From Paenibacillus albicereus (lineage in GTDB: Bacteria; Bacillota; Bacilli; Paenibacillales; Paenibacillaceae), in contig NZ_CP051428.1 of assembly GCF_012676905.1 (NCBI RefSeq), forward strand, positions 4,709,001 to 4,773,000: a stretch of 64,000 bases of DNA, read 5' to 3'. A program made the translations under genes and the position numbers. The stretch's first letter is position 1, and every line of letters starts with the position of its first letter. The notes under the pieces are model-generated. The model saw only the letters and a list, made by a program, of their open reading frames with translations, did no database searches and was not told the origin of the DNA. Below, one piece after another: positions 1 to 64,000 of the stretch.

Positions 1-1
1 A

Positions 2-973
2 TTTGAACTGAAGAACTGCGAGCTGTGGTTTGAGGATCGGTTGATCCATCGTTTCCTTGATCCTCTCCAGAACTGGTCCGCCATTTCCGTTCAACGACAG
101 GCGGAGAACTTTCTAGCTATCATCAACTCTATCTATGGTCTGAAAGCACCGGAAGCTTTCCAGGCGCAAATGGTACTCTTGTTAGGCTGCCTGTATCGAC
201 AGCTGTCTGCATCCCCAGACCCGATCACCGTTCTAAATATAGAATCTGGAACGAACCTGTCCTTCTTTTCCAGCATCCTTCATAGCTTCAATGCTCAGCA
301 TCGGTACGTCACTTTTCGTTTGCCCTCTTCTACCGTATCGGCGACAGCTGCCGGCGCCTTCATCCGGGGACAAGATCTGCATGATCTAGCCCTGTTGTCC
401 GAGAAGACTTTTTCGTTTATTCTCATCGATATTGAATTAACACAGCTCAGCGGCGAAGGCAACTTGATAGCATCTTGCAAACGTCTGCTTCGTCCAGGCG
501 GTCAGCTGGCAGCCTTCGGTTCGGGGCGCTGTTCCATTGATATAAAGGAATTAGAGCACGACGGAGCCTGCGAAATCTTCCAGCTGGGAGAAGAAAGCTT
601 TGTATGGTCGTACACGAAGAACCTTGTCTGCCCTGATTTTTTCGCTCCCCCTTATATTCATGAATTAAACCTATTGCAGCATGAATTGGAACAGAAAATG
701 CAGGCTCTTTTTGCCGCTCCGTTCTGTTCCGAGCGATCTAGCGACTATCAACCGTTTCTTAGCAACGCTATCTATGCCGCGCGAGAAATGGAACGGCATC
801 TATCACTGTCACGTCCCTTGTTTTACGATTTGGACTTGAAAAATCAAGCAAACGATCTAACCCATTCGCTGCTTGATCTGGCAGTAGCAATTGCCATGGA
901 GTCCGATGAAGCCTTTTTCCTTGCTAGGGTCTTGGAACAATTCTCCACTTGGAAAGCATGTCTCTCCATCTAA
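2..973 (+). CDS. Methyltransferase-like protein, 5' truncated by window edge
   Basis: The reading frame is open from base 2, so the true start lies outside the window; an internal TTG at 41 is only the first start-like codon. The visible 323 residues include a Rossmann-type methyltransferase pattern: a strand followed by an ESGTN glycine turn, later FILIDIEL, and a LLRPGGQLAAFGSG segment typical of the post-motif region of class I SAM-dependent enzymes. The motif I turn is degenerate, so activity is uncertain. The C-terminal third is helical and unrecognised. It could be the tail of a larger glycosyltransferase-methyltransferase fusion like the convergent gene next door. A bidirectional terminator follows directly. 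Family assignment is by pattern only. Confidence 0.55.
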   Translation, partial: FELKNCELWFEDRLIHRFLDPLQNWSAISVQRQAENFLAIINSIYGLKAPEAFQAQMVLLLGCLYRQLSASPDPITVLNIESGTNLSFFSSILHSFNAQHRYVTFRLPSSTVSATAAGAFIRGQDLHDLALLSEKTFSFILIDIELTQLSGEGNLIASCKRLLRPGGQLAAFGSGRCSIDIKELEHDGACEIFQLGEESFVWSYTKNLVCPDFFAPPYIHELNLLQHELEQKMQALFAAPFCSERSSDYQPFLSNAIYAAREMERHLSLSRPLFYDLDLKNQANDLTHSLLDLAVAIAMESDEAFFLARVLEQFSTWKACLSI

Positions 974-982
974 ATGAAAAGG

Positions 983-1010
983 GGCTTCGTCTTGAAGACG
1001 AAGCCTTTTC
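983..1010. terminator. Bidirectional intrinsic terminator between convergent genes
   Basis: A near-perfect GGCTTCGTC/GACGAAGCC stem with a short TTGAA loop is flanked by an A-run on the left and a T-run on the right. It can therefore stop both the plus-strand methyltransferase-like gene and the minus-strand glycosyltransferase gene. Confidence 0.85.
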
Positions 1011-1037
1011 TCTATGATTTCTATGGATGGGATATGT

Positions 1038-2807
1038 TTAACTAAGAATCAAACGTTGTTCCGCATCTTGAATAAGGGACTCTATCGCCTCATCTCGATG
1101 CTTAAGCTGGTTGAGATAGGTCAAAGCCAGCCGATGCTCTCCGAGATGGTACAAAAAAGCGCCTAAGTTGAATACAGTCAACTGATGCTGCGGATCCAGT
1201 ACAAGAGCTTGCTGCAGCAAGGGAATAATTTTCTCAAGGTCATTCCATTCAATGAACGTATCGCAAAGGGAATTCAAGATTGGAATCATAGCTTTGCCGT
1301 AGTTGCTCAGCGAAGCTATAGCATATTGAAACAACTCGGAATCGTCTTTTACAAGAGAGGCTAGTTCCTGCACAATGGCTTTTGAACTGCCTTGAGCCGC
1401 AAGCAGCTGTGCCAACAAATCGACTTCTTGGACAGGAGCCTGCTGACGCAAACGAACAATGTATTGATAAGTGGACGCTTGGTCGGAGAAATCCGATAGA
1501 CGGGACAGGGTGCTCAAGCGATCCAGCAAGCCTTGCTGCTCTATGCTCAAAGGAATGCGGGAGGAGCCTAGGTCAACTTGGCTGAATCCGGCATCGTTGA
1601 ACATCTCGACCAACTGCTGCTTGGTGAAAAACCTCATGTGAGTGCGGTCAAGCAAGCCGGCGTCTGCATACTCCCACTTGCCGTTCAACAAGTCTTGCAA
1701 GATGGAAATATGCATGACGTTCGGCAAGCTGACCAGCATCTGCCCTCTCGGCTTCAGATACCGCTTCATATTGCGTACGACCAACCATGGATCGATCAAG
1801 TGTTCCAGAACATCAGCGAATATGATGTAATCAAAATAACCTTCGTCATAGCTCATCTGCTGTTCGATATTATCCGCCCTGACTTGTGCAAACGTAGCGG
1901 CGATTTTTGCGGAATGCTCGTTAAGCTCGATTCCATGAAGCTCGGCGTTCTTGAATAGATGCTTGATATTCAGCAGCGTGCCTCCGCAAGCACATCCGAC
2001 CTCTAGCACACGAATTCGAGCATCCGGATGAGCTTGTATGGTCGAAATGATCTCGTGCCGGATGTAGCAGGAATAAGCCGGATTGAACCCCCACTTTCCC
2101 TCAAACAGCTTCTCGTTCCTTTTCATTAAATCGTAATAGGCTTGGGGCTTCTGCCCAAACGATGTCCCTCCGAAGTGGTGGATAAAGGTGTTGCGGCAAA
2201 GCCAAAGCTGATATCCGCTCATCGTCAGCCTCATCGAGTAGTCGTCATCCTCATAATTGCCAGGACTGAACTGCTCATCCAACAATCCCGTTTCAAGCAG
2301 CGCCTTGCGCTTGATAAGCATGCAGAAGCCGATCAGCTTCAGCCGCCGTTCTGCCCCCTCATTTTTCCGTGCGAGCTCTGCAGAAAAGGCCTGCATCTCG
2401 TCAAGAGTTTGATAAGGAACAGGAACCGTCTGATAATAGGCAGCATTGTTGGTGATTGGCCCTACGGCCCCGATCTCTGGAACGGAATGAAGCTGCGCCT
2501 GCAGTCGCTCAAGCCATCCTTCCGTCACGATGGTGTCATTATTCAACAAAAGGATATCCGTATCGGATTCGGACATTTCTATGCCCTGATTGCATCCTTT
2601 TGGAAAACCGACATTGTCATTATTCAGCAACAGCTTGAGGTCTTTCTGCTGTTGGAGCCATTCCCGGGTCCCGTCCGTCGAAGCATTATCAACGACAATC
2701 AGTTCATAGGACTCCGATGGCGTATAGGTTCGTATGCTCTCTAAACAAAGCTTGGTGTAGTCCAGCTGATTGTATGTAAGGATGACTATGCTCGTTTTGC
2801 AGCTCAT
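1038..2807 (-). CDS. GT2 glycosyltransferase fused to methyltransferase and TPR-like tail
   Basis: A 589-residue cytoplasmic protein with three visible parts. Residues 1-240 are a GT-A family 2 glycosyltransferase: SIVILTYNQLDYT start, VVDNASTDGT, the LLLNNDT acidic motif and NYEDDDYSMR, like rhamnosyl/O-antigen transferases. Residues about 250-440 are a class I methyltransferase (VLEVGCACGGTLL motif I, YDYIIFADVLEHL, LKPRGQMLVSLPN). The remainder, with QALVLDPQHQLTVFNLGAFLYHLGEH split over helices, resembles tetratricopeptide repeats. The start follows a GGGGGA ribosome site. Its place beside flagellar genes suggests it builds or methylates a glycan on flagellin; that role is inferred. It is divergent from the next GT gene across a 145-bp gap. 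Confidence 0.85.
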   Translation of the reverse strand: MSCKTSIVILTYNQLDYTKLCLESIRTYTPSESYELIVVDNASTDGTREWLQQQKDLKLLLNNDNVGFPKGCNQGIEMSESDTDILLLNNDTIVTEGWLERLQAQLHSVPEIGAVGPITNNAAYYQTVPVPYQTLDEMQAFSAELARKNEGAERRLKLIGFCMLIKRKALLETGLLDEQFSPGNYEDDDYSMRLTMSGYQLWLCRNTFIHHFGGTSFGQKPQAYYDLMKRNEKLFEGKWGFNPAYSCYIRHEIISTIQAHPDARIRVLEVGCACGGTLLNIKHLFKNAELHGIELNEHSAKIAATFAQVRADNIEQQMSYDEGYFDYIIFADVLEHLIDPWLVVRNMKRYLKPRGQMLVSLPNVMHISILQDLLNGKWEYADAGLLDRTHMRFFTKQQLVEMFNDAGFSQVDLGSSRIPLSIEQQGLLDRLSTLSRLSDFSDQASTYQYIVRLRQQAPVQEVDLLAQLLAAQGSSKAIVQELASLVKDDSELFQYAIASLSNYGKAMIPILNSLCDTFIEWNDLEKIIPLLQQALVLDPQHQLTVFNLGAFLYHLGEHRLALTYLNQLKHRDEAIESLIQDAEQRLILS

Positions 2808-2844
2808 TAATTCCGTCCCCCAAACAGGCTCTTGTGATAATTAT

Positions 2845-2872
2845 ATATCGGCATTATCTGGCCAAAAGATAA
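2845..2872 (-). promoter_or_regulatory. Possible sigma-D promoter for the GT2-methyltransferase gene
   Basis: Read on the minus strand, 2852-2845 is GCCGATAT, an exact match to the Bacillus sigma-D -10 element, about 38 bases from the ATG. The -35 position at 15-base spacing reads TATC, a weak match to TAAA. The same stretch holds a TTATCT/AGATAA inverted repeat. Confidence 0.45.
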
Positions 2873-2880
2873 TTCCAATT

Positions 2881-2919
2881 TTTATCGACCTATCGAAAAG
2901 GCAATTGATATCCGATAAA
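2881..2919 (+). promoter_or_regulatory. Weak sigma-D-like element before the divergent GT gene
   Basis: On the plus strand, 2911-2918 reads TCCGATAA, one base off the GCCGATAA version of the sigma-D -10 element, 35 bases before the ATG at 2953. No good TAAA is present at the proper distance. A TTTATCG...CGATAAA inverted repeat (2881-2887 and 2913-2919) brackets the region and might instead be an operator. Confidence 0.25.
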
Positions 2920-2952
2920 TAAAGAAACCAACACGCCTTTAGGAGACTTGCT

Positions 2953-4902
2953 ATGCTCATATCCCTTTGCATGATTGTCAAAAATGAAGAGCTGGTCATC
3001 GAACGTTGCCTCGACAGTTTGAAAGATGCTGTCGATGAAATCATTGTCATCGATACAGGTTCAACCGACCGGACCAAGCAACTGGCTCTTTCTTATACAG
3101 ATCATGTGTATGACTTCGTCTGGGTCAATGATTTTTCTCGAGCTCGCAACGAAGCCATTCGCCGGGCGAATGGAAGATGGATTCTTTTCCTGGATGCGGA
3201 TGAATATTTTGCACCAGGCGATGCAACCAAGCTTCGCTCCTTTTTAGAACAAGCCAAGCCTTCTCCCACTGTTATTTATGCCATCAACGTCGTCAACTTT
3301 GTCGGAAAATCCAAAGAGGAATCCGTTCTGACAAGCGGCGAGATTCCGAGGCTTTTCCCTAACGGCTTTGGCATTCAGTATGAACGGCCCATTCATGAGC
3401 AGCTGTGTTCCCCTCATGGTGAGTTGCTTTCCGCTTTGGCGCCCGTATCCATCTTCCATACCGGCTACTTGCAGGAAGTGGTAAAAGAAAAGGACAAGCT
3501 TCAACGCAATGCCGGATTGTTTAAGGAACTGAAGCAGCGGTCCGGATTTTCCGCTTATGACTACTACACGCTCGGAAATGAAGCGGCTGTCGCAAAAAAC
3601 TTTGCGAAAGCCATCTATTATTATGAGCGCTCATTGAAAAAGCAAAAAAACGCTTTGAACTCATCCTGGTATCCGCATTGCGTCATTTCGCTCATCCATG
3701 CTTATTTGCAGATGGAGAGGCTTACGGATGCGTGGGCATTGCTTGAGGAACGCCTCTATCTTTGGAATGAATATCCGGAGTACATGTTTTTCAAAGCTGC
3801 TATCTTCCATCATTTAGGATTTATTGACGATGCCGCCGCCTCCTATAAAGAAGCGATCGCAACAGCGTCTGCAAAATCAGAAAAGTCCCATCGCTTTTAT
3901 CTTGAAAGCGCAGAATATGCATCGACCATTCCAATGCGCAAGCTATATTCCATCTATGAATGGAAAAAAAGCTGGCCTGATGCCATCTATTACTTGACGC
4001 AGCTGCTCGTTCAAGACATTCACGATTACAATGCACTTCGCTCCTTGCTCATGATTCTCGCACGAGAGGAACAACCCACGCAGATTGCGGCATTCTTGAG
4101 CAAGCTTTATGATCCGAACAATACCAAGCATCAATATATTTTATTCAGAGCATCTCTCTCCAACAAGCAGACCGAATTATGCCGCTACTTTTTTGAACAT
4201 CTGAGCGATCCGTTCATGCTAAGCTCGGAAGATCAGCTCGACTACTGCTTTCTAATCGAAGATGAGGAAGGTTATCGAAGCGTGTTTGACCGCTTGAACG
4301 GAGTGCTCCCGAATGAACGGACCGCCATGCTGCATCTACTGGCATCCACTAGCTGGGGGTTTGAGCTTCCTTGGAAGCTGAATCCAGCGGGTACGGATGA
4401 AGATTCGCCGGACAAGCTTACCTTCCTCGAGTCGATGCTGAGCGGCCGCCTCGCTCCCGAAGAGCTTGCTCCGGAAAAAAGAAAACTAGCCTTGGCTGTT
4501 CTGAGCCTCTGCTACGAGTACCATCGCTACGAGCGCTTCGACGCTCTCATTCAGCGTTATGCGCATGATTTTGTTTTAAGCGAGGTCGCTGATTTCATGT
4601 TTGCGCAGCATCAAACCGGCATCGCCTTGAATTATTATTCCTTGCTGCTGGATCAAGGCGTAGCTTTATCAGCTAAAAACTTGGAGCATTTGGCGCTGTA
4701 TCATCTTCAACAAGGCTTCACTGCAGAGGGCCTCGCTTTTTTGGAAGCTGCTATAGAAAAAAGTCCGGACTCCATTTACCTGTACGTCCAATATTTGCAA
4801 GCTAGCGCCAAGGACGAGAAGTACCGCGAAATACAGCAGAAGCTGCTTCGGCAAATGCCGGCAGCCCGTAAAATGCCTCCGTTTCGAAAAATTCTGGCTT
4901 AG
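2953..4902 (+). CDS. GT2 glycosyltransferase with TPR-rich C-terminal region
   Basis: A 649-residue protein. The first ~230 residues are a GT-A fold family 2 transferase of the SunS-like group: SLCMIVKNEE start, IIVIDTGSTD, FSRARNEAI and WILFLDADEYF with its acidic metal-binding motif. The remaining ~400 residues are helical repeats (YYTLGNEAAVAKNFAKAI, AFYHHLGF-like and ALYHLQQGFTAEGLAFLEAA segments) consistent with tetratricopeptides that could hold a protein acceptor. A clear AGGAG ribosome site lies 7 bases before the ATG. It is divergent from the GT2-methyltransferase gene and convergent with fliT. S- or O-glycosylation of a surface protein such as flagellin is inferred from position. 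Base composition looks more AT-rich than the central part of the window. Confidence 0.85.
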   Translation: MLISLCMIVKNEELVIERCLDSLKDAVDEIIVIDTGSTDRTKQLALSYTDHVYDFVWVNDFSRARNEAIRRANGRWILFLDADEYFAPGDATKLRSFLEQAKPSPTVIYAINVVNFVGKSKEESVLTSGEIPRLFPNGFGIQYERPIHEQLCSPHGELLSALAPVSIFHTGYLQEVVKEKDKLQRNAGLFKELKQRSGFSAYDYYTLGNEAAVAKNFAKAIYYYERSLKKQKNALNSSWYPHCVISLIHAYLQMERLTDAWALLEERLYLWNEYPEYMFFKAAIFHHLGFIDDAAASYKEAIATASAKSEKSHRFYLESAEYASTIPMRKLYSIYEWKKSWPDAIYYLTQLLVQDIHDYNALRSLLMILAREEQPTQIAAFLSKLYDPNNTKHQYILFRASLSNKQTELCRYFFEHLSDPFMLSSEDQLDYCFLIEDEEGYRSVFDRLNGVLPNERTAMLHLLASTSWGFELPWKLNPAGTDEDSPDKLTFLESMLSGRLAPEELAPEKRKLALAVLSLCYEYHRYERFDALIQRYAHDFVLSEVADFMFAQHQTGIALNYYSLLLDQGVALSAKNLEHLALYHLQQGFTAEGLAFLEAAIEKSPDSIYLYVQYLQASAKDEKYREIQQKLLRQMPAARKMPPFRKILA

Positions 4903-4940
4903 GCAAGCGGAACAAAGAATTTCCCCCCATTCGAACCAAA

Positions 4941-4980
4941 ACGAGACGAATCCGAGCTGTTCTCGGATCCGTCTCGTTTT
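4941..4980. terminator. Bidirectional intrinsic terminator
   Basis: An ACGAGACG...CGTCTCGT stem extended by ATCCGAG/CTCGGAT, preceded by an A-run and followed by TTTT. It separates the plus-strand GT gene from the end of the minus-strand flagellar operon. Confidence 0.85.
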
Positions 4981-4988
4981 AATTCTAG

Positions 4989-5330
4989 CTAGTTCCTCTT
5001 GTCGATAAAGAAGCTCTGGGCCCCATAACCTTCATAAGCATTTCGGCCTTGTCTGGATTGCTGTATGCGAAGCAGCGTTTCTGCAGCTTCTGTTTTGAGC
5101 CGGCTCATATGGTGCAGCAGGAGCTGATCATGGGCTTGCAGGCCTCGAATGATGGCACGATCTTCGACACTTGCCTCGGCTCCGTCATAAAGGCGTTGAA
5201 GCGTCTCCTCGCGAAGATCAATTAAGGCGACAAATTCCTCATAATCCGCCACTGAAGCTCGTGAAAGGAGGGAATCGGTCGCGGTTGCGAGCCGCTTCAA
5301 CTCGGACGTCAAGGATGCAGATTCGTTCAT
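4989..5330 (-). CDS. fliT: FliT-like flagellar chaperone
   Basis: A 113-residue, highly helical, charged protein directly downstream of fliS. In Bacillales this slot holds FliT, the export chaperone of the filament cap FliD. No sharp motif exists for this family, so the call rests on size, helical content and synteny. An upstream ATG at 5372 gives a longer version, but the ATG at 5330 forms an ATGA overlap with the fliS stop codon, which favours translational coupling and this start. The ribosome site is weak, which also fits coupling. It is the last gene of flaG-fliD-fliS-fliT and is followed by a terminator. Confidence 0.7.
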   Translation of the reverse strand: MNESASLTSELKRLATATDSLLSRASVADYEEFVALIDLREETLQRLYDGAEASVEDRAIIRGLQAHDQLLLHHMSRLKTEAAETLLRIQQSRQGRNAYEGYGAQSFFIDKRN

Positions 5331-5710
5331 GCCTGCTTTTGAATGGAAGAAGGCGACGCGATCTGCTTCCATGCATCCCTGAGCTCCATAAGATGATGAA
5401 GTGCTTCTTCCGCAGGAGCGGTCTTTTTATACACGTTGGCTTGAATGAGCTGATGAAGCACATATTCATAGATCCGAACGAGGTCTTTGGAGATCGGATA
5501 TGAAAAATTCAGCGAGGCCATCAGCTCATTAACGATTGCCTCTGCCTTGCAGTAGCCCAAATTGGCTTGTTCGTAATTTTGGATGGCCGTAGCTTCCATA
5601 CCTTGTCTAGTGAAGCGAATTGCGCCATCATACAACATGAGTACGAGCTGAATAGGCGTAGCTGTCTCGGCTGATCTCTGCTGGTAGGTCTGGTAGGGAG
5701 AATAAAGCAA
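5327..5710 (-). CDS. fliS: Flagellin export chaperone FliS
   Basis: The 127-residue protein has the FliS signature: the YQTYQQ start, TPIQLVLMLYDGAIRF, and a four-helix bundle ending in LMELRDAWKQI. FliS binds the C-terminal D0 helix of flagellin in the cytoplasm, preventing early polymerisation and guiding export, and in Bacillus also interacts with FliW. Translation starts at a TTG (5710) 8 bases after AAGGAG. It sits between fliD (13 bases upstream) and fliT (overlap). Confidence 0.95.
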   Translation of the reverse strand: MLYSPYQTYQQRSAETATPIQLVLMLYDGAIRFTRQGMEATAIQNYEQANLGYCKAEAIVNELMASLNFSYPISKDLVRIYEYVLHQLIQANVYKKTAPAEEALHHLMELRDAWKQIASPSSIQKQA

Positions 5711-5723
5711 GCCGGATCACTCC

Positions 5724-7247
5724 TTATACAAAGCTGGAAAAGGACGACGACTGGGAACTGTAGCGGTTCATCGCGGTTTCCATAGCCGTGAACTGCTTAT
5801 AATACTGGTTTTCCTTGCGAATCAGATAACCGTTCATATCCGATATTTTTGTATCTAGAGCTCGAAGCTGCTCACCCAGAACGGAATTGCTTTTAAAGGT
5901 GGAGTTTTTATCGGAGCTGTAAGCGGATGTTCCTGCTTTATCCGATAGTGCCGTCAATGCATCCATCAGCGTCGTGCTGAGCCGTTGAAATATGCCGTAG
6001 TCCTTATTGGTGGCGATTCCAGTACCAGGCGTAGATGGAGCCGTGCTCGGCTTAGCCATGAAAAGGGCGATGACTTCGTCCGGATTGCTCTCAATCATGG
6101 AACGCAGCTTGTTCTCGTCCTCGATATAGAGCTTGCCGTGTTCGCTCCATTGGCCAGTCACGATGCCAATGGACTGTACCGTCAATATCGGAGAGCCGGA
6201 TCCGGTATCGACTGTCGAGCTTAGAGATGTCCTCATGCCATTGACCAGCGAACTCAAGGCGGAATCCCCTTTAAGCAGGCCACTTTTGGCCTTAGTCTCC
6301 CACAGCGTAATTTCGTTTTCCTTCATGTCCGCTTTTTGTTCCTCAGTGAGCGGAGAGAAGTTGCGGTACCGCTGTTCGTTCAGCTTGCCATTCACCTTAT
6401 CAAGGATGGAATTATAGTCGGCAACAAATGATTTAAGGGTCGAAACGATCGCATCCGTGTCGACTCGCGAGGTGACGGTGCTTTCTCCGTTCGTTCCTGA
6501 TTCGGCTTTCAAAAGCAAATTGTAACCGTTGACGCTGACGGTATTGGTTTTGGATGTTTGTACGATTCCATTGACCGTGTAGGAAGCATCCTTGCCTGAA
6601 ACTTTAACAGGTTTGACGGTCGCGTCGTCTACAATGATGGAATCGGCTTTGACGGTGATGGCCCCCGCTCCGGTTGAATTGCTGCGGAATGATATCTCTC
6701 CGTTGGCTCCAACCATGGCTGTGACGTTCAATTCTTTGTCAGCATTGATCCTGGCCAGCACGTCGCTGACAAGATCCGAATCGGAGATGGCAAAGGATCG
6801 GTTGATTGCCCCATTGCCGACTTCAATGGCAGTGCTTTTGGGCGTCGCTCCCGTCTTGTGCAAGTCAGCCATGGTCGTGGCCGGCGTAACGGCGGATGCT
6901 CCTGTCTGTCCTAGATAGGTTGCCGATGTGGCAAGGCTGTTGACCGACACGCTGATGGATCCGGAAGCGCCGCTGTTGGTTGATGTAATGGATACAGCTG
7001 CCGTATTGCCGGACAATTGCGAGGTTTTGGCACTCATGGAATTAAGCGTATTATACTGAGACAGCTTGTTATTCCGGAAGTCTACCAGCGATGTACTGAC
7101 ATCCCGAAATTGTTCCTGCTGCCAGGTCAGGCTGGTCTGGTTCTGCTTCAGCTTGTCCAGCTTGGTTCGTTCCGCCTTCATAAGCTGCTTGACGATGGCA
7201 TCAATGTCAAGGCCTGAGTTAAAGCCTGAAATGCGTAATCCCGCCAT
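5724..7247 (-). CDS. fliD: Flagellar filament cap protein FliD (HAP2)
   Basis: 507 residues. The N-terminus (RISGFNSGLDIDAIVKQLM) is the classic FliD_N pattern and the C-terminal ~60 residues form the second D0/D1 coiled-coil half (ISDMNGYLIRKENQYYKQF). The central region holds the variable Ser/Thr-rich D2-D3 domains. FliD caps the growing filament and folds incoming flagellin. AAAGGGG precedes the ATG. It lies in the flaG-fliD-fliS-fliT operon under the sigma-D promoter upstream of flaG. Confidence 0.95.
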   Translation of the reverse strand: MAGLRISGFNSGLDIDAIVKQLMKAERTKLDKLKQNQTSLTWQQEQFRDVSTSLVDFRNNKLSQYNTLNSMSAKTSQLSGNTAAVSITSTNSGASGSISVSVNSLATSATYLGQTGASAVTPATTMADLHKTGATPKSTAIEVGNGAINRSFAISDSDLVSDVLARINADKELNVTAMVGANGEISFRSNSTGAGAITVKADSIIVDDATVKPVKVSGKDASYTVNGIVQTSKTNTVSVNGYNLLLKAESGTNGESTVTSRVDTDAIVSTLKSFVADYNSILDKVNGKLNEQRYRNFSPLTEEQKADMKENEITLWETKAKSGLLKGDSALSSLVNGMRTSLSSTVDTGSGSPILTVQSIGIVTGQWSEHGKLYIEDENKLRSMIESNPDEVIALFMAKPSTAPSTPGTGIATNKDYGIFQRLSTTLMDALTALSDKAGTSAYSSDKNSTFKSNSVLGEQLRALDTKISDMNGYLIRKENQYYKQFTAMETAMNRYSSQSSSFSSFV

Positions 7248-7261
7248 GATCTTGCCCCTTT

Positions 7262-7648
7262 CTAGATCCGGGTATCGACGAGCAGACCTGCGATTTCCAT
7301 CAGTTTCGCGGCCACATCCAGCGTTTTTTCAGGAGGAACCTCGCGGATAAGCTCGTTTGTATCCTTATTCAATACCTTAATCATGATAGCATTTGTTTCT
7401 TTGTGGACTGAAAATTCCACTTTTGTATGAGGGCCTTCCATGGCTTTGATGGCTCGGTCGACTGCTTTAATCTTCTGCTCGTCCGAGACGGTAGGCTTAA
7501 TGCCCCGCAGCTCGGCCAGCCGAAGCGCATCGGTCGTATTGATGACCATTGATTTGTCGATTCCTTCTCTGGACGGTGCCAGAGCCGTCTTCGCGGGCGG
7601 CTGCATCATGCTGTTCATGGACGGAAAGTTTGATACGTTCATGGACAT
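7262..7648 (-). CDS. flaG: FlaG family flagellar protein
   Basis: A FlaG/YvyC-type protein, 128 residues from the chosen start. The conserved C-terminal half is clear: VEFSVHKETNAIMIKVLNKD followed by REVPPEKTLDVAAKLMEIAG. FlaG affects filament length and assembly. The frame runs further upstream to 7726, but the ATG at 7648 has AAAGGAG at 8-base spacing, and a sigma-D promoter (7683-7709) lies inside the extra upstream part, so the shorter form is right. First gene of the flaG-fliD-fliS-fliT operon. Confidence 0.92.
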   Translation of the reverse strand: MSMNVSNFPSMNSMMQPPAKTALAPSREGIDKSMVINTTDALRLAELRGIKPTVSDEQKIKAVDRAIKAMEGPHTKVEFSVHKETNAIMIKVLNKDTNELIREVPPEKTLDVAAKLMEIAGLLVDTRI

Positions 7649-7682
7649 TGTTTTTGCTCCTTTTGAGGACTCATATAAGATT

Positions 7683-7709
7683 TTATCGGTTGATCTTTTC
7701 TTCAATATA
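7683..7709 (-). promoter_or_regulatory. Sigma-D promoter of the flaG-fliD-fliS-fliT operon
   Basis: On the minus strand TATA (7709-7706), 15 bases, then ACCGATAA (7690-7683). This matches the sigma-D pattern TAAA-N15-GCCGATAA at most positions. Transcription would begin near 7676, about 28 bases before the flaG ATG. Confidence 0.75.
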
Positions 7710-8076
7710 ATAGCTGCCGCTGGCATTTGCTCAACCGCCCTAATCTTCGGCCCCGCTCTCTAGTTGTTCAAAAGCCACCACATACAATGTAATCATCGGA
7801 CTATTCCAGGTTATTTTCATGGGACTCGGTAATTATCTTCAAGCACTGGAGCAGGTTCCCTTGACCTAGAACAACGTATTTTAAACTGTTCGTTCCAAGG
7901 CCATTAGGAACATTCATCAGCAACCAAGAAGGCACGTTCCATTTTTAGTTCCTCATGCTCCTTGCCGAGTTGAAACTTATCGCTAGGATGACGGCGCTTC
8001 TTTCAACGCGGCAAACAGAAGGGAAATCTTCTTTTGATTGGATTGTGTAGTGAACATGATTTTGCTGCTAAGGCAA
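7710..8076. other. Intergenic region between hag terminator and flaG promoter
   Basis: About 370 bases with no convincing gene, repeat or RNA structure. Short frames here lack ribosome sites and family motifs. The only functional elements seen are at its borders: the flaG sigma-D promoter on the left and the hag terminator on the right. Confidence 0.6.
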
Positions 8077-8105
8077 AGAGACCTTAGAACGAATCTAAGG
8101 TCTCT
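8077..8105 (-). terminator. hag terminator
   Basis: A perfect 12-bp stem AGAGACCTTAGA/TCTAAGGTCTCT with a 5-base loop, 20 bases after the hag stop. The T-run in the minus direction is short (TTTG), so it may also serve to stabilise the very abundant hag mRNA 3' end. Confidence 0.8.
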
Positions 8106-8124
8106 CAGGATACAGCGTCTGTTT

Positions 8125-8892
8125 TTAGCGGAGCAGGGAAAGTACGCCTTGCGGAGCCGAATTCGCTTGCGCCAGCATCGATTGCGAAGCTTGCAGAAGG
8201 ATGTTGTTCTTCGTGAGTTGAACCATTTCCTTCGCCATGTCGGTGTCGCGGATGCGGGATTCGGAAGCTGTCAGGTTCTCGGTCGTCGTGCCCAAGTTGT
8301 TGGACGTGTATTCCAGACGGTTCTGAACTGCACCAAGCTTGCCGCGTTCCGTAGCGACTGCAGAAATTGCGTCGTTGATAGAAGCCAGTCCAGAAGCGGA
8401 GCTCAGGGAACCGAAAGATGTCGTCGTAATCGAACCGATCGTGATGAGCGTACCTTTATCGTCGGTCACGATGCCAGCGCCGGTCGTGATACTCTTGCCG
8501 TTGAACGTCGTGTTCGTAAGGATGTTGCTGATCTGGGAGGAGAGAGCCGTCAGTTCCTCACCGATGTTGTTCTTATCAGCCGTTTGGTATGTGCCGTTGT
8601 CCTTTTGGATGTTCAGCTCTTTCATGCGCGTCAGCATCGCGGAAACTTCGTTCAGCGCACCCTCAGCCGTTTGCACGAAGGAGATGCCGTCTTGCGTGTT
8701 GCGCTGAGCTTGCTCCAGGCCGCGGATCTGGCCGCGCATGTTCTCGGAGATGGACAGGCCGGCAGCGTCGTCAGCCGCGCGGTTGATGCGCAGGCCGGAG
8801 GACAGCTTCTCCATGTTCTTGCTGGAAGCCGTTTGGTTCAGGCCCATATTGCGGTTCGTATTGATGGCAGAAATGTTGTGGTTGATAATCAT
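8125..8892 (-). CDS. hag: Flagellin
   Basis: A short 255-residue flagellin. The N-terminal D0/D1 (IINHNISAINTNRNM, SSGLRINRAADDAAGLSIS) and C-terminal D1/D0 (LEYTSNNLGTTTENLTASES and RIRDTDMAKEMVQLTKNNI, ending in QGVLSLLR) are canonical. The variable centre is only ~100 residues and rich in Ser/Thr/Gly, giving possible sites for O-glycosylation by the nearby transferases (inferred). The ATG follows AGGGAGGA. Transcription is from a sigma-D promoter at the end of csrA, and the leader carries two CsrA-type sites. It is monocistronic, with its own terminator. Confidence 0.97.
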   Translation of the reverse strand: MIINHNISAINTNRNMGLNQTASSKNMEKLSSGLRINRAADDAAGLSISENMRGQIRGLEQAQRNTQDGISFVQTAEGALNEVSAMLTRMKELNIQKDNGTYQTADKNNIGEELTALSSQISNILTNTTFNGKSITTGAGIVTDDKGTLITIGSITTTSFGSLSSASGLASINDAISAVATERGKLGAVQNRLEYTSNNLGTTTENLTASESRIRDTDMAKEMVQLTKNNILLQASQSMLAQANSAPQGVLSLLR

Positions 8893-8900
8893 GATTGAGT

Positions 8901-8939
8901 TCCTCCCTGAAATTGAATGATAGTCCCACTTCCTTGTGG
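8901..8939 (-). promoter_or_regulatory. Two CsrA-type binding sites in the hag mRNA leader
   Basis: On the minus strand CCAC-AAGGAA-GTGG (8939-8926) is a 4-bp stem showing GGA in its hexaloop, the ideal CsrA target shape. The second site, AGGGAGGA (8908-8901), is the hag ribosome site itself. This matches the two-site design known from the Bacillus hag leader, where CsrA blocks ribosome binding until FliW removes it. The sequence pattern is seen; binding is inferred. Confidence 0.75.
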
Positions 8940-8982
8940 TAAATCAGCTTTAGGTCGGCCGCCCTTAGCTGATCTACTCTAT

Positions 8983-9010
8983 TTATCGGGAGGATTCCGG
9001 TTTTAGTTTA
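8983..9010 (-). promoter_or_regulatory. Sigma-D promoter of hag
   Basis: On the minus strand TAAA (9010-9007), 16 bases, then CCCGATAA (8990-8983). It overlaps the last codon of csrA and gives a leader of roughly 85 bases containing the CsrA sites. Confidence 0.85.
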
Positions 9011-9253
9011 TAGCGATTTCGGTAATTTTAGCGATTGGAATTGATTTCTCAGGTCAGCGATGGAAACGTCCTGCTGGACCGCGCCGCGATTCGTCTCCGC
9101 GATCTCTTGGTACAGCTCCTTGCGCAGGATCGTGACGTCCCGCGGAGCGGAGATGCCGAGCTTGATGCCGTCGCTGCCGACCTCCAGCACGGTCAGCTCG
9201 ATATCCGGTCCGATAAGGATCGATTCGCCCTTGCGGCGTCCGAGCACAAGCAT
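9008..9253 (-). CDS. csrA: Translational regulator CsrA
   Basis: 81 residues with the full CsrA signature: MLVLGRRKGESILIGPDIEL, VGSDGIKLGISAPRDVTILRKELY and a C-terminal helix. The dimer binds GGA motifs in mRNA; in Bacillus its main target is hag. It overlaps the fliW stop as TGATG and has AAGGAGG nearby, so the antagonist FliW and CsrA are co-translated. The C-terminus is slightly extended (RNQFQSLKLPKSL); in Bacillus this part of CsrA contacts FliW. Confidence 0.97.
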   Translation of the reverse strand: MLVLGRRKGESILIGPDIELTVLEVGSDGIKLGISAPRDVTILRKELYQEIAETNRGAVQQDVSIADLRNQFQSLKLPKSL

Positions 9254-9702
9254 CAGAATTCCTCCTTTCCGGCGGCAAGGGAAGGCTGCAGCAAGCTATG
9301 GCGGGTCGAGTAAGAGGTTCCCTCCAGAATGACTTGAGCCGCTTCCCCCGTACGAACGTTGAAGACGATCGGAGCGATCAGGTTGAGCGTCGCGCCTGCA
9401 AGATCTCCTTGGATGCTGACGATGTTGAGCACCCGCACGTCCTCGATCTGCTGAAGGCTCAGCTCCTTTTCCGCCTGCTCCGGCAGGTTGAATTCATAAT
9501 TCGGATAAAAAGCGAACGGATCGGCCGCGACGAAGGCGAGGCCTCCTTCCTCCAGCGATTGGAGGTGGAACAGCGGGCTGTCTTCCACCGGAATGAGCGC
9601 ATAGTCCTTATATGCCGGGAACCCGGGAATTCCCGACGGGAACGTGTAGATTTCTTTGTCGCGAACGTCGAGAGGACCGAAGCGGGCCGTTTCAATAATC
9701 AT
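9253..9702 (-). CDS. fliW: Flagellar assembly factor FliW, CsrA antagonist
   Basis: 149 residues of the FliW family, recognisable from FPSGIPGFPAYKDYALIP, SPLFHLQSLE, AFVAADPFAFYPNYEF and LNIVSIQGD. FliW binds either flagellin or CsrA. When flagellin is exported, freed FliW sequesters CsrA and hag is translated. The ATG follows TAGGAGAG. Only ~46 bases separate it from a strong terminator downstream of the DUF6470 gene, with no obvious promoter between, so expression probably depends on read-through from the flgM operon. Confidence 0.96.
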   Translation of the reverse strand: MIIETARFGPLDVRDKEIYTFPSGIPGFPAYKDYALIPVEDSPLFHLQSLEEGGLAFVAADPFAFYPNYEFNLPEQAEKELSLQQIEDVRVLNIVSIQGDLAGATLNLIAPIVFNVRTGEAAQVILEGTSYSTRHSLLQPSLAAGKEEF

Positions 9703-9740
9703 GGGATTCCACTCTCCTATTAAATTCGTTGAGAACCGGA

Positions 9741-9788
9741 TAAAAAAGAAAGAGCAACAAAATCGTCAGTCCGATTTTATCGCTCTTT
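9741..9788 (-). terminator. Intrinsic terminator between DUF6470 gene and fliW
   Basis: On the minus strand an AAAGAGC...GCTCTTT stem extended by AAAATCG/CGATTTT, then CTTTTTT. It would stop or attenuate the flgM-to-DUF6470 transcript before fliW-csrA. Confidence 0.85.
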
Positions 9789-9829
9789 TCATAGAGGCTG
9801 CAACGTTGGCTTCCTGCGGCGGTCAGCCA

Positions 9830-10402
9830 TCAAGCCCTCAGCTCGACCGCCGGCGGAGGCGTGACGAAGACCTTCGGATATTGAGTGACGGCGTACTGCA
9901 CCGAGGCAGGCGCGTAATCGACCTCCGGCCGATACGTCTGCACCTGGATGTCGACCTCGCCCGGAGTAAGGCTGATCTCCGGCTTGCGGACCTCGAAGTT
10001 GATGCGGGTGTTGAACAGCGAAGCCGGTCCGAACACTTGTCGAGGCGCTTGCTCCCGAATAGCCTCCGATAAAGCGACGTCGGGAAGAGGATTCTCTTTC
10101 ACCTGCAAGTCGGCGATCTGCCGCCACTTTTGGATCGTGCGGGCGGCATGCTGCTGCATGACGGCCGGCGTATCCGAATAAATCCGCTGGATGAACGCCT
10201 CCGGCTTGCCGCCGTTGATGGCGTTCCAAGTAGCCGTCTGATCGATCTGCAGCTCCGGACGAAAAGACTCGATCTCCAGCGATGGACGCGTCGTCTGCAC
10301 GCTGACCTCCGGGCGGGGCTGCCGGATCTCGACCTGGGCTTTGCGGGACTGGATGTCAAGGCGAACGGGCTGCGACTCGATCTGGAGCTGCGGCAGCCTC
10401 AT
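9830..10402 (-). CDS. DUF6470 family protein (YviE-like)
   Basis: 190 residues in the slot of Bacillus yviE, between flgL and fliW. The protein is built from short alternating-strand phrases such as LQIESQPVRLDIQSRKAQVE, RPEVSVQTTRP and RPELQIDQTATWNAI, typical of DUF6470, ending in a Pro/Val-rich stretch. Function is unknown; synteny with late flagellar genes suggests a role in hook-filament junction or filament export. The ATG is one base beyond the flgL stop, implying tight coupling. Confidence 0.8.
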   Translation of the reverse strand: MRLPQLQIESQPVRLDIQSRKAQVEIRQPRPEVSVQTTRPSLEIESFRPELQIDQTATWNAINGGKPEAFIQRIYSDTPAVMQQHAARTIQKWRQIADLQVKENPLPDVALSEAIREQAPRQVFGPASLFNTRINFEVRKPEISLTPGEVDIQVQTYRPEVDYAPASVQYAVTQYPKVFVTPPPAVELRA

Positions 10403-10403
10403 C

Positions 10404-11321
10404 CTAGTTCAGGAAATTGACGAGCGAAGGCTGGATGATCTTGGCGCCGACCGATAGAGAGGCCTGATAGACGTTCTGGCTGACGGCAGAGTCCAGGAAA
10501 AGCTTCTCGACGTCGGCATCCTCGGTCTTGGACTGCAGCGCCGTCAGGCTGACGTTCAGATCGGTCAGACGGTTGCCCATCAGCTCGGTGCGGTTCGTGC
10601 GCGCTCCATTTTCCGCGCGGGCGGAAATGACCTTGTTCAGTCGGCTCTTGATGTTCTCCAGCTCCGCTCCTACCGCCGAATAGTTCGCGGAGGAGAGCGC
10701 CCCGTCCAGACGGTCGAAGATGGAGAAGACGTTGTCCGACGTCCCCGCGGCATCCGCTTCGCCGAAAATGGAGGACGCATGCAGATTGACGTTCATCGTG
10801 ATCGATTCGCTGATGGCATACGTGACGTCGGCGGCATCGGCCGCGACGGCCTTGGCGTCGAAGCCGGCGGCTCCGGTGTCATACGGCTTGCGATCGAACA
10901 TCTGCCCGGCAAAGACGTACTTGCCGTTGAAGCTGCTGTTGGCGATGTCGAGCATCTGGTTTTTCAGCTCGCTGATCTCCTTGTTGATGGCGTCCAGGGA
11001 GCTCTGGGTATTGGTACCCGTCGAGCCTTGGGTCGCTAGCGTCGTAAGACGCTGCAGAATCTCCCCCGCCTGGTTCATCTGGCTGTCATTGAAGTCAAGC
11101 CACGACTGAGCCGAGGCGACGTTGCTCTGATACTGCGTATTGGCGGACAAGTCCGACCGGTAGCGGAGGCCATACGTGATGCCGACCGGATCGTCGGACG
11201 CCTTGTTGATCTTGCGTCCGGTCGCGATCTGGTCCTGCTGGGTCGACATCCGGTTCATGTTGGTGTTGAGGTTGCTCATCAGCTGGGCATGCATCATGCC
11301 CTGGGTGACGCGAAGAGCCAT
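10404..11321 (-). CDS. flgL: Flagellar hook-filament junction protein FlgL (HAP3)
   Basis: 305 residues from the second ATG. FlgL features: MALRVTQGMMHAQLMSNLN, the flagellin-like QDQIATGRKINKASDDPVGI, and the C-terminal helix ending in AKIIQPSLVNFLN. It links FlgK to the filament. An ATG three codons upstream (11330) directly abuts AAAGGAG, while the ATG at 11321 stands 9 bases from it, so the shorter form is preferred. Part of flgM-flgN-flgK-flgL-yviE. Confidence 0.95.
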   Translation of the reverse strand: MALRVTQGMMHAQLMSNLNTNMNRMSTQQDQIATGRKINKASDDPVGITYGLRYRSDLSANTQYQSNVASAQSWLDFNDSQMNQAGEILQRLTTLATQGSTGTNTQSSLDAINKEISELKNQMLDIANSSFNGKYVFAGQMFDRKPYDTGAAGFDAKAVAADAADVTYAISESITMNVNLHASSIFGEADAAGTSDNVFSIFDRLDGALSSANYSAVGAELENIKSRLNKVISARAENGARTNRTELMGNRLTDLNVSLTALQSKTEDADVEKLFLDSAVSQNVYQASLSVGAKIIQPSLVNFLN

Positions 11322-11344
11322 CTCGTTCATCTCCTTTGCACGGA

Positions 11345-12886
11345 TTAGCGGCCGACTTGACCGGTTCCGTTGATCAGCTTCTCCAGCAGCTCGTCCATCG
11401 TCGTCATGAAACGAGCCGCGGCGTTGTAGGCGTTTTGGAACTTGATCATGTCGGACATCTCTTCGTCGGTGGAGACGCCGCTGACGGACTGGCGGCTGCT
11501 GTTCGCCTGGTCCACCATCGCAGAGGCGTTGGCATACTGGCGCCGCGCTTCCTGAGACTGGACGCCGACCTGACCGATCATCGCGTTGTAATAGCTGCCT
11601 ATGGTGGCCGATGAAACGGCGCCGCCGGTCGAGGTCAGATCCATCGTGAACGCTTTGTCCTTGGCCTCGCCGAGAAGCAGCGCCAGCGTATTGTTGCCCT
11701 TGACGACCGTCGTGACGCCGGCGGCGTCGGTCGTCGTACGCATGGAACCGGCAATCAGGTTGGAGTCGGCGTTGATCGCCGGGTTGAGTCGGATGCTGCC
11801 GGCCGTAATGCCCGAAGCGCCGCCTGCGGCGTCAAAGGTAAAGAAGTCGAGACCGGCCGTAGCCGGCTCCTGAAGCGTATAGCCGAGCTTGTGGAGGCCG
11901 TTGATGCCTTGTACGGTCATGACCGTATCCTCGGTCAGCGGCACCGTCGTGCCCGGCAGCACGGAGCCCTTCGGCACGGTCACTTGAAACTCGCCGTTGG
12001 CCAATGTCTGCGCCAGCTGGTCGAGCTTGTCGCGCAGGCCGCGCACGTTCGTGTCGCGCGCCTTGAAGGTGCCGTGAATCTCGCCGCCGCTGAGGTCGCC
12101 GGCCTGATAGGCGGCTTCGAGCGACGCTCCGGTCAGCGTCTCGGCCTCCGTCCCGCTGACGAGGCCCGCATTGCCCATGTTGATGACATAGCCGTCGTCC
12201 GTGTCCGTCACGGTGACGTTGACGAGCTTCGACAGCTCATCCGTCAGCAGGTCGCGCTTGTCGCGCAGGTCGTTGGCGTTGTCGCCGAGTCCTTCCATGC
12301 GCTTGATCTGGCCGTTGAGATCGGCGATCGAGCTGAGCAGCGAGCTGGCCTGAGTCGCCTTGGTATCGGCGCTGCCGGTCAGGTCGGCGTCGAGATCGGT
12401 CAGCTGGCGGCTCAGCTGGTTGAAGGAATCGGTCAGCGCGACCGCCGTCTGCTTGACGATCTGGCGGTTCGTGATGTTCTCCGGGTCCTTGCTCAGATCG
12501 GACCAGGACGACCAGAACTTCTCCATCAGCGTGCGGATGCCCGTGTCGGAAGGCTCGTTGACGACCTTCTCGAGCTTGTCGAGCGTCTCGGCCTGGATCT
12601 GCCAGCTGCCCTGGTACTTGCTTTCGCTCCGGTACTGATCGTCGAGGAATGCGGTGCGGATGCGGTTGATGGAGGACGCCTCCACGCCGGAGCCGAGCTG
12701 GCCCGCTGCCGTCGAGCGGGAAAAGCCGAACGGCTCCATCGGCGTCGCGGCGCTCATGCCGACGCGCTGACGGGTGTAGCCGGCGGTATTGGCGTTGGAA
12801 ATATTGTGGCCGACGGTGTTCAAAGCCGTCTGCTGGGTAAACAGACTCCGCTTGGCGGTTTCGATTCCGTGGAACGTGGATGCCAT
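11345..12886 (-). CDS. flgK: Flagellar hook-associated protein FlgK (HAP1)
   Basis: 513 residues. N-terminus STFHGIETAKRSLFTQQTAL and VGHNISNANTAGYTRQRV is the rod/hook-family motif. The C-terminus (SGVSTDEEMSDMIKFQNAYN, ARFMTTMDELLEKLI) is the paired D0 helix. It joins hook to FlgL at the cell exterior. GGAGG lies 8 bases before the ATG. The gene is 14 bases after flgN in the same operon. Confidence 0.97.
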   Translation of the reverse strand: MASTFHGIETAKRSLFTQQTALNTVGHNISNANTAGYTRQRVGMSAATPMEPFGFSRSTAAGQLGSGVEASSINRIRTAFLDDQYRSESKYQGSWQIQAETLDKLEKVVNEPSDTGIRTLMEKFWSSWSDLSKDPENITNRQIVKQTAVALTDSFNQLSRQLTDLDADLTGSADTKATQASSLLSSIADLNGQIKRMEGLGDNANDLRDKRDLLTDELSKLVNVTVTDTDDGYVINMGNAGLVSGTEAETLTGASLEAAYQAGDLSGGEIHGTFKARDTNVRGLRDKLDQLAQTLANGEFQVTVPKGSVLPGTTVPLTEDTVMTVQGINGLHKLGYTLQEPATAGLDFFTFDAAGGASGITAGSIRLNPAINADSNLIAGSMRTTTDAAGVTTVVKGNNTLALLLGEAKDKAFTMDLTSTGGAVSSATIGSYYNAMIGQVGVQSQEARRQYANASAMVDQANSSRQSVSGVSTDEEMSDMIKFQNAYNAAARFMTTMDELLEKLINGTGQVGR

Positions 12887-12900
12887 GGGGCGGTCCTCCT

Positions 12901-13407
12901 CTAGCCTTTTCTATCGAACATGCCCGCCTTGACGGCTCCGGCCGGATGCAGCTGCGGGTGCACATAGGTGTAATCGTCATAGGGCGCATCCGCCGTTAGC
13001 TCCAGCGAGAAATCGATGAACTCCAGCGACTGCTTCGTGAGGGCAAGATTGTGCTCATTGCGCTGCTGGACGTCCTGGAGAAGCCGAGTCAGCTCCTCTT
13101 GAAGCTCGGACAGCCGCTGCTTCTCCTCCGGCTGATTGACCGTGCGGATGAGGTCGCTGAGCTTGCCGCTGCGAAGGCGCAGCTGGAGCTTGGAAAAATG
13201 GATGTTGACCTGCATCTGCCGGCGCACCTCGAGCTCCTCGGCCCGTCTTGCCAGCTTGCGTTCCTTCATCAGGATGGCGCTGAGGGCGTCGACGTCCCCC
13301 TTCACCAGCACGGGTGTCTTGGCGGCGGCCAGCTCCAGCAGCTCGCGGTAAAGGCCGCTCTGCTGCCCGAGCGTCTCGATCAGATCCTGTACGGTCATAC
13401 ATCCCAT
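12901..13407 (-). CDS. flgN: FlgN family export chaperone (YvyG-like)
   Basis: Helical, Leu/Glu-rich protein of 168 residues (165 if the ATG at 13398 is used) with the FlgN pattern: an N-terminal LIETLGQQSGLYRELLELA helix and KGDVDALSAILMKERKLARR. FlgN chaperones FlgK and FlgL to the export gate. Neither candidate ATG has a strong ribosome site; the gene starts 15 bases after the flgM stop and may be coupled. Position directly before flgK fits. Confidence 0.9.
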   Translation of the reverse strand: MGCMTVQDLIETLGQQSGLYRELLELAAAKTPVLVKGDVDALSAILMKERKLARRAEELEVRRQMQVNIHFSKLQLRLRSGKLSDLIRTVNQPEEKQRLSELQEELTRLLQDVQQRNEHNLALTKQSLEFIDFSLELTADAPYDDYTYVHPQLHPAGAVKAGMFDRKG

Positions 13408-13422
13408 CCGTTCTTCAATAGA

Positions 13423-13686
13423 TTAGTTCAGGTAGTCCCACAGCTTGTCGGCGATCTTGCCGGCGTCGACGCGGTACGTGCCCGCGGCCACTTCGTTCTT
13501 CAGCTCTTGAATGCGCTGCTTGCGCTCGGCGCTTTCGGGCTGGCGGCTGGCTAACATGGCTTTGGCCTCCTCGGAGATCTGCACCTGGTCGGTTTTTCGG
13601 GTACGGGCGCCCTCCGAAACCCGCGCTTCGCTCTGCTTCTGGTATGTGTGGACAGGTTGAATCCTGCCGGTCTCATTGATTTTCAA
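13423..13686 (-). CDS. flgM: Anti-sigma-D factor FlgM
   Basis: 87 residues: unstructured charged N-terminus, then DQVQISEEAKAMLA and RIQELKNEVAAGTYRVDAGK before KIADKLWDYLN, the conserved FlgM helix pair that binds sigma-D/FliA. FlgM is exported once the hook is complete, freeing sigma-D. The start is TTG (13686) 7 bases after GAGGTG. First gene of the operon and behind a sigma-D promoter, giving negative feedback. Confidence 0.95.
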   Translation of the reverse strand: MKINETGRIQPVHTYQKQSEARVSEGARTRKTDQVQISEEAKAMLASRQPESAERKQRIQELKNEVAAGTYRVDAGKIADKLWDYLN

Positions 13687-13741
13687 GTCGGTTCACCTCG
13701 ATTGGGTTGGCCTGACTGCGGCCTGGACTGCTCTGACCCTA

Positions 13742-13769
13742 TTATCGGCCCTTCGGAAACCTTTGTTTA
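13742..13769 (-). promoter_or_regulatory. Sigma-D promoter of the flgM operon
   Basis: On the minus strand TAAA (13769-13766), 16 bases, GCCGATAA (13749-13742). Both elements match the consensus exactly; it is the best sigma-D promoter in the window. Confidence 0.9.
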
Positions 13770-13833
13770 TAGAGCAGTCGGACTATTTGTCAAGTCCTAT
13801 ATTTATCGATTAAACAAGAATATTGTCTCATAC

Positions 13834-14232
13834 TCAAGTCTTATCTTTAATGCGATAGGCTTTTTGAACTGCCTGTCGGCGCTCCTCCTCTTCCTCGGCT
13901 TCCTGAAGCCGCTTCACGTCGCCTCTCAGCCGCTGGCGGCAGGAATCGCACATATGATCCTCGCGGATGAGGATGCCGCATACATCGCAGGGATAGCTGA
14001 GGCTCGGCGCATCCATGAGCGAGATGCGTCCTTCCTTGATGAACTTCGTAATCTGCCGGATCGCGACGCCCGTCTGCTCCGACAGCTCATGGATCGCGGC
14101 CCCGCGATTTTTGCGCAAGTAGTCGCAGCAGGCTTCATATTCGCGATCGATCTCCCGGATGCATGCCGGACAGACCTCGCGGAAGTTTTTGGCGAACAGC
14201 TTGCCGCAGCGCGGACAATTGTCCAGATTCAT
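13834..14232 (-). CDS. yvyF: YvyF family flagellar operon protein
   Basis: 132 residues with two zinc-ribbon-like modules, CPRCGKLF...CPACIREID near the N-terminus and CDVCGILIREDHMCDSC in the centre, separated by a helix-turn-helix-like segment (IHELSEQTGVAIRQITKFIKEG). This arrangement and the position between comFC and flgM match Bacillus YvyF. The role in motility is poorly defined; a regulatory or FlgM-linked role has been proposed for the family. The C-terminus is a charged EEEEERRQ coil. Confidence 0.88.
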   Translation of the reverse strand: MNLDNCPRCGKLFAKNFREVCPACIREIDREYEACCDYLRKNRGAAIHELSEQTGVAIRQITKFIKEGRISLMDAPSLSYPCDVCGILIREDHMCDSCRQRLRGDVKRLQEAEEEEERRQAVQKAYRIKDKT

Positions 14233-14271
14233 GGGACCAGCCCCTTTCCGTTTCCCGTTCTACTTGTTCTA

Positions 14272-14297
14272 TTATCGGCGGATCCGCAGCGGTTTTC
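14272..14297 (-). promoter_or_regulatory. Probable sigma-D promoter of yvyF
   Basis: On the minus strand GCCGATAA (14279-14272), an exact -10 element, about 40 bases before the yvyF ATG. The -35 area reads GAAA at 14-base spacing, an imperfect TAAA. Confidence 0.65.
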
Positions 14298-14349
14298 GAG
14301 ATGAAGGGAAAGCGAATGTTCTTCCAGCGCAGGGAAGAGCAGGGAAACC

Positions 14350-14372
14350 AAAAAAAGCGCGCTTATGCGCGC
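14350..14372 (-). terminator. comF terminator overlapping the comFC stop codon
   Basis: On the minus strand GCGCGC-ATAA-GCGCGC followed by seven Ts. The comFC TAA stop codon (14365-14363) sits at the loop of this hairpin, so the last codons form the left arm of the terminator. Confidence 0.9.
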
Positions 14373-15382
14373 GCCCAGGTCAGGCCGTACAGATCGACCG
14401 GCACATGCGAGCAGCGCTGCAGCGCAAGCGCGCAGTGGTCCATCGTGCTTCCGGTCGTATAGATGTCGTCCACGATCAGCAGCCGCAGCGGCCTGCGGCG
14501 CTCCGGATCGCGAGCGGCGAGCAAGCGGAGAATTCCAGCCGCTTCCGGCGCCGCCCCGAACAGCCCCTCCGCCGCAAGCAGGCGCTCCCGTCTCGTCTTG
14601 GCGCTCATCTTGCCGCGCTCCTCCTTGCGCTCGAGCAGCGGCCTCGACGTCACTCCCGCACGGACGGCGAGCGAGGCGGCCAGCCGCTCCGCTTGGTTGA
14701 AGCCCCGTTCCTCGAGGCGCTGCCGGCTGATTGGAACGGACGTGACGAGGTCGAACGGCTGGGCTTCGCTTCGTCCATCCCGGCCGAGCCGGTCCGACAC
14801 CCTGCCGGGCAGCCGATCCGCAAGCCGCAGCTCCTCGGCAAGCGCGTGATAGGCCGGCAGCAGCATTTCGGCGAGCCACGGCTGAAGCGCCTCCTCGCCC
14901 CGGTACTTATAGCGGGCCAGCAGCTGGCGCATCTCCAGCGTATACCTGACGGCGCTGCGGCTGCGGATGAAGCCGGACGAGGTCCGGCGGCAGCAGTCGC
15001 CGCACGGATCCGGGCGGCCGCATACATGGCATTGGATGCGCGAGATCCACGGAATCATGCCACGGCATCTGCCGCAGACGCCCTCGCACCACGAGCGCGG
15101 CAGATCGGCCGGCAAGCCGGCAAGCGAAGTTCGGCCAGGGGCGAAGCCGCCCCCGCAAAGCCCGCAAGCGGCGCGGGCAGGGGCAAGCAGCTCCAGCAGC
15201 CCGCGAAGCAGGCGCGACGGCCATGCAGGGCCCGGGGACGGATAGAGGCGAGCGGGCGCCGCTTTCGGATCGGTCGGCCATGGGGGGAGAAGCTCGGCGC
15301 TCTCTTCGGCGGCGGGCTCCCCGGAGTCCCGCAAGAGGCGCGTCTCGGCGCGAAGCAGGCTGCCGGCAGGTTGAATGGACAT
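14363..15382 (-). CDS. comFC: ComF family phosphoribosyltransferase-like competence protein ComFC
   Basis: 339 residues. The PRPP-binding loop LLIVDDIYTTGSTMD lies near the C-terminus, with the upstream DLVTSVPISRQRLEERGFNQ motif of the ComFC/GntX family. A four-Cys zinc site (CGRCRG...CHVCGRPDPCGDCCR) and an additional CGLCGG pair precede it. ComFC is needed for DNA uptake or processing during transformation; the exact reaction is not settled. The first ~60 residues are Ala/Pro-rich and non-conserved. The frame is open far upstream, but AAGGAG lies 8 bases before the ATG at 15382, immediately after comFA, so translation starts there. Confidence 0.92.
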   Translation of the reverse strand: MSIQPAGSLLRAETRLLRDSGEPAAEESAELLPPWPTDPKAAPARLYPSPGPAWPSRLLRGLLELLAPARAACGLCGGGFAPGRTSLAGLPADLPRSWCEGVCGRCRGMIPWISRIQCHVCGRPDPCGDCCRRTSSGFIRSRSAVRYTLEMRQLLARYKYRGEEALQPWLAEMLLPAYHALAEELRLADRLPGRVSDRLGRDGRSEAQPFDLVTSVPISRQRLEERGFNQAERLAASLAVRAGVTSRPLLERKEERGKMSAKTRRERLLAAEGLFGAAPEAAGILRLLAARDPERRRPLRLLIVDDIYTTGSTMDHCALALQRCSHVPVDLYGLTWARA

Positions 15383-15387
15383 GAGAT

Positions 15388-17190
15388 TCACTCCTTGACG
15401 GTGGAAGTAACGCTGTGCGATCGGACCGAGCGCGGCAGGAGATAGCCCGCCCTGCGCGCGGCCCGGTTCATGAGGCGGATCTGACGGACGGCTCGCTTCT
15501 GCGCAGCGCTCGGCGAAGCTCCCGCGAACCAGACGAAGCCTTGCGGGTCGGCGGCCGATCTGCCGGCTCGTCCCGCCGATTGGACGAGCGACGCCTCGTC
15601 GAAGACGCCGGCATCGGCATCGAGAATGAACACGTCGCTGCCAGGAACCGTCACGCCCCGTTCGAGAATCGTCGTCGTGACGAGCATCCGCAGCTCCTTG
15701 GCGCGAAAACGGATGACCTTGTCCGCTCGTTCCGGGTCCTGCGAATGCGTCGCCTCTACCTTTCCTCGGCCCGGGAACAGCTGCCGCAGAAGCCGAGCGA
15801 CCGGCTCCGCGGCGCGGATGGAGGGGACGAAGACGAACAGCTGGGCGTTGCGGTCCAGGGAGCGCGTCAGCGCCCGCCGCAGCGATGGCGGCATGCGGCC
15901 GGCGGCCGCCATGGCAAGAGCGGAAGGCGTACGCAGCAGGCGCGGCACCGGCAACGGGTGGCGATGGTAGCGCGCCGGAACCTTGGCATGCGGCAGCAGG
16001 CCTCGCCGCGCGAGCCGCTGCAGCGACGGGGGCGGCGTAGCCGTCAGCAGCACGGTCCGCGAGCCCGGAGCGCCGCTGCGGGCCGCCGCCTCGTGCAGAA
16101 TCGCGTCGCCGGCAAACGGGAAGGCGTCCAGCTCGTCGAGCACGATCAAGTCGAATGAGCCGCGAAAGCGCAGCAGCTGATGCGTCGTAGCGAGCGTGAG
16201 CCGCCCGTCCTCTCCTCGTCGGGGACTGCCCCCGTACAGCGCGACGGGCGGCGTGTCGGGAAAGGCGCGGCGCAGCCGAGGCTCGAGCTCCAGCACGACA
16301 TCCCGGCGCGGCGTCGCGACGAGCGCCCTGCCGCCGCGGCGCAGCACGGACTCGAGCAGCGGAAAGATCATCTCGGTCTTGCCCGCGCCGGTCACCGCCC
16401 AGAGCAGGAAGGAAGGTGGCGGCGCAGCCGGCTGCGGGCGGCGACGAGGACGGAACGGACCGACGAAGGCGGCGGCGCGGCGCAAAAGGAGCGCCGGCTG
16501 CCGAATCGAGACGGAGCGCGCGGGCGGAGCAGAGACCGAGCGCGCGGCGGAAAGCAAGAGCAAGCGGACGAGCTGCCCCAGCGCCGAGCCGGAGCGCGTG
16601 CGAAGCGCCAAGCCCATGCGGGCGAGGGCGGCCAGCCGCGAGAGCGCGCCGTGCGGACGAGGCGGAAGCTGCGCCCGCTCGAGAAAGGCGAGCGCCGAGG
16701 CGGCCGCGGCGCTCTGCGCGGGGCTGAGCCCCCAACGGCGCAGGCGCTCCGCCGCCGGGGGCAGCTGCTCGGGCGGGGCAAGCCCTGCGCCGCCCGGCCC
16801 GGCCCGTGCCGGCAGGCCGAGCACGAGCAGCCCGCACTCGCGGCTGCGGCCCAGCGCCAGGCAGGCCTGGCAGCTCGCGCAGCGGCCGCTCCCGCACGCG
16901 CCGCAGGGCGTGCGCAGCAGCTGCGCCTCGCCGCTGCCGCAGCGCTGGCAGCGGCCTGCGGCGACGGCGCCGCCAAGGCGCAGCCGGCCGAGCAGCGCCG
17001 CCAGCTGCAGCGCGGCGTCGCCCCCGCCGGCGCCTGCGGCGGCCAGGCGCGCCTGCGCCTCGCCGCGCAGCAGGGCGCGGCCGCGCAGGGCGCCTGCCGC
17101 GGCGCACGCAGCGCGCGCAAGCGCCGCGGCTGCGCCGCCGCTCCCGTGACGGGGCATCGCCGCCGTCACGGCCGGCTCCCGGACGGCCAT
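15388..17190 (-). CDS. comFA: Competence DNA helicase ComFA
   Basis: 600 residues at most. The helicase core is clear: Walker A AVTGAGKTEM, LVATPRRDVVLELEPRL, Walker B variant IVLDELDAF, TVLLTATPPPSL (motif III), ITTTILERGVTV-like VTTTILERGVTVPGSD and QSAGRAGRS (motif VI). An N-terminal Cys cluster (CQRCG...CGACGSGRCASCQAC) is the ComFA zinc finger. It drives single-stranded DNA uptake. The first ~230 residues are unusually Ala/Arg/Gly-rich. The ATG at 17190 has no good ribosome site and overlaps the preceding ORF by 25 bases; another ATG at 17157 stands 9 bases after that ORF's stop. The true N-terminus is unresolved. Confidence 0.9.
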   Translation of the reverse strand: MAVREPAVTAAMPRHGSGGAAAALARAACAAAGALRGRALLRGEAQARLAAAGAGGGDAALQLAALLGRLRLGGAVAAGRCQRCGSGEAQLLRTPCGACGSGRCASCQACLALGRSRECGLLVLGLPARAGPGGAGLAPPEQLPPAAERLRRWGLSPAQSAAAASALAFLERAQLPPRPHGALSRLAALARMGLALRTRSGSALGQLVRLLLLSAARSVSAPPARSVSIRQPALLLRRAAAFVGPFRPRRRPQPAAPPPSFLLWAVTGAGKTEMIFPLLESVLRRGGRALVATPRRDVVLELEPRLRRAFPDTPPVALYGGSPRRGEDGRLTLATTHQLLRFRGSFDLIVLDELDAFPFAGDAILHEAAARSGAPGSRTVLLTATPPPSLQRLARRGLLPHAKVPARYHRHPLPVPRLLRTPSALAMAAAGRMPPSLRRALTRSLDRNAQLFVFVPSIRAAEPVARLLRQLFPGRGKVEATHSQDPERADKVIRFRAKELRMLVTTTILERGVTVPGSDVFILDADAGVFDEASLVQSAGRAGRSAADPQGFVWFAGASPSAAQKRAVRQIRLMNRAARRAGYLLPRSVRSHSVTSTVKE

Positions 17191-17570
17191 TCCGGCCCGT
17201 CCGGGGCGAGCGCCGCGCGCGCCAGGCGGCGCAGCGCCTCCGCCGCCTCCGGCAGGCGCAGCGGCGCGGCGCCTCCCGGCGCGGCAGCCCGGCTTGCGCG
17301 CAGCCGCCGCGCCCCGCCCTGAGCTCCCGCCGGCACCGGCCCCTGCCGGTTCCAGCTCGCCGCAGCCTCATAGGCCGCCCCCAGCGGCAGGGGCACGCCG
17401 CATGCGAGCATCGCCTCCGCAGGCACGGGAGGCGATGCTCCCGCTTCCCTTGCGGCCTCCGCCGCCCATTCGGCGTCCAGCCGCCACCGCAGGTCGACCT
17501 CGGCGTCCAGCGTCACGGCGGCCCGCCAGCCCTTTTCCGCATCCAAATATAGATATAGCGTCGCCTTCAA
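17166..17570 (-). CDS. Unknown ORF upstream of comFA, possibly its detached N-terminus
   Basis: The start is a TTG at 17570 with an excellent AAGGAGG seven bases before it. The 134-residue product begins KATLYLYLDAEKGWRAAVTL, resembling an ordered beta-rich fold, and then becomes Ala/Arg-rich. It ends 25 bases inside comFA in another frame. No family is recognised. Either it is a separate small competence-operon gene translated ahead of comFA, or it is the front of a longer ComFA parted from the helicase by a frameshift. The strong ribosome site supports real translation. Confidence 0.6.
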   Translation of the reverse strand: MKATLYLYLDAEKGWRAAVTLDAEVDLRWRLDAEWAAEAAREAGASPPVPAEAMLACGVPLPLGAAYEAAASWNRQGPVPAGAQGGARRLRASRAAAPGGAAPLRLPEAAEALRRLARAALAPDGPEWPSGSRP

Positions 17571-17621
17571 TTCGCCCCTCCTTCTCCACGGACCGCTCGA
17601 AGCGGCCGGCCCCGGACAACG

Positions 17622-17667
17622 AAAAAAAAAGCACACCCTCAGACGGTTTCCCGCCGAGGGTGTGCTT
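17622..17667 (-). terminator. Intrinsic terminator downstream of the repeat-protein gene
   Basis: On the minus strand AAGCACACCCTC...GAGGGTGTGCTT, a 12-bp stem, then nine Ts. It separates the 292-residue repeat-protein gene from the comF operon. Confidence 0.92.
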
Positions 17668-17751
17668 CACCCGCGCCTTCCATATGGATCCAGTATACCT
17701 GTCGGGGCCGGCTGCCGCAAGCCTGGCTTTCTCGCTGCGCCATTCCCCGCT

Positions 17752-18630
17752 TCAAAAGGGCAGCTTGCTCCAATCCTCGACGTTTTTCATGTCGATAAGG
17801 ATCGGCTGGTCGCGCTCGCTGACGATGCCCCAAGCCCGCAGCGACCAAAGGATCTGCTCGCGGCCGCTGCGCGGATTCGAATCTTCCTTGCAGCCCCGCG
17901 CCGGCGCCCCTGGGCTGGCAGCAGCGTGGGAGCCAGGCTCCTCGTCCTGTTCCGGATTCGGCCAGCCGATATCCGCTGCTCCCCCCTCTTCCGATCCGCG
18001 CTCGCTGCCGGGCCGCCCCTTCTGTCCGGGCTCCAGCTCGGGCTCATGCTCCCGCTCGACCTCCGGCTCCTCGGCGGGCAGCTGCCCGCCGAAAGCCTCC
18101 TCCGTCCCCCGTCCTTGCCCCTTGCATTTTCCTTGCGCCTCCGCCGCTTCCCGTCCTTGCCCCTGGCAATCTCCTTGCGTCTCCGCCGCTTCCCGTCCTT
18201 GCCCCTGGCAATCTCCTTGCGCCTCCGCCTCTTCCCGTCCTTGCCCCTGGCAATCTCCTTGCGCCTCCGCCTCTTCCCGTCCCGCTCCGGCATGCGGAGC
18301 CGCTGCCGTCCGCCTCTCCTCGTCCTCATCGCGCATGCGGCTCATCTCCGGCCCGACCCACAGGATGGCTCCCTTCCAGCGCCGCACGATCTCGCCCGTG
18401 CCGTCCTGCGAGCCTTGATCCCACACCGTAATCCTCACCGGGATGCCGGACTTCCGAGCATGCGCCTCCAACGAGCGGAGGCAATGCTCGATCACCGGTT
18501 CGTCGTCCCGGGTAAGCAGGATGAAGTGGCTTTCGGAAGGCGTCCGCCCGGCGGCCTTTCTCCGGGCCAGGTGGACCGCCGCGGCGGCTGCTCCGTAACA
18601 GGCGATGACGCCGATCAAGATTTCGTACAT
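17752..18630 (-). CDS. Membrane-anchored unknown protein with 14-residue tandem repeat
   Basis: 292 residues. An N-terminal membrane helix (ILIGVIACYGAAAAAVHLA) is followed by a short GT-A/nucleotide-sugar-like segment (SHFILLTRDDEPVIEHCLRS, VRITVWDQGSQDGTGEIVRR) that lacks the rest of a glycosyltransferase. Then come four copies of a Gly-Arg-Glu...Cys-Gln-Gly-Gln repeat of 14 residues, a Glu/Gly/Pro-rich linker and an ordered C-terminus (QILWSLRAWGIVSERDQPIL). Bacillus has yviA in this spot; this is not a DegV protein. Function unknown. The ordered head and tail look like one domain interrupted by a low-complexity insert. Confidence 0.75.
   Translation of the reverse strand: MYEILIGVIACYGAAAAAVHLARRKAAGRTPSESHFILLTRDDEPVIEHCLRSLEAHARKSGIPVRITVWDQGSQDGTGEIVRRWKGAILWVGPEMSRMRDEDEERRTAAAPHAGAGREEAEAQGDCQGQGREEAEAQGDCQGQGREAAETQGDCQGQGREAAEAQGKCKGQGRGTEEAFGGQLPAEEPEVEREHEPELEPGQKGRPGSERGSEEGGAADIGWPNPEQDEEPGSHAAASPGAPARGCKEDSNPRSGREQILWSLRAWGIVSERDQPILIDMKNVEDWSKLPF
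18108..18275. repeat. 42-bp tandem repeat, four full units, in-frame
   Basis: Units begin at 18108, 18150, 18192 and 18234, each starting CCCGTCCTTGCCCC on the plus strand; a fifth breaks down just after 18276. Period 42 keeps the frame and encodes a 14-residue repeat in the gene at 17752-18630. The middle units are nearly identical, which suggests recent expansion. Confidence 0.95.
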
Positions 18631-18660
18631 CCCGTCTCCTCCTCTGCCGTCCGGCGCGGA

Positions 18661-18720
18661 GGCGCCGGAGGGTCCGCCCTCGCGCGGTCCGCGCTCCGGC
18701 GCCTGATACGGTACCGTATG
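18661..18720. repeat. Stem-loop plus 14-bp palindrome upstream of the repeat-protein gene
   Basis: An 11-bp inverted repeat, AGGCGCCGGAG (18661-18671) with CTCCGGCGCCT (18695-18705), is followed two bases later by a perfect palindrome ATACGGTACCGTAT (18707-18720). They lie 31-90 bases before the start of the 292-residue gene. The palindrome has the form of a dimeric operator; no matching regulator is identified. Confidence 0.6.
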
Positions 18721-18799
18721 CCGAAAGCCCCCTGGGCGTTACGGCGGGACGGCGCGCCATGCCGTTTACGACGAAGCGAACGCGGTTCCTTGCGGACGC

Positions 18800-18833
18800 A
18801 AAAAAGAGCCGTCGGGATCGCTCCCTCGGCTCT
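18800..18833 (-). terminator. degS-degU terminator
   Basis: On the minus strand AGAGCCG...CGGCTCT with inner GGGA/TCCC pairing, then TTTTTTGC. Located about 110 bases after the degU stop. Confidence 0.88.
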
Positions 18834-18941
18834 GCCTTTCCCAAGCTATGTAGCTCCGCGCGTGCTCGTTGGACGCCTGAATCGGTGCGGACCGGTCCTC
18901 GGCTGACCGGCCGGCTCCGGCCCGAGCCGCCTCGCCTCGCG

Positions 18942-19670
18942 CTAGAGCGTGACCCAGCCGTACTTGATGGAGTTGATGACGGCCTGCGTGCGGTCGTCGA
19001 CTTCCATCTTTTGCAGGATGCTGGAGACATGGTTCTTGACGGTCTTCTCGCTGATGAACAGGAATTCCCCGATCATCTTGTTGCTCTTGCCCTCTGCCAT
19101 GAGGCGAAGCACCTCGGCCTCGCGGCGGGTGAGCGGGTTGTTCTCGCCGGCGACGAACTTCACGCCGGTCTCGCGTCCAGCCGCAGCGCCGCTGCCGGCG
19201 CCCATCTCGTCCAGATAGGTCATGCGGCGAAGCTGGTTGATGAGCTTGCCCGTCACCTTCGGGTGGATGTAGGCATGGCCCTGCACGACGGAGCGGATCG
19301 CATTGATGAGCGACTCCGCCTCCATGTCCTTGAGCAGATAGCCCGTCGCGCCCTTGCGGAGCGTCTCGAACACGTAGCTCTCGTCGTCATGGAGCGAGAG
19401 GATGATGACCTTGATGTGCGGAAACAAGTCCCGGAGCCGCTCCGTGGCGACGACGCCGTTCTCGATCGGCATGTTGATGTCCATGAGGACGACTTCCGGC
19501 TGTTGCTGGTTGCAGAACTCCAGAACCTGAATTCCGTCGCTGCATTCCCCGATCACTTCCAGGTCGTCCTCCATGTTGAGAATCCGCTTGAGGCCTTCCC
19601 GGAAAAGCTGGTGATCGTCGGCAATCAGCAGCTTGATCTTGCGCTTGCCTCCTGCTGCGTTCAGGTCCAT
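18942..19670 (-). CDS. degU: Two-component response regulator DegU
   Basis: 242 residues. Receiver domain with the acidic pair DDH at 18-20, phospho-acceptor D64 in VVLMDINMP and conserved LSLHDD / [10 protein letters not shown]. The C-terminal LuxR-type helix-turn-helix ([39 protein letters not shown]) binds DNA. In Bacillus DegU controls secreted enzymes, competence (comK), motility and biofilm genes; the neighbouring comF and flagellar blocks fit that role. A linker of ~15 Gly/Ala-rich residues ([10 protein letters not shown]) between domains looks slightly expanded. AAAGGAG precedes the ATG; the gene follows degS by 8 bases. Confidence 0.96.
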
Positions 19671-19678
19671 ATGCGTTG

Positions 19679-20845
19679 CTACTCCTTTCGCTGATCCACG
19701 CCTGTCGGGATATGGATCGTGATCTTGGTGCCTTGGCCGCTGGACGATTCGAGCTCCAGCCTGCCCTCCAGCAGCTCGACGCGCTCGCGCATCCCCATCA
19801 GGCCAAAATGGGCGTTGATCTTGGCTCTCGACTGGATGAGCTCGGCGTCGAAGCCGATCCCGTTATCCTGGACGGCGATCTTCACCATCTGCGACTGATA
19901 GGTCAGCTCCAGCGAGACATAGCTGGCGCTGGCATGCTTCATCGCATTCGTGAACGCCTCTTGAACCAGACGGTAGATGCCCGCTTCCATGGCCGAAGGA
20001 AGGCGGATTTCCCGCCCGATCGTCTCGAACACCGTATGAATTCGTGTTTTTTCCTCAAAATCCTGCACATACTTACGCAAAGTGGGAACAAGTCCTAAAT
20101 CATCTAGCGCCATCGGTCGCAAATTGAATATAATTTTACGAATTTCTTCCAATCCTGACCTGACCTGCGCCTTTAAGTCTACTAATTCGTGCTGCACCAT
20201 CTGAAATTCCTGCTTTACCAGCATTCTTTCTGCAATTTCTGTCCGCAGGACGAGATTGGCCAGCGACTGCGCCGGGCCGTCATGAATCTCCCGGGCGATG
20301 CGCTTGCGCTCCTCTTCCTGAGCCAGAATGATTTTGAGGCCGATCAGCTGGCGGTTCTTGGCCGATTCCAGAATGCGAGTCACCTGGGTCAAATCTCCGG
20401 CCAGGTATTCCAGCACGACATTGATCTGGGAATGGATCGTCTCGGCCCGCTCGACCGAGCTCTCGACATTCTTCACCCGCTTCTGCAGGTCGTCGCGGCG
20501 CGCCTTCAGGTAGGTCTCCTTCTCGCGGTACACCATCAGGTCAAGCTGCAGCTGCGTCGCCCGCTCGTAGGCGTTCTTGATGTCTTCTTCTTTATAGCGC
20601 ACGAAATCGCGGCTCACTTCGGTCAGCCGGATGCGGGCAAGGCGATACTCCATCTCCAGCTTGTCGACCTTGTCGATCGTCTGGACCGTATCCTGAAGCA
20701 CCTGGTTCAGCTCCTGCTCGAGCGTCAGCATTTCCTTGCGCGCGGATTCGCAGATTTCATAGATTTGGTATTTGCTGTCCTCCATGACCTGAATCGCGTT
20801 CTTGATTACCCGGTCGATGTCCACAATGCGATTGTCCACTTTCAT
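19679..20845 (-). CDS. degS: Sensor histidine kinase DegS
   Basis: 388 residues from the ATG at 20845, which has AAAGG about 8 bases upstream; the frame extends to 20965 but that stretch contains the terminator of the preceding gene. No membrane segment: a long N-terminal coiled-coil (residues 20-160) precedes the HisKA_3 motif EERKRIAREIHDGPAQSLAN with phospho-acceptor H188, and an ATPase domain (QEAFTNAMKHA N-box, DNGIGFD G1, GLMGMRERVELLEG). This is the cytoplasmic DegS arrangement. It phosphorylates DegU. Confidence 0.96.
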   Translation of the reverse strand: MKVDNRIVDIDRVIKNAIQVMEDSKYQIYEICESARKEMLTLEQELNQVLQDTVQTIDKVDKLEMEYRLARIRLTEVSRDFVRYKEEDIKNAYERATQLQLDLMVYREKETYLKARRDDLQKRVKNVESSVERAETIHSQINVVLEYLAGDLTQVTRILESAKNRQLIGLKIILAQEEERKRIAREIHDGPAQSLANLVLRTEIAERMLVKQEFQMVQHELVDLKAQVRSGLEEIRKIIFNLRPMALDDLGLVPTLRKYVQDFEEKTRIHTVFETIGREIRLPSAMEAGIYRLVQEAFTNAMKHASASYVSLELTYQSQMVKIAVQDNGIGFDAELIQSRAKINAHFGLMGMRERVELLEGRLELESSSGQGTKITIHIPTGVDQRKE

Positions 20846-20886
20846 CACAGCTGCCTTTCTGTAGCTGGATAATCCTGCGATTGCGG

Positions 20887-20923
20887 CAAAAACGGCGCTG
20901 CCGTCCCTAAGGACGGCAGCGCC
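20887..20923 (-). terminator. Terminator of the phosphodiester glycosidase gene
   Basis: On the minus strand a 13-bp perfect stem GGCGCTGCCGTCC/GGACGGCAGCGCC with a 4-base loop, followed by GTTTTTGC. Confidence 0.9.
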
Positions 20924-20977
20924 TCGCGTCGACAGGTCACTCTCTATGATACCATACGCTTCCATGGAGGAGGTCTA

Positions 20978-23749
20978 TCATTCGACGGTAATCCGCTTAG
21001 TCGCTCCGTCCCATTTTACGGCTAGTCCCATCTGCTCAGAGACGACGCGGATCGGGACCAAAGTCCTTCCCCCGCGCTCGATCGGGGCGGCTGGAGCGGC
21101 TGCGCGCACGCCGTTCGCCACCAGCTCCTTGCTGCCGATGACCAGCTCGAGCAGCTTGGCGCCTCGGAGCACCGACACCCGCTTGGAAGCCGCGTCATAA
21201 TCGACGGCGCTGCCGAGCGAGCTCGCGACGAAGCGCAGAGGCAAGTACGTCACGCCGTTCTGGATGTACGGAGCGGAGTCGAGCGCAGTCGTCTTGCCGT
21301 CCACCATCGCCGTCTTGCTGCCGGCCTTCATCTCGATTTTCGCTTTGACCGGCTCCGGCACCGACGCCGGAGCGTCGACCGAGACGTTGTCGAACGCGAT
21401 CGTGCCTGCAGCCGTGCGTTCGTCCGCCCCGTCCTTCAGGCTGGCGACATAAAGGCGCGTCAGCTTGACCGGATACTGGACCGCCTTGCCGGACTCGGAC
21501 AGCGGCGCCTTGATCGTGCGCCAGCCGGTCCAGTCGACCGCTTTGGACAGCGTCAGCAGATGCTTGGCGCCTGCGGCGTCCGTCAGCTCCGCCCGGGCCC
21601 AGTTCAGGCTGGCGTCGCCATGCACGTCCACGGAGATCGAGGCCGGCTGGCCGTCGATCGGAACGCCGGCGCCGAACGAGGCGTAGGCCGCCCGCGTGTC
21701 GGTCGAGCCGTTCGTGAAGTCGTAGCTCAAGCTGAGCGCGCCGCTGCCGTTGTCGGCGGCCAGGCCGCTCGCCAGCTGGGCGCCGCCCGTCACGCCGGCG
21801 GTGGAGGTGAAGGAGAAAGCCGGCTGGAGCTTGTCGAAGTCGGCCAGCTGCTTGCTGCCGCTTCCCTTGGCGAGCGTCAGCAGCGCGGAGAAGCCGTCGT
21901 AGCGGGCGATGGCGTAGCCGACCTGCGCGCCTTCGGAGACGCTCTGGACCGTCAGCTTGTCGCCGCTGCGGGCCGCCGTGAAGCCGCGGAACTCCCATTT
22001 GACCGCCTCGGCGGGCAGCGTGTAGGTTCCGCCATCCTTCAGCGTCGCCGTCACCGGCACGGCCAGCTGCGTGCCGGCCTCGAGCGCGCCTTGGACCGTG
22101 CCGATCTTGAGCGACTGGATCGCGTCCGCGCCGACGACGACGACGGGCAGCTTGTCCGTCGCCGCGCCCGACTTGACCGTAACCGAGCCGCTGCCCGTCT
22201 TGGAAGCGGTGAAGGTGTTGCCGTTCCAATCGCCCGCGATGCCCTGGGCGCTCCAGCTCGCGCCGAGCCCGGCCGGATCGAGCGGGTTGTAATGCTGATC
22301 GTATGCCTTGAGCTCGTAAGCGGCGGATTGACCGAGGAACAGCACGCCCGAGCCGCTCGCCTTGATGCCCTTGATCGCGCCCTGCGGCGCGGACGTGAAC
22401 ACGCCGAGTCCGTTGGAAACCTGGCGCATCGTCGTGCCGTATTCCGTCGGATGGCCGAGCTGCAGGCCGAACTCGCCGAGCGGACGAGCGACCATCGTCG
22501 TCGAGCCGCCGCCGTCGAAGTTGACCGCCTTGCTGACGCCGAGCTCGACGAGCACCGATTGCAGCTCCGCGAGCGTCAAGCCGGAGCTGCTGCCGTTGTC
22601 CTCGGCCGTCACCAGATACACGGTGCGGCCGTCCGCGGAATAGCCGCCTGCCGTCCGCGACCGCGCGGACGAGCCGCTGATCGACGAGACGCTGCGGGAA
22701 AACGCCGCGGCCTTGCCGTTCTCCACGAGGATCGTATGTCCGCCGACCATCGTCTCGAAGCTGGACGGATCGACCGTCTGCTGCGTCGTCAGCGACTGCA
22801 GGCGGTAATCGGCGCTCGCCGGCTGGCCGACCTGCAGATGCTCCCGCACGTAGGCGGCCGCTGTTCCGTGCGCGCGCAGGATGAAGCCGTCCGCCGGAGG
22901 CGTCATCGGCAGCGCCGTGCCCTCCGAAATTTGCGTCACGACGCCGCCTTGCACGAGCACCTCGGTCGGGGTGGCGTAGCTCGCTCCCGCCGGCCGGCTC
23001 GGCTCCGTCCAGGCGCTCGTATACAGGTAGAGAGCATTGGCATGCGAGTAGCCTTTGGTCGGAAACTCCGTGCTGTACGAAGACTGGTTCATGCCGCTGA
23101 GAGCGAACGTCGAGCCGTCCCCGGCCGTCACGCTGCCCTGGAAGCTGTAGCGGTCGATGACCGCCTTGCGGTCCTTGGTGACGCCGAACATGTACATGCC
23201 GGTCAGCTGCATCGGGCTGACGAGCAGCGAGCCGCTGCTGATCTGCGCGCCCATCGGCGCTCCGTCGGAGGAGGCGGTCTGGAAATAGTCCGCGTTGATG
23301 CCGGCGACCGCGCCGGCGTTCTTGGCCATGTTCAGCACGCTGCTGCGGCCGGTGACGACGCCTTTCTGCCCGTTGACGGCGTTCAGGCTCACATAAGGAT
23401 CGTTGAGGTCGATTTTGATGACATGGATATTGGACTGGACGGAAGCGCCGCTGCGCGTGCCTTTCCAGAGGTAGTCGATGCGCTGCGCGCCGGAAGTAAT
23501 CATCTCCTGGCTGACGACGGTCAGCTTGGCGCTCGCGGCAGCGGCCTGGCCGACGGGGGACAGGAAGCTCATCGCTCCGGGCAGCTGGGGCGCGAGCGCG
23601 GCGAGCGGCTGGATGACGAGCGCGGCGCCGAGCGTGCTCACGAGCACGCGGCGCACGAAGACGCCTCGCGCCGGCTTGCGCGGGGAAGACGGGACGGCGT
23701 GGACTTGGACTTCGTTGCGGCGACGGTTGGTGCGGCTTGCCTGTTTCAT
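20978..23749 (-). CDS. Exported phosphodiester glycosidase with copper-amine-oxidase-like stalk domain
   Basis: 923 residues. A long Arg-rich N-terminus and hydrophobic segment (VLVSTLGAALVIQPLAALA) act as signal peptide with cleavage near QAAAAS. Residues ~100-450 are the NAGPA/phosphodiester glycosidase domain (AGINADYFQT, GAQISSGSLLVSP, AVNFDGGGSTTMV). The middle is Ig-like beta domains. The C-terminal ~120 residues are the stalk domain found in many Paenibacillus exported proteins (GVTYLPLRFVASSLGS, GGRTLVPIRVVSEQMG). Relatives act on GlcNAc-phosphate diesters; a role in wall or extracellular polysaccharide turnover is inferred. An AGGAGAG site precedes the ATG. Single gene with its own terminator. 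Confidence 0.88.
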   Translation of the reverse strand: MKQASRTNRRRNEVQVHAVPSSPRKPARGVFVRRVLVSTLGAALVIQPLAALAPQLPGAMSFLSPVGQAAAASAKLTVVSQEMITSGAQRIDYLWKGTRSGASVQSNIHVIKIDLNDPYVSLNAVNGQKGVVTGRSSVLNMAKNAGAVAGINADYFQTASSDGAPMGAQISSGSLLVSPMQLTGMYMFGVTKDRKAVIDRYSFQGSVTAGDGSTFALSGMNQSSYSTEFPTKGYSHANALYLYTSAWTEPSRPAGASYATPTEVLVQGGVVTQISEGTALPMTPPADGFILRAHGTAAAYVREHLQVGQPASADYRLQSLTTQQTVDPSSFETMVGGHTILVENGKAAAFSRSVSSISGSSARSRTAGGYSADGRTVYLVTAEDNGSSSGLTLAELQSVLVELGVSKAVNFDGGGSTTMVARPLGEFGLQLGHPTEYGTTMRQVSNGLGVFTSAPQGAIKGIKASGSGVLFLGQSAAYELKAYDQHYNPLDPAGLGASWSAQGIAGDWNGNTFTASKTGSGSVTVKSGAATDKLPVVVVGADAIQSLKIGTVQGALEAGTQLAVPVTATLKDGGTYTLPAEAVKWEFRGFTAARSGDKLTVQSVSEGAQVGYAIARYDGFSALLTLAKGSGSKQLADFDKLQPAFSFTSTAGVTGGAQLASGLAADNGSGALSLSYDFTNGSTDTRAAYASFGAGVPIDGQPASISVDVHGDASLNWARAELTDAAGAKHLLTLSKAVDWTGWRTIKAPLSESGKAVQYPVKLTRLYVASLKDGADERTAAGTIAFDNVSVDAPASVPEPVKAKIEMKAGSKTAMVDGKTTALDSAPYIQNGVTYLPLRFVASSLGSAVDYDAASKRVSVLRGAKLLELVIGSKELVANGVRAAAPAAPIERGGRTLVPIRVVSEQMGLAVKWDGATKRITVE

Positions 23750-23890
23750 ATGAGATGCAACTCTCCTATCTGTTTGCCTTCATTCAGTTCGTCTAGCACA
23801 TGAATGAATAGACTTCCAGAATAGAGAAAAGTTGCGAGGTGATAGATTAGTCTTTTCAGCTCGATCGGCATGAACGACTTTTTCTATGAA

Positions 23891-23933
23891 AATAGCAAAA
23901 GCGACCGCTCGGGCCAAGGCCGGGAACGGTCGC
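23891..23933 (-). terminator. Terminator after the ECF41 sigma factor gene
   Basis: On the minus strand GCGACCG...CGGTCGC with an internal GGCC pairing, then TTTTGC. Rest of the 211-base gap to the glycosidase start shows no gene. Confidence 0.7.
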
Positions 23934-23960
23934 GCAGTCGGCAAGCGGGCAAAAATGCGG

Positions 23961-24995
23961 CTAAGCTTTCACATGAGCCAGCTTGTCGGGGTTGCGGATC
24001 AGATAGAGCTTTCGGATGCGGGTGCCGGAGGCATCGGCTTCGAGGCAAAGGATCGACTCGGCCTCGCCCGGCTTGGCCAGCAGGAGCAGCTGCGGCTCGC
24101 CGTTCAGCCTCACGAGGCGCTTGAGCGCCGCTCGGGCGGAATGCAGAATCTTGGGAGAGGCGAGGAAGGAGAGGACGCGCTCCTTGCCGACGATCGGCCG
24201 CATCGCCGCTCGGACCTTGCCGCCGCCATCGGTGACGAGCACGGCGTCGTCGCTCAGCAGCTCCCGCAGCTCCTCCACGCGGGCCCGCTCGAACGCTTCC
24301 ACGAAGCGGGCGATCAGCTGCTCGCGGGCGGCGCCCCCGCGCGCGGCATCCGCCTCGTCCTCTTCCTGCGGCTTCATGGAAACGGCCGCCCTCCCTGCTC
24401 TGGACTCCTTCCTGTCCGCTGCGGCCTCCTCCTTCTCCCCCCTTGCCCGGCTCAGCTTCCGTTTCGCCCGGCTGCCATGCTGCCGGCAAGCGGCAGGCGT
24501 CTTGCCCAGCATGATCGCGATTTCCTCATACGCATACCCATAGGCTTCGTGCAGCACCAGCACGGCGCGCTCCGTCGGCGTCAGCTGCTCCAGCAGCGTC
24601 ATGAAGCCGTAGGTCAGCCGCTCCCGCTGCTCGGCCGCCTGCTCCGGCAGCTCCGGCCCGTCCGGGTCCGGAAGCGGCTCAGGCAGCCATTCTCCCGCAT
24701 AGCGCTCCCTGCGCCGCCGGGCGGAGCCGAGCAGCTTGAGCGAGCGGTTGACCGCGGCCCGCACCAGATAGGCCCGGCTGCTGCGCAGCTCCGGCAAGCC
24801 TCCGGCATGCAGGTCCGCGAACAGCTCCTGCGTCACGTCCTCCGCGTCGGCGACGCTGCCGAGCATGCGATAGGCCGCACGGAAGACGCTGGAGCGCTCC
24901 GTCCGGTACAAGCCCTCCAGCGCCAGCTCCCCTTCCCGGCCCTCCGCTCCATCCGTCCGCCGCTCCCGTCCACCGCCGGCTTCCTCCTTCTCCAT
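23961..24995 (-). CDS. ECF41-family RNA polymerase sigma factor (SigJ-like)
   Basis: 344 residues. Sigma region 2 (YRMLGSVADAEDVTQELFAD) and region 4 (LTPTERAVLVLHEAYGYAYE, EIAIMLGKTPAACRQHGSRA) are followed by a SnoaL-like C-terminal domain. All three ECF41 signatures are visible: WLPEP linker motif (103-107), DGGGK (256-260) and NPDKL near the C-terminus. In this family the C-terminal domain controls activity in cis in place of an anti-sigma factor. AAGGAGG lies 8 bases before the ATG at 24995; a longer frame upstream overlaps the partner gene and is ignored. The inter-domain linker (180-225) is long and charged. Co-transcribed with the carboxymuconolactone-decarboxylase-like gene. Confidence 0.93.
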   Translation of the reverse strand: MEKEEAGGGRERRTDGAEGREGELALEGLYRTERSSVFRAAYRMLGSVADAEDVTQELFADLHAGGLPELRSSRAYLVRAAVNRSLKLLGSARRRRERYAGEWLPEPLPDPDGPELPEQAAEQRERLTYGFMTLLEQLTPTERAVLVLHEAYGYAYEEIAIMLGKTPAACRQHGSRAKRKLSRARGEKEEAAADRKESRAGRAAVSMKPQEEDEADAARGGAAREQLIARFVEAFERARVEELRELLSDDAVLVTDGGGKVRAAMRPIVGKERVLSFLASPKILHSARAALKRLVRLNGEPQLLLLAKPGEAESILCLEADASGTRIRKLYLIRNPDKLAHVKA

Positions 24996-25008
24996 CCCGC
25001 TCTCCTCC

Positions 25009-25491
25009 TTATCGATCCAGGCCGGAACCGTCTCCCTTCCCAATCGGTCCGTCGAAACACCCCGGGTACATGCCGGTCGCGATCGCGATCCGGTTCCACG
25101 CTCCGATCGTATTGACGACCAGCAGCAGATCCACGACGCCGGCCTCTCCGTACCAGCGGACCGCCTCTTCGTAAACGTCCTCCGGCATGCCGCCGTCCGC
25201 GATGAATGCCGCGCGCTCGGCAAAAGCCAGCGCCGCCCGCTCCGCCTCCGTGAACGCGGGGACCTCCCTCCATACCGGGAGGAGCAGCAGCCGCTCCGCC
25301 GGCTCGCCCTTTCCGAGCAGGTCCTTGCTGTGCATGTCGACGCAGAACGCGCACCCGTTCATCTGGGACACGCGAGTCTTGACCAGCTCCTTCAGGAGCG
25401 GGTCGAGGCCTCGTCCCGCTGCGGCCTCCAGCCCCTGCATGGCGCGGTAAGCCTCCGGCTTCGCCTCTCGGTAATTCATTCTCAGCTTCAT
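25009..25491 (-). CDS. Carboxymuconolactone decarboxylase/AhpD-like protein
   Basis: 160 residues with the AhpD-type core: LVKTRVSQMNGCAFCVDMHS carries the CxxC redox pair plus downstream His, then LLPVWREVPAFTEAERAALAFAE. Such proteins often reduce peroxides or oxidised substrates. Genes of this group are the known genomic partners and targets of ECF41 sigma factors. AAGGAGG lies 9 bases before the ATG. The stop TAA overlaps the ribosome site of the sigma gene, 13 bases before its ATG. Confidence 0.92.
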   Translation of the reverse strand: MKLRMNYREAKPEAYRAMQGLEAAAGRGLDPLLKELVKTRVSQMNGCAFCVDMHSKDLLGKGEPAERLLLLPVWREVPAFTEAERAALAFAERAAFIADGGMPEDVYEEAVRWYGEAGVVDLLLVVNTIGAWNRIAIATGMYPGCFDGPIGKGDGSGLDR

Positions 25492-25537
25492 GTCGAACTC
25501 CTCCTTTTCGCAGGCTCTGCCCGCGTCTAGGAATGAA

Positions 25538-25564
25538 GACCGAACAGCCCGAGCGAGTGTGACA
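25538..25564 (-). promoter_or_regulatory. ECF41-type promoter of the decarboxylase-sigma operon
   Basis: On the minus strand TGTCACA (25564-25558), exactly 16 bases, then GGTC (25541-25538). The published ECF41 target pattern is TGTCACA-N16-CGTC, so 10 of 11 positions agree. It lies about 47 bases before the ATG, implying autoregulation. Confidence 0.8.
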
Positions 25565-25572
25565 GCAAGACG

Positions 25573-25599
25573 AAAAAAACCGGCCTGCTGCCAGGCCGG
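25573..25599 (-). terminator. Terminator of the 1458-residue Ig/SLH protein gene
   Basis: On the minus strand CCGGCCTG-GCAG-CAGGCCGG followed by seven Ts; it directly abuts the ECF41-type promoter. Confidence 0.9.
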
Positions 25600-25624
25600 C
25601 GAAAATCAAGTCGGGCAAATATCC

Positions 25625-28600
25625 CTAGACGTCGATCATGTTCAAGTATTGCAGCATGCGCTTCATCATCACGACGGCCTCGGCCCTCGTCGCCTTGCCG
25701 GCGGGGACGAACTGATCGGCCTTCTGGCCGTTCAGCACGCCGATATAGACCGCCTTGGCCGCATAGCTCTTGGCCCAGCTCCCGATCTTGCCGCGGTCCT
25801 TGAATTTTTCCAGGTAGCTCAGCTCCTGCTGCGGCGGAACGATCTTCATCTCGGCCGCCTCGACAGCCCGGATAATCATGGCGGCCATCTCCTGGCGGGA
25901 GACGGGATCGTTCGGCCGGAACTGGCCGCCGCTGCCTTCGACGATGCCGGCGGCGGAGGCGGCGCCGATGTAGGCGGCGGCCGCTCCGAGACCGTTCGTA
26001 TCGCGGTAGGCCGAGGAGGCGGCAGCCATGTTGCCCTTCAAGCCGAGCGCCCGCGAGATGAACTCGGCCAACTCCGCGCGGGTGATCGTCTTTTTCGGCT
26101 CGAACGAGCTGTTCGTGCGCGGACGCACGATCGCTTTGGCCGCCAACGCGGAAATGTCGTTCTTGGCCCAGTGGCCCGCGATGTCGCTCAGCACCGCACT
26201 GCCCCGGGCGATGGCGAAGACCCCGCCGTCCCGGTGCTTCAGCACGACCGCGGAGCCGCTGCCGGCGCTCTGCGTCTTGGTCGGCACGTAGCTCATCAGA
26301 CTCGTCTCCGCATCGTAGAAGACGCCTGCCGCCTGCGCGGCTGGAATCGGGGAAGCGGAGCGGATCGTCGTCGTCATCATCCGCTTGAGGCCGCTGTAGG
26401 CGACCTTGGCCGCGCTGCTGCCGCTGACGAGCGATAGATCGATGCTGATCGGGCCGGCCAGCAGGCTGGCGCCCGCGCGGCTCATTGCGAATTGCAGCGT
26501 GCCGGCCAGCGAGCTCGCGCCCGAGTCGAGCGAGAGCAGCAGATAGCCGGTCGTGCCGCCCGCATTGAGCAGCTTGGCCGTTTTTTCATAGTCGATCGCC
26601 TGCAAAGGAAGCTCTACGGTCAGCGTATCGAACTGCACCTCGAACGAGGCGTTCCCGGCGCTGCCCATCGCCTGCTGCAGCGACGCGAGCGGAAGGGCGA
26701 CCAGACCGGCCTTGTTCGCGTCCGGCACCTTGAAGCTCACCTTGGACTGGCCGGCGGCGCGCGCGGCCTGGAAGGCCGCCGCCAGCCGCTCGTTGAGCAC
26801 CGTATAGCGGGTTGCGACGCGGCCGGCGGGAGAGACGTCCGAGCTCGTCGAGACGTCCATCTGCGTCAGCTGGCCCGGAGTCGCGCCGCTGGCGCCGCCT
26901 CCGGACCCGGTGCTGTCGCCTGCGGAAGCGTTGGCGATCGCGACGGAGGAAAGGGCAGGCGCCGCGTCGCCCCCTGAAAGCCGCAGCGCATTGTAGGTCG
27001 GAGGGCTGTACGTCAGCGTCAGCGTCTGTCCCGGCGCGACCGGGCTGCTCAGCTGCAGCGATACGGCGAGGCCGGAGATGCTCACGCTGGACACGGGAAT
27101 GAGCGTGCCGTTCGCGCGGAACGAAAACTGCGCAGGCGACGGAACGGCTGTCGGATCGAGCGCCATGCTGTACAGCAGCGTGACGGCCGTGCCGGAGGCG
27201 CTGCCGGACAGGAATGCGGGATAGGTGCCGCTGACGCCAGCCTCGCGGTTGCTGAAGCTCTCGGCGGCATTGCCCGCCAGATCGGCGAGCGGCGGCACGC
27301 CCTGGACATAGCTTACCTTGACCGTCGTGCCGGTCGTCAGAGAGCCGGCCAGCGTCAGGATCAGCTTGTTGCCCTCGACGGTCACGCCGCTGATGCTCAT
27401 CGAGCTCGAGCCGTTCAAGACGGCGAACTGGCTGCGCAGCGGCAGCAGCGTTCCGTTCAGCCCTTCATTGTACGTAAGGGTGACCTTGCTGCCGGAGGCT
27501 GTCACGTCGGTCAGCATGGGCCGGCTCGTGTCAAGCAGGTTCTGGATGTAGGCGCCGCTGAATGCCGCCAGCAGGTTGCCCGATTGGTCCATGACCGGGT
27601 TCGTGCCTGGCGCATAGTTGATGTAGGCACCGCCCGCTCCTCCTGCCGCCGAAGTCAGCTTGAACGTCAGCGCGTTGCCGCTGACGGACGGCTCGGCCAG
27701 CGTATGGTAGCGCCCGTCCACATAAAGCGAGAACTGCGAAGTCCACTCCGCCTTCGCCGGACCGAGCGCATCGCTGAACAGCAGCCTGAGCTGGCTGCCC
27801 GAAACGGTTCCGCCCGTCAGCTTGGGCTGAGCCGCCTGGGCGTCATAGGTCGCCTGGCGGCCGGAGAAGCCGGCTGCGCGGGCGCCGCCGAGACCGCGGA
27901 TCGCGCGCATGCTGTCCGGGTCCGTCGGAGCGGTATAGGCGACCGTGACCTTTTGCCCGTTCAGGATGCCGCTGCGCAGCTCAAGCACGACCGTGTTGCC
28001 CGCCACGCTCGCCTGGCTGATTTCCCGCGCTGCGGAAGCATCGTTGACCGTCACGTAAAAGCTCGCCGGGTAAGGCACCGCGGCCGGGTCCAGCTCATTG
28101 TCGTAGGTGAGGCGGATTTTGGAGGGGCTGAGCATCTCCACCTTGCTCAGAGCGGGCGCTGCCGCCGTCGCGCGCAGCGTCTTGAACCGCCACTGATGCT
28201 CGTTGAGGATGCCGCCGAAGCCGTTGCCCGCGCCGTCGCGAATGCTGTTCACGCCGATCTCCATATAGTATTCCCCGCCGCCCGGCAGAGGTGCGTCCGG
28301 ACGGATGACGACCGTATCCGGGCGATCCGCCGGCACGTGGGCCTGGACCGCATAGGTGTCGGACGAACCAGCCCTGCGGATTCGGATCTGATGGCCGTCG
28401 CTCAGCCGCACCGGCTCCGTGAATACCGCCTCGAACGAGGCGATCGTCGACACGGAATCGCTGCCGCTGGCGGGCCGCAGCATCAGGATGGACGGCGGCG
28501 TCCAATCGCGGGTCGCGGTGAAGCTCCAGGCCGAGCTGCCTGACAGGCCAGCGAAAGCGGTCCCGGCCGCGTCGCGGACAGCCTGCGTGCCGATCTCGAC

Positions 28601-30001
28601 GTAATAGCGCGCTCCTTCCTGGAACGCGAAGCGCGGATTGATCTGGATCCGGCTGCTGCCGAAGCCCGTGACCTGGTCGGACGTGACCGGGATCGTCGCC
28701 GCGATCGCCGAATCCGGCAAGCTGCGCACGATGATGCTGCCCGATCCCGGATAGACGGCCCGGTCGAAGCTGATCGCCAGCTTGCTTTCGCCGGCCGCGA
28801 TCGTCTCCCCGCCGCCCGGAGACAGGCCGGTCAGCGACGGCCCCTTGCTGTCGCTGACCGCGCGGGTCGCGAATGTCCAGGCCGCCGCGTCGCGGATGCC
28901 GGCGAACAGCAGGTCGCCGCTGCGGAATGCGGCGGCATCGACCAGCACATAATAAGCCGTGCTGCCGGCAAGGCCGTTATGCGGAAGCGCGACGCTCCTG
29001 CCGCCGTCGGCGTAGCTCAGCTGATCCGCGCTCCAGCTTTGGACCGTGCTGTTGTCGGATACTTTTTTCAGCTCGATGCGCTTCGGCGAGGCGGCGCTGC
29101 TGTTCGGGCCGACCGGCTTGTCGAACGTGAGCCGCAGCGCCGTCCCGACGTCGACGCCTTGACTGGCGTTGGCGGGGCTCATGCCTGTCACTCCAATCGG
29201 CGAAGCCGCCGTCTGGAAGCTCCAGCTCATCGGTCCGGACCGGTTGCCGGAGCCGTCCTGCACGAGGCCCGCCGGGGCGCTGACCGTGTACGACTGACTC
29301 GGCAGCAGGCCGCTCGGCGGCGCGATCGACAGCACAGTCGTCCCTCCGCCGCTGACCAGCGTCGAGGTGATGCCGATCGGCGCCGTGTCTCCGGTCGATG
29401 CGTTCGTCAGCTGGAGGAAGCCCTCGGCCGGAAAAACCGCTTCGTTGAAGGTGACGCGCAGCGCCGAGAACACCGATGCTGCCCCTTGGCCCGAATTCGG
29501 ACTGTATTCCGTCGCATACGGCGCGGAGGTGTCCGGCTGAGCGGCGGTGAAGTTCCACTCTGTCGCGCTCGAAATGCCGGCAAAGGCTCCGCTGCCCGAC
29601 TGGCTGACGAAGCTGCCGCCTTCGATGAGCACATAATAAGACTGCCCCGGCTCGAAGGGCCGATCCGGCTGGATCGTCACCCGCGACGCGTTCGAGGAGT
29701 CGACCGCCACCCGGCTTTCCGAAACGGCATAGCTCGCCCATACGGCGTTGTCCGAGACCTTGCGGATGGAGATCGCCGCGGCACCGTTGCCTTTTAGGAC
29801 CGGCTCGTCGAAGAACAGCGAAAGCCAGACGTTCGCCGGTGCCGCCGCAGCGTCGTCAGCCGGATACTTGCCCGCTGCGACAGGCCCCCCTTGGGCCGCA
29901 TAAACGGTTCCGGCCTTCCATCCGGCCGCAGGCAAAAGCGTATGGACGAGAACGAGCAAAGCGACAAATCCTTTCAACCACATTCGTTTTCCCACGATCA
30001 T
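25625..30001 (-). CDS. Giant exported Ig-like repeat protein with three C-terminal SLH domains
   Basis: 1458 residues from the ATG at 30001, chosen because GGGGAG lies 7 bases upstream (an ATG at 30025 has no such site). Signal peptide MWLKGFVALLVLVHTLLPAA. About five SbsA-type Big_5 domains follow (repeated SAxxWNFTA and SGxGxVFSALRVTFNEAV-like phrases: EWNFTA, WSFQTA, WTFATR, WSFTAT, WRFKTL). Then come beta domains with repeated VTLTYNEGLNGTLLP / VTLLYSMALDPTAVP phrases, and a unique ~200-residue domain. Three SLH domains end the protein (DIAGHWAKNDISALA with ITRAELAEFISRALG; GQFRPNDPVSRQEMAAMIIR; KADQFVPAGKATRAEAVVMM). It would sit on the wall by pyruvylated polymer made by CsaB. Role unknown. 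Confidence 0.88.
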   Translation of the reverse strand: MIVGKRMWLKGFVALLVLVHTLLPAAGWKAGTVYAAQGGPVAAGKYPADDAAAAPANVWLSLFFDEPVLKGNGAAAISIRKVSDNAVWASYAVSESRVAVDSSNASRVTIQPDRPFEPGQSYYVLIEGGSFVSQSGSGAFAGISSATEWNFTAAQPDTSAPYATEYSPNSGQGAASVFSALRVTFNEAVFPAEGFLQLTNASTGDTAPIGITSTLVSGGGTTVLSIAPPSGLLPSQSYTVSAPAGLVQDGSGNRSGPMSWSFQTAASPIGVTGMSPANASQGVDVGTALRLTFDKPVGPNSSAASPKRIELKKVSDNSTVQSWSADQLSYADGGRSVALPHNGLAGSTAYYVLVDAAAFRSGDLLFAGIRDAAAWTFATRAVSDSKGPSLTGLSPGGGETIAAGESKLAISFDRAVYPGSGSIIVRSLPDSAIAATIPVTSDQVTGFGSSRIQINPRFAFQEGARYYVEIGTQAVRDAAGTAFAGLSGSSAWSFTATRDWTPPSILMLRPASGSDSVSTIASFEAVFTEPVRLSDGHQIRIRRAGSSDTYAVQAHVPADRPDTVVIRPDAPLPGGGEYYMEIGVNSIRDGAGNGFGGILNEHQWRFKTLRATAAAPALSKVEMLSPSKIRLTYDNELDPAAVPYPASFYVTVNDASAAREISQASVAGNTVVLELRSGILNGQKVTVAYTAPTDPDSMRAIRGLGGARAAGFSGRQATYDAQAAQPKLTGGTVSGSQLRLLFSDALGPAKAEWTSQFSLYVDGRYHTLAEPSVSGNALTFKLTSAAGGAGGAYINYAPGTNPVMDQSGNLLAAFSGAYIQNLLDTSRPMLTDVTASGSKVTLTYNEGLNGTLLPLRSQFAVLNGSSSMSISGVTVEGNKLILTLAGSLTTGTTVKVSYVQGVPPLADLAGNAAESFSNREAGVSGTYPAFLSGSASGTAVTLLYSMALDPTAVPSPAQFSFRANGTLIPVSSVSISGLAVSLQLSSPVAPGQTLTLTYSPPTYNALRLSGGDAAPALSSVAIANASAGDSTGSGGGASGATPGQLTQMDVSTSSDVSPAGRVATRYTVLNERLAAAFQAARAAGQSKVSFKVPDANKAGLVALPLASLQQAMGSAGNASFEVQFDTLTVELPLQAIDYEKTAKLLNAGGTTGYLLLSLDSGASSLAGTLQFAMSRAGASLLAGPISIDLSLVSGSSAAKVAYSGLKRMMTTTIRSASPIPAAQAAGVFYDAETSLMSYVPTKTQSAGSGSAVVLKHRDGGVFAIARGSAVLSDIAGHWAKNDISALAAKAIVRPRTNSSFEPKKTITRAELAEFISRALGLKGNMAAASSAYRDTNGLGAAAAYIGAASAAGIVEGSGGQFRPNDPVSRQEMAAMIIRAVEAAEMKIVPPQQELSYLEKFKDRGKIGSWAKSYAAKAVYIGVLNGQKADQFVPAGKATRAEAVVMMKRMLQYLNMIDV

Positions 30002-30095
30002 TCCTTCACTCCCCGAGTTGAACATTCGTAGTTACTTTGTCGGTCGCGGCGGAGGGAATGTTTAGGAAAAATGGGGAAAGCGATAGCAGCTGCAC

Positions 30096-30136
30096 GCAAA
30101 AAAGCCCCTGTTCCATAAGGATGGAAACAGGGGCTT
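30096..30136 (-). terminator. metK terminator
   Basis: On the minus strand AAGCCCCTGTTTCCAT...ATGGAACAGGGGCTT, then TTTTTTGCG. Lies 19 bases after the metK stop. Confidence 0.93.
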
Positions 30137-30154
30137 GCCATACGCTTCGATCGT

Positions 30155-31360
30155 TTAGACCAGTGCTTCCTGCTTGAGCAGGGAAGCCTTGTCCACGCGC
30201 TCCCACGGAAGATCCACGTCCGTACGGCCGAAGTGTCCGTAAGCGGCAGTCTTGCCGTAGATCGGGCGACGCAGGTCCAGCATCTTGATGATGCCGGCCG
30301 GACGCAGGTCGAAGTTGGCGCGGATGAGCTCGACGAGCTTCTCCTCGGCTACTTTGCCCGTGCCGTACGTGTCGACGTTGATCGAGACCGGATTGGCCAC
30401 GCCGATCGCGTAGGCCAGCTGGATCTCGCACTTATCGGCGAGGCCAGCGGCCACGATGTTCTTGGCTACGTAGCGGGCTGCGTAAGCGGCAGAACGGTCG
30501 ACCTTCGTCGGATCCTTGCCGGAGAACGCGCCGCCGCCATGGCGAGCGTAGCCGCCGTAGGTGTCGACGATGATCTTGCGGCCGGTCAGGCCTGCGTCGC
30601 CTTGCGGTCCGCCAATGACGAAGCGGCCGGTCGGGTTGATGAAGTATTTCGTTTCGGCGTCGAGCCACTCCGCCGGAACGGCAGGAGCGATGACATGCTC
30701 GCGGATGTCCTTCTGTATCTGCTCCAGCGTCGCCTTTTCGTCATGCTGCGTGGACACGACGATCGTATCGACGCGAACCGGCTTGCCGTTCTCGTCGTAC
30801 TCGATCGTGACTTGCGTCTTGCCGTCCGGACGAAGGTAGTCCAGCGTGCCGTCCTTGCGCACTTCGGCCAGACGACGGGCGATGCGGTGCGACAGCGCGA
30901 TCGGAAGCGGCATGAGCTCCGGCGTCTCGTTCGTCGCGAAGCCGAACATGAGGCCTTGGTCGCCGGCGCCGATGTCTTCGTTCTCTTGATGGACATCCTT
31001 GCCTTCGCGCGTCTCGATCGCAGCGTTGACGCCTTGAGCGATGTCGGCCGACTGCTCGTTGAGCGAGGTCAGCACGGCGCAGGTCGTGGAGTCGAAGCCA
31101 TACTTGGCGCGGGTGTAGCCGATTTCCTTGATCGTGCGGCGCGCGATCGCGGAGATGTCGACGTAGTCCGCACGGCTGCTGATCTCGCCGATGACGAGCA
31201 CGAGACCGGTCGCGACGGATACCTCGCAAGCTACGCGGGCATGGGGATCCACTTCAAGGAAAGCGTCGAGAACTGCGTCAGAAATCTGGTCGCATATTTT
31301 ATCGGGATGGCCTTCCGTTACGGATTCCGAAGTAAACAGGTGTCTTCCTTTAAGGGACAA
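30155..31360 (-). CDS. metK: S-adenosylmethionine synthetase MetK
   Basis: 401 residues with all family signatures: [56 protein letters not shown] and [19 protein letters not shown]. It makes SAM from methionine and ATP. The start codon is TTG (31360) preceded by AGGAGG at 9 bases. A housekeeping sigma-A promoter and a ~100-base leader with an intrinsic-terminator hairpin lie upstream. Single gene. Confidence 0.98.
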
Positions 31361-31410
31361 GCTGATCGACCTCCTAGAACCATGGAATGAGAAAAGGATG
31401 ATGTCTTAAC

Positions 31411-31441
31411 AAAAAATCAACCTTTTCCCATTGGAAAAGGT
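31411..31441 (-). terminator. Terminator-like hairpin in the metK leader
   Basis: On the minus strand ACCTTTTCC-AATG-GGAAAAGGT, then TGATTTTTT. It sits between the sigma-A promoter and metK, so it looks like an attenuator. Flanking TGTCT/AGACA and a TCCTAGA segment complementary to the ribosome-site region suggest further nested pairing. Confidence 0.7.
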
Positions 31442-31467
31442 CGGGTAGACAACTCTTCTAGGACACT

Positions 31468-31496
31468 ATGATAGCCCAACTGTCGGATCGTGTCAA
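31468..31496 (-). promoter_or_regulatory. Sigma-A promoter of metK
   Basis: On the minus strand TTGACA (31496-31491), 17 bases, TATCAT (31473-31468). Perfect -35 and near-perfect -10. Confidence 0.88.
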
Positions 31497-31549
31497 TGGA
31501 CGGAATCCCTTGGCAGAAGGCGGCTTCCGGCAGTTTAGCGCCTAGTGCG

Positions 31550-31592
31550 GCAGAGGAGTTCATCGCAGGAAAAGAACGTGAACTCCTTCTGC
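31550..31592. repeat. Long inverted repeat after the SASP gene
   Basis: GCAGAGGAGTTCA (31550-31562) pairs with TGAACTCCTTCTGC (31579-31592) with one bulged base and a 16-base loop. There is no T-run on either side, so it is not a standard terminator, though it lies 10 bases beyond the SASP stop and may mark its mRNA end. Confidence 0.5.
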
Positions 31593-31602
31593 TCGCGCTG
31601 CT

Positions 31603-31875
31603 TTATAGCCCGAGCATCGATTGCTCGGCTTTCGCGACCAGACGCTTCGTCATTTCGCCGCCGATCGAGCCGGCTTGACGGGTCGCAAGCGATTTCCAGT
31701 GGACCGTGCCATAGCTGGACGCGTGTCCGGCTGCCCCAAGCTCACCGGCAAATTCCGTATCGGCCGAGCCCGGAGCCGGAGCCGCATACAAGCCCAGTTC
31801 TCCGGCAATTTCATATTTCATCTGATTGAGCATTTCTTTGCATGCAGGGACGACGACGCGGTTCGATTTTGCCAT
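31603..31875 (-). CDS. Alpha/beta-type small acid-soluble spore protein
   Basis: 90 residues. The family features are present: LNQMKYEIAGELGLY, the GPR-protease-type site TEFAGELG, and SIGGEMTKRLVAKAEQSM. These proteins coat spore DNA and are degraded at germination. It has an insertion (GAAGHASSYGTVHWKSLATR) typical of the longer Paenibacillus/Clostridium-type members. The ATG at 31875 is 9 bases after GGAGGTG; the frame's earlier TTG lies within that ribosome site. No clear sigma-G promoter was recognised. Confidence 0.9.
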   Translation of the reverse strand: MAKSNRVVVPACKEMLNQMKYEIAGELGLYAAPAPGSADTEFAGELGAAGHASSYGTVHWKSLATRQAGSIGGEMTKRLVAKAEQSMLGL

Positions 31876-31996
31876 TGGACCAAGCACCTCCAAAGGATTG
31901 GGATAAGATAAGGATGTGCTAGTAGCTTGCCGCCTTGCCGTGTCCGCTACGCGTATAACCTGTTGCCACTGCGGGAAAAATATCCCGGTGCTCGAC

Positions 31997-32596
31997 TCAC
32001 TTCTCGATGGTCTTGATTTCGTAAGCCCCGCGCACCATGACGGTGAGGCCGGTCTTCATGCCTTCGGCCGAGCCCACTCCTCGACCGCCTCGAGGGAAGA
32101 GGATCAGATGATTTTGCGGCACGCTCGCGCCGGACTTGATGTCCACTCCATCCGTCACGTCCGCGATGCCGTTGCTGTCGGGGCTGTAGGCGACCGCCTT
32201 GCCTCCCCGCACGACGACCTCCGCGCCGTCGGCGGCAATCAGCGTCTTGCCTGCCGGCACGTTGATGACCTTGATGCCTCCGTCGTCGGTGCTTCCGCCG
32301 GCTGATGAGCCCGGCGTTGCCGTCGGAGCCGAGGTTGGCGATTGCGTCGGCGAAGGCGTGCTGGTGGGAGCGACCGCTCCTCCCTTCAATGCCTCGGCGA
32401 TCTTCTGATCGACGTAGCTCTTCGTGACGACCGGATCGTCAGCCGTTCCCGGAACGGTGCCGACCGAGGCGGTCGTGCCCGCGGACGAGGCATAGGCTTC
32501 CCCGCTCCATGTCGCTTGAATGGCTTGCCACTGGGTACCGACTCCAATTGCTGCTGCCAGCGCGATTACCGCTGCAGCTTGCTTCCCTTTTTTCAT
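31997..32596 (-). CDS. Exported protein of unknown function with Pro/Thr/Ser linker
   Basis: 199 residues. Signal peptide (KGKQAAAVIALAAAIGVGTQ, cleavage near AYASSAG), a helix (VVTKSYVDQKIAEALKGG), a TSTPSPTQSPTSAPTATP linker and a compact beta domain (IKVINVPAGKTLIAADGAEV then VVRGGKAVAYSPDSNGIADV). No family recognised. AGGAGG stands 9 bases before the ATG at 32596; a TTG one codon earlier is less well spaced. Lies between the SASP and the 849-residue exported protein on the same strand. Confidence 0.75.
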   Translation of the reverse strand: MKKGKQAAAVIALAAAIGVGTQWQAIQATWSGEAYASSAGTTASVGTVPGTADDPVVTKSYVDQKIAEALKGGAVAPTSTPSPTQSPTSAPTATPGSSAGGSTDDGGIKVINVPAGKTLIAADGAEVVVRGGKAVAYSPDSNGIADVTDGVDIKSGASVPQNHLILFPRGGRGVGSAEGMKTGLTVMVRGAYEIKTIEK

Positions 32597-32719
32597 CAAG
32601 TATCTCCTCCTGAATCAGACTTGGTTGTCAATCACGACTCTACTAAAAGGGGTACGCATTGTCTAGCTGCTCCTCCCGCAAGCAGAAAAGCCGCGCGCTC
32701 AGGCACGGCCCTCCGACTA

Positions 32720-35269
32720 TTAATTGTTGATCAAGAACCAATTCATTTCCTGGGAGGCAATAAGAATTGAAGATCCTTGGAAAACATCATAAAGATTCAC
32801 CTTGAACTTGCTGTTGGTGCGGACTTTGTTTTGAATCTCTGGATCGTTGAACAACATTTTGAGCGGGATGTCTGTTCCTTCTTTTAAAACCTCATCTTGA
32901 GATCCTTCCAAAGCCGATGCGAGATCGAACGTTTTGGAATAAGTCAGCTGGTTCGTATCTTGATTGACAAATTCGACCTTTAGTTTGTGGGTTCCGGCAA
33001 TCGCTTCATAAGTGGCATCTCGTTCAAGCGAATAGACCGTCTCCAGCTTGAGCCCCGCGACGCTGTACATGTCTTTGACGTCATAGAACGCGCTCGTCTT
33101 GGCCATCGAGATTCCGAACCCGCCGACTTGAAGCTCTTTTAATTGACTTGCGACACTCTCGCTGGTCTGACCCATCTGGTACGAAACCGGCTTGACCAGC
33201 AGTGGCGACGTGCCGCTGCTAGGACTCGAGTTTCCTCCGGTACCAGTCCCCGAACCTCCATTTTCGCCGGAAGGAGGATTTGTTGTTTCTGTGGCAATAG
33301 CCTGTCCCATCACCAGTTTGAAATCGCTGGCGTCAAAGGCGCGCGGAAGAGTGGTCCATGCCGATATCAGAGCTTTGCCTTTCGAACTGATGCGTTCTTT
33401 GACCTCGCCATAGGTAACGGGGACAATCAATCCGTTTTTGTCGACCAAATAACCACCAAGTTTCGCCATTCCGGCAGCTCGGGCTTCCTCATTAATTCCC
33501 TCAAACTCCGCATAGAACGTTTGAGTCCCTACGCCTTTATAGACGGCATTCCGCTTCAGCTTGAATGTCGCTTTCCGTCCGCTTCCCGCAATGACGTAAT
33601 CGGTCAAATTGCCGAGAACGGGAATCTCGGATAACTGCTGACCTGTAAATTGATAAAGCATTTTGCCGGGCTTATCTGTCGCGGCTTCCGTGGCAACAAA
33701 GGCGATTTGGCTGATCGTCGTGCTATATGGAATATCCGCGGCTACGACAGCCTCATAACTGGCGCCTGGAGCAAGTACAAGTGCAGAATCCAGGCCAAGC
33801 GCTTTTTGCTCGCTGCCGATTTTGACGCCATTGACCATGAAGTATCCGCCAAGCGCCGGAACTTGCTTGGCAACGGCACTGTTGTTCGTTATGGCAATGC
33901 CTGCGACCAGCTTATCCTGATCGACTCCAGAGGTTCGTGTTACGGTTTTTAGTTGGATGCTATAGTCCTTGTAACTAAAAGCTGTTCCTAGTCCTCCTTC
34001 CAATGAAGCTGTCTTGACGATGTAGGAAGCAATGACATAGGATTTCTCTTTATCGGTCGCCTGAGATTTCATGACGAGCTCGGCTTTAGCCAGACTCGCG
34101 TCTGCAGGCAGTGTTCCCATTAGCGCCAGCGACTTCCCGATTCCCGGCAGTAAGCTTGAATTTTCTTCTTTGGCATAAGACAGCGCATAGCTCTTGCCGT
34201 TCTCGGTCACGAGATAGAAATCGAACGTTCCGGCCGCTACAGCTGTCGTTCCTGCATTGGTCAACGAAAAATCGAGCGCAACGGATTGCCCTTCCGCATC
34301 TTGACTGACGATGGCATTTCCGGCTTTCGTTGTAATCGGCTGTCCTTCTACGTAGATGCTCCGAGGCTGTCCTGCGGTTGAAGCCGCCTGTACTTTCAAG
34401 GATGGAAGTCGAAAGACGCCTGTCGGGAGCTTGATCTTTGTCGCCTCGTCATTCAAGGAAGGAACGAGCGTCAAAGGCTTTGCAACTACCGCTAACGGGA
34501 GCGTGGACCGAAGCGTAATGATCTTCCTCTCCCGCGGCTGGATCGTCATCGTTTCCAAGCTTGGAGAGGAAACATTATAGACGGAAAGGCTCTCGGTCTG
34601 AATATTGAACGACAGCTTAGACAAATCAATTACCTGCTGTCCGACATTCTCCAGCAAATAGTTGATGGTGACATAGCCATTGTCCTTGTCCTTGGATATG
34701 TAGGCTTGCTTGACCGCTCCTTTGAGCTTGCCGCTGCCGTAAACCATGATGCCTGGTTGAAAAGCGGCAATCTTATCGGTTCCTTGAGAAGGATAGGAGA
34801 TTGTGCCCAGTCTCTTTTCATAGTTGGAAGAAGAGAAATCCCACTTGATGATATCAAAAGACAGGTCCGTGAGCTTGGTAGCGGAGTCGACTACCGCATA
34901 GTAAGTCAGATACTGTGTACTGTTGGCCGGAACGGATGTTTTCTCTTTGTCTCCTTCAATTACAGTCGCCTTGAACGATTTGCCCGATTTGGATTTGACT
35001 CGAATCCAGTAATCCAGCAGATCCATGGATCTCGAGCTTTTGTTTGTAATCATCACCGTATAAGCGAGAAGTTTCCCCTTGTCCTGCATAAGGAAATGCG
35101 CGTCTCTTATGCTTAGCGAGCCTCCCGTCAAGCCAACCGCTTGGCCCGACAGCGTCACGCTCTTTGCTGCATTTGCAACAGGCATTCCGTTTCCTGAGAT
35201 CGTGCCCCCCAGCAGCAATCCTGCCGCAGTAAACGCAGTCAATCCCGTCTTCATCCAATTTCGCTTCAC
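32720..35269 (-). CDS. Large exported protein of unknown function
   Basis: 849 residues from the GTG at 35269, which has AGGAGGG 6 bases upstream; the upstream ATG (35290) lies across that ribosome site. Signal peptide KTGLTAFTAAGLLLGGTISG, mature start near ANAAKS. The mature part is all-beta, with recurring phrases such as LLAYTVMITNKSSRSMDL, VTINYLLENVGQQVIDLSKL, VALDFSLTNAGTTAVAAGTF and LVAGIAITNNSAVAKQVPAL: four to five similar Ig-like modules resembling extracellular DUF4352-like domains. A SGENGGSGTGTGGNSSPSSG linker precedes a ~150-residue C-terminal domain. No SLH or LPxTG anchor is visible. Composition is more AT-rich than most of the window. Confidence 0.75.
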   Translation of the reverse strand: MKRNWMKTGLTAFTAAGLLLGGTISGNGMPVANAAKSVTLSGQAVGLTGGSLSIRDAHFLMQDKGKLLAYTVMITNKSSRSMDLLDYWIRVKSKSGKSFKATVIEGDKEKTSVPANSTQYLTYYAVVDSATKLTDLSFDIIKWDFSSSNYEKRLGTISYPSQGTDKIAAFQPGIMVYGSGKLKGAVKQAYISKDKDNGYVTINYLLENVGQQVIDLSKLSFNIQTESLSVYNVSSPSLETMTIQPRERKIITLRSTLPLAVVAKPLTLVPSLNDEATKIKLPTGVFRLPSLKVQAASTAGQPRSIYVEGQPITTKAGNAIVSQDAEGQSVALDFSLTNAGTTAVAAGTFDFYLVTENGKSYALSYAKEENSSLLPGIGKSLALMGTLPADASLAKAELVMKSQATDKEKSYVIASYIVKTASLEGGLGTAFSYKDYSIQLKTVTRTSGVDQDKLVAGIAITNNSAVAKQVPALGGYFMVNGVKIGSEQKALGLDSALVLAPGASYEAVVAADIPYSTTISQIAFVATEAATDKPGKMLYQFTGQQLSEIPVLGNLTDYVIAGSGRKATFKLKRNAVYKGVGTQTFYAEFEGINEEARAAGMAKLGGYLVDKNGLIVPVTYGEVKERISSKGKALISAWTTLPRAFDASDFKLVMGQAIATETTNPPSGENGGSGTGTGGNSSPSSGTSPLLVKPVSYQMGQTSESVASQLKELQVGGFGISMAKTSAFYDVKDMYSVAGLKLETVYSLERDATYEAIAGTHKLKVEFVNQDTNQLTYSKTFDLASALEGSQDEVLKEGTDIPLKMLFNDPEIQNKVRTNSKFKVNLYDVFQGSSILIASQEMNWFLINN

Positions 35270-35362
35270 GACATACCCTCCTGAATCCATATAGCTCTTA
35301 GACGCAGAGAATCTCTCCTTTGTTTCTGTTATTTACCGGCTGCGCCAACTTTTGTGAACAAC

Positions 35363-35399
35363 AAAAAAAAGAGCAAGCAGGAAATCCTGCTTGCTCTTT
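35363..35399 (-). terminator. S-layer gene terminator
   Basis: On the minus strand a 15-bp stem AAAGAGCAAGCAGGA/TCCTGCTTGCTCTTT followed by a further T-run; 20 bases after the S-layer stop. Very strong. Confidence 0.95.
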
Positions 35400-35418
35400 G
35401 GGGATGATGGCCGGTTGA

Positions 35419-38172
35419 TTAGTTGACAACAACCGTCGTCGTAGCGGTTACGCCCGTGTTCGTTACGAACGTGATCGTAGCCGTTCCTTTTTTCTTGCCC
35501 GTAACAGCGCCTTCTTGATTAACGGTAGCGATGTCCGTGTTGGAAGAAGAGAAGTATCCGACTGGAGCTACTTCAACACCGTATTGGTCTTTGACCTTCA
35601 CGGATACCGTAGTGGAACCAGTGAACTCGTACTCGGATTTACCGAATTCAACCGTTTTTGCAACCGGTGCGTCTTCGGAAACCGTCACTTCTTGCGTTGC
35701 AACAGCAGAGTTGCCAACGTAAGCCGTAATCGTAGCTTTACCTGCTTTTTTACCTACCACTTTGTTGCCGCTCACTCCAGCAACCGTGATGTCCGAGCTG
35801 GATACGAAGGCAGGAGCGGAGGATGCCAGAGCAACCGTAACGCCTGCGGACGTTTTACCGGTCAGGGTAACCGTCTTCGCATATGCAGCACGAGCGTCTT
35901 TGTCTGCGTAAGCCGTACCGACAGATTTGATCTCGTACGATTTAACAGCACTGGACTCTACTACATCAACGGTGAACGCGTAGGACTCAGCGTTAGCCGT
36001 CTTGGACTTAACCGTCACCGTTGCAGAGCCAGACTTGTCAGCTGCAGCGACCAGTTGACCGCCCGTGTAGTTCAGCAGGCCTTCAACATCGGATTTGACT
36101 TCAACCGTATAGGTATCAGCTGCAGCCGTGGAAGTGCGGCCGTAGTTATCAACCAGCGTGATGTTGTCTTTGCCGAAGTCGACTTTGGCGCCATCTTCGA
36201 GAGTCGTGATGACATCTTTAACGCCGTTCACGCCGGTCGTGTAAGATGCTTTTTGAATCTGTACAGACAGCGTGGAAGGAGCGGAAACGCTCGTTTTACC
36301 GCGTGCCACGATGTACGTGTAGCCTTCTTGCGTGAACTTCAGGACGAGTTCGCCTTTAGCATTCACTTTCGGGTAGTTTGCTTCCAGGTAGTTGGCGTTG
36401 AATTCCAGTTGGCTCAGGTCAAGAGCCGTACCTTTGATCTCGCCACCGAAGGAGTCGGAAGCTACGAACGGGAAGACCACTTCTTCGCCCGCTACCACGA
36501 GGGAGCTAGGAGCGCCGATTTGGAAATCTTTCACGACAGCAGCGCCAGCAACGTTAATGATGATGGACTTGGAGATGCCCGCGCTTGGGTTGCTGATCGT
36601 CAGCGTCGTGGATCCAGCAGCTTTCGCCGTGAATTTCAGTACGCCTTTGCTGTCAACGGTGATTTTCTCAACAACGCGGTTGTCGCTGTTGTAGAAGAAC
36701 AGACCGTCTTTGTCTTTGTAGTTGCTGTATACGTTAGCAGCTACGCCGTCTTTGAAGTTGATGTCGCCAGCCGTCAGCGTAATTGCTTGGCCGTTAGCAT
36801 CTTTCAGCGTCAGCGGGATGATGAGGCCCGTTTCGCCAGCGGAGATGCGGGATTTGCCAGCCAGCGGCTGAACTTCGCCCAGGTCAAGAACCGTAGCCGT
36901 GGAGCCCGTTACGACGTTCAGCGTTTTAGAAACGCTGAGGCCAGTGGATGGAGCAACAGCCGTTACGGCAATCTTGTCGTTCGGGTTAGCGCCGGAAGTT
37001 TTGAGGTTCACCTTGCCAGCAGAAACCGTGATCGTTTTCGAAGGTTGTGTCGTGTTGTAGGCTTGAACGTATGTGCTGTTTGTAGCCGTTACGTCTTCAC
37101 CGAATTGGTTAAGAACTTTTACGCCCAGGTCTACGTTGTCCGCCAGTTGAAGAGCAGGGGCCGTAACGTCGATTTTTGTAGCTGCGCTTGCAGCGACTTT
37201 AACCGAGAACGGAGTGTCCGAGCCTTTAACCGTCAGCGTGTAGTCGCCTACAGGCAGGTATACAGCAGACAGGACAACGGATTTGTTGTCGTCAGCGTAT
37301 TTAGCCGTTACAGGGAACGTAGACAGGTTGGATTTCAGCGTATAGCCGCCATCCATGTACGTTTTTTCAGTAGCCGTCAGCGCTCGGTTGAATTTAACCG
37401 TGATCGCTTTCGCGCCGGATTGAGCCGCTTCCGTAGCTTTAACGGCTTGCAGCGTCACTTTCACATCGTACGATTTGCCGTTGTAGGAAACCGCAACCGT
37501 CGTTTCTTTACCGACTTCCAGTGCCGTCGTCAGCGTTTGCTTCACGACTTGGTTGTCGGAGAAAGTAACCTCGATGTTCGTAGCGTCGACAGCAACAGCG
37601 GACTTGACGGATACAGCTGCATCCGACAGATCGTAGATTGCTTCAACAACTTGACCGCGGGTAGCGGCTACTTTGTAGGAAGCAGCGGAATCGATGAGGC
37701 CAGCGTCGATAGCGGCTGCTACGTAGCCTTTTGCCCAAGCGCTTACTGCTCCGGATACGGCGCCGTCAGCTTTAGGCTGCAGGCCAGCTGCGATAACGAG
37801 CGTTTTCGCAACTTGCTCAACCGTCAGGGACTGGGAAGGTCCGAACAGGTTGTTGCCGAGGCCGTTCAGGTAGCCGGCTTTCGTGCCAGCGCCGATGAAG
37901 CCTTTAGCCCAGTGAGTTGCCGATACGTCCTTGTAGTTTGCTGCAGCGGCGTCTTGCGTCAGGCCGTTGAGCAGTACGAGAACTTTGGAGAACTCAGCGC
38001 GCGTGATGTTCTTCGTCAGGCCAGCCGTACCGTCCGGATAGCCAGACAGGATTCCAGCTTGCTTCAGAGCATCGAATTTCTGTTGCGGGGACAGTTCAGC
38101 CGCGAAAGCGGAGCTTGCGAATACGGAAGTTACGAGTGCGCCTGTAACGACCAGGGATAAACTTTTCTTCAT
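35419..38172 (-). CDS. Main S-layer protein with N-terminal SLH domains
   Basis: 917 residues. Signal peptide KKSLSLVVTGALVTSVFASS with AFA cleavage site, then three SLH modules (residues ~26-190: FDALKQAGILSGYPDGTAGL with ITRAEFSKVLVLLNG; AKGFIGAGTKAGYLNGLGNN; WAKGYVAAAIDAGLIDSA). The rest is Thr/Val/Ala-rich Ig-like domains ending in two Big_2-like repeats (ITVAGVSGNKVVGKKAGKAT, ATVNQEGAVTGKKKGTATIT). Low Cys, few bulky residues and a narrow codon set suggest very high expression, as for an S-layer. AGGAGG lies 13 bases and AAAGG about 2 bases before the ATG at 38172. An in-frame ATG at 38250 with GGGGGTG upstream would add 26 residues. Confidence 0.92.
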   Translation of the reverse strand: MKKSLSLVVTGALVTSVFASSAFAAELSPQQKFDALKQAGILSGYPDGTAGLTKNITRAEFSKVLVLLNGLTQDAAAANYKDVSATHWAKGFIGAGTKAGYLNGLGNNLFGPSQSLTVEQVAKTLVIAAGLQPKADGAVSGAVSAWAKGYVAAAIDAGLIDSAASYKVAATRGQVVEAIYDLSDAAVSVKSAVAVDATNIEVTFSDNQVVKQTLTTALEVGKETTVAVSYNGKSYDVKVTLQAVKATEAAQSGAKAITVKFNRALTATEKTYMDGGYTLKSNLSTFPVTAKYADDNKSVVLSAVYLPVGDYTLTVKGSDTPFSVKVAASAATKIDVTAPALQLADNVDLGVKVLNQFGEDVTATNSTYVQAYNTTQPSKTITVSAGKVNLKTSGANPNDKIAVTAVAPSTGLSVSKTLNVVTGSTATVLDLGEVQPLAGKSRISAGETGLIIPLTLKDANGQAITLTAGDINFKDGVAANVYSNYKDKDGLFFYNSDNRVVEKITVDSKGVLKFTAKAAGSTTLTISNPSAGISKSIIINVAGAAVVKDFQIGAPSSLVVAGEEVVFPFVASDSFGGEIKGTALDLSQLEFNANYLEANYPKVNAKGELVLKFTQEGYTYIVARGKTSVSAPSTLSVQIQKASYTTGVNGVKDVITTLEDGAKVDFGKDNITLVDNYGRTSTAAADTYTVEVKSDVEGLLNYTGGQLVAAADKSGSATVTVKSKTANAESYAFTVDVVESSAVKSYEIKSVGTAYADKDARAAYAKTVTLTGKTSAGVTVALASSAPAFVSSSDITVAGVSGNKVVGKKAGKATITAYVGNSAVATQEVTVSEDAPVAKTVEFGKSEYEFTGSTTVSVKVKDQYGVEVAPVGYFSSSNTDIATVNQEGAVTGKKKGTATITFVTNTGVTATTTVVVN

Positions 38173-38395
38173 AACCTTTTTGTCTCCTCCTCTAACCTGC
38201 TTAAGTATGTGAGAGTGTTTGGTGGAACTATGAGTGCTCTTTGTACTCATCTGTTGTGTCACCCCCTTCCCAGAGTGTGGGAGCAGTATAATATAGAAAA
38301 ATGTCTGCTTCATGCTGTAGACACGTGTGAAAACATGTCGCAGAAACTCGTAGAATCAAGTAGAAAATAATGGAAACCTGTCAAACCACTAAACC

Positions 38396-38424
38396 ATTAT
38401 ACAATGGGCTAGTAGAGGCAGTAA
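38396..38424 (-). promoter_or_regulatory. Candidate sigma-A promoter of the S-layer gene
   Basis: On the minus strand TTACTG (38424-38419), 17 bases, TATAAT (38401-38396). Perfect -10, weak -35. A TTGACA 14 bases further downstream has no matching -10. Other promoters in the leader are possible. Confidence 0.4.
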
Positions 38425-38741
38425 AGAGGGAGATGAGAATATGTTCCATTTCCATCGGAGTTACCGGAGCAAGGGGATATAGCGCCCTGGGCCGGTTCCG
38501 CTGCCTTTCAGGATTCCGTTCTGCGCGACTCCATGTACTTAAACGCAGGGCATTTCGAAAAGTTGCGAGACGCCGGAACTTTTTTTTCTTAATCTTGCCT
38601 GTCATTTTGCTATGTATTACCTTCATGCGTACTTCTTGGCTGCAGTCCTAGTATAACTTGGTTAACCTGGCTCCGTCGACTCGAAACTTTTTCCAACGTT
38701 CGAATTTTGTCGAAGCAGGAAATTTCATACAAGTTTTGAGA

Positions 38742-38775
38742 AAGAGACTGCAAAGGGAACCCTTTTGCAGTCTCT
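38742..38775 (-). terminator. Terminator of the 1361-residue SLH protein gene
   Basis: On the minus strand AGAGACTGCAAA-AGGG / CCC-TTTGCAGTCTCT, then TTCTC. 23 bases after the stop codon. Confidence 0.85.
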
Positions 38776-38797
38776 TCTACTAATATTACGATAATTC

Positions 38798-41700
38798 TTA
38801 ATTGATTTTAGGCAAGCGCTTCAGTCCGACCAGCACTTTTCCAAGAATGATGCCGGAGTCGGAACGAAGCAGGTTCGCCTTCGGCTCGAAGACATAGCCG
38901 TTCTTCGGATTGGAGCTGTCTACCGGAGAGCCTTGGATGTAGCCCTTCTGGTAGATCGCCAGCACCGAGGCACGGGCGTAGTAGTCGATGCCGCTGTAGT
39001 CCTTGAACGCTTTTTGCAGCGCCTTCTCGATCTTGGCCGGGTCTGTCTCCAGCTTAAGCTTGAGGGCCCGGGCCAGGATGACGGCCGCATCCTCGCGGGT
39101 CAAGTTGCTCGTCGGCTCGAAGGTTTTCGGCGCCTTGCCGCGGATATAGCCTTCATTGAACGCGGTCTCGATATAACGGTAGTCCCACAGCGCGGTGCTC
39201 TCGACGCCGACGTCGTTGAACAGCCGCTTTGACGGATCGGTGTTGTAGTTGAGCTGCGCGCCGAGAGCCTTGACCATCATCGTGGCGAACTCGCCGCGCG
39301 ACGTGTACAGGCTGGATCCGAACTCATCGAGGCCTGCCGCGTTCATGAAGCCTTTGGCATACATCGCCTCAAGGTAGTTGCGCGCATAAGGATGCGACGT
39401 AATGTCGAGATAGGAATATTTCAACTGTCCCACGACATAATAACCGAACTCGCGGAACGGTACCGTAACAGTATTCTTCTTCGTGTCCACGACGCCGCCC
39501 AGGTTCACCCACTCCGGCTTTTTCGGATCGAAGTGGAACACGGTAATGAATGTTCCGTTCGCGTCGACGATATTGCTGTCGTAAGACAGCGTCAGCTTGG
39601 CTTCTTTCGAAGCAATAAGCTCACGATTAATGGGGCGATCTACGTAGGACGGAAGATCGGCCGTAGGATATTGATAAGGATCGATGCCGTACGTCAACGG
39701 ATCATTGATGCTGTCCGTCTGCGGATTGTCCGCCATGCCCGCGTCAATCCAGAACACTTTGCCCGCCTTGTTGAAATTCGATGAGAACGTGTTCTCGAAC
39801 ATATTGCCGAGACTTTCGAGAATCAGGTCGAAGTTGGCCGGAGGCACTTCGAACTCATGCCGGTCGACGACGCCATCGGCCGGATTGGCGATGCCGAACA
39901 GCAGGCGGTGTCCGGTGAACACCTGGTTCTTGAGCTTCTCCGGCACGTTGTAGTCGCGGCGGATGAGCGTCGTCGATTTCGGGAAGGTCAGCTGCAGCTC
40001 GCCCTCGAACAGCTTGTGCGAACTCTTCATCTCTTCCATGAACCCTGCGCCTGGAATGTTGGTCGGCGCATAAGTGACGGTGATCGTGCCGTTGATCGAA
40101 TCGTTGTCGTTGGCGATCGTGAACTTCAAGTCGTTCTTGCCCGCCTTGAGGCCGCTGATGACCACGCGATAGGCCGTCGTGTAGTCGACCGTGCCGTCGT
40201 TGTCGGCGTCATAAGCGATTTTTTCGCCGTTCAGTTTGTTCACCGTAACCGTCTTGGCGCTAGGCGCGTCGATGACGACCTCGACGAAGTTCTGGTTGAC
40301 GATGCGCTTGCTGTTCAGCGGGCGCAGGATTTTGTACGGCAGCGCCGTAGGATCGACCTCCAGGCGGTAGCTGGCGCGCGCGCCGGCTTCGCCGTTGTTG
40401 TAGACGTAGAAGTTGTACACGCTGGACGTGCCGTCCTTGCTCAGGTACTGGTTGGACAGTACCCAGGAGAACGTCTGCGTCTTGAGATCATAAGTGACGA
40501 CGAGCTTGGGAACGCGCTCACCCTGCTTTGGAATCTCCGGGAGGGTGCTGCCGGTATTAATCGTTCCGACGGATTGCTGGTCTTTGGGCAGTCCCGTATC
40601 AATGACGCGAAGCTCCTTTGCCAGCGTCCAAACGATAGGCGCCGTCATGTTGCTGCCTTCGATCTTCAGGATGAATTTGCTTTTGTCGATCGTGTTGCTG
40701 GTAATTGCAGTAGTAGCGGCTTCAATACTTGTGCCTAAATCAATGAAGTCGAACGTTCCGTGCACGTTCATATAAGGTTCCTTGGTCGTGAACACGCTGC
40801 CCGATTTCGGGAAGTTCGGATCGTTGGCCAGCGGAGCCGGCATATCGCTGCTGTACGGATAGATGCTGTCCGCCTCTACGGGAATGACCGGCAGGTTGAC
40901 TTGGTTGAGGAAAATAGTGATTGAGTTCTCGTAGTTGTTCTTGCTTCCCTTGTAGACGAACTTCAGATTGAAGGCGCCAGCGGACTTCATGATCTCCTTG
41001 GCGGCTGCTAATCCTACTGTCGTCGCTTTAAACGAATTTATCGCTCCGTTCTGCTCAATAGCGATTGGCGCGTTGTTGATGTAGAAGAACATCGTCTGAG
41101 GCTTGCCGTCTCCTGACGGAGCATAGCGGACATCAGAGAGATCGTTCAAGTTGGTCAACGTTGCGGAGAAATTTTTGAATTTATCTGCAACGATCGTATC
41201 CAGCTGGGTTGCTTTCGTTGAGTCGTAGTCGATTTTCATCGTGTCGTAGATGCTGTCATATTTGAGGAACGGTCCGAACAGCATGTTGAACGTGACCGCA
41301 CCCGATATTGAAGCGTTGTTGTCATACTGGAACGTCACCGTCTGCGTGCCCTCGTACGGCAGCTTCGTAAAGACGATGAGCTTGCGCACGAACGTCTTGT
41401 TGACGCCGTTGACCGTTTTGGTGACGGTTGTCGTATACGTCTGGCTGTCATCGATCGGTTGATTGGTCGAAGTATACGTCGTTTCCTTGCCGTTGATATC
41501 CGTTATCTTCGACACGGACAAGGGAGAAGTCGTGTCCGACGAGTTGCCGATCAGCACCTCGACCGCCAGCGGCGTATCGTAGATATTCACGCCGGTGAGC
41601 GGCTTGCTCTCGTTGTTGCGGTCCTGCGTCGTTTTATAATTCGGGATGTAATTGATTTCGCTGATGAACGGAGCCGTCGAATTGCGCAGCGTGAACTTGA

Positions 41701-42883
41701 GGTTGTACACGCCTTGGGACTCGTTCGCTACCGTGTTCAGCGTCTCCAGCGTCAGGAAATAGGCTTTGTCGTACGCATAGCTCGCAGCCGTCGTCAGCTG
41801 GCTGAGCTTGATGTCGACCTTGTAAATGAAGAAGGGGTCCTCCGGGCTGTAGCCGCCGGCGCTCACGGTCGGAATCGCATTGACCGGCGCCGCCGCCGTT
41901 CCGTCCAAGCGAGGCGTAATCTGGATCGGCTGCGTCGGGTCCGGGTTCGGGACCGTCACGCCGTTCACGACTTTTTTGTTGTTCGGCACGATGACCGTGC
42001 CGGTTACGCTGAGGTCCGAAGGCGTGCCGGCCTTGCTCGTCCCGAAGTCGGGCGAGTACTCCAGAGCGGCGCTGTTCTTGATCGCCCCGCTGTCCAGTTC
42101 GTTCAGGTTCAGGTCATAGAACGTCACTTCGCCGTTGTAGAACGCGATCTCTCGCGTCGTCTCGACGGTCTGGTTGTTGTTCGTCACCTTGATCGTCACG
42201 AGGTTCTTGCCTTTCTTGACGGTCAAAGGCGAAAGCGTGAACTCGTAGTTGTTCGTCGCGGAGACGTTGTAGGTGCGGCTTCCGCCGTTCACCTCGATCG
42301 TCACCTTCTGCGCGTTGGGCGCGTTGCCGGTGATGGCGATATCGGCCGAAGTCCGGCCGCGCGAGGCGCCGGAGGAGACGACGGTCGTCGCATTCTCCTT
42401 CATCGGGAACGCGTTGCCGTCCAGGCGTGCGGCCAGGTTGTAGAACACCGGACCGTCATGATACATGATATAAATGGAGGTCGACACTTCCGCGCCGCCT
42501 TGCAGCCCCTTGAACGTGATTCGGTTCAGGCCGGAGTACAGCTGCACGTTGTTCGCCGCCAGGTTGTAGCCGGTAAGGTAGATGCCGCCCTTGACGTTTT
42601 CGGTCTTGGATCCGGTCTGGTCGTCGGCCGGGTCTTCCGTATTGTTGTTGTTGACGATCTGGATGACGCTGTACGTGATGCTCGACGGATCGATGTTGCT
42701 GACCGAGCCCTCCAGATTGACCCGGCCGTTCGTCGTCACCCGGGGATTGAGCGAGCTGCTCGTCTCTTTGGGGAATGTGAAATAGCCGGTCGCGGCCGCA
42801 TCGGCCGTCCGGGCCGGCAGTACCGGCAGCAGCTGGACCACGAGGGCCAGCATAAGGACCATGGCGCTGAGTCGTTTGAACAC
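38798..42883 (-). CDS. Giant exported protein with C-terminal SLH domains
   Basis: 1361 residues. GTG start 6 bases after GGAGGAGG. Signal peptide FKRLSAMVLMLALVVQLLPV with cleavage near ADAAAT. The body contains several beta domains with Ig-like phrases (ADIAITGNAPNAQKVTIEVN, LTVKKGKNLVTIKVTNNNQT, VVISGLKAGKNDLKFTIAND), then a domain with GHRLLFGIANPADGVVDRHE, and three C-terminal SLH modules (HPYARNYLEAMYAKGFMNAA; YRYIETAFNEGYIRGKAPKT with LTREDAAVILARALK; ASVLAIYQKGYIQGS). SLH motifs deviate from ITRAE (SRGE, TRED, LRSD). It lies between the S-layer gene and tagO and may be a second S-layer or wall-maintenance protein. Confidence 0.87.
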   Translation of the reverse strand: MFKRLSAMVLMLALVVQLLPVLPARTADAAATGYFTFPKETSSSLNPRVTTNGRVNLEGSVSNIDPSSITYSVIQIVNNNNTEDPADDQTGSKTENVKGGIYLTGYNLAANNVQLYSGLNRITFKGLQGGAEVSTSIYIMYHDGPVFYNLAARLDGNAFPMKENATTVVSSGASRGRTSADIAITGNAPNAQKVTIEVNGGSRTYNVSATNNYEFTLSPLTVKKGKNLVTIKVTNNNQTVETTREIAFYNGEVTFYDLNLNELDSGAIKNSAALEYSPDFGTSKAGTPSDLSVTGTVIVPNNKKVVNGVTVPNPDPTQPIQITPRLDGTAAAPVNAIPTVSAGGYSPEDPFFIYKVDIKLSQLTTAASYAYDKAYFLTLETLNTVANESQGVYNLKFTLRNSTAPFISEINYIPNYKTTQDRNNESKPLTGVNIYDTPLAVEVLIGNSSDTTSPLSVSKITDINGKETTYTSTNQPIDDSQTYTTTVTKTVNGVNKTFVRKLIVFTKLPYEGTQTVTFQYDNNASISGAVTFNMLFGPFLKYDSIYDTMKIDYDSTKATQLDTIVADKFKNFSATLTNLNDLSDVRYAPSGDGKPQTMFFYINNAPIAIEQNGAINSFKATTVGLAAAKEIMKSAGAFNLKFVYKGSKNNYENSITIFLNQVNLPVIPVEADSIYPYSSDMPAPLANDPNFPKSGSVFTTKEPYMNVHGTFDFIDLGTSIEAATTAITSNTIDKSKFILKIEGSNMTAPIVWTLAKELRVIDTGLPKDQQSVGTINTGSTLPEIPKQGERVPKLVVTYDLKTQTFSWVLSNQYLSKDGTSSVYNFYVYNNGEAGARASYRLEVDPTALPYKILRPLNSKRIVNQNFVEVVIDAPSAKTVTVNKLNGEKIAYDADNDGTVDYTTAYRVVISGLKAGKNDLKFTIANDNDSINGTITVTYAPTNIPGAGFMEEMKSSHKLFEGELQLTFPKSTTLIRRDYNVPEKLKNQVFTGHRLLFGIANPADGVVDRHEFEVPPANFDLILESLGNMFENTFSSNFNKAGKVFWIDAGMADNPQTDSINDPLTYGIDPYQYPTADLPSYVDRPINRELIASKEAKLTLSYDSNIVDANGTFITVFHFDPKKPEWVNLGGVVDTKKNTVTVPFREFGYYVVGQLKYSYLDITSHPYARNYLEAMYAKGFMNAAGLDEFGSSLYTSRGEFATMMVKALGAQLNYNTDPSKRLFNDVGVESTALWDYRYIETAFNEGYIRGKAPKTFEPTSNLTREDAAVILARALKLKLETDPAKIEKALQKAFKDYSGIDYYARASVLAIYQKGYIQGSPVDSSNPKNGYVFEPKANLLRSDSGIILGKVLVGLKRLPKIN

Positions 42884-42928
42884 GGGAAGCCTCCTCCATA
42901 CTGTTGCATAGGAATTTGTGTACGTTAT

Positions 42929-42956
42929 TTATCGGAGCATGACTGGAAAATTGTTA
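42929..42956 (-). promoter_or_regulatory. Sigma-D-like element before the 1361-residue SLH protein gene
   Basis: On the minus strand TAAC (42956-42953), 16 bases, TCCGATAA (42936-42929), 46 bases before the GTG. It resembles the hag and flgM promoters with two mismatches. Confidence 0.35.
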
Positions 42957-43001
42957 GGAGTACGCCGGATTTACGATAACTTCTATTATCATGAAGATAG
43001 C

Positions 43002-43036
43002 AAAAAAGCCTGTCCCTCCATGTGGAAGGACAGGCT
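43002..43036 (-). terminator. tagO terminator
   Basis: On the minus strand AAGCCTGTCC...GGACAGGCTT (one mismatch region at the loop side) followed by TTTTTTG. 17 bases after the stop. Confidence 0.92.
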
Positions 43037-43053
43037 TGGAAGAAGGATCTGCT

Positions 43054-44187
43054 CTATTTGCCGCGCTGCTGATCGGGCTTGAGCCTCATGCGGGCCAGCA
43101 GGCTCAGCAGCGGCCGCTTGGACTTGTCGACGATGCCGATCAGCTCGGCGCCGATCTGCATGAAGAACACAAGCAGGCTGATGACGACGAACGTCACCCA
43201 GTTGGCCGCATGCGACTGCACGAAGATCGACTGTACGATCGCCGCGAGACCGAAGAAAGCGGCCACGCCGTAGATGATGAGCACCGTTTTGCGATGGCTG
43301 AAGCCGAGCTCGCGCAGGCAGTGGTGCAGATGGCCCTTGTCGGGCGCGAAGATCGGCCGCTTGTTGACCCAGCGGCGGATGATCGCGAAGAACGTGTCCG
43401 CGATCGGCACGCCGATGATGAGCAGAGGCGTGATGAGGGAGACGACGGTGACCTGCTTGAAGCCGATCATCGACAGCGTCGCCAGCATGAAGCCGAGGAA
43501 CAGCGAGCCGGAGTCTCCCATGAAAATCTTGGCCGGATGGAAGTTGAATACCAGGAAGCCGAGGATGCCGCCGAGCAGCAGGCAGCTCATCAGGATGATC
43601 GGCTCGAAGCCGAGCACGAACGCCATGATGAGGATCGTCGTGATGGCGATGCCGGACACGCCTGCGGCCAGTCCGTCTAGGCCGTCGATCAGGTTGATCG
43701 CGTTCGTCACGCCGACGATCCAGAAGATCGTCAGCGGGATGCTGATCCAGCCCGATATCTCCTGCATGCTCTGGCCGAACGGGATGTTCAGCAGGTCGAT
43801 CTTGACGCCGAAGCCGAAGACGACGACGCTGGCGGCGACAAGCTGCAGCAGTAGCTTGACCTTGGCCGACAGTTCGAATCGGTCATCGAGCGCGCCGGTC
43901 AGCACGATGATCGTGCCGCCCGCCAGCATGGCCCGGATCAGATTGCGGTCATACGCGCTCAGCAGGCCGTCCGGAATGAACGGCAGCACGACGAAGAACG
44001 AGCCGATAAAGGCCAGGAAGATGGCAAGGCCGCCCAGACGCGGCATGATGCGGGTATGGACCTTGCGGGCATTGGGCTTGTCGATCGCGCCGACCTTAAA
44101 GGCGAAGCGCTTGACGAGCGGCGTCAGTCCGAGCGCCAGGACAAGCGCGACGGCAAATCCGGTTATATAAAGCAATGTGGCATTCAC
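43054..44187 (-). CDS. tagO: TagO-type undecaprenyl-phosphate GlcNAc-1-phosphate transferase
   Basis: 377 residues with about ten membrane helices. MraY/WecA/TagO motifs are present: KPNARKVHTRIMPRLGGLAI, TGALDDRFELSAKVKLLLQL (catalytic DD), NAINLIDGLDGLAAGVS, FMGDSGSLFLG and GHLHHCLRELGFSHR. It loads GlcNAc-1-phosphate onto the undecaprenyl carrier, the first step for wall teichoic acid or secondary wall polymer. The GTG start lies 10 bases after GGGGAG. It heads away from the tagA-csaB group on the same strand and probably has its own promoter (TATAAT at 44227-44222). Confidence 0.94.
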   Translation of the reverse strand: MNATLLYITGFAVALVLALGLTPLVKRFAFKVGAIDKPNARKVHTRIMPRLGGLAIFLAFIGSFFVVLPFIPDGLLSAYDRNLIRAMLAGGTIIVLTGALDDRFELSAKVKLLLQLVAASVVVFGFGVKIDLLNIPFGQSMQEISGWISIPLTIFWIVGVTNAINLIDGLDGLAAGVSGIAITTILIMAFVLGFEPIILMSCLLLGGILGFLVFNFHPAKIFMGDSGSLFLGFMLATLSMIGFKQVTVVSLITPLLIIGVPIADTFFAIIRRWVNKRPIFAPDKGHLHHCLRELGFSHRKTVLIIYGVAAFFGLAAIVQSIFVQSHAANWVTFVVISLLVFFMQIGAELIGIVDKSKRPLLSLLARMRLKPDQQRGK

Positions 44188-44221
44188 TGGAATTCAACTC
44201 CCCTTAAGTTCACCGGAATGA

Positions 44222-44246
44222 ATTATAACTCGCATGAAAAAGAAAC
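44222..44246 (-). promoter_or_regulatory. Possible promoter of tagO
   Basis: On the minus strand TATAAT (44227-44222), 35 bases before the GTG. An acceptable TTGGTG -35 is only found at 19-base spacing, so this is a weak assignment. Confidence 0.35.
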
Positions 44247-44289
44247 ACCAACCCCAATATTCGGTCATTTCACAGCGAATATCGGTGAA

Positions 44290-45213
44290 TTATCGAAGAT
44301 CGTAGGGTTTTGTCACCTTTTCCTTGTCCCGGATCACTTTTAGAGCGAATTGCGGCAAGACGAGCATTCTCCGGAACCGCGTCGGCTGCTGCAGCAGGCG
44401 ATAGAACCATTCGAGGCGGAGCTTCTGCATGAAGACGGGAGCCCGCTTCAGCCTGCCGGCGATGATGTCGAAGCTGCCGCCTACGCCCATGACGAGCGGA
44501 ACGCCGAGCTCCTGCTTGTAGCGGGCGATCCAGGGCTCCTGCGTCGTCGCCGAGCGGGCGACGAACAGCATATCCGGATGAGCTTCTCGGATGCGGGCGA
44601 TAATCTCCGGATCGTCTTTTTCGCCGAAGAATCCGTGGTGGGTGCCGACGATGCGGGTGCCCGGGTACCTCTCCCCGAGCTTGGCCGCGGCTTCGTCGAT
44701 GACCTCCTGCGTCGTGCCGAGCAGATAGGCCGTCCATCCCCGCTCTTCCCCTTCGAGGAAGAGCCGATGCATGAGGTCGAAGCCCGGCACCCGTTCCCGT
44801 ACGGGCTGGCCGACATGGCCGGCCGCCCAGACGACGCCGGCGCCATCCGGCACGACGAGATCCGCCTCGCGGAGCATCCGATGGAATGCCGGATCTTCCA
44901 AGCCCATCATGACCATGATCGGATTGGCCGTCACGATCTGCGAAGGGCGGCCGGCTTCGATCCGATAGGTAAGGTATTCTACCGTCTCGTCCATCCCCAT
45001 GCGGGAAAAGGGCACCCCGTAGATGGATACCTTCGGCACGAGCCGGCTCTCCAGCCATTCGGTCGCATCCGTGGCGTCCTCCATCGCTTCCGCGAGGCGA
45101 ACCGCTTCGGGAGCGTCGGGGGAGGCCTCTCCGCCGTCCGTTCGGATTCCATCAGCCGTCCGAGCGGTGGAGCCTGCCGTTTCTTTGTTGTTGGAATTGA
45201 TATTCGTCGACAT
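44290..45213 (-). CDS. tagA: WecG/TagA/CpsF family glycosyltransferase
   Basis: 307 residues from the ATG at 45213 (AAGG 8 bases upstream); a GTG at 45228 overlaps the csaB stop as GTGA and is an alternative. After a ~55-residue charged N-terminus come the GT26 motifs: IVTANPIMVMMGLEDPAFHR, ADLVVPDGAGVVWAAG, GWTAYLLGTTQEVIDEAAAK, GTHHGFFGEKDD and VMGVGGSFDIIAGRLKRAPV. It likely adds ManNAc to lipid-linked GlcNAc to complete the wall-polymer linkage unit. The usual hydrophobic Gly/Pro loop before the QE motif is replaced by VARSATTQEPW. Last gene of a run with csaB. Confidence 0.88.
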   Translation of the reverse strand: MSTNINSNNKETAGSTARTADGIRTDGGEASPDAPEAVRLAEAMEDATDATEWLESRLVPKVSIYGVPFSRMGMDETVEYLTYRIEAGRPSQIVTANPIMVMMGLEDPAFHRMLREADLVVPDGAGVVWAAGHVGQPVRERVPGFDLMHRLFLEGEERGWTAYLLGTTQEVIDEAAAKLGERYPGTRIVGTHHGFFGEKDDPEIIARIREAHPDMLFVARSATTQEPWIARYKQELGVPLVMGVGGSFDIIAGRLKRAPVFMQKLRLEWFYRLLQQPTRFRRMLVLPQFALKVIRDKEKVTKPYDLR

Positions 45214-45224
45214 GGGTCGAACCT

Positions 45225-46376
45225 TCACCTCTTCGCTTTTTGACGCAGCTGGCGGACGATATGTTGCGCGGGCTCGACCGCCTCCCGCTGCAGCCGGTCG
45301 ATGAGCGGAGCCTTGTCGGCGCGCCAGGCGGCGGAGCCGTCCAGCAGCCTTTCAGCCGCATCCGCGAAGGCGGAGGCGTCCATCGCCTCGGTCGTCGCGG
45401 CCGCACGCTCCTGCAGCCTCGCCAGGAACTGATCGATCTTGGGATCGTAGCTGATGCCGAGCATCGGGACCCGCTGGCCGGCGGCATAGATGAGCGCGTG
45501 CAGCCTCATGCCGACCAGCAGGTCGCATCGGCTGACCTCCAGCAGCATTCGCTGCGGATCGTCGCCGGGCTCGGCAAGCTCGGCGCTGCTGCCCGGACCG
45601 AGCTCGCCGAGCCGCTCCATCGCCTCGCGCGATGCCTCCGCATCCGCCGGCGTATGGAACGGCAGGAAGCGCAGGCGCACCGGGCGGCGGCGCGCCAGCT
45701 CGCCCAGCGCCTCCGCGGCGCGGATCAGGTCGGCTCCGTCCTTGCGCCAGCGGCGCAGGGAGATGCCGACCACCGGCGTGCGATCTCGCGCATCGCCGGC
45801 CGTCGCCTCGGCGCCTTTGGGCAGCGGCAGGCCCATGACCGGATCCGGCACGACGCTGATCCGCTCCGACGGGACGCCCATCCGGCCGAGCAGCTCGGCG
45901 GATTCGGCGTCGCGCACCGATACATAGGCGCTGCGCGTCATGACATGGCGGATGAGGCCGTCCATGCAGCGGTTCAGCACCGGACCGACGCCTTGGGCAT
46001 AGATGAACGTCGGCTTGCCGAGCAGCTGAGCCAGCTTGAGGATGCCGGCATAATAAGGGATCGTCTTGCTCCCCGTCACGTCCTGCAGCAGACTGCCTCC
46101 TCCGCTGATGAGCCCGTCGCAGCGGGCGATCGTCCGCAGCAGTCCTCCCGGACTCATCCTGCCGGCCGCCTGGACGCCGTACATCGACTCCGTCCAGGCC
46201 GGGTCGCCCGAGAGCACGATCGGCTCGATGCGGACGCCTTGAGCGCTGCCCTCGGCCTCCAGCGCGAGCAGAATCGACTTGAGCACCGCTTCGTCGCCGC
46301 TGTTGCGGAAGCCGTAGTAGCCGGAAATGGCGATCCGAAGCGCGCGCGGGGCGTTTGCATCGCGAGGCTCAGGCAT
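45225..46376 (-). CDS. csaB: Polysaccharide pyruvyl transferase CsaB
   Basis: 383 residues from the ATG at 46376 (GGAGG about 9 bases upstream, overlapping the previous stop). CsaB signature: IAISGYYGFRNSGDEAVLKS, LISGGGSLLQDVTGSKTIPY, FIYAQGVGPV and DLLVGMRLHALIYAAG with KIDQFL near the end. CsaB adds a pyruvate ketal to the secondary wall polymer, creating the ligand for SLH domains. This links it to the three SLH proteins encoded upstream in this window. It is followed by the TagA-like gene. Confidence 0.94.
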   Translation of the reverse strand: MPEPRDANAPRALRIAISGYYGFRNSGDEAVLKSILLALEAEGSAQGVRIEPIVLSGDPAWTESMYGVQAAGRMSPGGLLRTIARCDGLISGGGSLLQDVTGSKTIPYYAGILKLAQLLGKPTFIYAQGVGPVLNRCMDGLIRHVMTRSAYVSVRDAESAELLGRMGVPSERISVVPDPVMGLPLPKGAEATAGDARDRTPVVGISLRRWRKDGADLIRAAEALGELARRRPVRLRFLPFHTPADAEASREAMERLGELGPGSSAELAEPGDDPQRMLLEVSRCDLLVGMRLHALIYAAGQRVPMLGISYDPKIDQFLARLQERAAATTEAMDASAFADAAERLLDGSAAWRADKAPLIDRLQREAVEPAQHIVRQLRQKAKR

Positions 46377-48510
46377 GGACCGAGGCCTCCTTGAAGCGGC
46401 TGCGCAGCCTGCGGAACAGCGCCTCACCGATCTGCCAAGCGGCAATGAGCACGAGGCCGATGAGGAGGCCGAGGCCGAGGCCGAGCAGCACGCGGATAAG
46501 CGACATCGGCAGCGGCGTATGGATATGGGTAAATGTGCCCACCATCGACAGCTGGCCCATCGCTCCTACAACAAGCAATACCCAGGCCGCGCGATAGCGA
46601 AGCGCCAGGAACAGGCCGAGAAGCATAAGCGGATGCGCGAGCAGGAATTCCTTGGTCCGCGGTCGCACGCCGAACGTCGACTCCAGCAGGTTGCGGAAGA
46701 CGAGTTCGAAGCCTGGCGCGGTGCCGCTGTTGCCCGTCCGCGACAGATAGTAGAGCCCGACGATCCCCAGCACGGCCGCCGCCGAGATCCAAAGAATCGT
46801 GATCTGCAGGCTGAGCACGCGTCGCAGGCTTGTCCAAAAGCTGCCGCCAGTGAACAGGAACAGATACACCGCCGCCAGTCCCATCGGGGCCAGCGCCAGC
46901 AGGTTGACGCCTCGGAACTGCTCCAGGACGAGGCTGTACGTGATGTTGTTGAGCAGCCCGACGACGATCGGTACGGCAAGCAGCGAGATGAGGGTCGTCA
47001 CGATGAACATGACGAGCGCCATCGACAGCCTCCGTCCGGCGGATAAGCCATGGAACACCCAGCGGGTTCCAGGCTGGCTGAGGCCGCCGAGCATCGCGCT
47101 CCATGGCGAGACCTGGAACGTCGCCTCCGAGCCGGATGCGGTCCATTCGCCGCCTACGGCCCTGCGCGGTCCGTCGGTGTGGGCATAGATGCGGTTGATG
47201 ACCCACACCATCGCCAGCGTCGGAGCCGCGATCGCCGCTCCGAGCGCCAGTCCCTGCTCCATCAGCGAGCTGTTCAGCACGTACAGGCCGGCGCTGCCGG
47301 CGAGGCCGAGCAGGAAGACCGGAAGGGTCAGTCCGCTGAAGAATGCGCCTGCAAGCAGCGCGATGAGGCTGACGGCTCCGAGCACGGCAGCGCCTTTGAG
47401 CGGCTTGTGCCACGACGGCTGGTCGCGCTCGAAGGCGGTCGCCTGTCCCGACGGGAAGCCGGCGCGGTCCAGCGTCTGGACCGCTCCGTCCTTGCCGCCG
47501 ATCGAAGCGTACAGGTTGTCCATCGGATGGGTCACCATGCCTTTGTCCAGATTGGACGAGGGCGCGGCATTCAGATAGAACATCCGGATGTTGCGATCCT
47601 TGGCCGCCAGCAGGAAGCGGTCCACGATGACGTCGGGCTTGAGCGCAGCCGCATCCTTGTCGGACAGCGAGTACAGCCGCGCTACATTATAGTGCGTCTT
47701 ATACGCAAGCGTATTCAGCCCTTCTTGAGGCTTTTTGAGGTTCTCGATCGCAGAAAGGCCGATGCCGTACTTGTTGAGCAGCTCGGCGAAGCCGTCCAGG
47801 CTGCGAAGGTTCGCCTGCTCCGCCGCCCCTTTGACGGCATTGCCGTCGAACAGGATGCGCGTGACGCCCAGCTCCTTGAAGCGGGCCAGCATGCCGTCGG
47901 CCTGCCGCTGATCGTACGGGATGCGGTCCGAGAGGCGGGGCAGCAGCTGGAAGCCGGCTTGGCTGAGCCGATCCAGCGCGAGCGGGTCCGGCTCCATCGT
48001 CTTGAGCACCGCATCGGACAACGGCGTCTCCAGCACGAGCCCCGCGAGGCCGTCGAACGACCAGTCCTCGACGCGGATGCCGGAGGCTTCGAAGCGGTCG
48101 CGGATGATCGGCTCCAGCGCCGCCTGCTCCGCTCCGCCTTCGAACAGCAGATATGTGAAGTTCCGATTGGCCGGAACCGGCTTGTTCTGCAGCAGCGCCG
48201 CTTCCGCTTCGCTGTACAGGCCGAGCCGGCCGGCCATCTCCAGCTCGTCGAGCCGGCTTTCGAACACGGACATCGTGCCTACGCCCGCGGCCTTGAGCTT
48301 TTCGAGCTCGGCGCCCAAGAACTCCTCCGGCTTGGCCTGATAAGAAGCCACGAGCACCAGATCGGAATAATCGAACACGTACTCCACCGTATCGGCGGTC
48401 TTCTCCATCTGCCACCGGCTTGCGCCGATCGGCATCGACAGGGCGACGCCTACGAGCGCCAGCACCCACAGCACCTTGCGGGCTCCCCGATTCCACTGCT
48501 GCCATTTTAA
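46369..48510 (-). CDS. DUF5693 multi-pass membrane protein next to csaB
   Basis: 713 residues from a GTG at 48510 preceded by AAGGGAG; an ATG at 48546 exists but lacks a ribosome site. An N-terminal membrane helix (VLWVLALVGVALSMPIGASR), a ~340-residue extracellular domain (FKELGVTRILFDGNAVKGAA, IRMFYLNAAPSSNLD) and at least eight C-terminal membrane helices. This is the DUF5693 layout found beside csaB in Paenibacillus. Function is unknown; multi-span topology plus an outside domain would suit flipping, polymerising or modifying the wall polymer (inferred). It overlaps csaB by 8 bases. Confidence 0.85.
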   Translation of the reverse strand, partial: LKWQQWNRGARKVLWVLALVGVALSMPIGASRWQMEKTADTVEYVFDYSDLVLVASYQAKPEEFLGAELEKLKAAGVGTMSVFESRLDELEMAGRLGLYSEAEAALLQNKPVPANRNFTYLLFEGGAEQAALEPIIRDRFEASGIRVEDWSFDGLAGLVLETPLSDAVLKTMEPDPLALDRLSQAGFQLLPRLSDRIPYDQRQADGMLARFKELGVTRILFDGNAVKGAAEQANLRSLDGFAELLNKYGIGLSAIENLKKPQEGLNTLAYKTHYNVARLYSLSDKDAAALKPDVIVDRFLLAAKDRNIRMFYLNAAPSSNLDKGMVTHPMDNLYASIGGKDGAVQTLDRAGFPSGQATAFERDQPSWHKPLKGAAVLGAVSLIALLAGAFFSGLTLPVFLLGLAGSAGLYVLNSSLMEQGLALGAAIAAPTLAMVWVINRIYAHTDGPRRAVGGEWTASGSEATFQVSPWSAMLGGLSQPGTRWVFHGLSAGRRLSMALVMFIVTTLISLLAVPIVVGLLNNITYSLVLEQFRGVNLLALAPMGLAAVYLFLFTGGSFWTSLRRVLSLQITILWISAAAVLGIVGLYYLSRTGNSGTAPGFELVFRNLLESTFGVRPRTKEFLLAHPLMLLGLFLALRYRAAWVLLVVGAMGQLSMVGTFTHIHTPLPMSLIRVLLGLGLGLLIGLVLIAAWQIGEALFRRLRSRFKEASVHA

Positions 48511-48555
48511 CACTTGTCCACTCGCTCCCTTGACTGCATGTTCCATGATGGCGCG

Positions 48556-48589
48556 CAGGGCGGGGCGTCTCTCGCTCCCGCCCTGCGGC
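48556..48589. repeat. GC-rich hairpin between the phosphohexomutase and DUF5693 genes
   Basis: GCAGGGCGG...CCGCCCTGC perfect 9-bp stem, without a T-run. Possibly an mRNA-stabilising or weak terminator element in an otherwise continuous minus-strand gene run. Confidence 0.5.
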
Positions 48590-48637
48590 TGTTCGATCTA
48601 TATCGGCCGCAACGTCTCCGTTCGAGAGGCAGCCGCC

Positions 48638-50347
48638 TTAGGCCAGCGCGTCGACGCGCTCCATGACGGAGGAGCGAAGCGCCTCCAGCGCCGCGCCTGC
48701 CGCTTGCTGCGAATCGCCGCGTACCGCGAAGTATACCTTGATCTTCGGCTCGGTGCCCGACGGACGCAGCGTGAACCAGGAGCCGTCCTCGAGCATGTAC
48801 TTCAGCACGTTCTCCTTGGGCAGGCCGTCCAGGCCGAGGCTGTAGTCGAGCACCTCGGCGATCTTGACGCCGCCGGCTTCGGCCGGCGGGGAGTTGCGGA
48901 AGCTGTCCATGATAGCGTCGATCTTCTGCACGCCGTCCAGCCCCTTGAGAGTGCGCGATTCCAGCCCCTCCAGATAGGTGCCGTACTCGGCGTACAGCTC
49001 CAGCAGCACGTCGTACAGCGTCTTGCCTTGATGCTTGTAGAAAGCGGCCGCCTCGGCGATCAGCATCGCCGCGACGACGGCGTCCTTGTCGCGGGCGTAC
49101 ATGCCGGTCAGGTAGCCGTAGCTTTCCTCGTAGCCGAAAAGGAACGCATGCGACCCGGTCCGCTCGAACTCCGTCATCTTCTCGCCGATGTACTTGAAGC
49201 CGGTCAGCGTATTGATGACCTCCGCTCCGTGCGCCTTGGCGATGTCCGCCCCCATCTCGCTCGTCACGATCGTCTTGACGACGACTCCGTTCGCCGGCAG
49301 CTGGCCGCGCTCCTTGAGCTGGCTGAGCACGTAGTTCACCAGCAGCGCGCCGGACTGGTTGCCGGTGAGCACGACGAATTCGCCCTGGTTGTTCCTGACG
49401 ACCGCGCCGACGCGGTCGGCGTCCGGATCGGTGCCGATGATGAGATCGGCATCCTGTTCCTGCGCCTGCCGGATCGCCAGCGTGAACGCCTCGCGTTCCT
49501 CCGGATTGGGGCTCTTGACCGTGCTGAAAAAGCCGTCCGGCTGCTCCTGCTCCTGGACGACGGACACGTTCGAGATGCCGATCTCCGCCAAGGCCTCCCG
49601 CACCGGATGGTTGCCCGTTCCGTGAAGCGGCGTGAAAATGACCTTGAGGTCGGCGCCCGCGCCGCGCTTCAGCAGATCGCGGTTCAGGCTCTGCGCCGCC
49701 ACCGCCTCGATGAAGCGGCGGTCGTCCTCCTCGCCGAGCCAGACGAGCAGGCCCTTGGCCTCGGCCTCCTCGCGGCCGAGACGCTTGATCTCGGCGAAGC
49801 TTCCCACTCGGGCGATTGCCTCGATCGCCTGCTCGGCCTCATGCGGGACGAGCTGGCAGCCTTCGGGGCCGTAGGCCTTGTAGCCGTTGTACTCGGGCGG
49901 GTTGTGGCTGGCTGTGATGACGATGCCCCCGCTCGCCCCGAGCTCCCGCACCGCGAAGCTCAGCTGCGGAGTCGGGCGCAGCGAAGGGAACAGATACGTC
50001 TTGATGCCGTTGCCGGCCAGCACGAGCGCCGCGTCCAGCGAGAACTCCGGCGAGTTGTTGCGCGAGTCGTGCGCGATGACGACCGACGGGGAATCCGTCT
50101 GGGCGAGCAGCCAATGGGCCAGCCCTTGGGTCGCCTTGCCGACGGTGTAGGCGTTCAGCCGGTTCGTGCCGGCGCCCATGACGCCGCGCAAGCCGCCCGT
50201 GCCGAATTCGAGGTCGCGGTAGAAGCGGTCGGTGATTTCCTTCTCGTCGCCGGCGATGCCGCGCAGCTCTTCCTTCGTCGCCTCGTCGATGAGCGGATCG
50301 CTCAGCCAGGCTTGATAGCGTTCGGACGCGATTGCGGTTACGGACAT
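48638..50347 (-). CDS. pgcA: Phosphoglucomutase/phosphomannomutase
   Basis: 569 residues. Catalytic phosphoserine loop GIVITASHNPPEYNGYKAYG, metal loop IIGTDPDADRVGAVV, sugar loop GYEESYGYL and phosphate-binding FTLRPSGTEPKIKVYF, all in order. The size fits the PgcA alpha-phosphoglucomutase group, which interconverts glucose 6- and 1-phosphate for UDP-glucose and wall-polymer precursors. AAGGGAG precedes the ATG. Lies between fabZ and the DUF5693-csaB-tagA group, suggesting precursor supply. Confidence 0.93.
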   Translation of the reverse strand: MSVTAIASERYQAWLSDPLIDEATKEELRGIAGDEKEITDRFYRDLEFGTGGLRGVMGAGTNRLNAYTVGKATQGLAHWLLAQTDSPSVVIAHDSRNNSPEFSLDAALVLAGNGIKTYLFPSLRPTPQLSFAVRELGASGGIVITASHNPPEYNGYKAYGPEGCQLVPHEAEQAIEAIARVGSFAEIKRLGREEAEAKGLLVWLGEEDDRRFIEAVAAQSLNRDLLKRGAGADLKVIFTPLHGTGNHPVREALAEIGISNVSVVQEQEQPDGFFSTVKSPNPEEREAFTLAIRQAQEQDADLIIGTDPDADRVGAVVRNNQGEFVVLTGNQSGALLVNYVLSQLKERGQLPANGVVVKTIVTSEMGADIAKAHGAEVINTLTGFKYIGEKMTEFERTGSHAFLFGYEESYGYLTGMYARDKDAVVAAMLIAEAAAFYKHQGKTLYDVLLELYAEYGTYLEGLESRTLKGLDGVQKIDAIMDSFRNSPPAEAGGVKIAEVLDYSLGLDGLPKENVLKYMLEDGSWFTLRPSGTEPKIKVYFAVRGDSQQAAGAALEALRSSVMERVDALA

Positions 50348-50387
50348 CCGTTGATCTCTCCCTTGTCTCTGTATGGCGTCAGCGGGA

Positions 50388-50402
50388 GGAGCTGTCCTCC
50401 CG
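50388..50402. repeat. Short hairpin between fabZ and pgcA
   Basis: GCGGGAGGA/TCCTCCCGC stem covering about 50381-50402, no T-run. Similar in style to the hairpin after pgcA. Confidence 0.4.
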
Positions 50403-50451
50403 CTAAGACGATTTTGGTCTTGGAATGGTTTTGATCTCTTGCGCCCGGAAA

Positions 50452-50883
50452 TCAGCTTGGATCCGTCAGCGCGAACATGATGCCGCCTTCGGCCACGACC
50501 TTGCCGTCGACGCTGGCGGTCGCCTTGCCTTTGCCGACGATGCCCTTCAGGCGCGTGATCTCCACCTCGAGCCGCAGCGTGTCGCCCGGCGTCACCTGCC
50601 CGCGGAAACGGAACTCGTCGATCCCCGCGAACATCGCGATCTTGCCGCGATTGGCCTCGACCTTGAGGATCGCGACCGCGCCGACCTGGGCGAGCGCCTC
50701 CACGATGAGCACGCCCGGCATGACCGGGAAGCCGGGGAAGTGCCCGGCGAAGAACGGTTCGTTCATCGTCACGTTTTTGATGCCGACGGCGCGCTGTCCC
50801 TCCTCGACCTCCAGGATGCGGTCGATCAGCAGGAAGGGCTGGCGATGCGGAATGATGTCCATGATTTCGTTGATATTCAGCAA
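50452..50883 (-). CDS. fabZ: 3-hydroxyacyl-ACP dehydratase FabZ
   Basis: 143 residues from a TTG at 50883 with GGAGG 11 bases upstream; the frame continues to 51033 but without family similarity. Hot-dog fold motifs: [37 protein letters not shown] (catalytic His and Glu) and [20 protein letters not shown]. It dehydrates 3-hydroxyacyl-ACP in fatty-acid synthesis. In Bacillus it also neighbours flhP-flhO-mbl-spoIIID; here the plus-strand Ig-like gene separates them. Confidence 0.95.
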
Positions 50884-51242
50884 GTTGTGGGTCTCCTCCC
50901 GGAGGAAATGGTATCGCCTTCCCGGACGCGCGTCCGCATGGATCGCTCGATCCCGGGCCAGACTAGGACTGTCCCCCGCGAGCCTGCAGGTCGCAGGGGT
51001 TGAGATAAGGGCAGGCCCGCGTCGGATGAACATCCGCGAAGGGCCTGTCCTTTTGTCGCTTCCCGAAGCGGCGGAATCCCTCTTGGGACCTATGTATGCC
51101 CCCGTTATTATACCTCCCGGCCGACGAAAAAAAAACCGCCGCCCTTCCTATTTTCCAGCGTTTGCCTACATTTTCCGCATCGATATGCCGTTAACTAGAT
51201 TATTCCGACGAAAATCTCGACTCAAAAAAGGAGTGTCTCTCG
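50884..51242. other. Divergent intergenic region between fabZ and the Ig-like gene
   Basis: About 360 bases. It contains the hairpin at 51007-51054, an A-tract near 51126-51134, and must hold promoters for both divergent genes; none could be assigned with confidence. No gene seen. Confidence 0.5.
51007..51054 (+). terminator. Terminator-like hairpin pointing along the plus strand without an upstream gene
   Basis: AAGGGCAGGCCC (51007-51018) pairs with GGGCCTGTCCTT (51041-51052) with one internal mismatch pair, and an inner GCGGATG/CATCCGC-like pairing, followed by TTTTG. No plus-strand gene lies before it, so it may end a short plus-strand RNA or be a leader structure of the Ig-like gene. Confidence 0.45.
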
Positions 51243-53408
51243 TTGATCCGACACGCTACACCGCGCAGCCGTACGCTGCTGTCGCTGCTGCTGGCGGCCG
51301 TCCTGGCCCTTTCCCTGCTGGCTCCTGCGGCCCATGCCGAGGACGCCGTCGCCTCCGTCTCGCTCGATACCGGCTCCAGCCTGTCCCTGACCTACGGCGA
51401 GGATCCGTACGCGCTCGTGCTGTGGGCTTCCTATTCCGGCTCTTCCGCTAAAAAGGACGTCACGTCTTCGGCCGTCTGGACGACCTCGCTCTCGTCCGTC
51501 GTCAAGGTAAGCGGCGGTGTGCTGACGCCGGTCGCCGCCGGCAAGGCGACGATCACCGGCAAGTTCGGCGGCTACTCCGCCAGCGTGACCGTCACGGTCG
51601 CCTATCCGTACAGCAAGCTGCAGCTGCAGCGCGGCGGGGAAAATGCGCCGGCCAAGCTCGAGGCGAACGTCGGCGACAAGCTTCAGCTCGATGCGGTCGG
51701 CACCAAGGACGGACAGACGGCAGACCTGACCGAGGACGCCGACTGGACGAGCTCCAGCGCCGCCGTCGCTTCCGTCAAGGACGGCGAGATCGAGATCCTT
51801 GCCGCGGGCACGACGACGATCAAGGCCTCCTACCGGGGCGTATCCGCCTCGCTGACGCTGACCGCCGAATCGCCGTACGAGGCGCTTGAGCTCTCCGAAT
51901 CGTCGCTCGTCGAGCTGGAGACCGGAGGCAGCGCGCTCCGGCTGACCGCCACCGCCCGGCCCAAGGACGGAGGAGCTAGCCTCGACGTTACGTCAAAGGC
52001 GGTCTGGAGCAGCTCTGCTCCCACGATCGTAAAGGCCGAGAAGGACGGCGTCCTCACGCCGGTCGGCCCCGGCACAGCGACGATCTCCGTCTCGCTGCAC
52101 GGCGTGTCCGTAACGGTGCAGGCCGTCGTGCGCCAGCCCTATGAGGTGCTCAAGCTGTCTCCGTCCGCCGAGCTGCACCTGCTGCTCTCCGACTCGCCCG
52201 TGCAGCTGGCCGCCTCCATCCCGAGCGTGTCCGGCAGCGCGGAGGACGTGACGGCGCTCGCGGCATGGACGTCCTCCGATCTGTATGCGGCGACCGCGGA
52301 AGGCGGGCTCGTCACGCCGAAAGCGGCCGGATCCTCGACGATCAAGGCCGAATACAAGGGCGTCAGCCGCTCGCTCAAGGTGACGGTCTACCCGACCGCC
52401 GTACGCATCAAGGCGGCGGACGAGAAGCTGACGGCCATCGTCGACGAGACGCGCGACCTGCCGGCCATTACCGCCGTCGGCCTCGACGAGGCGGAATTCG
52501 CCGTCACGAAGCTCGTCAAGTGGACGTCCAGCGCCTCCGACGTCGTGGAGATCAAGGACGGCAAGTGGATCGCGCGCAAGAGCGGCAGCGCCGTGCTCAA
52601 GGCCGAGCTCGGCGACATGAAGGTCGAGCTGCCGTTCGAGGTGAACGCCAAGCCGCTCGCCCTGCTGTCCGAGACGAAGGCCCTATCGCTCGTCATCGGC
52701 AAGACGGCCGAGCTGCCCAAGCTGACCGTCACGTACACGACCGGAGAAGAAGAAGATGTCACCGCCAAAGCCGACTGGAAGGCTTCCGGCGGCAGCCTGC
52801 TCGTCCTGGAGGACTCGATGCGCGGCCTGGCCAGCGCCAAGGCGACGCTGACCGCCTCCTATCTCGGCAAGACCGTCACCTTCCCGGTCACGATCGAGGA
52901 GGAGATCGTCAAGCTGACCGTCGATCCGTCCTCCCTGACGCTCCATCCGAACCGCAGCAAGACCGTCAAGGTCACCGGCACGTATAAGAGCGGAGCCACG
53001 GTCTCGCTGGCGGCCAAAATGGACTGGAGCGTCGACGCTTCCGCTGTCGCAAGCGTGCAGCGCGGCACGATCAAGGCGCTCAAGCTCGGCAGCGCCAAGG
53101 TGACGGGCACGTACCAGGGCAAGAGCGTCACGGTAGCGCTGACCGTCAAGCCGAAGCTCAAGAGCCTCGTGCTCTCCGAAAAAAGCTTCCAGCTCGCTCC
53201 GGGAGCCTCGGCTCAGCTGAAGCTGAAGGCCTTCTACGACAACGGGACGTATGAAGAAGTGACCGCAGCCTCCCTCTGGTCCTCGAGCCGCGAGGGCGCC
53301 GCGACCGTCACGCAGGGCGGCGCGATCGCCGCTGTCGCCAAGGGCACGGCGACGATCAAGGCCGTCTTCGACGGCAAGTCGGTTACGGCGCGCGTGACGG
53401 TAAAGTAA
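51243..53408 (+). CDS. Exported protein of tandem bacterial Ig-like (Big_2) domains
   Basis: 721 residues. TTG start 9 bases after AAAGGAG. Signal peptide TLLSLLLAAVLALSLLAPAA ending AHAEDA. About eight Big_2-type modules of ~85 residues follow, each closing with a phrase like VLTPVAAGKATITGKFGGYS, EILAAGTTTIKASYRGVSAS, LTPVGPGTATISVSLHGVSV or IAAVAKGTATIKAVFDGKSV. No SLH, LPxTG, LysM or enzyme domain is visible, so anchoring is unclear; it could be secreted free or bind by its Ig domains. Only long plus-strand gene between 4.9 kb and the right edge. Confidence 0.88.
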   Translation: MIRHATPRSRTLLSLLLAAVLALSLLAPAAHAEDAVASVSLDTGSSLSLTYGEDPYALVLWASYSGSSAKKDVTSSAVWTTSLSSVVKVSGGVLTPVAAGKATITGKFGGYSASVTVTVAYPYSKLQLQRGGENAPAKLEANVGDKLQLDAVGTKDGQTADLTEDADWTSSSAAVASVKDGEIEILAAGTTTIKASYRGVSASLTLTAESPYEALELSESSLVELETGGSALRLTATARPKDGGASLDVTSKAVWSSSAPTIVKAEKDGVLTPVGPGTATISVSLHGVSVTVQAVVRQPYEVLKLSPSAELHLLLSDSPVQLAASIPSVSGSAEDVTALAAWTSSDLYAATAEGGLVTPKAAGSSTIKAEYKGVSRSLKVTVYPTAVRIKAADEKLTAIVDETRDLPAITAVGLDEAEFAVTKLVKWTSSASDVVEIKDGKWIARKSGSAVLKAELGDMKVELPFEVNAKPLALLSETKALSLVIGKTAELPKLTVTYTTGEEEDVTAKADWKASGGSLLVLEDSMRGLASAKATLTASYLGKTVTFPVTIEEEIVKLTVDPSSLTLHPNRSKTVKVTGTYKSGATVSLAAKMDWSVDASAVASVQRGTIKALKLGSAKVTGTYQGKSVTVALTVKPKLKSLVLSEKSFQLAPGASAQLKLKAFYDNGTYEEVTAASLWSSSREGAATVTQGGAIAAVAKGTATIKAVFDGKSVTARVTVK

Positions 53409-53467
53409 ACCGGCCGTGAGGCATGTCCGGCACAGGCCAGGCTGCCCTTCAGGCGAAAAATGAAAAC

Positions 53468-53509
53468 GGGACGAAGCGGAGAGGATCTTGAAGATCCCCG
53501 CTTCGTCCC
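53468..53509. terminator. Terminator of the Ig-like gene, usable in both directions
   Basis: GGGACGAAGCGG/CCGCTTCGTCCC stem with inner GGATC/GATCC, followed by TTTCCCGTTT on the plus strand and by GTTTTCATTTTTC on the minus strand. It serves the Ig-like gene and the converging epuA-like gene. Confidence 0.88.
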
Positions 53510-53566
53510 TTTCCCGTTTCGCTCGGCAATCGCAAAAAAACCGGCTCCGCGAAGGAACCGGTCACG

Positions 53567-53887
53567 CTAGGAATCGGAGAACACAAGGTCATAGACATGC
53601 TTGTAGGTCGCGACGTCGAACGCATCCGACATCGACCCGCCGCCCACGACGACAAAGCCGAGATAAAGTCCGCCTACGAGCGCCCCGGCGAACAGGGCGA
53701 GCACGATCAGCTTGCGTGCGAACCACCAGGCGGTGAAGCGGCTTTTCTTGCGCGGCTTGCCCGAGGAAGCCGCGGCTTGCTTCTCCTTGGGACGCGACGC
53801 GCCGCCTGAGGAGGCAGGCGAGCTCTGCCCGTTCTCCCGCGGGGACGGCGCCCCGCCCATCGACGAAGTCTGCGTATCGTTGGTCAT
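53567..53887 (-). CDS. EpuA/YwzB-like small membrane protein
   Basis: 106 residues from the ATG at 53887, which has AAGG 9 bases upstream; two ATGs just before it lie in the ribosome site. The N-terminal half is a disordered Ser/Pro/Lys-rich tail; the C-terminus has a basic stop, one membrane helix (LIVLALFAGALVGGLYLGFV) and the conserved GGGSMSDAFDVATYKHVYDL. This is the EpuA family, annotated in databases as a DNA-directed RNA polymerase beta-like subunit; that name is doubtful and true function is unknown. Follows flhP in the same direction. Confidence 0.82.
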   Translation of the reverse strand: MTNDTQTSSMGGAPSPRENGQSSPASSGGASRPKEKQAAASSGKPRKKSRFTAWWFARKLIVLALFAGALVGGLYLGFVVVGGGSMSDAFDVATYKHVYDLVFSDS

Positions 53888-53950
53888 GATCATCATCCTT
53901 GACGGCGCGGCAGAGCCCCTCTCCCGCCGTCAGGATGCAGGAGGAAAGGC

Positions 53951-54802
53951 TCAGGCGCGCATAGTGTTGGCCAGTCCGGCCATCGTGTCGGCGGAGGTCA
54001 GCGCCCGCGCGCTCAGCTGGTAAGCCCGCTGCACGCTCAGCAGCTCCGTCATCTCCTCCACGAGGTCTACGTTGGACTGCTCGATGAAGCCTTGGCGAAC
54101 GGCGACGGCGCCGCCCTCGCCCGCCTGGGCCGGCGTCAGCACGTCGGCGGCATCGGTGCCGGCGGCGACGCCGAACAGGTTGTCCGCTACGGCGACGAGC
54201 GATTCGGGGCGAGTCGGCTGCACGAGCGCCAGCTGTCCGAGGCGAGTGCGGCTGCCGTCGGCGCGGACGCCGTCGACGATCCCCTCGGGGCTGATCTGCA
54301 GCGATACGCCCTCCGGCACGACAATCGGGCCCTCGCGCAAAACGACGCCGTTCGCCGTCTGCACGGGCACCTGACCCAGGACCGGATACCCGGTCTCTGT
54401 CGCGAGTATCGTATCACCCTGGCCGGTCACCGTCAACTGAAAGGCCCCGCTGCGGGTGTAGCCGCGGCCGCCGGCGTCATCCGACGCGACGACAAAAAGC
54501 GCGTTCCCCTCCAGCGCCAGATCGGTCGAAGTGCCTGTCTCCTTGAGGCTGCCCTGGGTCATGTCCGGGCCCATCTGGATGAAGCGGGCGCCCCAGCCTT
54601 GGTTGTAGCCGAGAGGACCGACGCGGCCCTCGCGGCGGAACGCCTCCGGCTGCTGCTTCGCGTTCGTGAGCAGATCCTGGAAGGTCGCTTCCTTGCGCTT
54701 GTATCCGGCCGTGTTCACGTTGGCCATATTCTCGGCGAGCAGGTCAAGCCGCTGCTGAAGCGCGCTCATCGACACCGTCGCATTGATGATGGAATTGTTC
54801 AC
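53951..54802 (-). CDS. flhP: Flagellar basal-body rod protein FlhP
   Basis: 283 residues of the FlgF/FlgG family. N-terminus ALQQRLDLLAENMANVNTAG YKRKE-type rod motif, hypervariable centre (GNALFVVASDDAGGRGYTRS), and C-terminal QGFIEQSNVDLVEEMTELLS with RAYQLSARALTSADTM. In Bacillus FlhP is one of the distal-rod proteins and is paired with FlhO. GTG start after AAAGGAGG. 14 bases after flhO. Confidence 0.93.
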   Translation of the reverse strand: MNNSIINATVSMSALQQRLDLLAENMANVNTAGYKRKEATFQDLLTNAKQQPEAFRREGRVGPLGYNQGWGARFIQMGPDMTQGSLKETGTSTDLALEGNALFVVASDDAGGRGYTRSGAFQLTVTGQGDTILATETGYPVLGQVPVQTANGVVLREGPIVVPEGVSLQISPEGIVDGVRADGSRTRLGQLALVQPTRPESLVAVADNLFGVAAGTDAADVLTPAQAGEGGAVAVRQGFIEQSNVDLVEEMTELLSVQRAYQLSARALTSADTMAGLANTMRA

Positions 54803-54816
54803 CGGTCAATCCTCCT

Positions 54817-55677
54817 TTACACGCGGCCGATTTCGTTGACCGCTTTTTCCAAGCTTTTGTCATAGAATTGGATGACCTTCTGGTTGGCTTCGTAGGCGCG
54901 CATCGCCCCCATCAGATCGAGCATCGTCTGCGTCGGATCGACGTTGGAGCGCTCCGTATAGCCCTGGCGCACCTCGATGCCCGCTCCCGGCTGCGCCGCC
55001 GCGGCGCCGCCCTCGCCGTCAAGCCGCAGCTTGCCGTCGCCCTCTCGGACGAGATCGGCTACGCGGTCGACCCGCGTGATGAGCAGCGACTGGCCCGTCG
55101 GCGCGCCCGCGCCGTCCAGGAAGCGGAAGCTGCCGTCGAGCTTCAGCGAGTCGAGGCTCGTGCCCGGCGCGAAGGCGATCGGCTGTCCTCCTGCACCCAG
55201 CACGGAGGAGCCGTCGGCGGTCACCAGGGCGCCTTCTCCGGTCAGATGGAACTCGCCGCCGCGCGTGTAGCGCGTCTCTCCCTGCTCGTTCCGGACCGTG
55301 AAGTAAGCCTGCGGACGGAACGTCACCGTGCCGTCCTCGGCGATGGACTTGCCGGAGGCGTCGAACTCCACGCCGGGCACCTGGATTTCGGAGAGGATGG
55401 CGAAGTCGGACGGCTTGTCCGTCTTGTTCAGGTCGCCCTGGACCTGCAGCGAGATGCTCTCCTCGGCGAGCACCCCCGTGCTGAGCCGTCCGATGCGCCG
55501 CACCGGCTCGTCGTTCTTGCCGCTCATCGACAGGAGCATCTCGGGAAACGAGCGGTTCAGCGCATGGGAGGCCTTGTAGCCGGTCGTATTGAGGTTCGCG
55601 ATATTGGTCGTTGCCGTGTCATGCACGCGCTGCTGGGCGATCATGCCCGCCGCGGCGGTATATAAGCCTCTAATCAT
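54817..55677 (-). CDS. flhO: Flagellar basal-body rod protein FlhO
   Basis: 286 residues with the same rod-family layout: IRGLYTAAAGMIAQQRVHDT, TNIANLNTTGYKAS, YFTVRNEQGETRYTRGGEFH, and C-terminal RQGYTERSNVDPTQTMLDLM. AAGGAGG lies 7 bases before the ATG. It is the first gene of flhO-flhP and lies downstream of mbl but beyond the mbl terminator, with a sigma-D -10 element ahead of it. Confidence 0.93.
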   Translation of the reverse strand: MIRGLYTAAAGMIAQQRVHDTATTNIANLNTTGYKASHALNRSFPEMLLSMSGKNDEPVRRIGRLSTGVLAEESISLQVQGDLNKTDKPSDFAILSEIQVPGVEFDASGKSIAEDGTVTFRPQAYFTVRNEQGETRYTRGGEFHLTGEGALVTADGSSVLGAGGQPIAFAPGTSLDSLKLDGSFRFLDGAGAPTGQSLLITRVDRVADLVREGDGKLRLDGEGGAAAAQPGAGIEVRQGYTERSNVDPTQTMLDLMGAMRAYEANQKVIQFYDKSLEKAVNEIGRV

Positions 55678-55712
55678 GGAGGAGCCTCCTTGAGGGTGTT
55701 CTGCTGTCGTCT

Positions 55713-55739
55713 ATATCGGCATGCCGCCAGGACTTGTGA
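55713..55739 (-). promoter_or_regulatory. Probable sigma-D promoter of flhO-flhP
   Basis: On the minus strand GCCGATAT (55720-55713) is an exact sigma-D -10 element, 36 bases before the flhO ATG. The -35 position reads TCAC at 15-base spacing, a poor match. Confidence 0.55.
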
Positions 55740-55806
55740 ATAGGCCTGGATGCCCACTCCCGGCCCTCGCGCCCGGCCGAGTCGCGGCCAGCGGCCGGAC
55801 ACGCCA

Positions 55807-55833
55807 AAAAAGCCGCTGCTCCCGGCAGCGGCC
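55807..55833 (-). terminator. mbl terminator
   Basis: On the minus strand GCCGCTGC-CGGGA-GCAGCGGC followed by six Ts, between mbl and the flhO promoter. Confidence 0.92.
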
Positions 55834-55886
55834 AAGCGAGCGCCTGCGCTGCCCTCCCGCCCGGGGCAGGGCGGGAGCGGCGGCGA

Positions 55887-56891
55887 TTAAAGACGCACTT
55901 TTTTGCGCGACATGCGGTCGAGGTGGTCGAGCATGTAGCCCGTCCCTTTGACGACGCAGTGCATCGGATCCTCGGCGACCAGCACCGGCACCTTGAGCTC
56001 GTCCGCCATGAGCAGGTCGAGGCCTTCGAGCAGCGCTCCTCCGCCCGTCAGGATGACGCCGCGGTCGATGATGTCGGCCGACAGCTCCGGCGGCGTCTGC
56101 TCCAGCACCGTCTTGGCGGCGGCGACGATAGCGGCGACGGAGTCCGACAGCGCCTCGCGCACTTCCTCGGAGTGGATGCTGATCGTGCGCGGCAGTCCGG
56201 TGACCATGTCGCGGCCCCGGATGTCGATCGCGTCGTTGCGCGCGCCGGAGTGCACCGAGCCGATGCGGATCTTGATCTCCTCGCTTGTCCGCTCTCCGAT
56301 CAGAAGCTTGTACTTCGCCTTGATGTAGCGGCTGATGTCCGAATCGAACGTATCGCCCGCTACCTTGATGGACGCCGACGTGACGATGTCGCCCATGGAA
56401 AGGACGGCGACGTCCGTCGTGCCGCCTCCGATATCGACGACCATGTTGCCGCTCGGCTGATAGATGTCCATGCCGGCGCCGATCGCCGCCGCCTTCGGCT
56501 CCTCCTCCATGTACACCTCGCGCGCGCCGCAGCGCTCCGCCGCCTCGCGGATCGCCTTTTGCTCGACGGACGTGATGTTGGTCGGAGCGCAGATGAGAAT
56601 ACGCGGGCGGCTGTACCAGCTCCGCCCGCCGATGCGGTCGATGAACGCCTTGAGCATCATTTCGGTAATCTCGAAGTCGGCGATGACGCCGTCGCGAAGC
56701 GGACGGATCGCCACGATGTTGCCCGGCGTCCGCCCGACCATCCGATAGGCTTCGTCGCCGACCGCCAGCACCCGGCGGGTGTCGGTCTCGACGGCGACGA
56801 CAGAGGGCTCGTCAAGCACGACGCCCTTCCCTTTTACATGAATGGACACGTTGGCGGTGCCCAGATCGATTCCGATATCCTTGCTCAGCAT
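55887..56891 (-). CDS. mbl: Rod-shape determining protein Mbl (MreB family)
   Basis: 334 residues. Actin-fold motifs: DIGIDLGTANVSIHVKGKGV (phosphate 1), RPLRDGVIADFEITEMMLKA, NMVVDIGGGTTDVAVLSMGD (phosphate 2) and DRGVILTGGGALLEGLDLLM (adenosine). Placement after spoIIID identifies it as Mbl among the MreB paralogues. It forms membrane-attached filaments directing lateral wall synthesis. Ends in an Arg/Lys tail (DRMSRKKVRL). It has its own terminator. Confidence 0.95.
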   Translation of the reverse strand: MLSKDIGIDLGTANVSIHVKGKGVVLDEPSVVAVETDTRRVLAVGDEAYRMVGRTPGNIVAIRPLRDGVIADFEITEMMLKAFIDRIGGRSWYSRPRILICAPTNITSVEQKAIREAAERCGAREVYMEEEPKAAAIGAGMDIYQPSGNMVVDIGGGTTDVAVLSMGDIVTSASIKVAGDTFDSDISRYIKAKYKLLIGERTSEEIKIRIGSVHSGARNDAIDIRGRDMVTGLPRTISIHSEEVREALSDSVAAIVAAAKTVLEQTPPELSADIIDRGVILTGGGALLEGLDLLMADELKVPVLVAEDPMHCVVKGTGYMLDHLDRMSRKKVRL

Positions 56892-56982
56892 AACGTCCGA
56901 AGTCCCCTAACGAATAGTGTGGAAGCCCATTACCCATTATTCGCTGAAAACCTCGTTTTTCCTCTGATTTTGTTGAAAAAAA

Positions 56983-57267
56983 TTAGCGCTTTCCGGCGGC
57001 CAGCACCTCGCGCCGCTTGGTGCTTTTCTTATACTTGATCTTGGTGGCCTCGCCGCCTCGCAAGTGGCGGATCGACTTATGGTATTCGAGGATATGCTTC
57101 ACCTGATCGGCCAGATCCGGATTGATTTCCGGCAGCCGCTCGGTCAGATCCTTGTGCACCGTGCTCTTGGACACCCCGAACTCTTTGGCGATCGTACGCA
57201 CCGTATGTTTGGTCTCCACGATGCACCGGCCGATCTTGATGGTCCGCTCTTTGATGTAATCGTGCAC
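56983..57267 (-). CDS. spoIIID: Sporulation transcription factor SpoIIID
   Basis: 94 residues: YIKERTIKIGRCIVETKHTV, then the helix-turn-helix TIAKEFGVSKSTVHKDLTER and the C-terminal basic segment LRGGEATKIKYKKSTK. SpoIIID switches mother-cell gene expression between sigma-E and sigma-K. GTG start 7 bases after AAGGAGG. A sigma-E-like promoter stands ~40 bases upstream. Confidence 0.97.
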   Translation of the reverse strand: MHDYIKERTIKIGRCIVETKHTVRTIAKEFGVSKSTVHKDLTERLPEINPDLADQVKHILEYHKSIRHLRGGEATKIKYKKSTKRREVLAAGKR

Positions 57268-57302
57268 GTTCCCGCCTCCTTGACTCGTTGTAAGTTTGGT
57301 AC

Positions 57303-57330
57303 ATTATATGAGGGGGTCGGGCAGATATTC
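57303..57330 (-). promoter_or_regulatory. Likely sigma-E promoter of spoIIID
   Basis: On the minus strand GAATATC (57330-57324), 13 bases, CATATAAT (57310-57303). This resembles the mother-cell sigma-E pattern (ATATT-like -35, CATACAAT-like -10) with slightly short spacing; spoIIID is a sigma-E gene in Bacillus. Confidence 0.6.
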
Positions 57331-57425
57331 TTTATGGCCAAGTCCTAAGCCGGAATTCCGTCCCAATTGGCTGAAAATAGGACTCCCGATGCTTCTAGAA
57401 CCGGAATTCGCGCCGATCCGCAACC

Positions 57426-57460
57426 AAAAAAGCCGGCCTTCCCGAGAGGGAAGGCCGGCT
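57426..57460 (-). terminator. spoIIQ terminator
   Basis: On the minus strand a perfect 13-bp stem AGCCGGCCTTCCC/GGGAAGGCCGGCT with TCTC loop, then TTTTTTGG. 16 bases past the stop. Confidence 0.95.
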
Positions 57461-57475
57461 GATGCGTCCACGTGC

Positions 57476-58360
57476 TTATTCGGCGTCGTCCGGCTGAGCG
57501 CCGTCCGCGGCGCCCGCGCTGTCTGTCGCTCCGGCGCTGTCTGGGGCACCGGCGCTGTCTGCGGCACCGGCGTCCGTCTGCTCGGCCGCTTCCGGAGTTT
57601 CGGAGCTGCCCGCCTCCGGCTGGGCCGCCGCCGTCTGCAGCTGCGGCGCTTCGGCCGGCAGCACCGAGGACGGATTGACGTGCTCGTCGTTCTTGATCAG
57701 GGCGAAGTGCAGATGCACGCCGAGCTCTTTTTGCAGGTCGTTGCGTCCGGCCTTGCCGATGACGGTCGACTGCTTGACCTCGTCGCCCGGCTTGACGGTG
57801 ACGCCGCTCAGGCTCTGGTAGACGGAGACGAGTCCGCCTCCGTGGGCGATCTCGACGACCGTGCCATTCGTCGGCTGATCCTGGACGAGCGTGACCTTGC
57901 CGCTCAGGACGGCCTGCACGTCGAACGGCTGGTCATCCGCGCGGGCCAGGTCGATGCCGGTATTGCCTTTGTACGTATTGTTCTGCTCCACGAGCGAAGC
58001 TTCCTGCTCCGCCGCGCTGGCCGCGCTGTCGAAGTAGCCTCGCTTCACCAGCACGTCCTCTACGCTTGCGACCGGCCACAATGCCGTCTCGCCCGGAACC
58101 GGCTTGACCGTCTCCTGAATCGGCGTCTGTCCGCCTTGCTCCGTCTGGGCGCTCTCGGGAGTCTCGGTAGTCGAAGTCTTCTGCTCGTCTCCTTGATAGA
58201 GCCACATGACGGTTACGATGATGGCTGCCGCTGCGACAAAGATGGCCGGAGAGATCCATTTGCGCGACAGGGTCTTCTTGTAGGTTGATGCGGGCTTCCT
58301 TCCTCCCAGTTGGTTTTTAGGAGGATCTTGCTTGGCGTTCTTCTGATCTTGTTCATTCAT
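57476..58360 (-). CDS. spoIIQ: SpoIIQ-type M23 family forespore protein
   Basis: 294 residues: short basic cytoplasmic part, one membrane helix (WISPAIFVAAAAIIVTVMWL), linker, then a LytM/M23 domain (KGNTGIDLARADDQPFDVQA, GGLVSVYQSLSGVTVKPGDE, GVHLHFALIKNDEHVNP). The C-terminal HxH is kept, but the first metal-ligand His expected before GID is replaced (NTGID), as in SpoIIQ proteins that act as scaffolds. It spans to the mother-cell partner SpoIIIAH during engulfment. The C-terminus carries a DSAGA-type five-residue low-complexity repeat. Directly downstream of spoIID. Confidence 0.9.
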   Translation of the reverse strand: MNEQDQKNAKQDPPKNQLGGRKPASTYKKTLSRKWISPAIFVAAAAIIVTVMWLYQGDEQKTSTTETPESAQTEQGGQTPIQETVKPVPGETALWPVASVEDVLVKRGYFDSAASAAEQEASLVEQNNTYKGNTGIDLARADDQPFDVQAVLSGKVTLVQDQPTNGTVVEIAHGGGLVSVYQSLSGVTVKPGDEVKQSTVIGKAGRNDLQKELGVHLHFALIKNDEHVNPSSVLPAEAPQLQTAAAQPEAGSSETPEAAEQTDAGAADSAGAPDSAGATDSAGAADGAQPDDAE

Positions 58361-58478
58361 CTTTCATCACCTCACTAGCCATTGTTGCCGGATCGGTTGG
58401 CTTTATACGTGAGGCGATAGAGAATTTGCAAGAGCGCGTGAGAGGGACGCTTCCGCTCCCGCGCAGGCCGTACGGGGC

Positions 58479-60083
58479 TTAGGCCGGGCGGCGGGGAAGG
58501 GAGTCGGTCCGCACGACCTCGGCGCCGGTGTAATAATGAGAGAGGATCTCGTAGGCCGAGCGGCCCGCCTTGGCCATGCCGTCCGCTCCCCACTGGCTCA
58601 TGCCGACGCCGTGGCCGTAGCCGTACGTCGTAATTTCGATGTCGCCGCCTTCGACCTTCCAGGTGAACTGGGCGGACGGCAGCCCGAGCTTTTCGCGAAC
58701 CTCCCGGCCCGTCAGCACCTGCCCGCCCGCCGCGAGCTTGCGGATGCGCCGGCCGTCGGTCGTATCGAGCACGCGCAGGCTGCGGGCGCTCGTCTTGGAG
58801 CTGATGCCGAGCTTGCGCCAGAACGCCGCCAGGCTCATCGTCGTCGTCTCCTTGTATTCCGGGCTGATCGTCTTGTCCCACGGGCTCGCCACGCTCCGCA
58901 GGTACGGCAGGCTCGCGTCCCAGTAATCCTCCGAGTTCTCCGTGTAGCCGTTGCTCGTGCTGAAGAAGAGCGCTTCGATCGGCTTCCCTTCATACGTGAC
59001 GATCTGCCCTCTCGTCTGCTGCACCGCCGCGTTCAGCTTCGTCAGGTTGCGCTCGCGCTCCTCGCCGCTCCAGCGCTTCTGCAGCTTGGACAGCGGCACG
59101 TACACCTGATGCGCCGTCGTATCCGTCACGTCTGCGGCTTCGCCCGGCACGCCGGAGCGGTCTCCCGCGGCCAGCCGCTTCACGATGTAGGTGCGCGCGG
59201 CGATCGCCTGCGCCTTGAGCGCCTCCGGCTCGAAGCCGATCGGCATCTCCCCGGCGAGCACGCCCCGCACGTACAGCTCCATCGGCACCTTTTCCACCCG
59301 TTTTTCTACGGTCAAATACACCCGCACGAGCATCCGATCGAGTTCTCCGAGCGGCGGAATTCCGGCCGGCGCGGCGGAATCGGACCCGGATGAGGCCGCG
59401 GTCGGCGATTCGAGTCCGGCCTTGCCCGACAGGCCGGACCGGCCGGCGCCTGCTCCGGCCGGCGGCGCCTGGGCCGCCGGGGCTTGCGGATCCGGCGCTG
59501 CGGCGGCTGAGCCGGCCTGTCCGTCTGCGGCGGAGCTTGTCCCGCCAGCTCCGGCGGCCGGAACGTCCGGCGCGCCGCCCAGCAGCGGCACGATCTTGCC
59601 GCCGGAAGTCGTGAAGGCCGGCGGCCGTTCTTCGACCGCCGCCGCTGCCCCGTACCCGTAGCCGCTGCCCGGCTCGTCCGCGACCTTCCCCGGATCAGCC
59701 TGCCGGTGCGCGATCAGGCCCGGCAGCAGGATCGCCGCCGCCGTCAGCGCCGCGAGCGCCGACAGCGTCCAGGGCGATGGATTCTGCGGCATTCGGCGGA
59801 TAGCGGCGGCGCCTTTGACGCCCGCTCTGCTGCACGGGCTTTCCGCTTCGCCGGATTCGGCCCTTTCTTGCCGCGCGGCGCGTTGCGATGATTCTCGTCG
59901 AGCCCTCTCTTCCTGCCTCTTATCCTGGCAGGGCGTTCTCTCGCTCTTCTTCCCGCCGTCCGGCAACGATCGATCGTTTCCCGCCGTCACTGGGCCTGAT
60001 GCCTGCTGCCTTTCCTCGTCTTCCTGGACGGCCCCGCTCCCAGCCGGGCGCGCGTGCTCCCTCTCCTGCCGCATTGTCCGCAT
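58479..60083 (-). CDS. spoIID: Stage II sporulation protein D (SpoIID), with long N-terminal extension
   Basis: 534 residues from the ATG at 60083 (purine-rich GGGGGG/AAAGGGG upstream; ATG 60074 is also possible; the frame continues to 60320). About 100 charged cytoplasmic residues precede the membrane helix (LSALAALTAAAILLPGLIAH), then ~140 Ala/Gly/Pro-rich residues, then the SpoIID core: MELYVRGVLAGEMPIGFEPE ALKAQAIAARTY region, FFSTSNGYTENSEDYW, YGYGHGVGMSQWGADGMAKA. SpoIID is a lytic transglycosylase needed for engulfment. The Bacillus protein is ~340 residues, so the extra length is notable. A weak sigma-E-like CATAGTCT lies at 60162-60155. Confidence 0.9.
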   Translation of the reverse strand: MRTMRQEREHARPAGSGAVQEDEERQQASGPVTAGNDRSLPDGGKKSERTPCQDKRQEERARRESSQRAARQERAESGEAESPCSRAGVKGAAAIRRMPQNPSPWTLSALAALTAAAILLPGLIAHRQADPGKVADEPGSGYGYGAAAAVEERPPAFTTSGGKIVPLLGGAPDVPAAGAGGTSSAADGQAGSAAAAPDPQAPAAQAPPAGAGAGRSGLSGKAGLESPTAASSGSDSAAPAGIPPLGELDRMLVRVYLTVEKRVEKVPMELYVRGVLAGEMPIGFEPEALKAQAIAARTYIVKRLAAGDRSGVPGEAADVTDTTAHQVYVPLSKLQKRWSGEERERNLTKLNAAVQQTRGQIVTYEGKPIEALFFSTSNGYTENSEDYWDASLPYLRSVASPWDKTISPEYKETTTMSLAAFWRKLGISSKTSARSLRVLDTTDGRRIRKLAAGGQVLTGREVREKLGLPSAQFTWKVEGGDIEITTYGYGHGVGMSQWGADGMAKAGRSAYEILSHYYTGAEVVRTDSLPRRPA

Positions 60084-60256
60084 GTCCCCTTTCCCCCCGC
60101 TGCCGGCGTCTTCCGCCCGACTAGCGGCTCCTTCTACTTCCAGCTTGTTTTCTAAGACTATGAGAGGGGAATCATAGAATAGAACAGAGGAAGCGTCGTG
60201 GGAAACGAGGATGCATGCGATCCGCTCCGGCCGCCTTGGACGGAACCACCCGCCGT

Positions 60257-61768
60257 TTAGGTTTCCTCCGGACGGGTTCGGCTCTCGCTGTCTTCGTCGG
60301 GAGCGGCCGCATCCGCCCAAGCGAGGCAGAATCGGAACGCGCTGCCACGGCCCGGTTCGCTCCGCACCTCGATGCGCGAGCCGTGAGCGTCGAGGATATG
60401 CTTGACGATCGACAGGCCGATGCCCGTGCCGCCTCGCCCGCCACGGGCTTCGTCGCTTTTGTAGAAGCGGTCCCAGATGCGGCTCGCCTGCTCCGCGCTC
60501 ATGCCGATGCCCTCGTCCCGCACCGTGACGCAGGCGCTGTCCGGCCCGCGCTCGAGCGTGACATGGACGGTCGAGCCCGGAGGCGAGAACGCCATCGCAT
60601 TCTGCAGCAGGTTGACCATCACCTGCTCCAGCCGGTGCGGGTCGCCGACGACGCGCACCTCGGCCGGCAGCCCGTCGATCTCGTACCGGACGCTGTGATG
60701 GCGGAACGTCGACTCCATGCGCGAGAGCAGCAGGCGGATCATTTCCGCGAGATCGAACTCGGACGGCACGACGTCGAACTGGCCGGCTTCGATTTGGGAC
60801 ATGTCCAAGAGATCGCTGACGAGCTTCATGAGGCGTACCGTCTGGTCCTGCGTGATGCGCAGGTAGCGGTCCGCCTTCCCTTGCGGAACGGTGCCGTCGA
60901 GGATCGCCTCGACATAGCCGTGGATCGACGTGAGCGGCGAGCGCAGATCATGGGAGACATTGGCCAGAAAGTCCCGCCGCATCTGCTCCAGCGCCCCGAG
61001 GTCGTCGGCCATCCGGTTCAGCGAGCCGGCCAGCTGCCCGAGCTCGTCGGCGGAGCGGTCGGCGATCTTCGTCTCGAAGCGCCCTTTGGCGAACTGCTCC
61101 GCGCCGAGGCTCATCCGCCGGATGCGACGCGTCATGTAGCGAGAGAATCCCCACGAGACGAGCACCGACACGGCGATGGCGATGCCGACGGCGAGGGCGT
61201 TCAGATTCTGCACGCGCCGGAATTCGCGCTGGAAGCCGGTCGACAGCGAGACGACGTAGCGATTGAGCGAAGGCACATACTGGGAGCTGACGATGAACGT
61301 GCCCGAGTCGCTCTCGACCGTCTCGGTGCGGGCCTCCGCGCTCCGGCCGATGCCCGCCGAGGCGATCAGCTGGCGGATGTCCGACACCGGCAGCGGCACC
61401 TGCCCGATCTGCATGTAGCGTCCGCTGCGCTCGATGATGAGGATGCTCTTCATCTGCGGCGGGACGACGAGCTGGAGCGCAGACCGGATCGAGTCGTCGC
61501 TCCAGCCGTCCCGGGCGGCCGTCTCCAGCAGCGTAATCGTACGGCGCAGCTCGGCTCCTTCGAGCCCTTGCCTCCGGTCGAGCATGTCGCGGCCGACGAG
61601 CTGCGACGAGACGAGATTGTAGACGAGGAACGTGACCGCCAGCGTCGAGAGCGAAATGAGCAGCAGCTTGGCGAAAATGCCGCCGAGCCCGATACGCCGA
61701 GCGACAGCGGCGGCCCCGGCCTTGAGCCTCCCGCCCAAGCTCGCCGCCTTGGCGTCGACCGCGCTCAT
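60257..61768 (-). CDS. HAMP-domain sensor histidine kinase
   Basis: 503 residues from the ATG at 61768, which overlaps the regulator stop as ATGA. Two membrane helices (FAKLLLISLSTLAVTFLVYN and ALAVGIAIAVSVLVSWGFSR) flank a ~150-residue extracellular sensor, followed by HAMP (RMSLGAEQFAKGRFETKIAD), HisKA (MRRDFLANVSHDLRSPLTSI with the phospho-His) and HATPase (VMVNLLQNAMAFSPPG, DEGIGM, GTGIGLSIVKHILDAHG). The signal is unknown; linkage to a MacB-type exporter suggests an envelope or antimicrobial stress signal. Confidence 0.93.
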   Translation of the reverse strand: MSAVDAKAASLGGRLKAGAAAVARRIGLGGIFAKLLLISLSTLAVTFLVYNLVSSQLVGRDMLDRRQGLEGAELRRTITLLETAARDGWSDDSIRSALQLVVPPQMKSILIIERSGRYMQIGQVPLPVSDIRQLIASAGIGRSAEARTETVESDSGTFIVSSQYVPSLNRYVVSLSTGFQREFRRVQNLNALAVGIAIAVSVLVSWGFSRYMTRRIRRMSLGAEQFAKGRFETKIADRSADELGQLAGSLNRMADDLGALEQMRRDFLANVSHDLRSPLTSIHGYVEAILDGTVPQGKADRYLRITQDQTVRLMKLVSDLLDMSQIEAGQFDVVPSEFDLAEMIRLLLSRMESTFRHHSVRYEIDGLPAEVRVVGDPHRLEQVMVNLLQNAMAFSPPGSTVHVTLERGPDSACVTVRDEGIGMSAEQASRIWDRFYKSDEARGGRGGTGIGLSIVKHILDAHGSRIEVRSEPGRGSAFRFCLAWADAAAPDEDSESRTRPEET

Positions 61769-62448
61769 GACGCCCCGGTCTCGAAGCGGTAGCCGACGCC
61801 GCGCACCGTTCCGATCCGCCAGGCGGGATGCTCTCCGATGCGGTCGCGGATCCGCTTGACATGCACGTCGACCGTGTTGGAATCGCCGAAGTAGTCCATT
61901 CCCCACACCGCCTGCAGCAGCTCGTCCCGCGAAAACACTTTGCCCGGGCGAGAGGCGAGGCAATACAGCAGCTCGACCTCCTTCGGCGCGCAGCCGGCGT
62001 CCTTGCCGCGGACAAGCACCCGGTACTCGGTCGCGTCGACGACCAGATCGGGAAATTCGGCGCTGTCCTTGTACAGCGTCGGATGCGACCGCTTCAGCAC
62101 CGCGCGGATGCGCGCGATGAGCTCCTTCGGATCGAACGGCTTGACCAGATAGTCGTCGGCCCCGAGGGAGAAGCCTTTCAGCTTGTCGTAGCCCTCGCCT
62201 TTGCCGGTGAGAAAGATGATCGGCACCTTGCTCGCGCCTCGGATCTCCTCGCAGACGCTCCAGCCGTCCCGGCCGGGCAGCATGACGTCAAGCACGACCA
62301 GATCGGGAATCCGGTCGTAGAACAGGGCGAGGCCCGACGCGCCGTCATGCGCGACCGCGAAGCGGAAGCCGTACCGATCCAGATAAAGCTCAAGCAGGCC
62401 GGTAATGAGCGGATCGTCCTCGATGAGCAGGATCGACGGGGATTTCAT
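61765..62448 (-). CDS. OmpR/PhoB-family response regulator
   Basis: 227 residues from the ATG at 62448, 7 bases after GGGAGG (another ATG at 62454 is too close). Receiver: LLIEDDPLI acidic pair, phospho-acceptor in LVVLDVMLPGRDGW, FLTGKGEGYDK and YLVKPFD lysine. Winged-helix: PKEVELLYCLASRPGKVFSR and DVHVKRIRDRIGE. Partner of the overlapping kinase gene; likely controls the ABC exporter just upstream. Confidence 0.95.
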   Translation of the reverse strand: MKSPSILLIEDDPLITGLLELYLDRYGFRFAVAHDGASGLALFYDRIPDLVVLDVMLPGRDGWSVCEEIRGASKVPIIFLTGKGEGYDKLKGFSLGADDYLVKPFDPKELIARIRAVLKRSHPTLYKDSAEFPDLVVDATEYRVLVRGKDAGCAPKEVELLYCLASRPGKVFSRDELLQAVWGMDYFGDSNTVDVHVKRIRDRIGEHPAWRIGTVRGVGYRFETGAS

Positions 62449-62477
62449 GCGCATACCTCCCGGTTTAGTTGAAGCCG

Positions 62478-63659
62478 TCAGTCATGGCGCAGCGCGTCGA
62501 CCGGCTTGAGCGAGGCCGCCTTGTTGGCGGGGAACAGGCCGAACGCGACGCCGACTAGCGCGGAAAAAGCGAACGCATACAGCACGATGTCGGATTCGAT
62601 CTGCGTCGCCGTGCCGGTCCGCTGCAGGATGGCGGCTGCGCCGAACGCCGCCGCGATGCCGAGCGCCCCGCCGAGGCTGCTGATCGAAGCGGCTTCGACG
62701 AGGAACTGGAACAGCACGTCCCGCTTGCGCGCGCCGAGAGCTTTGCGGATGCCGATCTCGCGCGTGCGCTCGGTGACGGACACGAGCATGATGTTCATGA
62801 TGCCGATGCCCCCGACGAGCAGGGAGATGGCGGCCACGCCGGCCATCATCGTGGACATCGTTTTCGACACGGACGTAGCGGTCTCCTTCAGCTCCTCCGA
62901 GTTGGTGATGCGATAGCTGTTCGTATTGCCCCGGAATACATCCGACAGCTTCGCCTCCAGCGCCGCCGTCACCGCGTCCATCCTTTCCTCCGAGGCCGCC
63001 TTGACCGCGACGGTCCGCACGCCCTCCGACTGGAACAGCCGCTGCGCCGTCGTGATCGGAAGGAGGATCTTCTCGTCGTTGGACGCGCCGAGCGAGGTGC
63101 CCTTCGGCTCCAGCAGGCCGACGACCTTGACCTTCACGCCGCTGAGCAGGATCGTCTCGCCGATCGGACTGACGCCGGGGCCGAACAGCTCCTCCGCCGT
63201 ATCGATGCCGAGCAGCGCCACCTTGCTGTAGGCCTCCAGGTCGAGCGGCGCGATGAACCGGCCCTCCTGCGGGTGAAAGTCCTGCACGTCCTCGTAATCG
63301 GGCGTCACGCCCTCGACGGTGACGGACGACTCCGTCTGAACGCTGCCGTAGCGCGCGGACGCGCTTGCGCTGACCGTCGGCGACAAGCCTTCGATTCCGT
63401 CGATTCCGTCGCCGAGCTTCTCCGCCTGCGGCAGCGTGAGCGTCGTGCTGCTGCCGCGTCCGGTGACGTTCACCGACAGCATGTTCGTGCCGAGCCCTTG
63501 CAGCTGCGCGCTCACCTCATTGGCCGAGCCTTGCCCCATCGCCACGAGCGAGATGACGGTCGCGACGCCGATGAGGATGCCGAGCATCGACAGCGACGTG
63601 CGGAGCTTGTTAGCGAGAATGCTGCTCCAGGCCATGCGGATGCCTTGCGAAAGCTTCAC
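62478..63659 (-). CDS. MacB-family ABC transporter permease
   Basis: 393 residues. GTG start 8 bases after AGGAGA. Topology typical of MacB/YknZ: one N-terminal helix (LRTSLSMLGILIGVATVISL), a ~220-residue extracellular domain, then three helices with TERTREIGIRKALGARKRDV coupling motif and the ending FGLFPANKAASLKPVDALRH. It would transport or transmit force to export peptides or respond to antimicrobial stress. It overlaps the ATPase gene by 50 bases and precedes the two-component genes by 29 bases. Confidence 0.93.
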   Translation of the reverse strand: MKLSQGIRMAWSSILANKLRTSLSMLGILIGVATVISLVAMGQGSANEVSAQLQGLGTNMLSVNVTGRGSSTTLTLPQAEKLGDGIDGIEGLSPTVSASASARYGSVQTESSVTVEGVTPDYEDVQDFHPQEGRFIAPLDLEAYSKVALLGIDTAEELFGPGVSPIGETILLSGVKVKVVGLLEPKGTSLGASNDEKILLPITTAQRLFQSEGVRTVAVKAASEERMDAVTAALEAKLSDVFRGNTNSYRITNSEELKETATSVSKTMSTMMAGVAAISLLVGGIGIMNIMLVSVTERTREIGIRKALGARKRDVLFQFLVEAASISSLGGALGIAAAFGAAAILQRTGTATQIESDIVLYAFAFSALVGVAFGLFPANKAASLKPVDALRHD

Positions 63660-64000
63660 GAGCGTCTCCTCCTTCCTCGGTCAGCAGGCCGTCCTTCATG
63701 AAGGCGATGCGCCCGGCCTTGGCCGCGACGTCCAGATCGTGCGTGATGAGCACGATCGTATGGCCTTGGCGGTTCAGCTCCTGCACGAGGCCGAGCACCT
63801 CGGCGCCGGTCTTCGTGTCGAGCGCGCCGGTCGGCTCGTCGGCGAGCAGGATCGGCGGATGGCCGACCAGCGCCCTCGCGATCGCCACCCGCTGCATCTG
63901 GCCGCCGGACAGCTGGTTCGGACGGTGGTCCATCCGATCGGCGAGGCCGACCTTGGCCAGCGCCGCCTCGGCCGCTTCCCGCCTTTCCTTGCCGGACAGC
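63610..64000 (-). CDS. MacB-type ABC transporter ATP-binding protein, partial at window edge
   Basis: Only the C-terminal ~129 residues are inside the window; the frame is open to base 64000. Signature LSGGQMQRVAIARALVG, Walker B ILLADEPTGALD, the D-loop and switch VLITHDLDVA are present; Walker A lies outside. It pairs with the adjacent permease. The last 16 codons run into the permease start region. Confidence 0.95.
   Translation of the reverse strand, partial: LSGKERREAAEAALAKVGLADRMDHRPNQLSGGQMQRVAIARALVGHPPILLADEPTGALDTKTGAEVLGLVQELNRQGHTIVLITHDLDVAAKAGRIAFMKDGLLTEEGGDAREAFARHPHGLEQHSR

Follow-up and report, generated by a model that had tools for sequence, protein, structure and literature searches.

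DUF5693, a csaB-linked membrane protein family, as a candidate outer-leaflet polymerase in the pyruvylated cell wall polymer locus of Paenibacillus albicereus

A secondary cell wall polymer locus shared with Paenibacillus alvei

The closest described system is the secondary cell wall polymer (SCWP) locus of Paenibacillus alvei, in which the genes are arranged as orf1-csaB-tagA-tagO (PAV_RS07430-07415; PMC6030368). TagA and CsaB of this organism together produce a pyruvylated lipid-linked disaccharide in vitro (PMC6030368), and the steps after CsaB "remain elusive" (PMC6801904), with export and polymerisation of the pyruvylated repeat given as unknown (PMC6801904, PMC6030368). Pyruvate is carried on every repeat of the polymer (PMC10435577, PMC6801904), and polymerisation of the repeats is therefore expected after flipping. 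No function was proposed for orf1 in the cited SCWP papers (PMC6030368, PMC6801904). DUF5693 was not found by name in the literature searched, and the Thermus csaA/csaB papers are silent on it. The module described below is already known, being the Paenibacillus pathway for the pyruvylated SCWP that holds surface (S-layer-type) SLH proteins; the evidence on DUF5693 is new.

The window, meaning the whole stretch of 64,000 nucleotides analysed here, covers positions 4709001-4773000 of the single-contig genome (5.17 Mb) of Paenibacillus albicereus. This organism is close to Paenibacillus pasadenensis, with which its DUF5693 protein is 94% identical. An earlier sequence-only reading had described a module of five genes for synthesis of an SLH ligand, and all five were recovered in place on the minus strand (Table 1), their families confirmed by Pfam/NCBIfam. 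TagO matched the TagO/WecA-type Glycos_transf_4 family (4.7e-46) and TagA the WecG/TagA/CpsF family (5.8e-63). DUF5693 is present as one copy only in the genome and scored 614 bits against PF18949, above the gathering score, over profile positions 2-608 of 609. CsaB scored 265 bits against the TIGR03609 equivalog cut-off of 213, taken as one mark of a pyruvylated SCWP locus; another mark, TagO- and TagA-type enzymes in one unit with csaB, is also present. Together with the SLH proteins these results support the assignment to SLH-ligand synthesis.

The tight packing that had been reported was likewise found. The overlap between the DUF5693 gene and csaB is 8 nt (ATGCCTGA), given a csaB start at the ATG near 46376, which is probably the true start, and that between csaB and tagA is 4 nt (GTGA); tagA and tagO are separated by ~100 nt, and the phosphohexomutase gene and DUF5693 by 91 nt.

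Table 1. Features of the SCWP locus and SLH protein genes in the window (window positions)
Feature	Position	Strand	Remarks
Phosphohexomutase (phosphoglucomutase/phosphomannomutase superfamily)	48638..50347	-	Four-domain, Pfam/NCBIfam; kept neighbour in Paenibacillaceae
DUF5693 (PF18949) membrane protein, 725 aa	46369..48546	-	Candidate outer-leaflet polymerase
csaB, polysaccharide ketal-pyruvyltransferase	45225..46445	-	TIGR03609 above cut-off
tagA, WecG/TagA/TarA-type N-acetylmannosaminyltransferase	44290..45228	-	WecG/TagA/CpsF family match
tagO/wecA-type UDP-GlcNAc:undecaprenyl-phosphate transferase	43054..44187	-	Glycos_transf_4 match
Strong intrinsic terminator-like hairpin, 14-bp stem + T tail	43037-43006	-	3' of tagO, ends unit
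SLH-domain protein, likely ligand user	38798..42883	-	
SLH + Ig-like (Big_2) protein, S-layer-protein-like	35419..38313	-	
Protein with three SLH domains + Big_5 repeats	25625..30025	-	

In Paenibacillus alvei DSM 29 (locus L104), the DUF5693 gene stands directly before csaB, tagA and tagO, and from this gene order orf1 is identified as the DUF5693 gene; the order DUF5693(orf1)-csaB-tagA-tagO is common to both organisms. Identities between the window and Paenibacillus alvei are 46.5% for DUF5693, 54.7% for CsaB, 56.3% for TagA and 69.2% for TagO. The tagO gene is reported to be essential in Paenibacillus alvei. The two loci differ in the phosphohexomutase gene, which adjoins in the window and not in Paenibacillus alvei. 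The adjacency is also missing from 5 further loci of Paenibacillaceae, and outside that family the gene rarely occurs close to DUF5693. The role in precursor supply proposed for it was therefore not borne out, and its relevance is made more doubtful because a GlcNAc/ManNAc polymer needs neither glucose- nor mannose-1-phosphate. The gene is probably a mere neighbour rather than a dedicated part of the module.

At least 27 SLH matches were found in the genome. The three SLH proteins said to adjoin the module are all present in the window, but the third (25625-30025) is ~13 kb distant. Third-position GC of one SLH protein gene and its neighbour (32720-38313) is 0.55-0.58, compared with ~0.8-0.9 in the surroundings, which suggests either high-expression codon bias or foreign origin. 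On the opposite strand, a gene for a secreted Ig-like (Big_2) repeat protein (51243-53408, plus strand) lies between fabZ and flagellar rod-type genes.

Linkage of DUF5693 to csaB and exchange with Wzy

In a phylum sample of 249 genomes, DUF5693 was found in 153, CsaB in 215 and SLH in 217; only 4 of the 153 had no CsaB match, one of these with a very weak DUF5693 match. Adjacency was counted in the 112 genomes with listed positions for both DUF5693 and csaB. csaB was directly downstream of DUF5693 on the same strand in 106 of the 112 and within 6 kb in 110, and 79 out of 80 Paenibacillaceae loci had the two genes next to each other, an order far beyond chance. Wzy, MurJ and LCP genes were absent within 8 kb in all 80 Paenibacillaceae loci. 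No DUF5693 was found in viral contigs.

DUF5693 without CsaB was observed in three loci (L149, L190, L191), in an operon with TagO, TagA and LCP genes, a glycerophosphotransferase-like gene, a nucleotidyltransferase and Fe-ADH_2; SLH is weak or absent in the organisms concerned, and their polymer may be decorated with glycerol-phosphate. In genus g52 the unit LCP-deacetylase-fabZ-tagO-glycerophosphotransferase-DUF5693-tagA, without CsaB, is conserved in three species; from this a backbone of the TagO/TagA type, and not pyruvate, is the more likely substrate of DUF5693.

Among genomes with CsaB and no DUF5693, all 58 carried Wzy_C. Where csaB positions were listed, Wzy_C lay within 10 kb of csaB in 26 of 36 genomes lacking DUF5693 versus 7 of 60 with it (p=3e-9 by genome); counted by family, the figures were 10/17 versus 5/33 (p=0.003), and one family (f20) holds both states. 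In three loci (L113, L116, L125) a Wzy_C gene occupies the exact place of DUF5693, directly before csaB. The same pattern was seen in 76 fetched loci, with Wzy near csaB in 26/37 loci lacking DUF5693 versus 4/39 with it, and no difference between the groups for the controls tagA, tagO and MurJ. LCP genes were also enriched near csaB when DUF5693 was absent (18/37 versus 4/39, p=3e-4), so Wzy is not the only gene to follow this pattern. Nor are Wzy and DUF5693 always exchangeable, since two families (f24, f84; L171, L184) have both as direct neighbours. Either this combination or a tandem DUF5693 pair occupies one locus in L171, L184 and L188 and in genomes G028, G053, G068, G236 and G238, as if there were two slots, perhaps for a polymerase and a ligase.

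Twelve of 60 DUF5693 genomes had no Wzy_C above the cut-off. EpsG was found in 0/12 of these and LCP in 12/12, and polymerisation is thus the step without a known candidate in these twelve. A PF13425 search of the Wzy-less genomes was silent, as was its control, and was left out of the evidence. The genome of the window has Wzy_C proteins elsewhere. A second gene of this genome, CsaB-like (117 bits, under the cut-off of 213), was considered as an SCWP locus and rejected; it sits in a separate exopolysaccharide-type cluster (L189, genome positions 1326000-1345500) with its own MurJ-type flippase and Wzy protein.

Architecture and conservation of DUF5693

The predicted model of DUF5693 (pLDDT 85, pTM 0.81) begins with one TM helix, followed by an outside (beta/alpha) barrel of ~320 aa (52-372) and nine further TM helices; the large outside domain noted in the earlier reading is thereby supported. 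The charges of the loops are consistent with an N-terminus inside the cell and with an outside position of the loops that bear RTGN, RPRTKE and H.HTP. Fourteen residues were invariant in 49 diverse DUF5693 proteins: R318, P442, G546, R603, G605, R618, L621, R628, P629, R630, K632, P639, H674 and R685. Within the membrane part, every one of these residues that is charged falls on the outer face in the predicted topology. In Wzy/WaaL enzymes, outer-face basic residues have been proposed to bind the lipid pyrophosphate, and the one-sided Arg/Lys/His cluster of DUF5693 would suit the same kind of binding.

The comparison with O-antigen ligase and polymerase folds that the sequence-only reading had called for was run with the isolated membrane domain of Paenibacillus alvei orf1 as query (pLDDT 84, pTM 0.82), and no solved structure matched it. 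Nothing rose above noise against the PDB and viral models (Foldseek best E 0.6 and 1.3), and the best VIA match was to unrelated transporters (Z 5.4). O-antigen ligase, Wzy and MurJ chains were absent from the structures matched by this domain, a result compatible with kinship. With matches no better than noise, the fold leaves the function undecided. When PDB sequences were searched with the profile of DUF5693, nothing was returned (best E 0.27), and none of 19 DUF5693 proteins matched the Wzy_C profile, even with E values of up to 10 allowed. Comparisons by hhalign with csaB-linked Wzy, MurJ, LCP, TagO and CsaB were all insignificant (Wzy_C probability 3%), and neither MurJ nor any other MOP family was matched with Pfam at E up to 10 or with hhalign.

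DUF5693 resembles the Wzy/WaaL superfamily (PF04932) in its slot beside csaB, in being a multi-helix membrane protein and in the invariant basic residues that face outwards, and differs from it in the lack of any sequence or profile match and in having an N-terminal barrel and ~10 TM helices; no structure of the superfamily was among the fold matches listed. Bacillus anthracis WpaA/WpaB belong to that superfamily, as cited in PMC6030368.

Proposed role of DUF5693

The reading preferred here, to which we give slightly better than an even chance, is that DUF5693 polymerises undecaprenyl-linked repeats in the outer leaflet, as a counterpart of Wzy without homology to it, in an SLH-ligand pathway with MurJ-type flipping and LCP attachment. 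The further suggestion that it founds a new structural class of outer-leaflet polymerases for such repeats, unrelated to Wzy and swapping with it beside csaB, is tentative and falls well short of even. Inside the cell, TagO and TagA would build undecaprenyl-PP-GlcNAc-ManNAc and CsaB would pyruvylate this lipid-linked unit; these steps are assigned here by homology to the Paenibacillus alvei enzymes, whose activity was shown in vitro. A MurJ-type flippase would turn the unit to the outer leaflet, where DUF5693 may join lipid-linked repeats into polymer. R603, R618, R628, R630, K632, H674 and R685 are candidates for holding the pyrophosphate and activating the acceptor, the barrel domain may bind or guide the growing glycan, and LCP enzymes would attach the finished chain to peptidoglycan.

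The alternative that survives best, though we regard it as unlikely, is that DUF5693 is a ligase or final glycosyl- or phosphotransferase that passes the finished chain to peptidoglycan or a murein linkage unit, together with LCP or in its place. The outer-face charge cluster fits this role equally, LCP genes are rarer near csaB when DUF5693 is present, and the Wzy_C swap cannot separate ligase from polymerase because O-antigen ligases and polymerases form one superfamily. However, LCP was retained in every one of the twelve DUF5693 genomes without Wzy_C above the cut-off, four LCP proteins are encoded in the genome of the window, and LCP and DUF5693 share one operon in genus g52.

Of the roles offered by the earlier reading (flippase, polymerase or ligase), the first lost ground and the other two gained it, polymerase above all. 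DUF5693 as flippase of the pyruvylated lipid-linked disaccharide would agree with a multi-helix membrane protein encoded directly before csaB and with the lack of nearby MurJ genes in the 80 Paenibacillaceae loci, but is improbable in view of the loci that carry both genes. Ten DUF5693 loci have a MurJ-type gene, typically as DUF5693-csaB-murJ-tagO; the gene was seen between csaB and tagO in L142, L143, L144 and L146, and also in L170, L174, L177, L181, L183 and L186. Four genomes with this operon were checked (G013, G100, G122, G203), and all four encode another full-length MurJ elsewhere, so the csaB-linked copy probably acts as a flippase dedicated to the SLH-ligand polymer, and a flippase role for its operon partner DUF5693 is disfavoured. 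MurJ/Wzx-type flippases (PF03023) thus accompany DUF5693 in its operons and do not replace it, their frequency near csaB being no different with DUF5693 (10/39) or without it (6/37). The invariant charges also lie on the outer face only, not across the membrane.

An equally improbable third role, that of an extracellular polymer modifier or trimmer (a membrane-anchored deacetylase- or glycosidase-like barrel) or of a chain-length regulator, draws on the conservation of E96, E268, Q274 and R290 (~88-92%) and on the resemblance of the outside domain to the DUF610/divergent polysaccharide deacetylase-type barrel of BH1492 (2nly; Z 13.1, 4.0 A, 199 residues, with unrelated barrels at ~10.5-11.5), but the conserved barrel residues include no histidine, so that a deacetylase metal site is not apparent, and the membrane part is more strictly conserved than the barrel. 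The likeness to DUF610 is one of fold, the metal-binding histidines not being conserved in DUF5693, and no DUF610-type Pfam match was obtained for the outside domain at E up to 10.

For the steps after CsaB, the present work names one gene, a direction (polymerase rather than flippase), candidate residues and, in the MurJ paralogue linked to csaB, a likely flippase. S-layers and, in Thermus, the outer envelope are held by this polymer, and with DUF5693 in 153/249 sampled phylum genomes an answer would concern a very wide range of bacteria. DUF5693 matches were also observed in the control genomes of Thermus composti, Deinobacterium chartae and Thermotoga maritima, which are diderms that anchor their envelope in the SLH manner. 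This occurrence suggests that the distribution of the family is old and, with its commonness in Bacillota, that the SLH ligand may be made by an ancient route.
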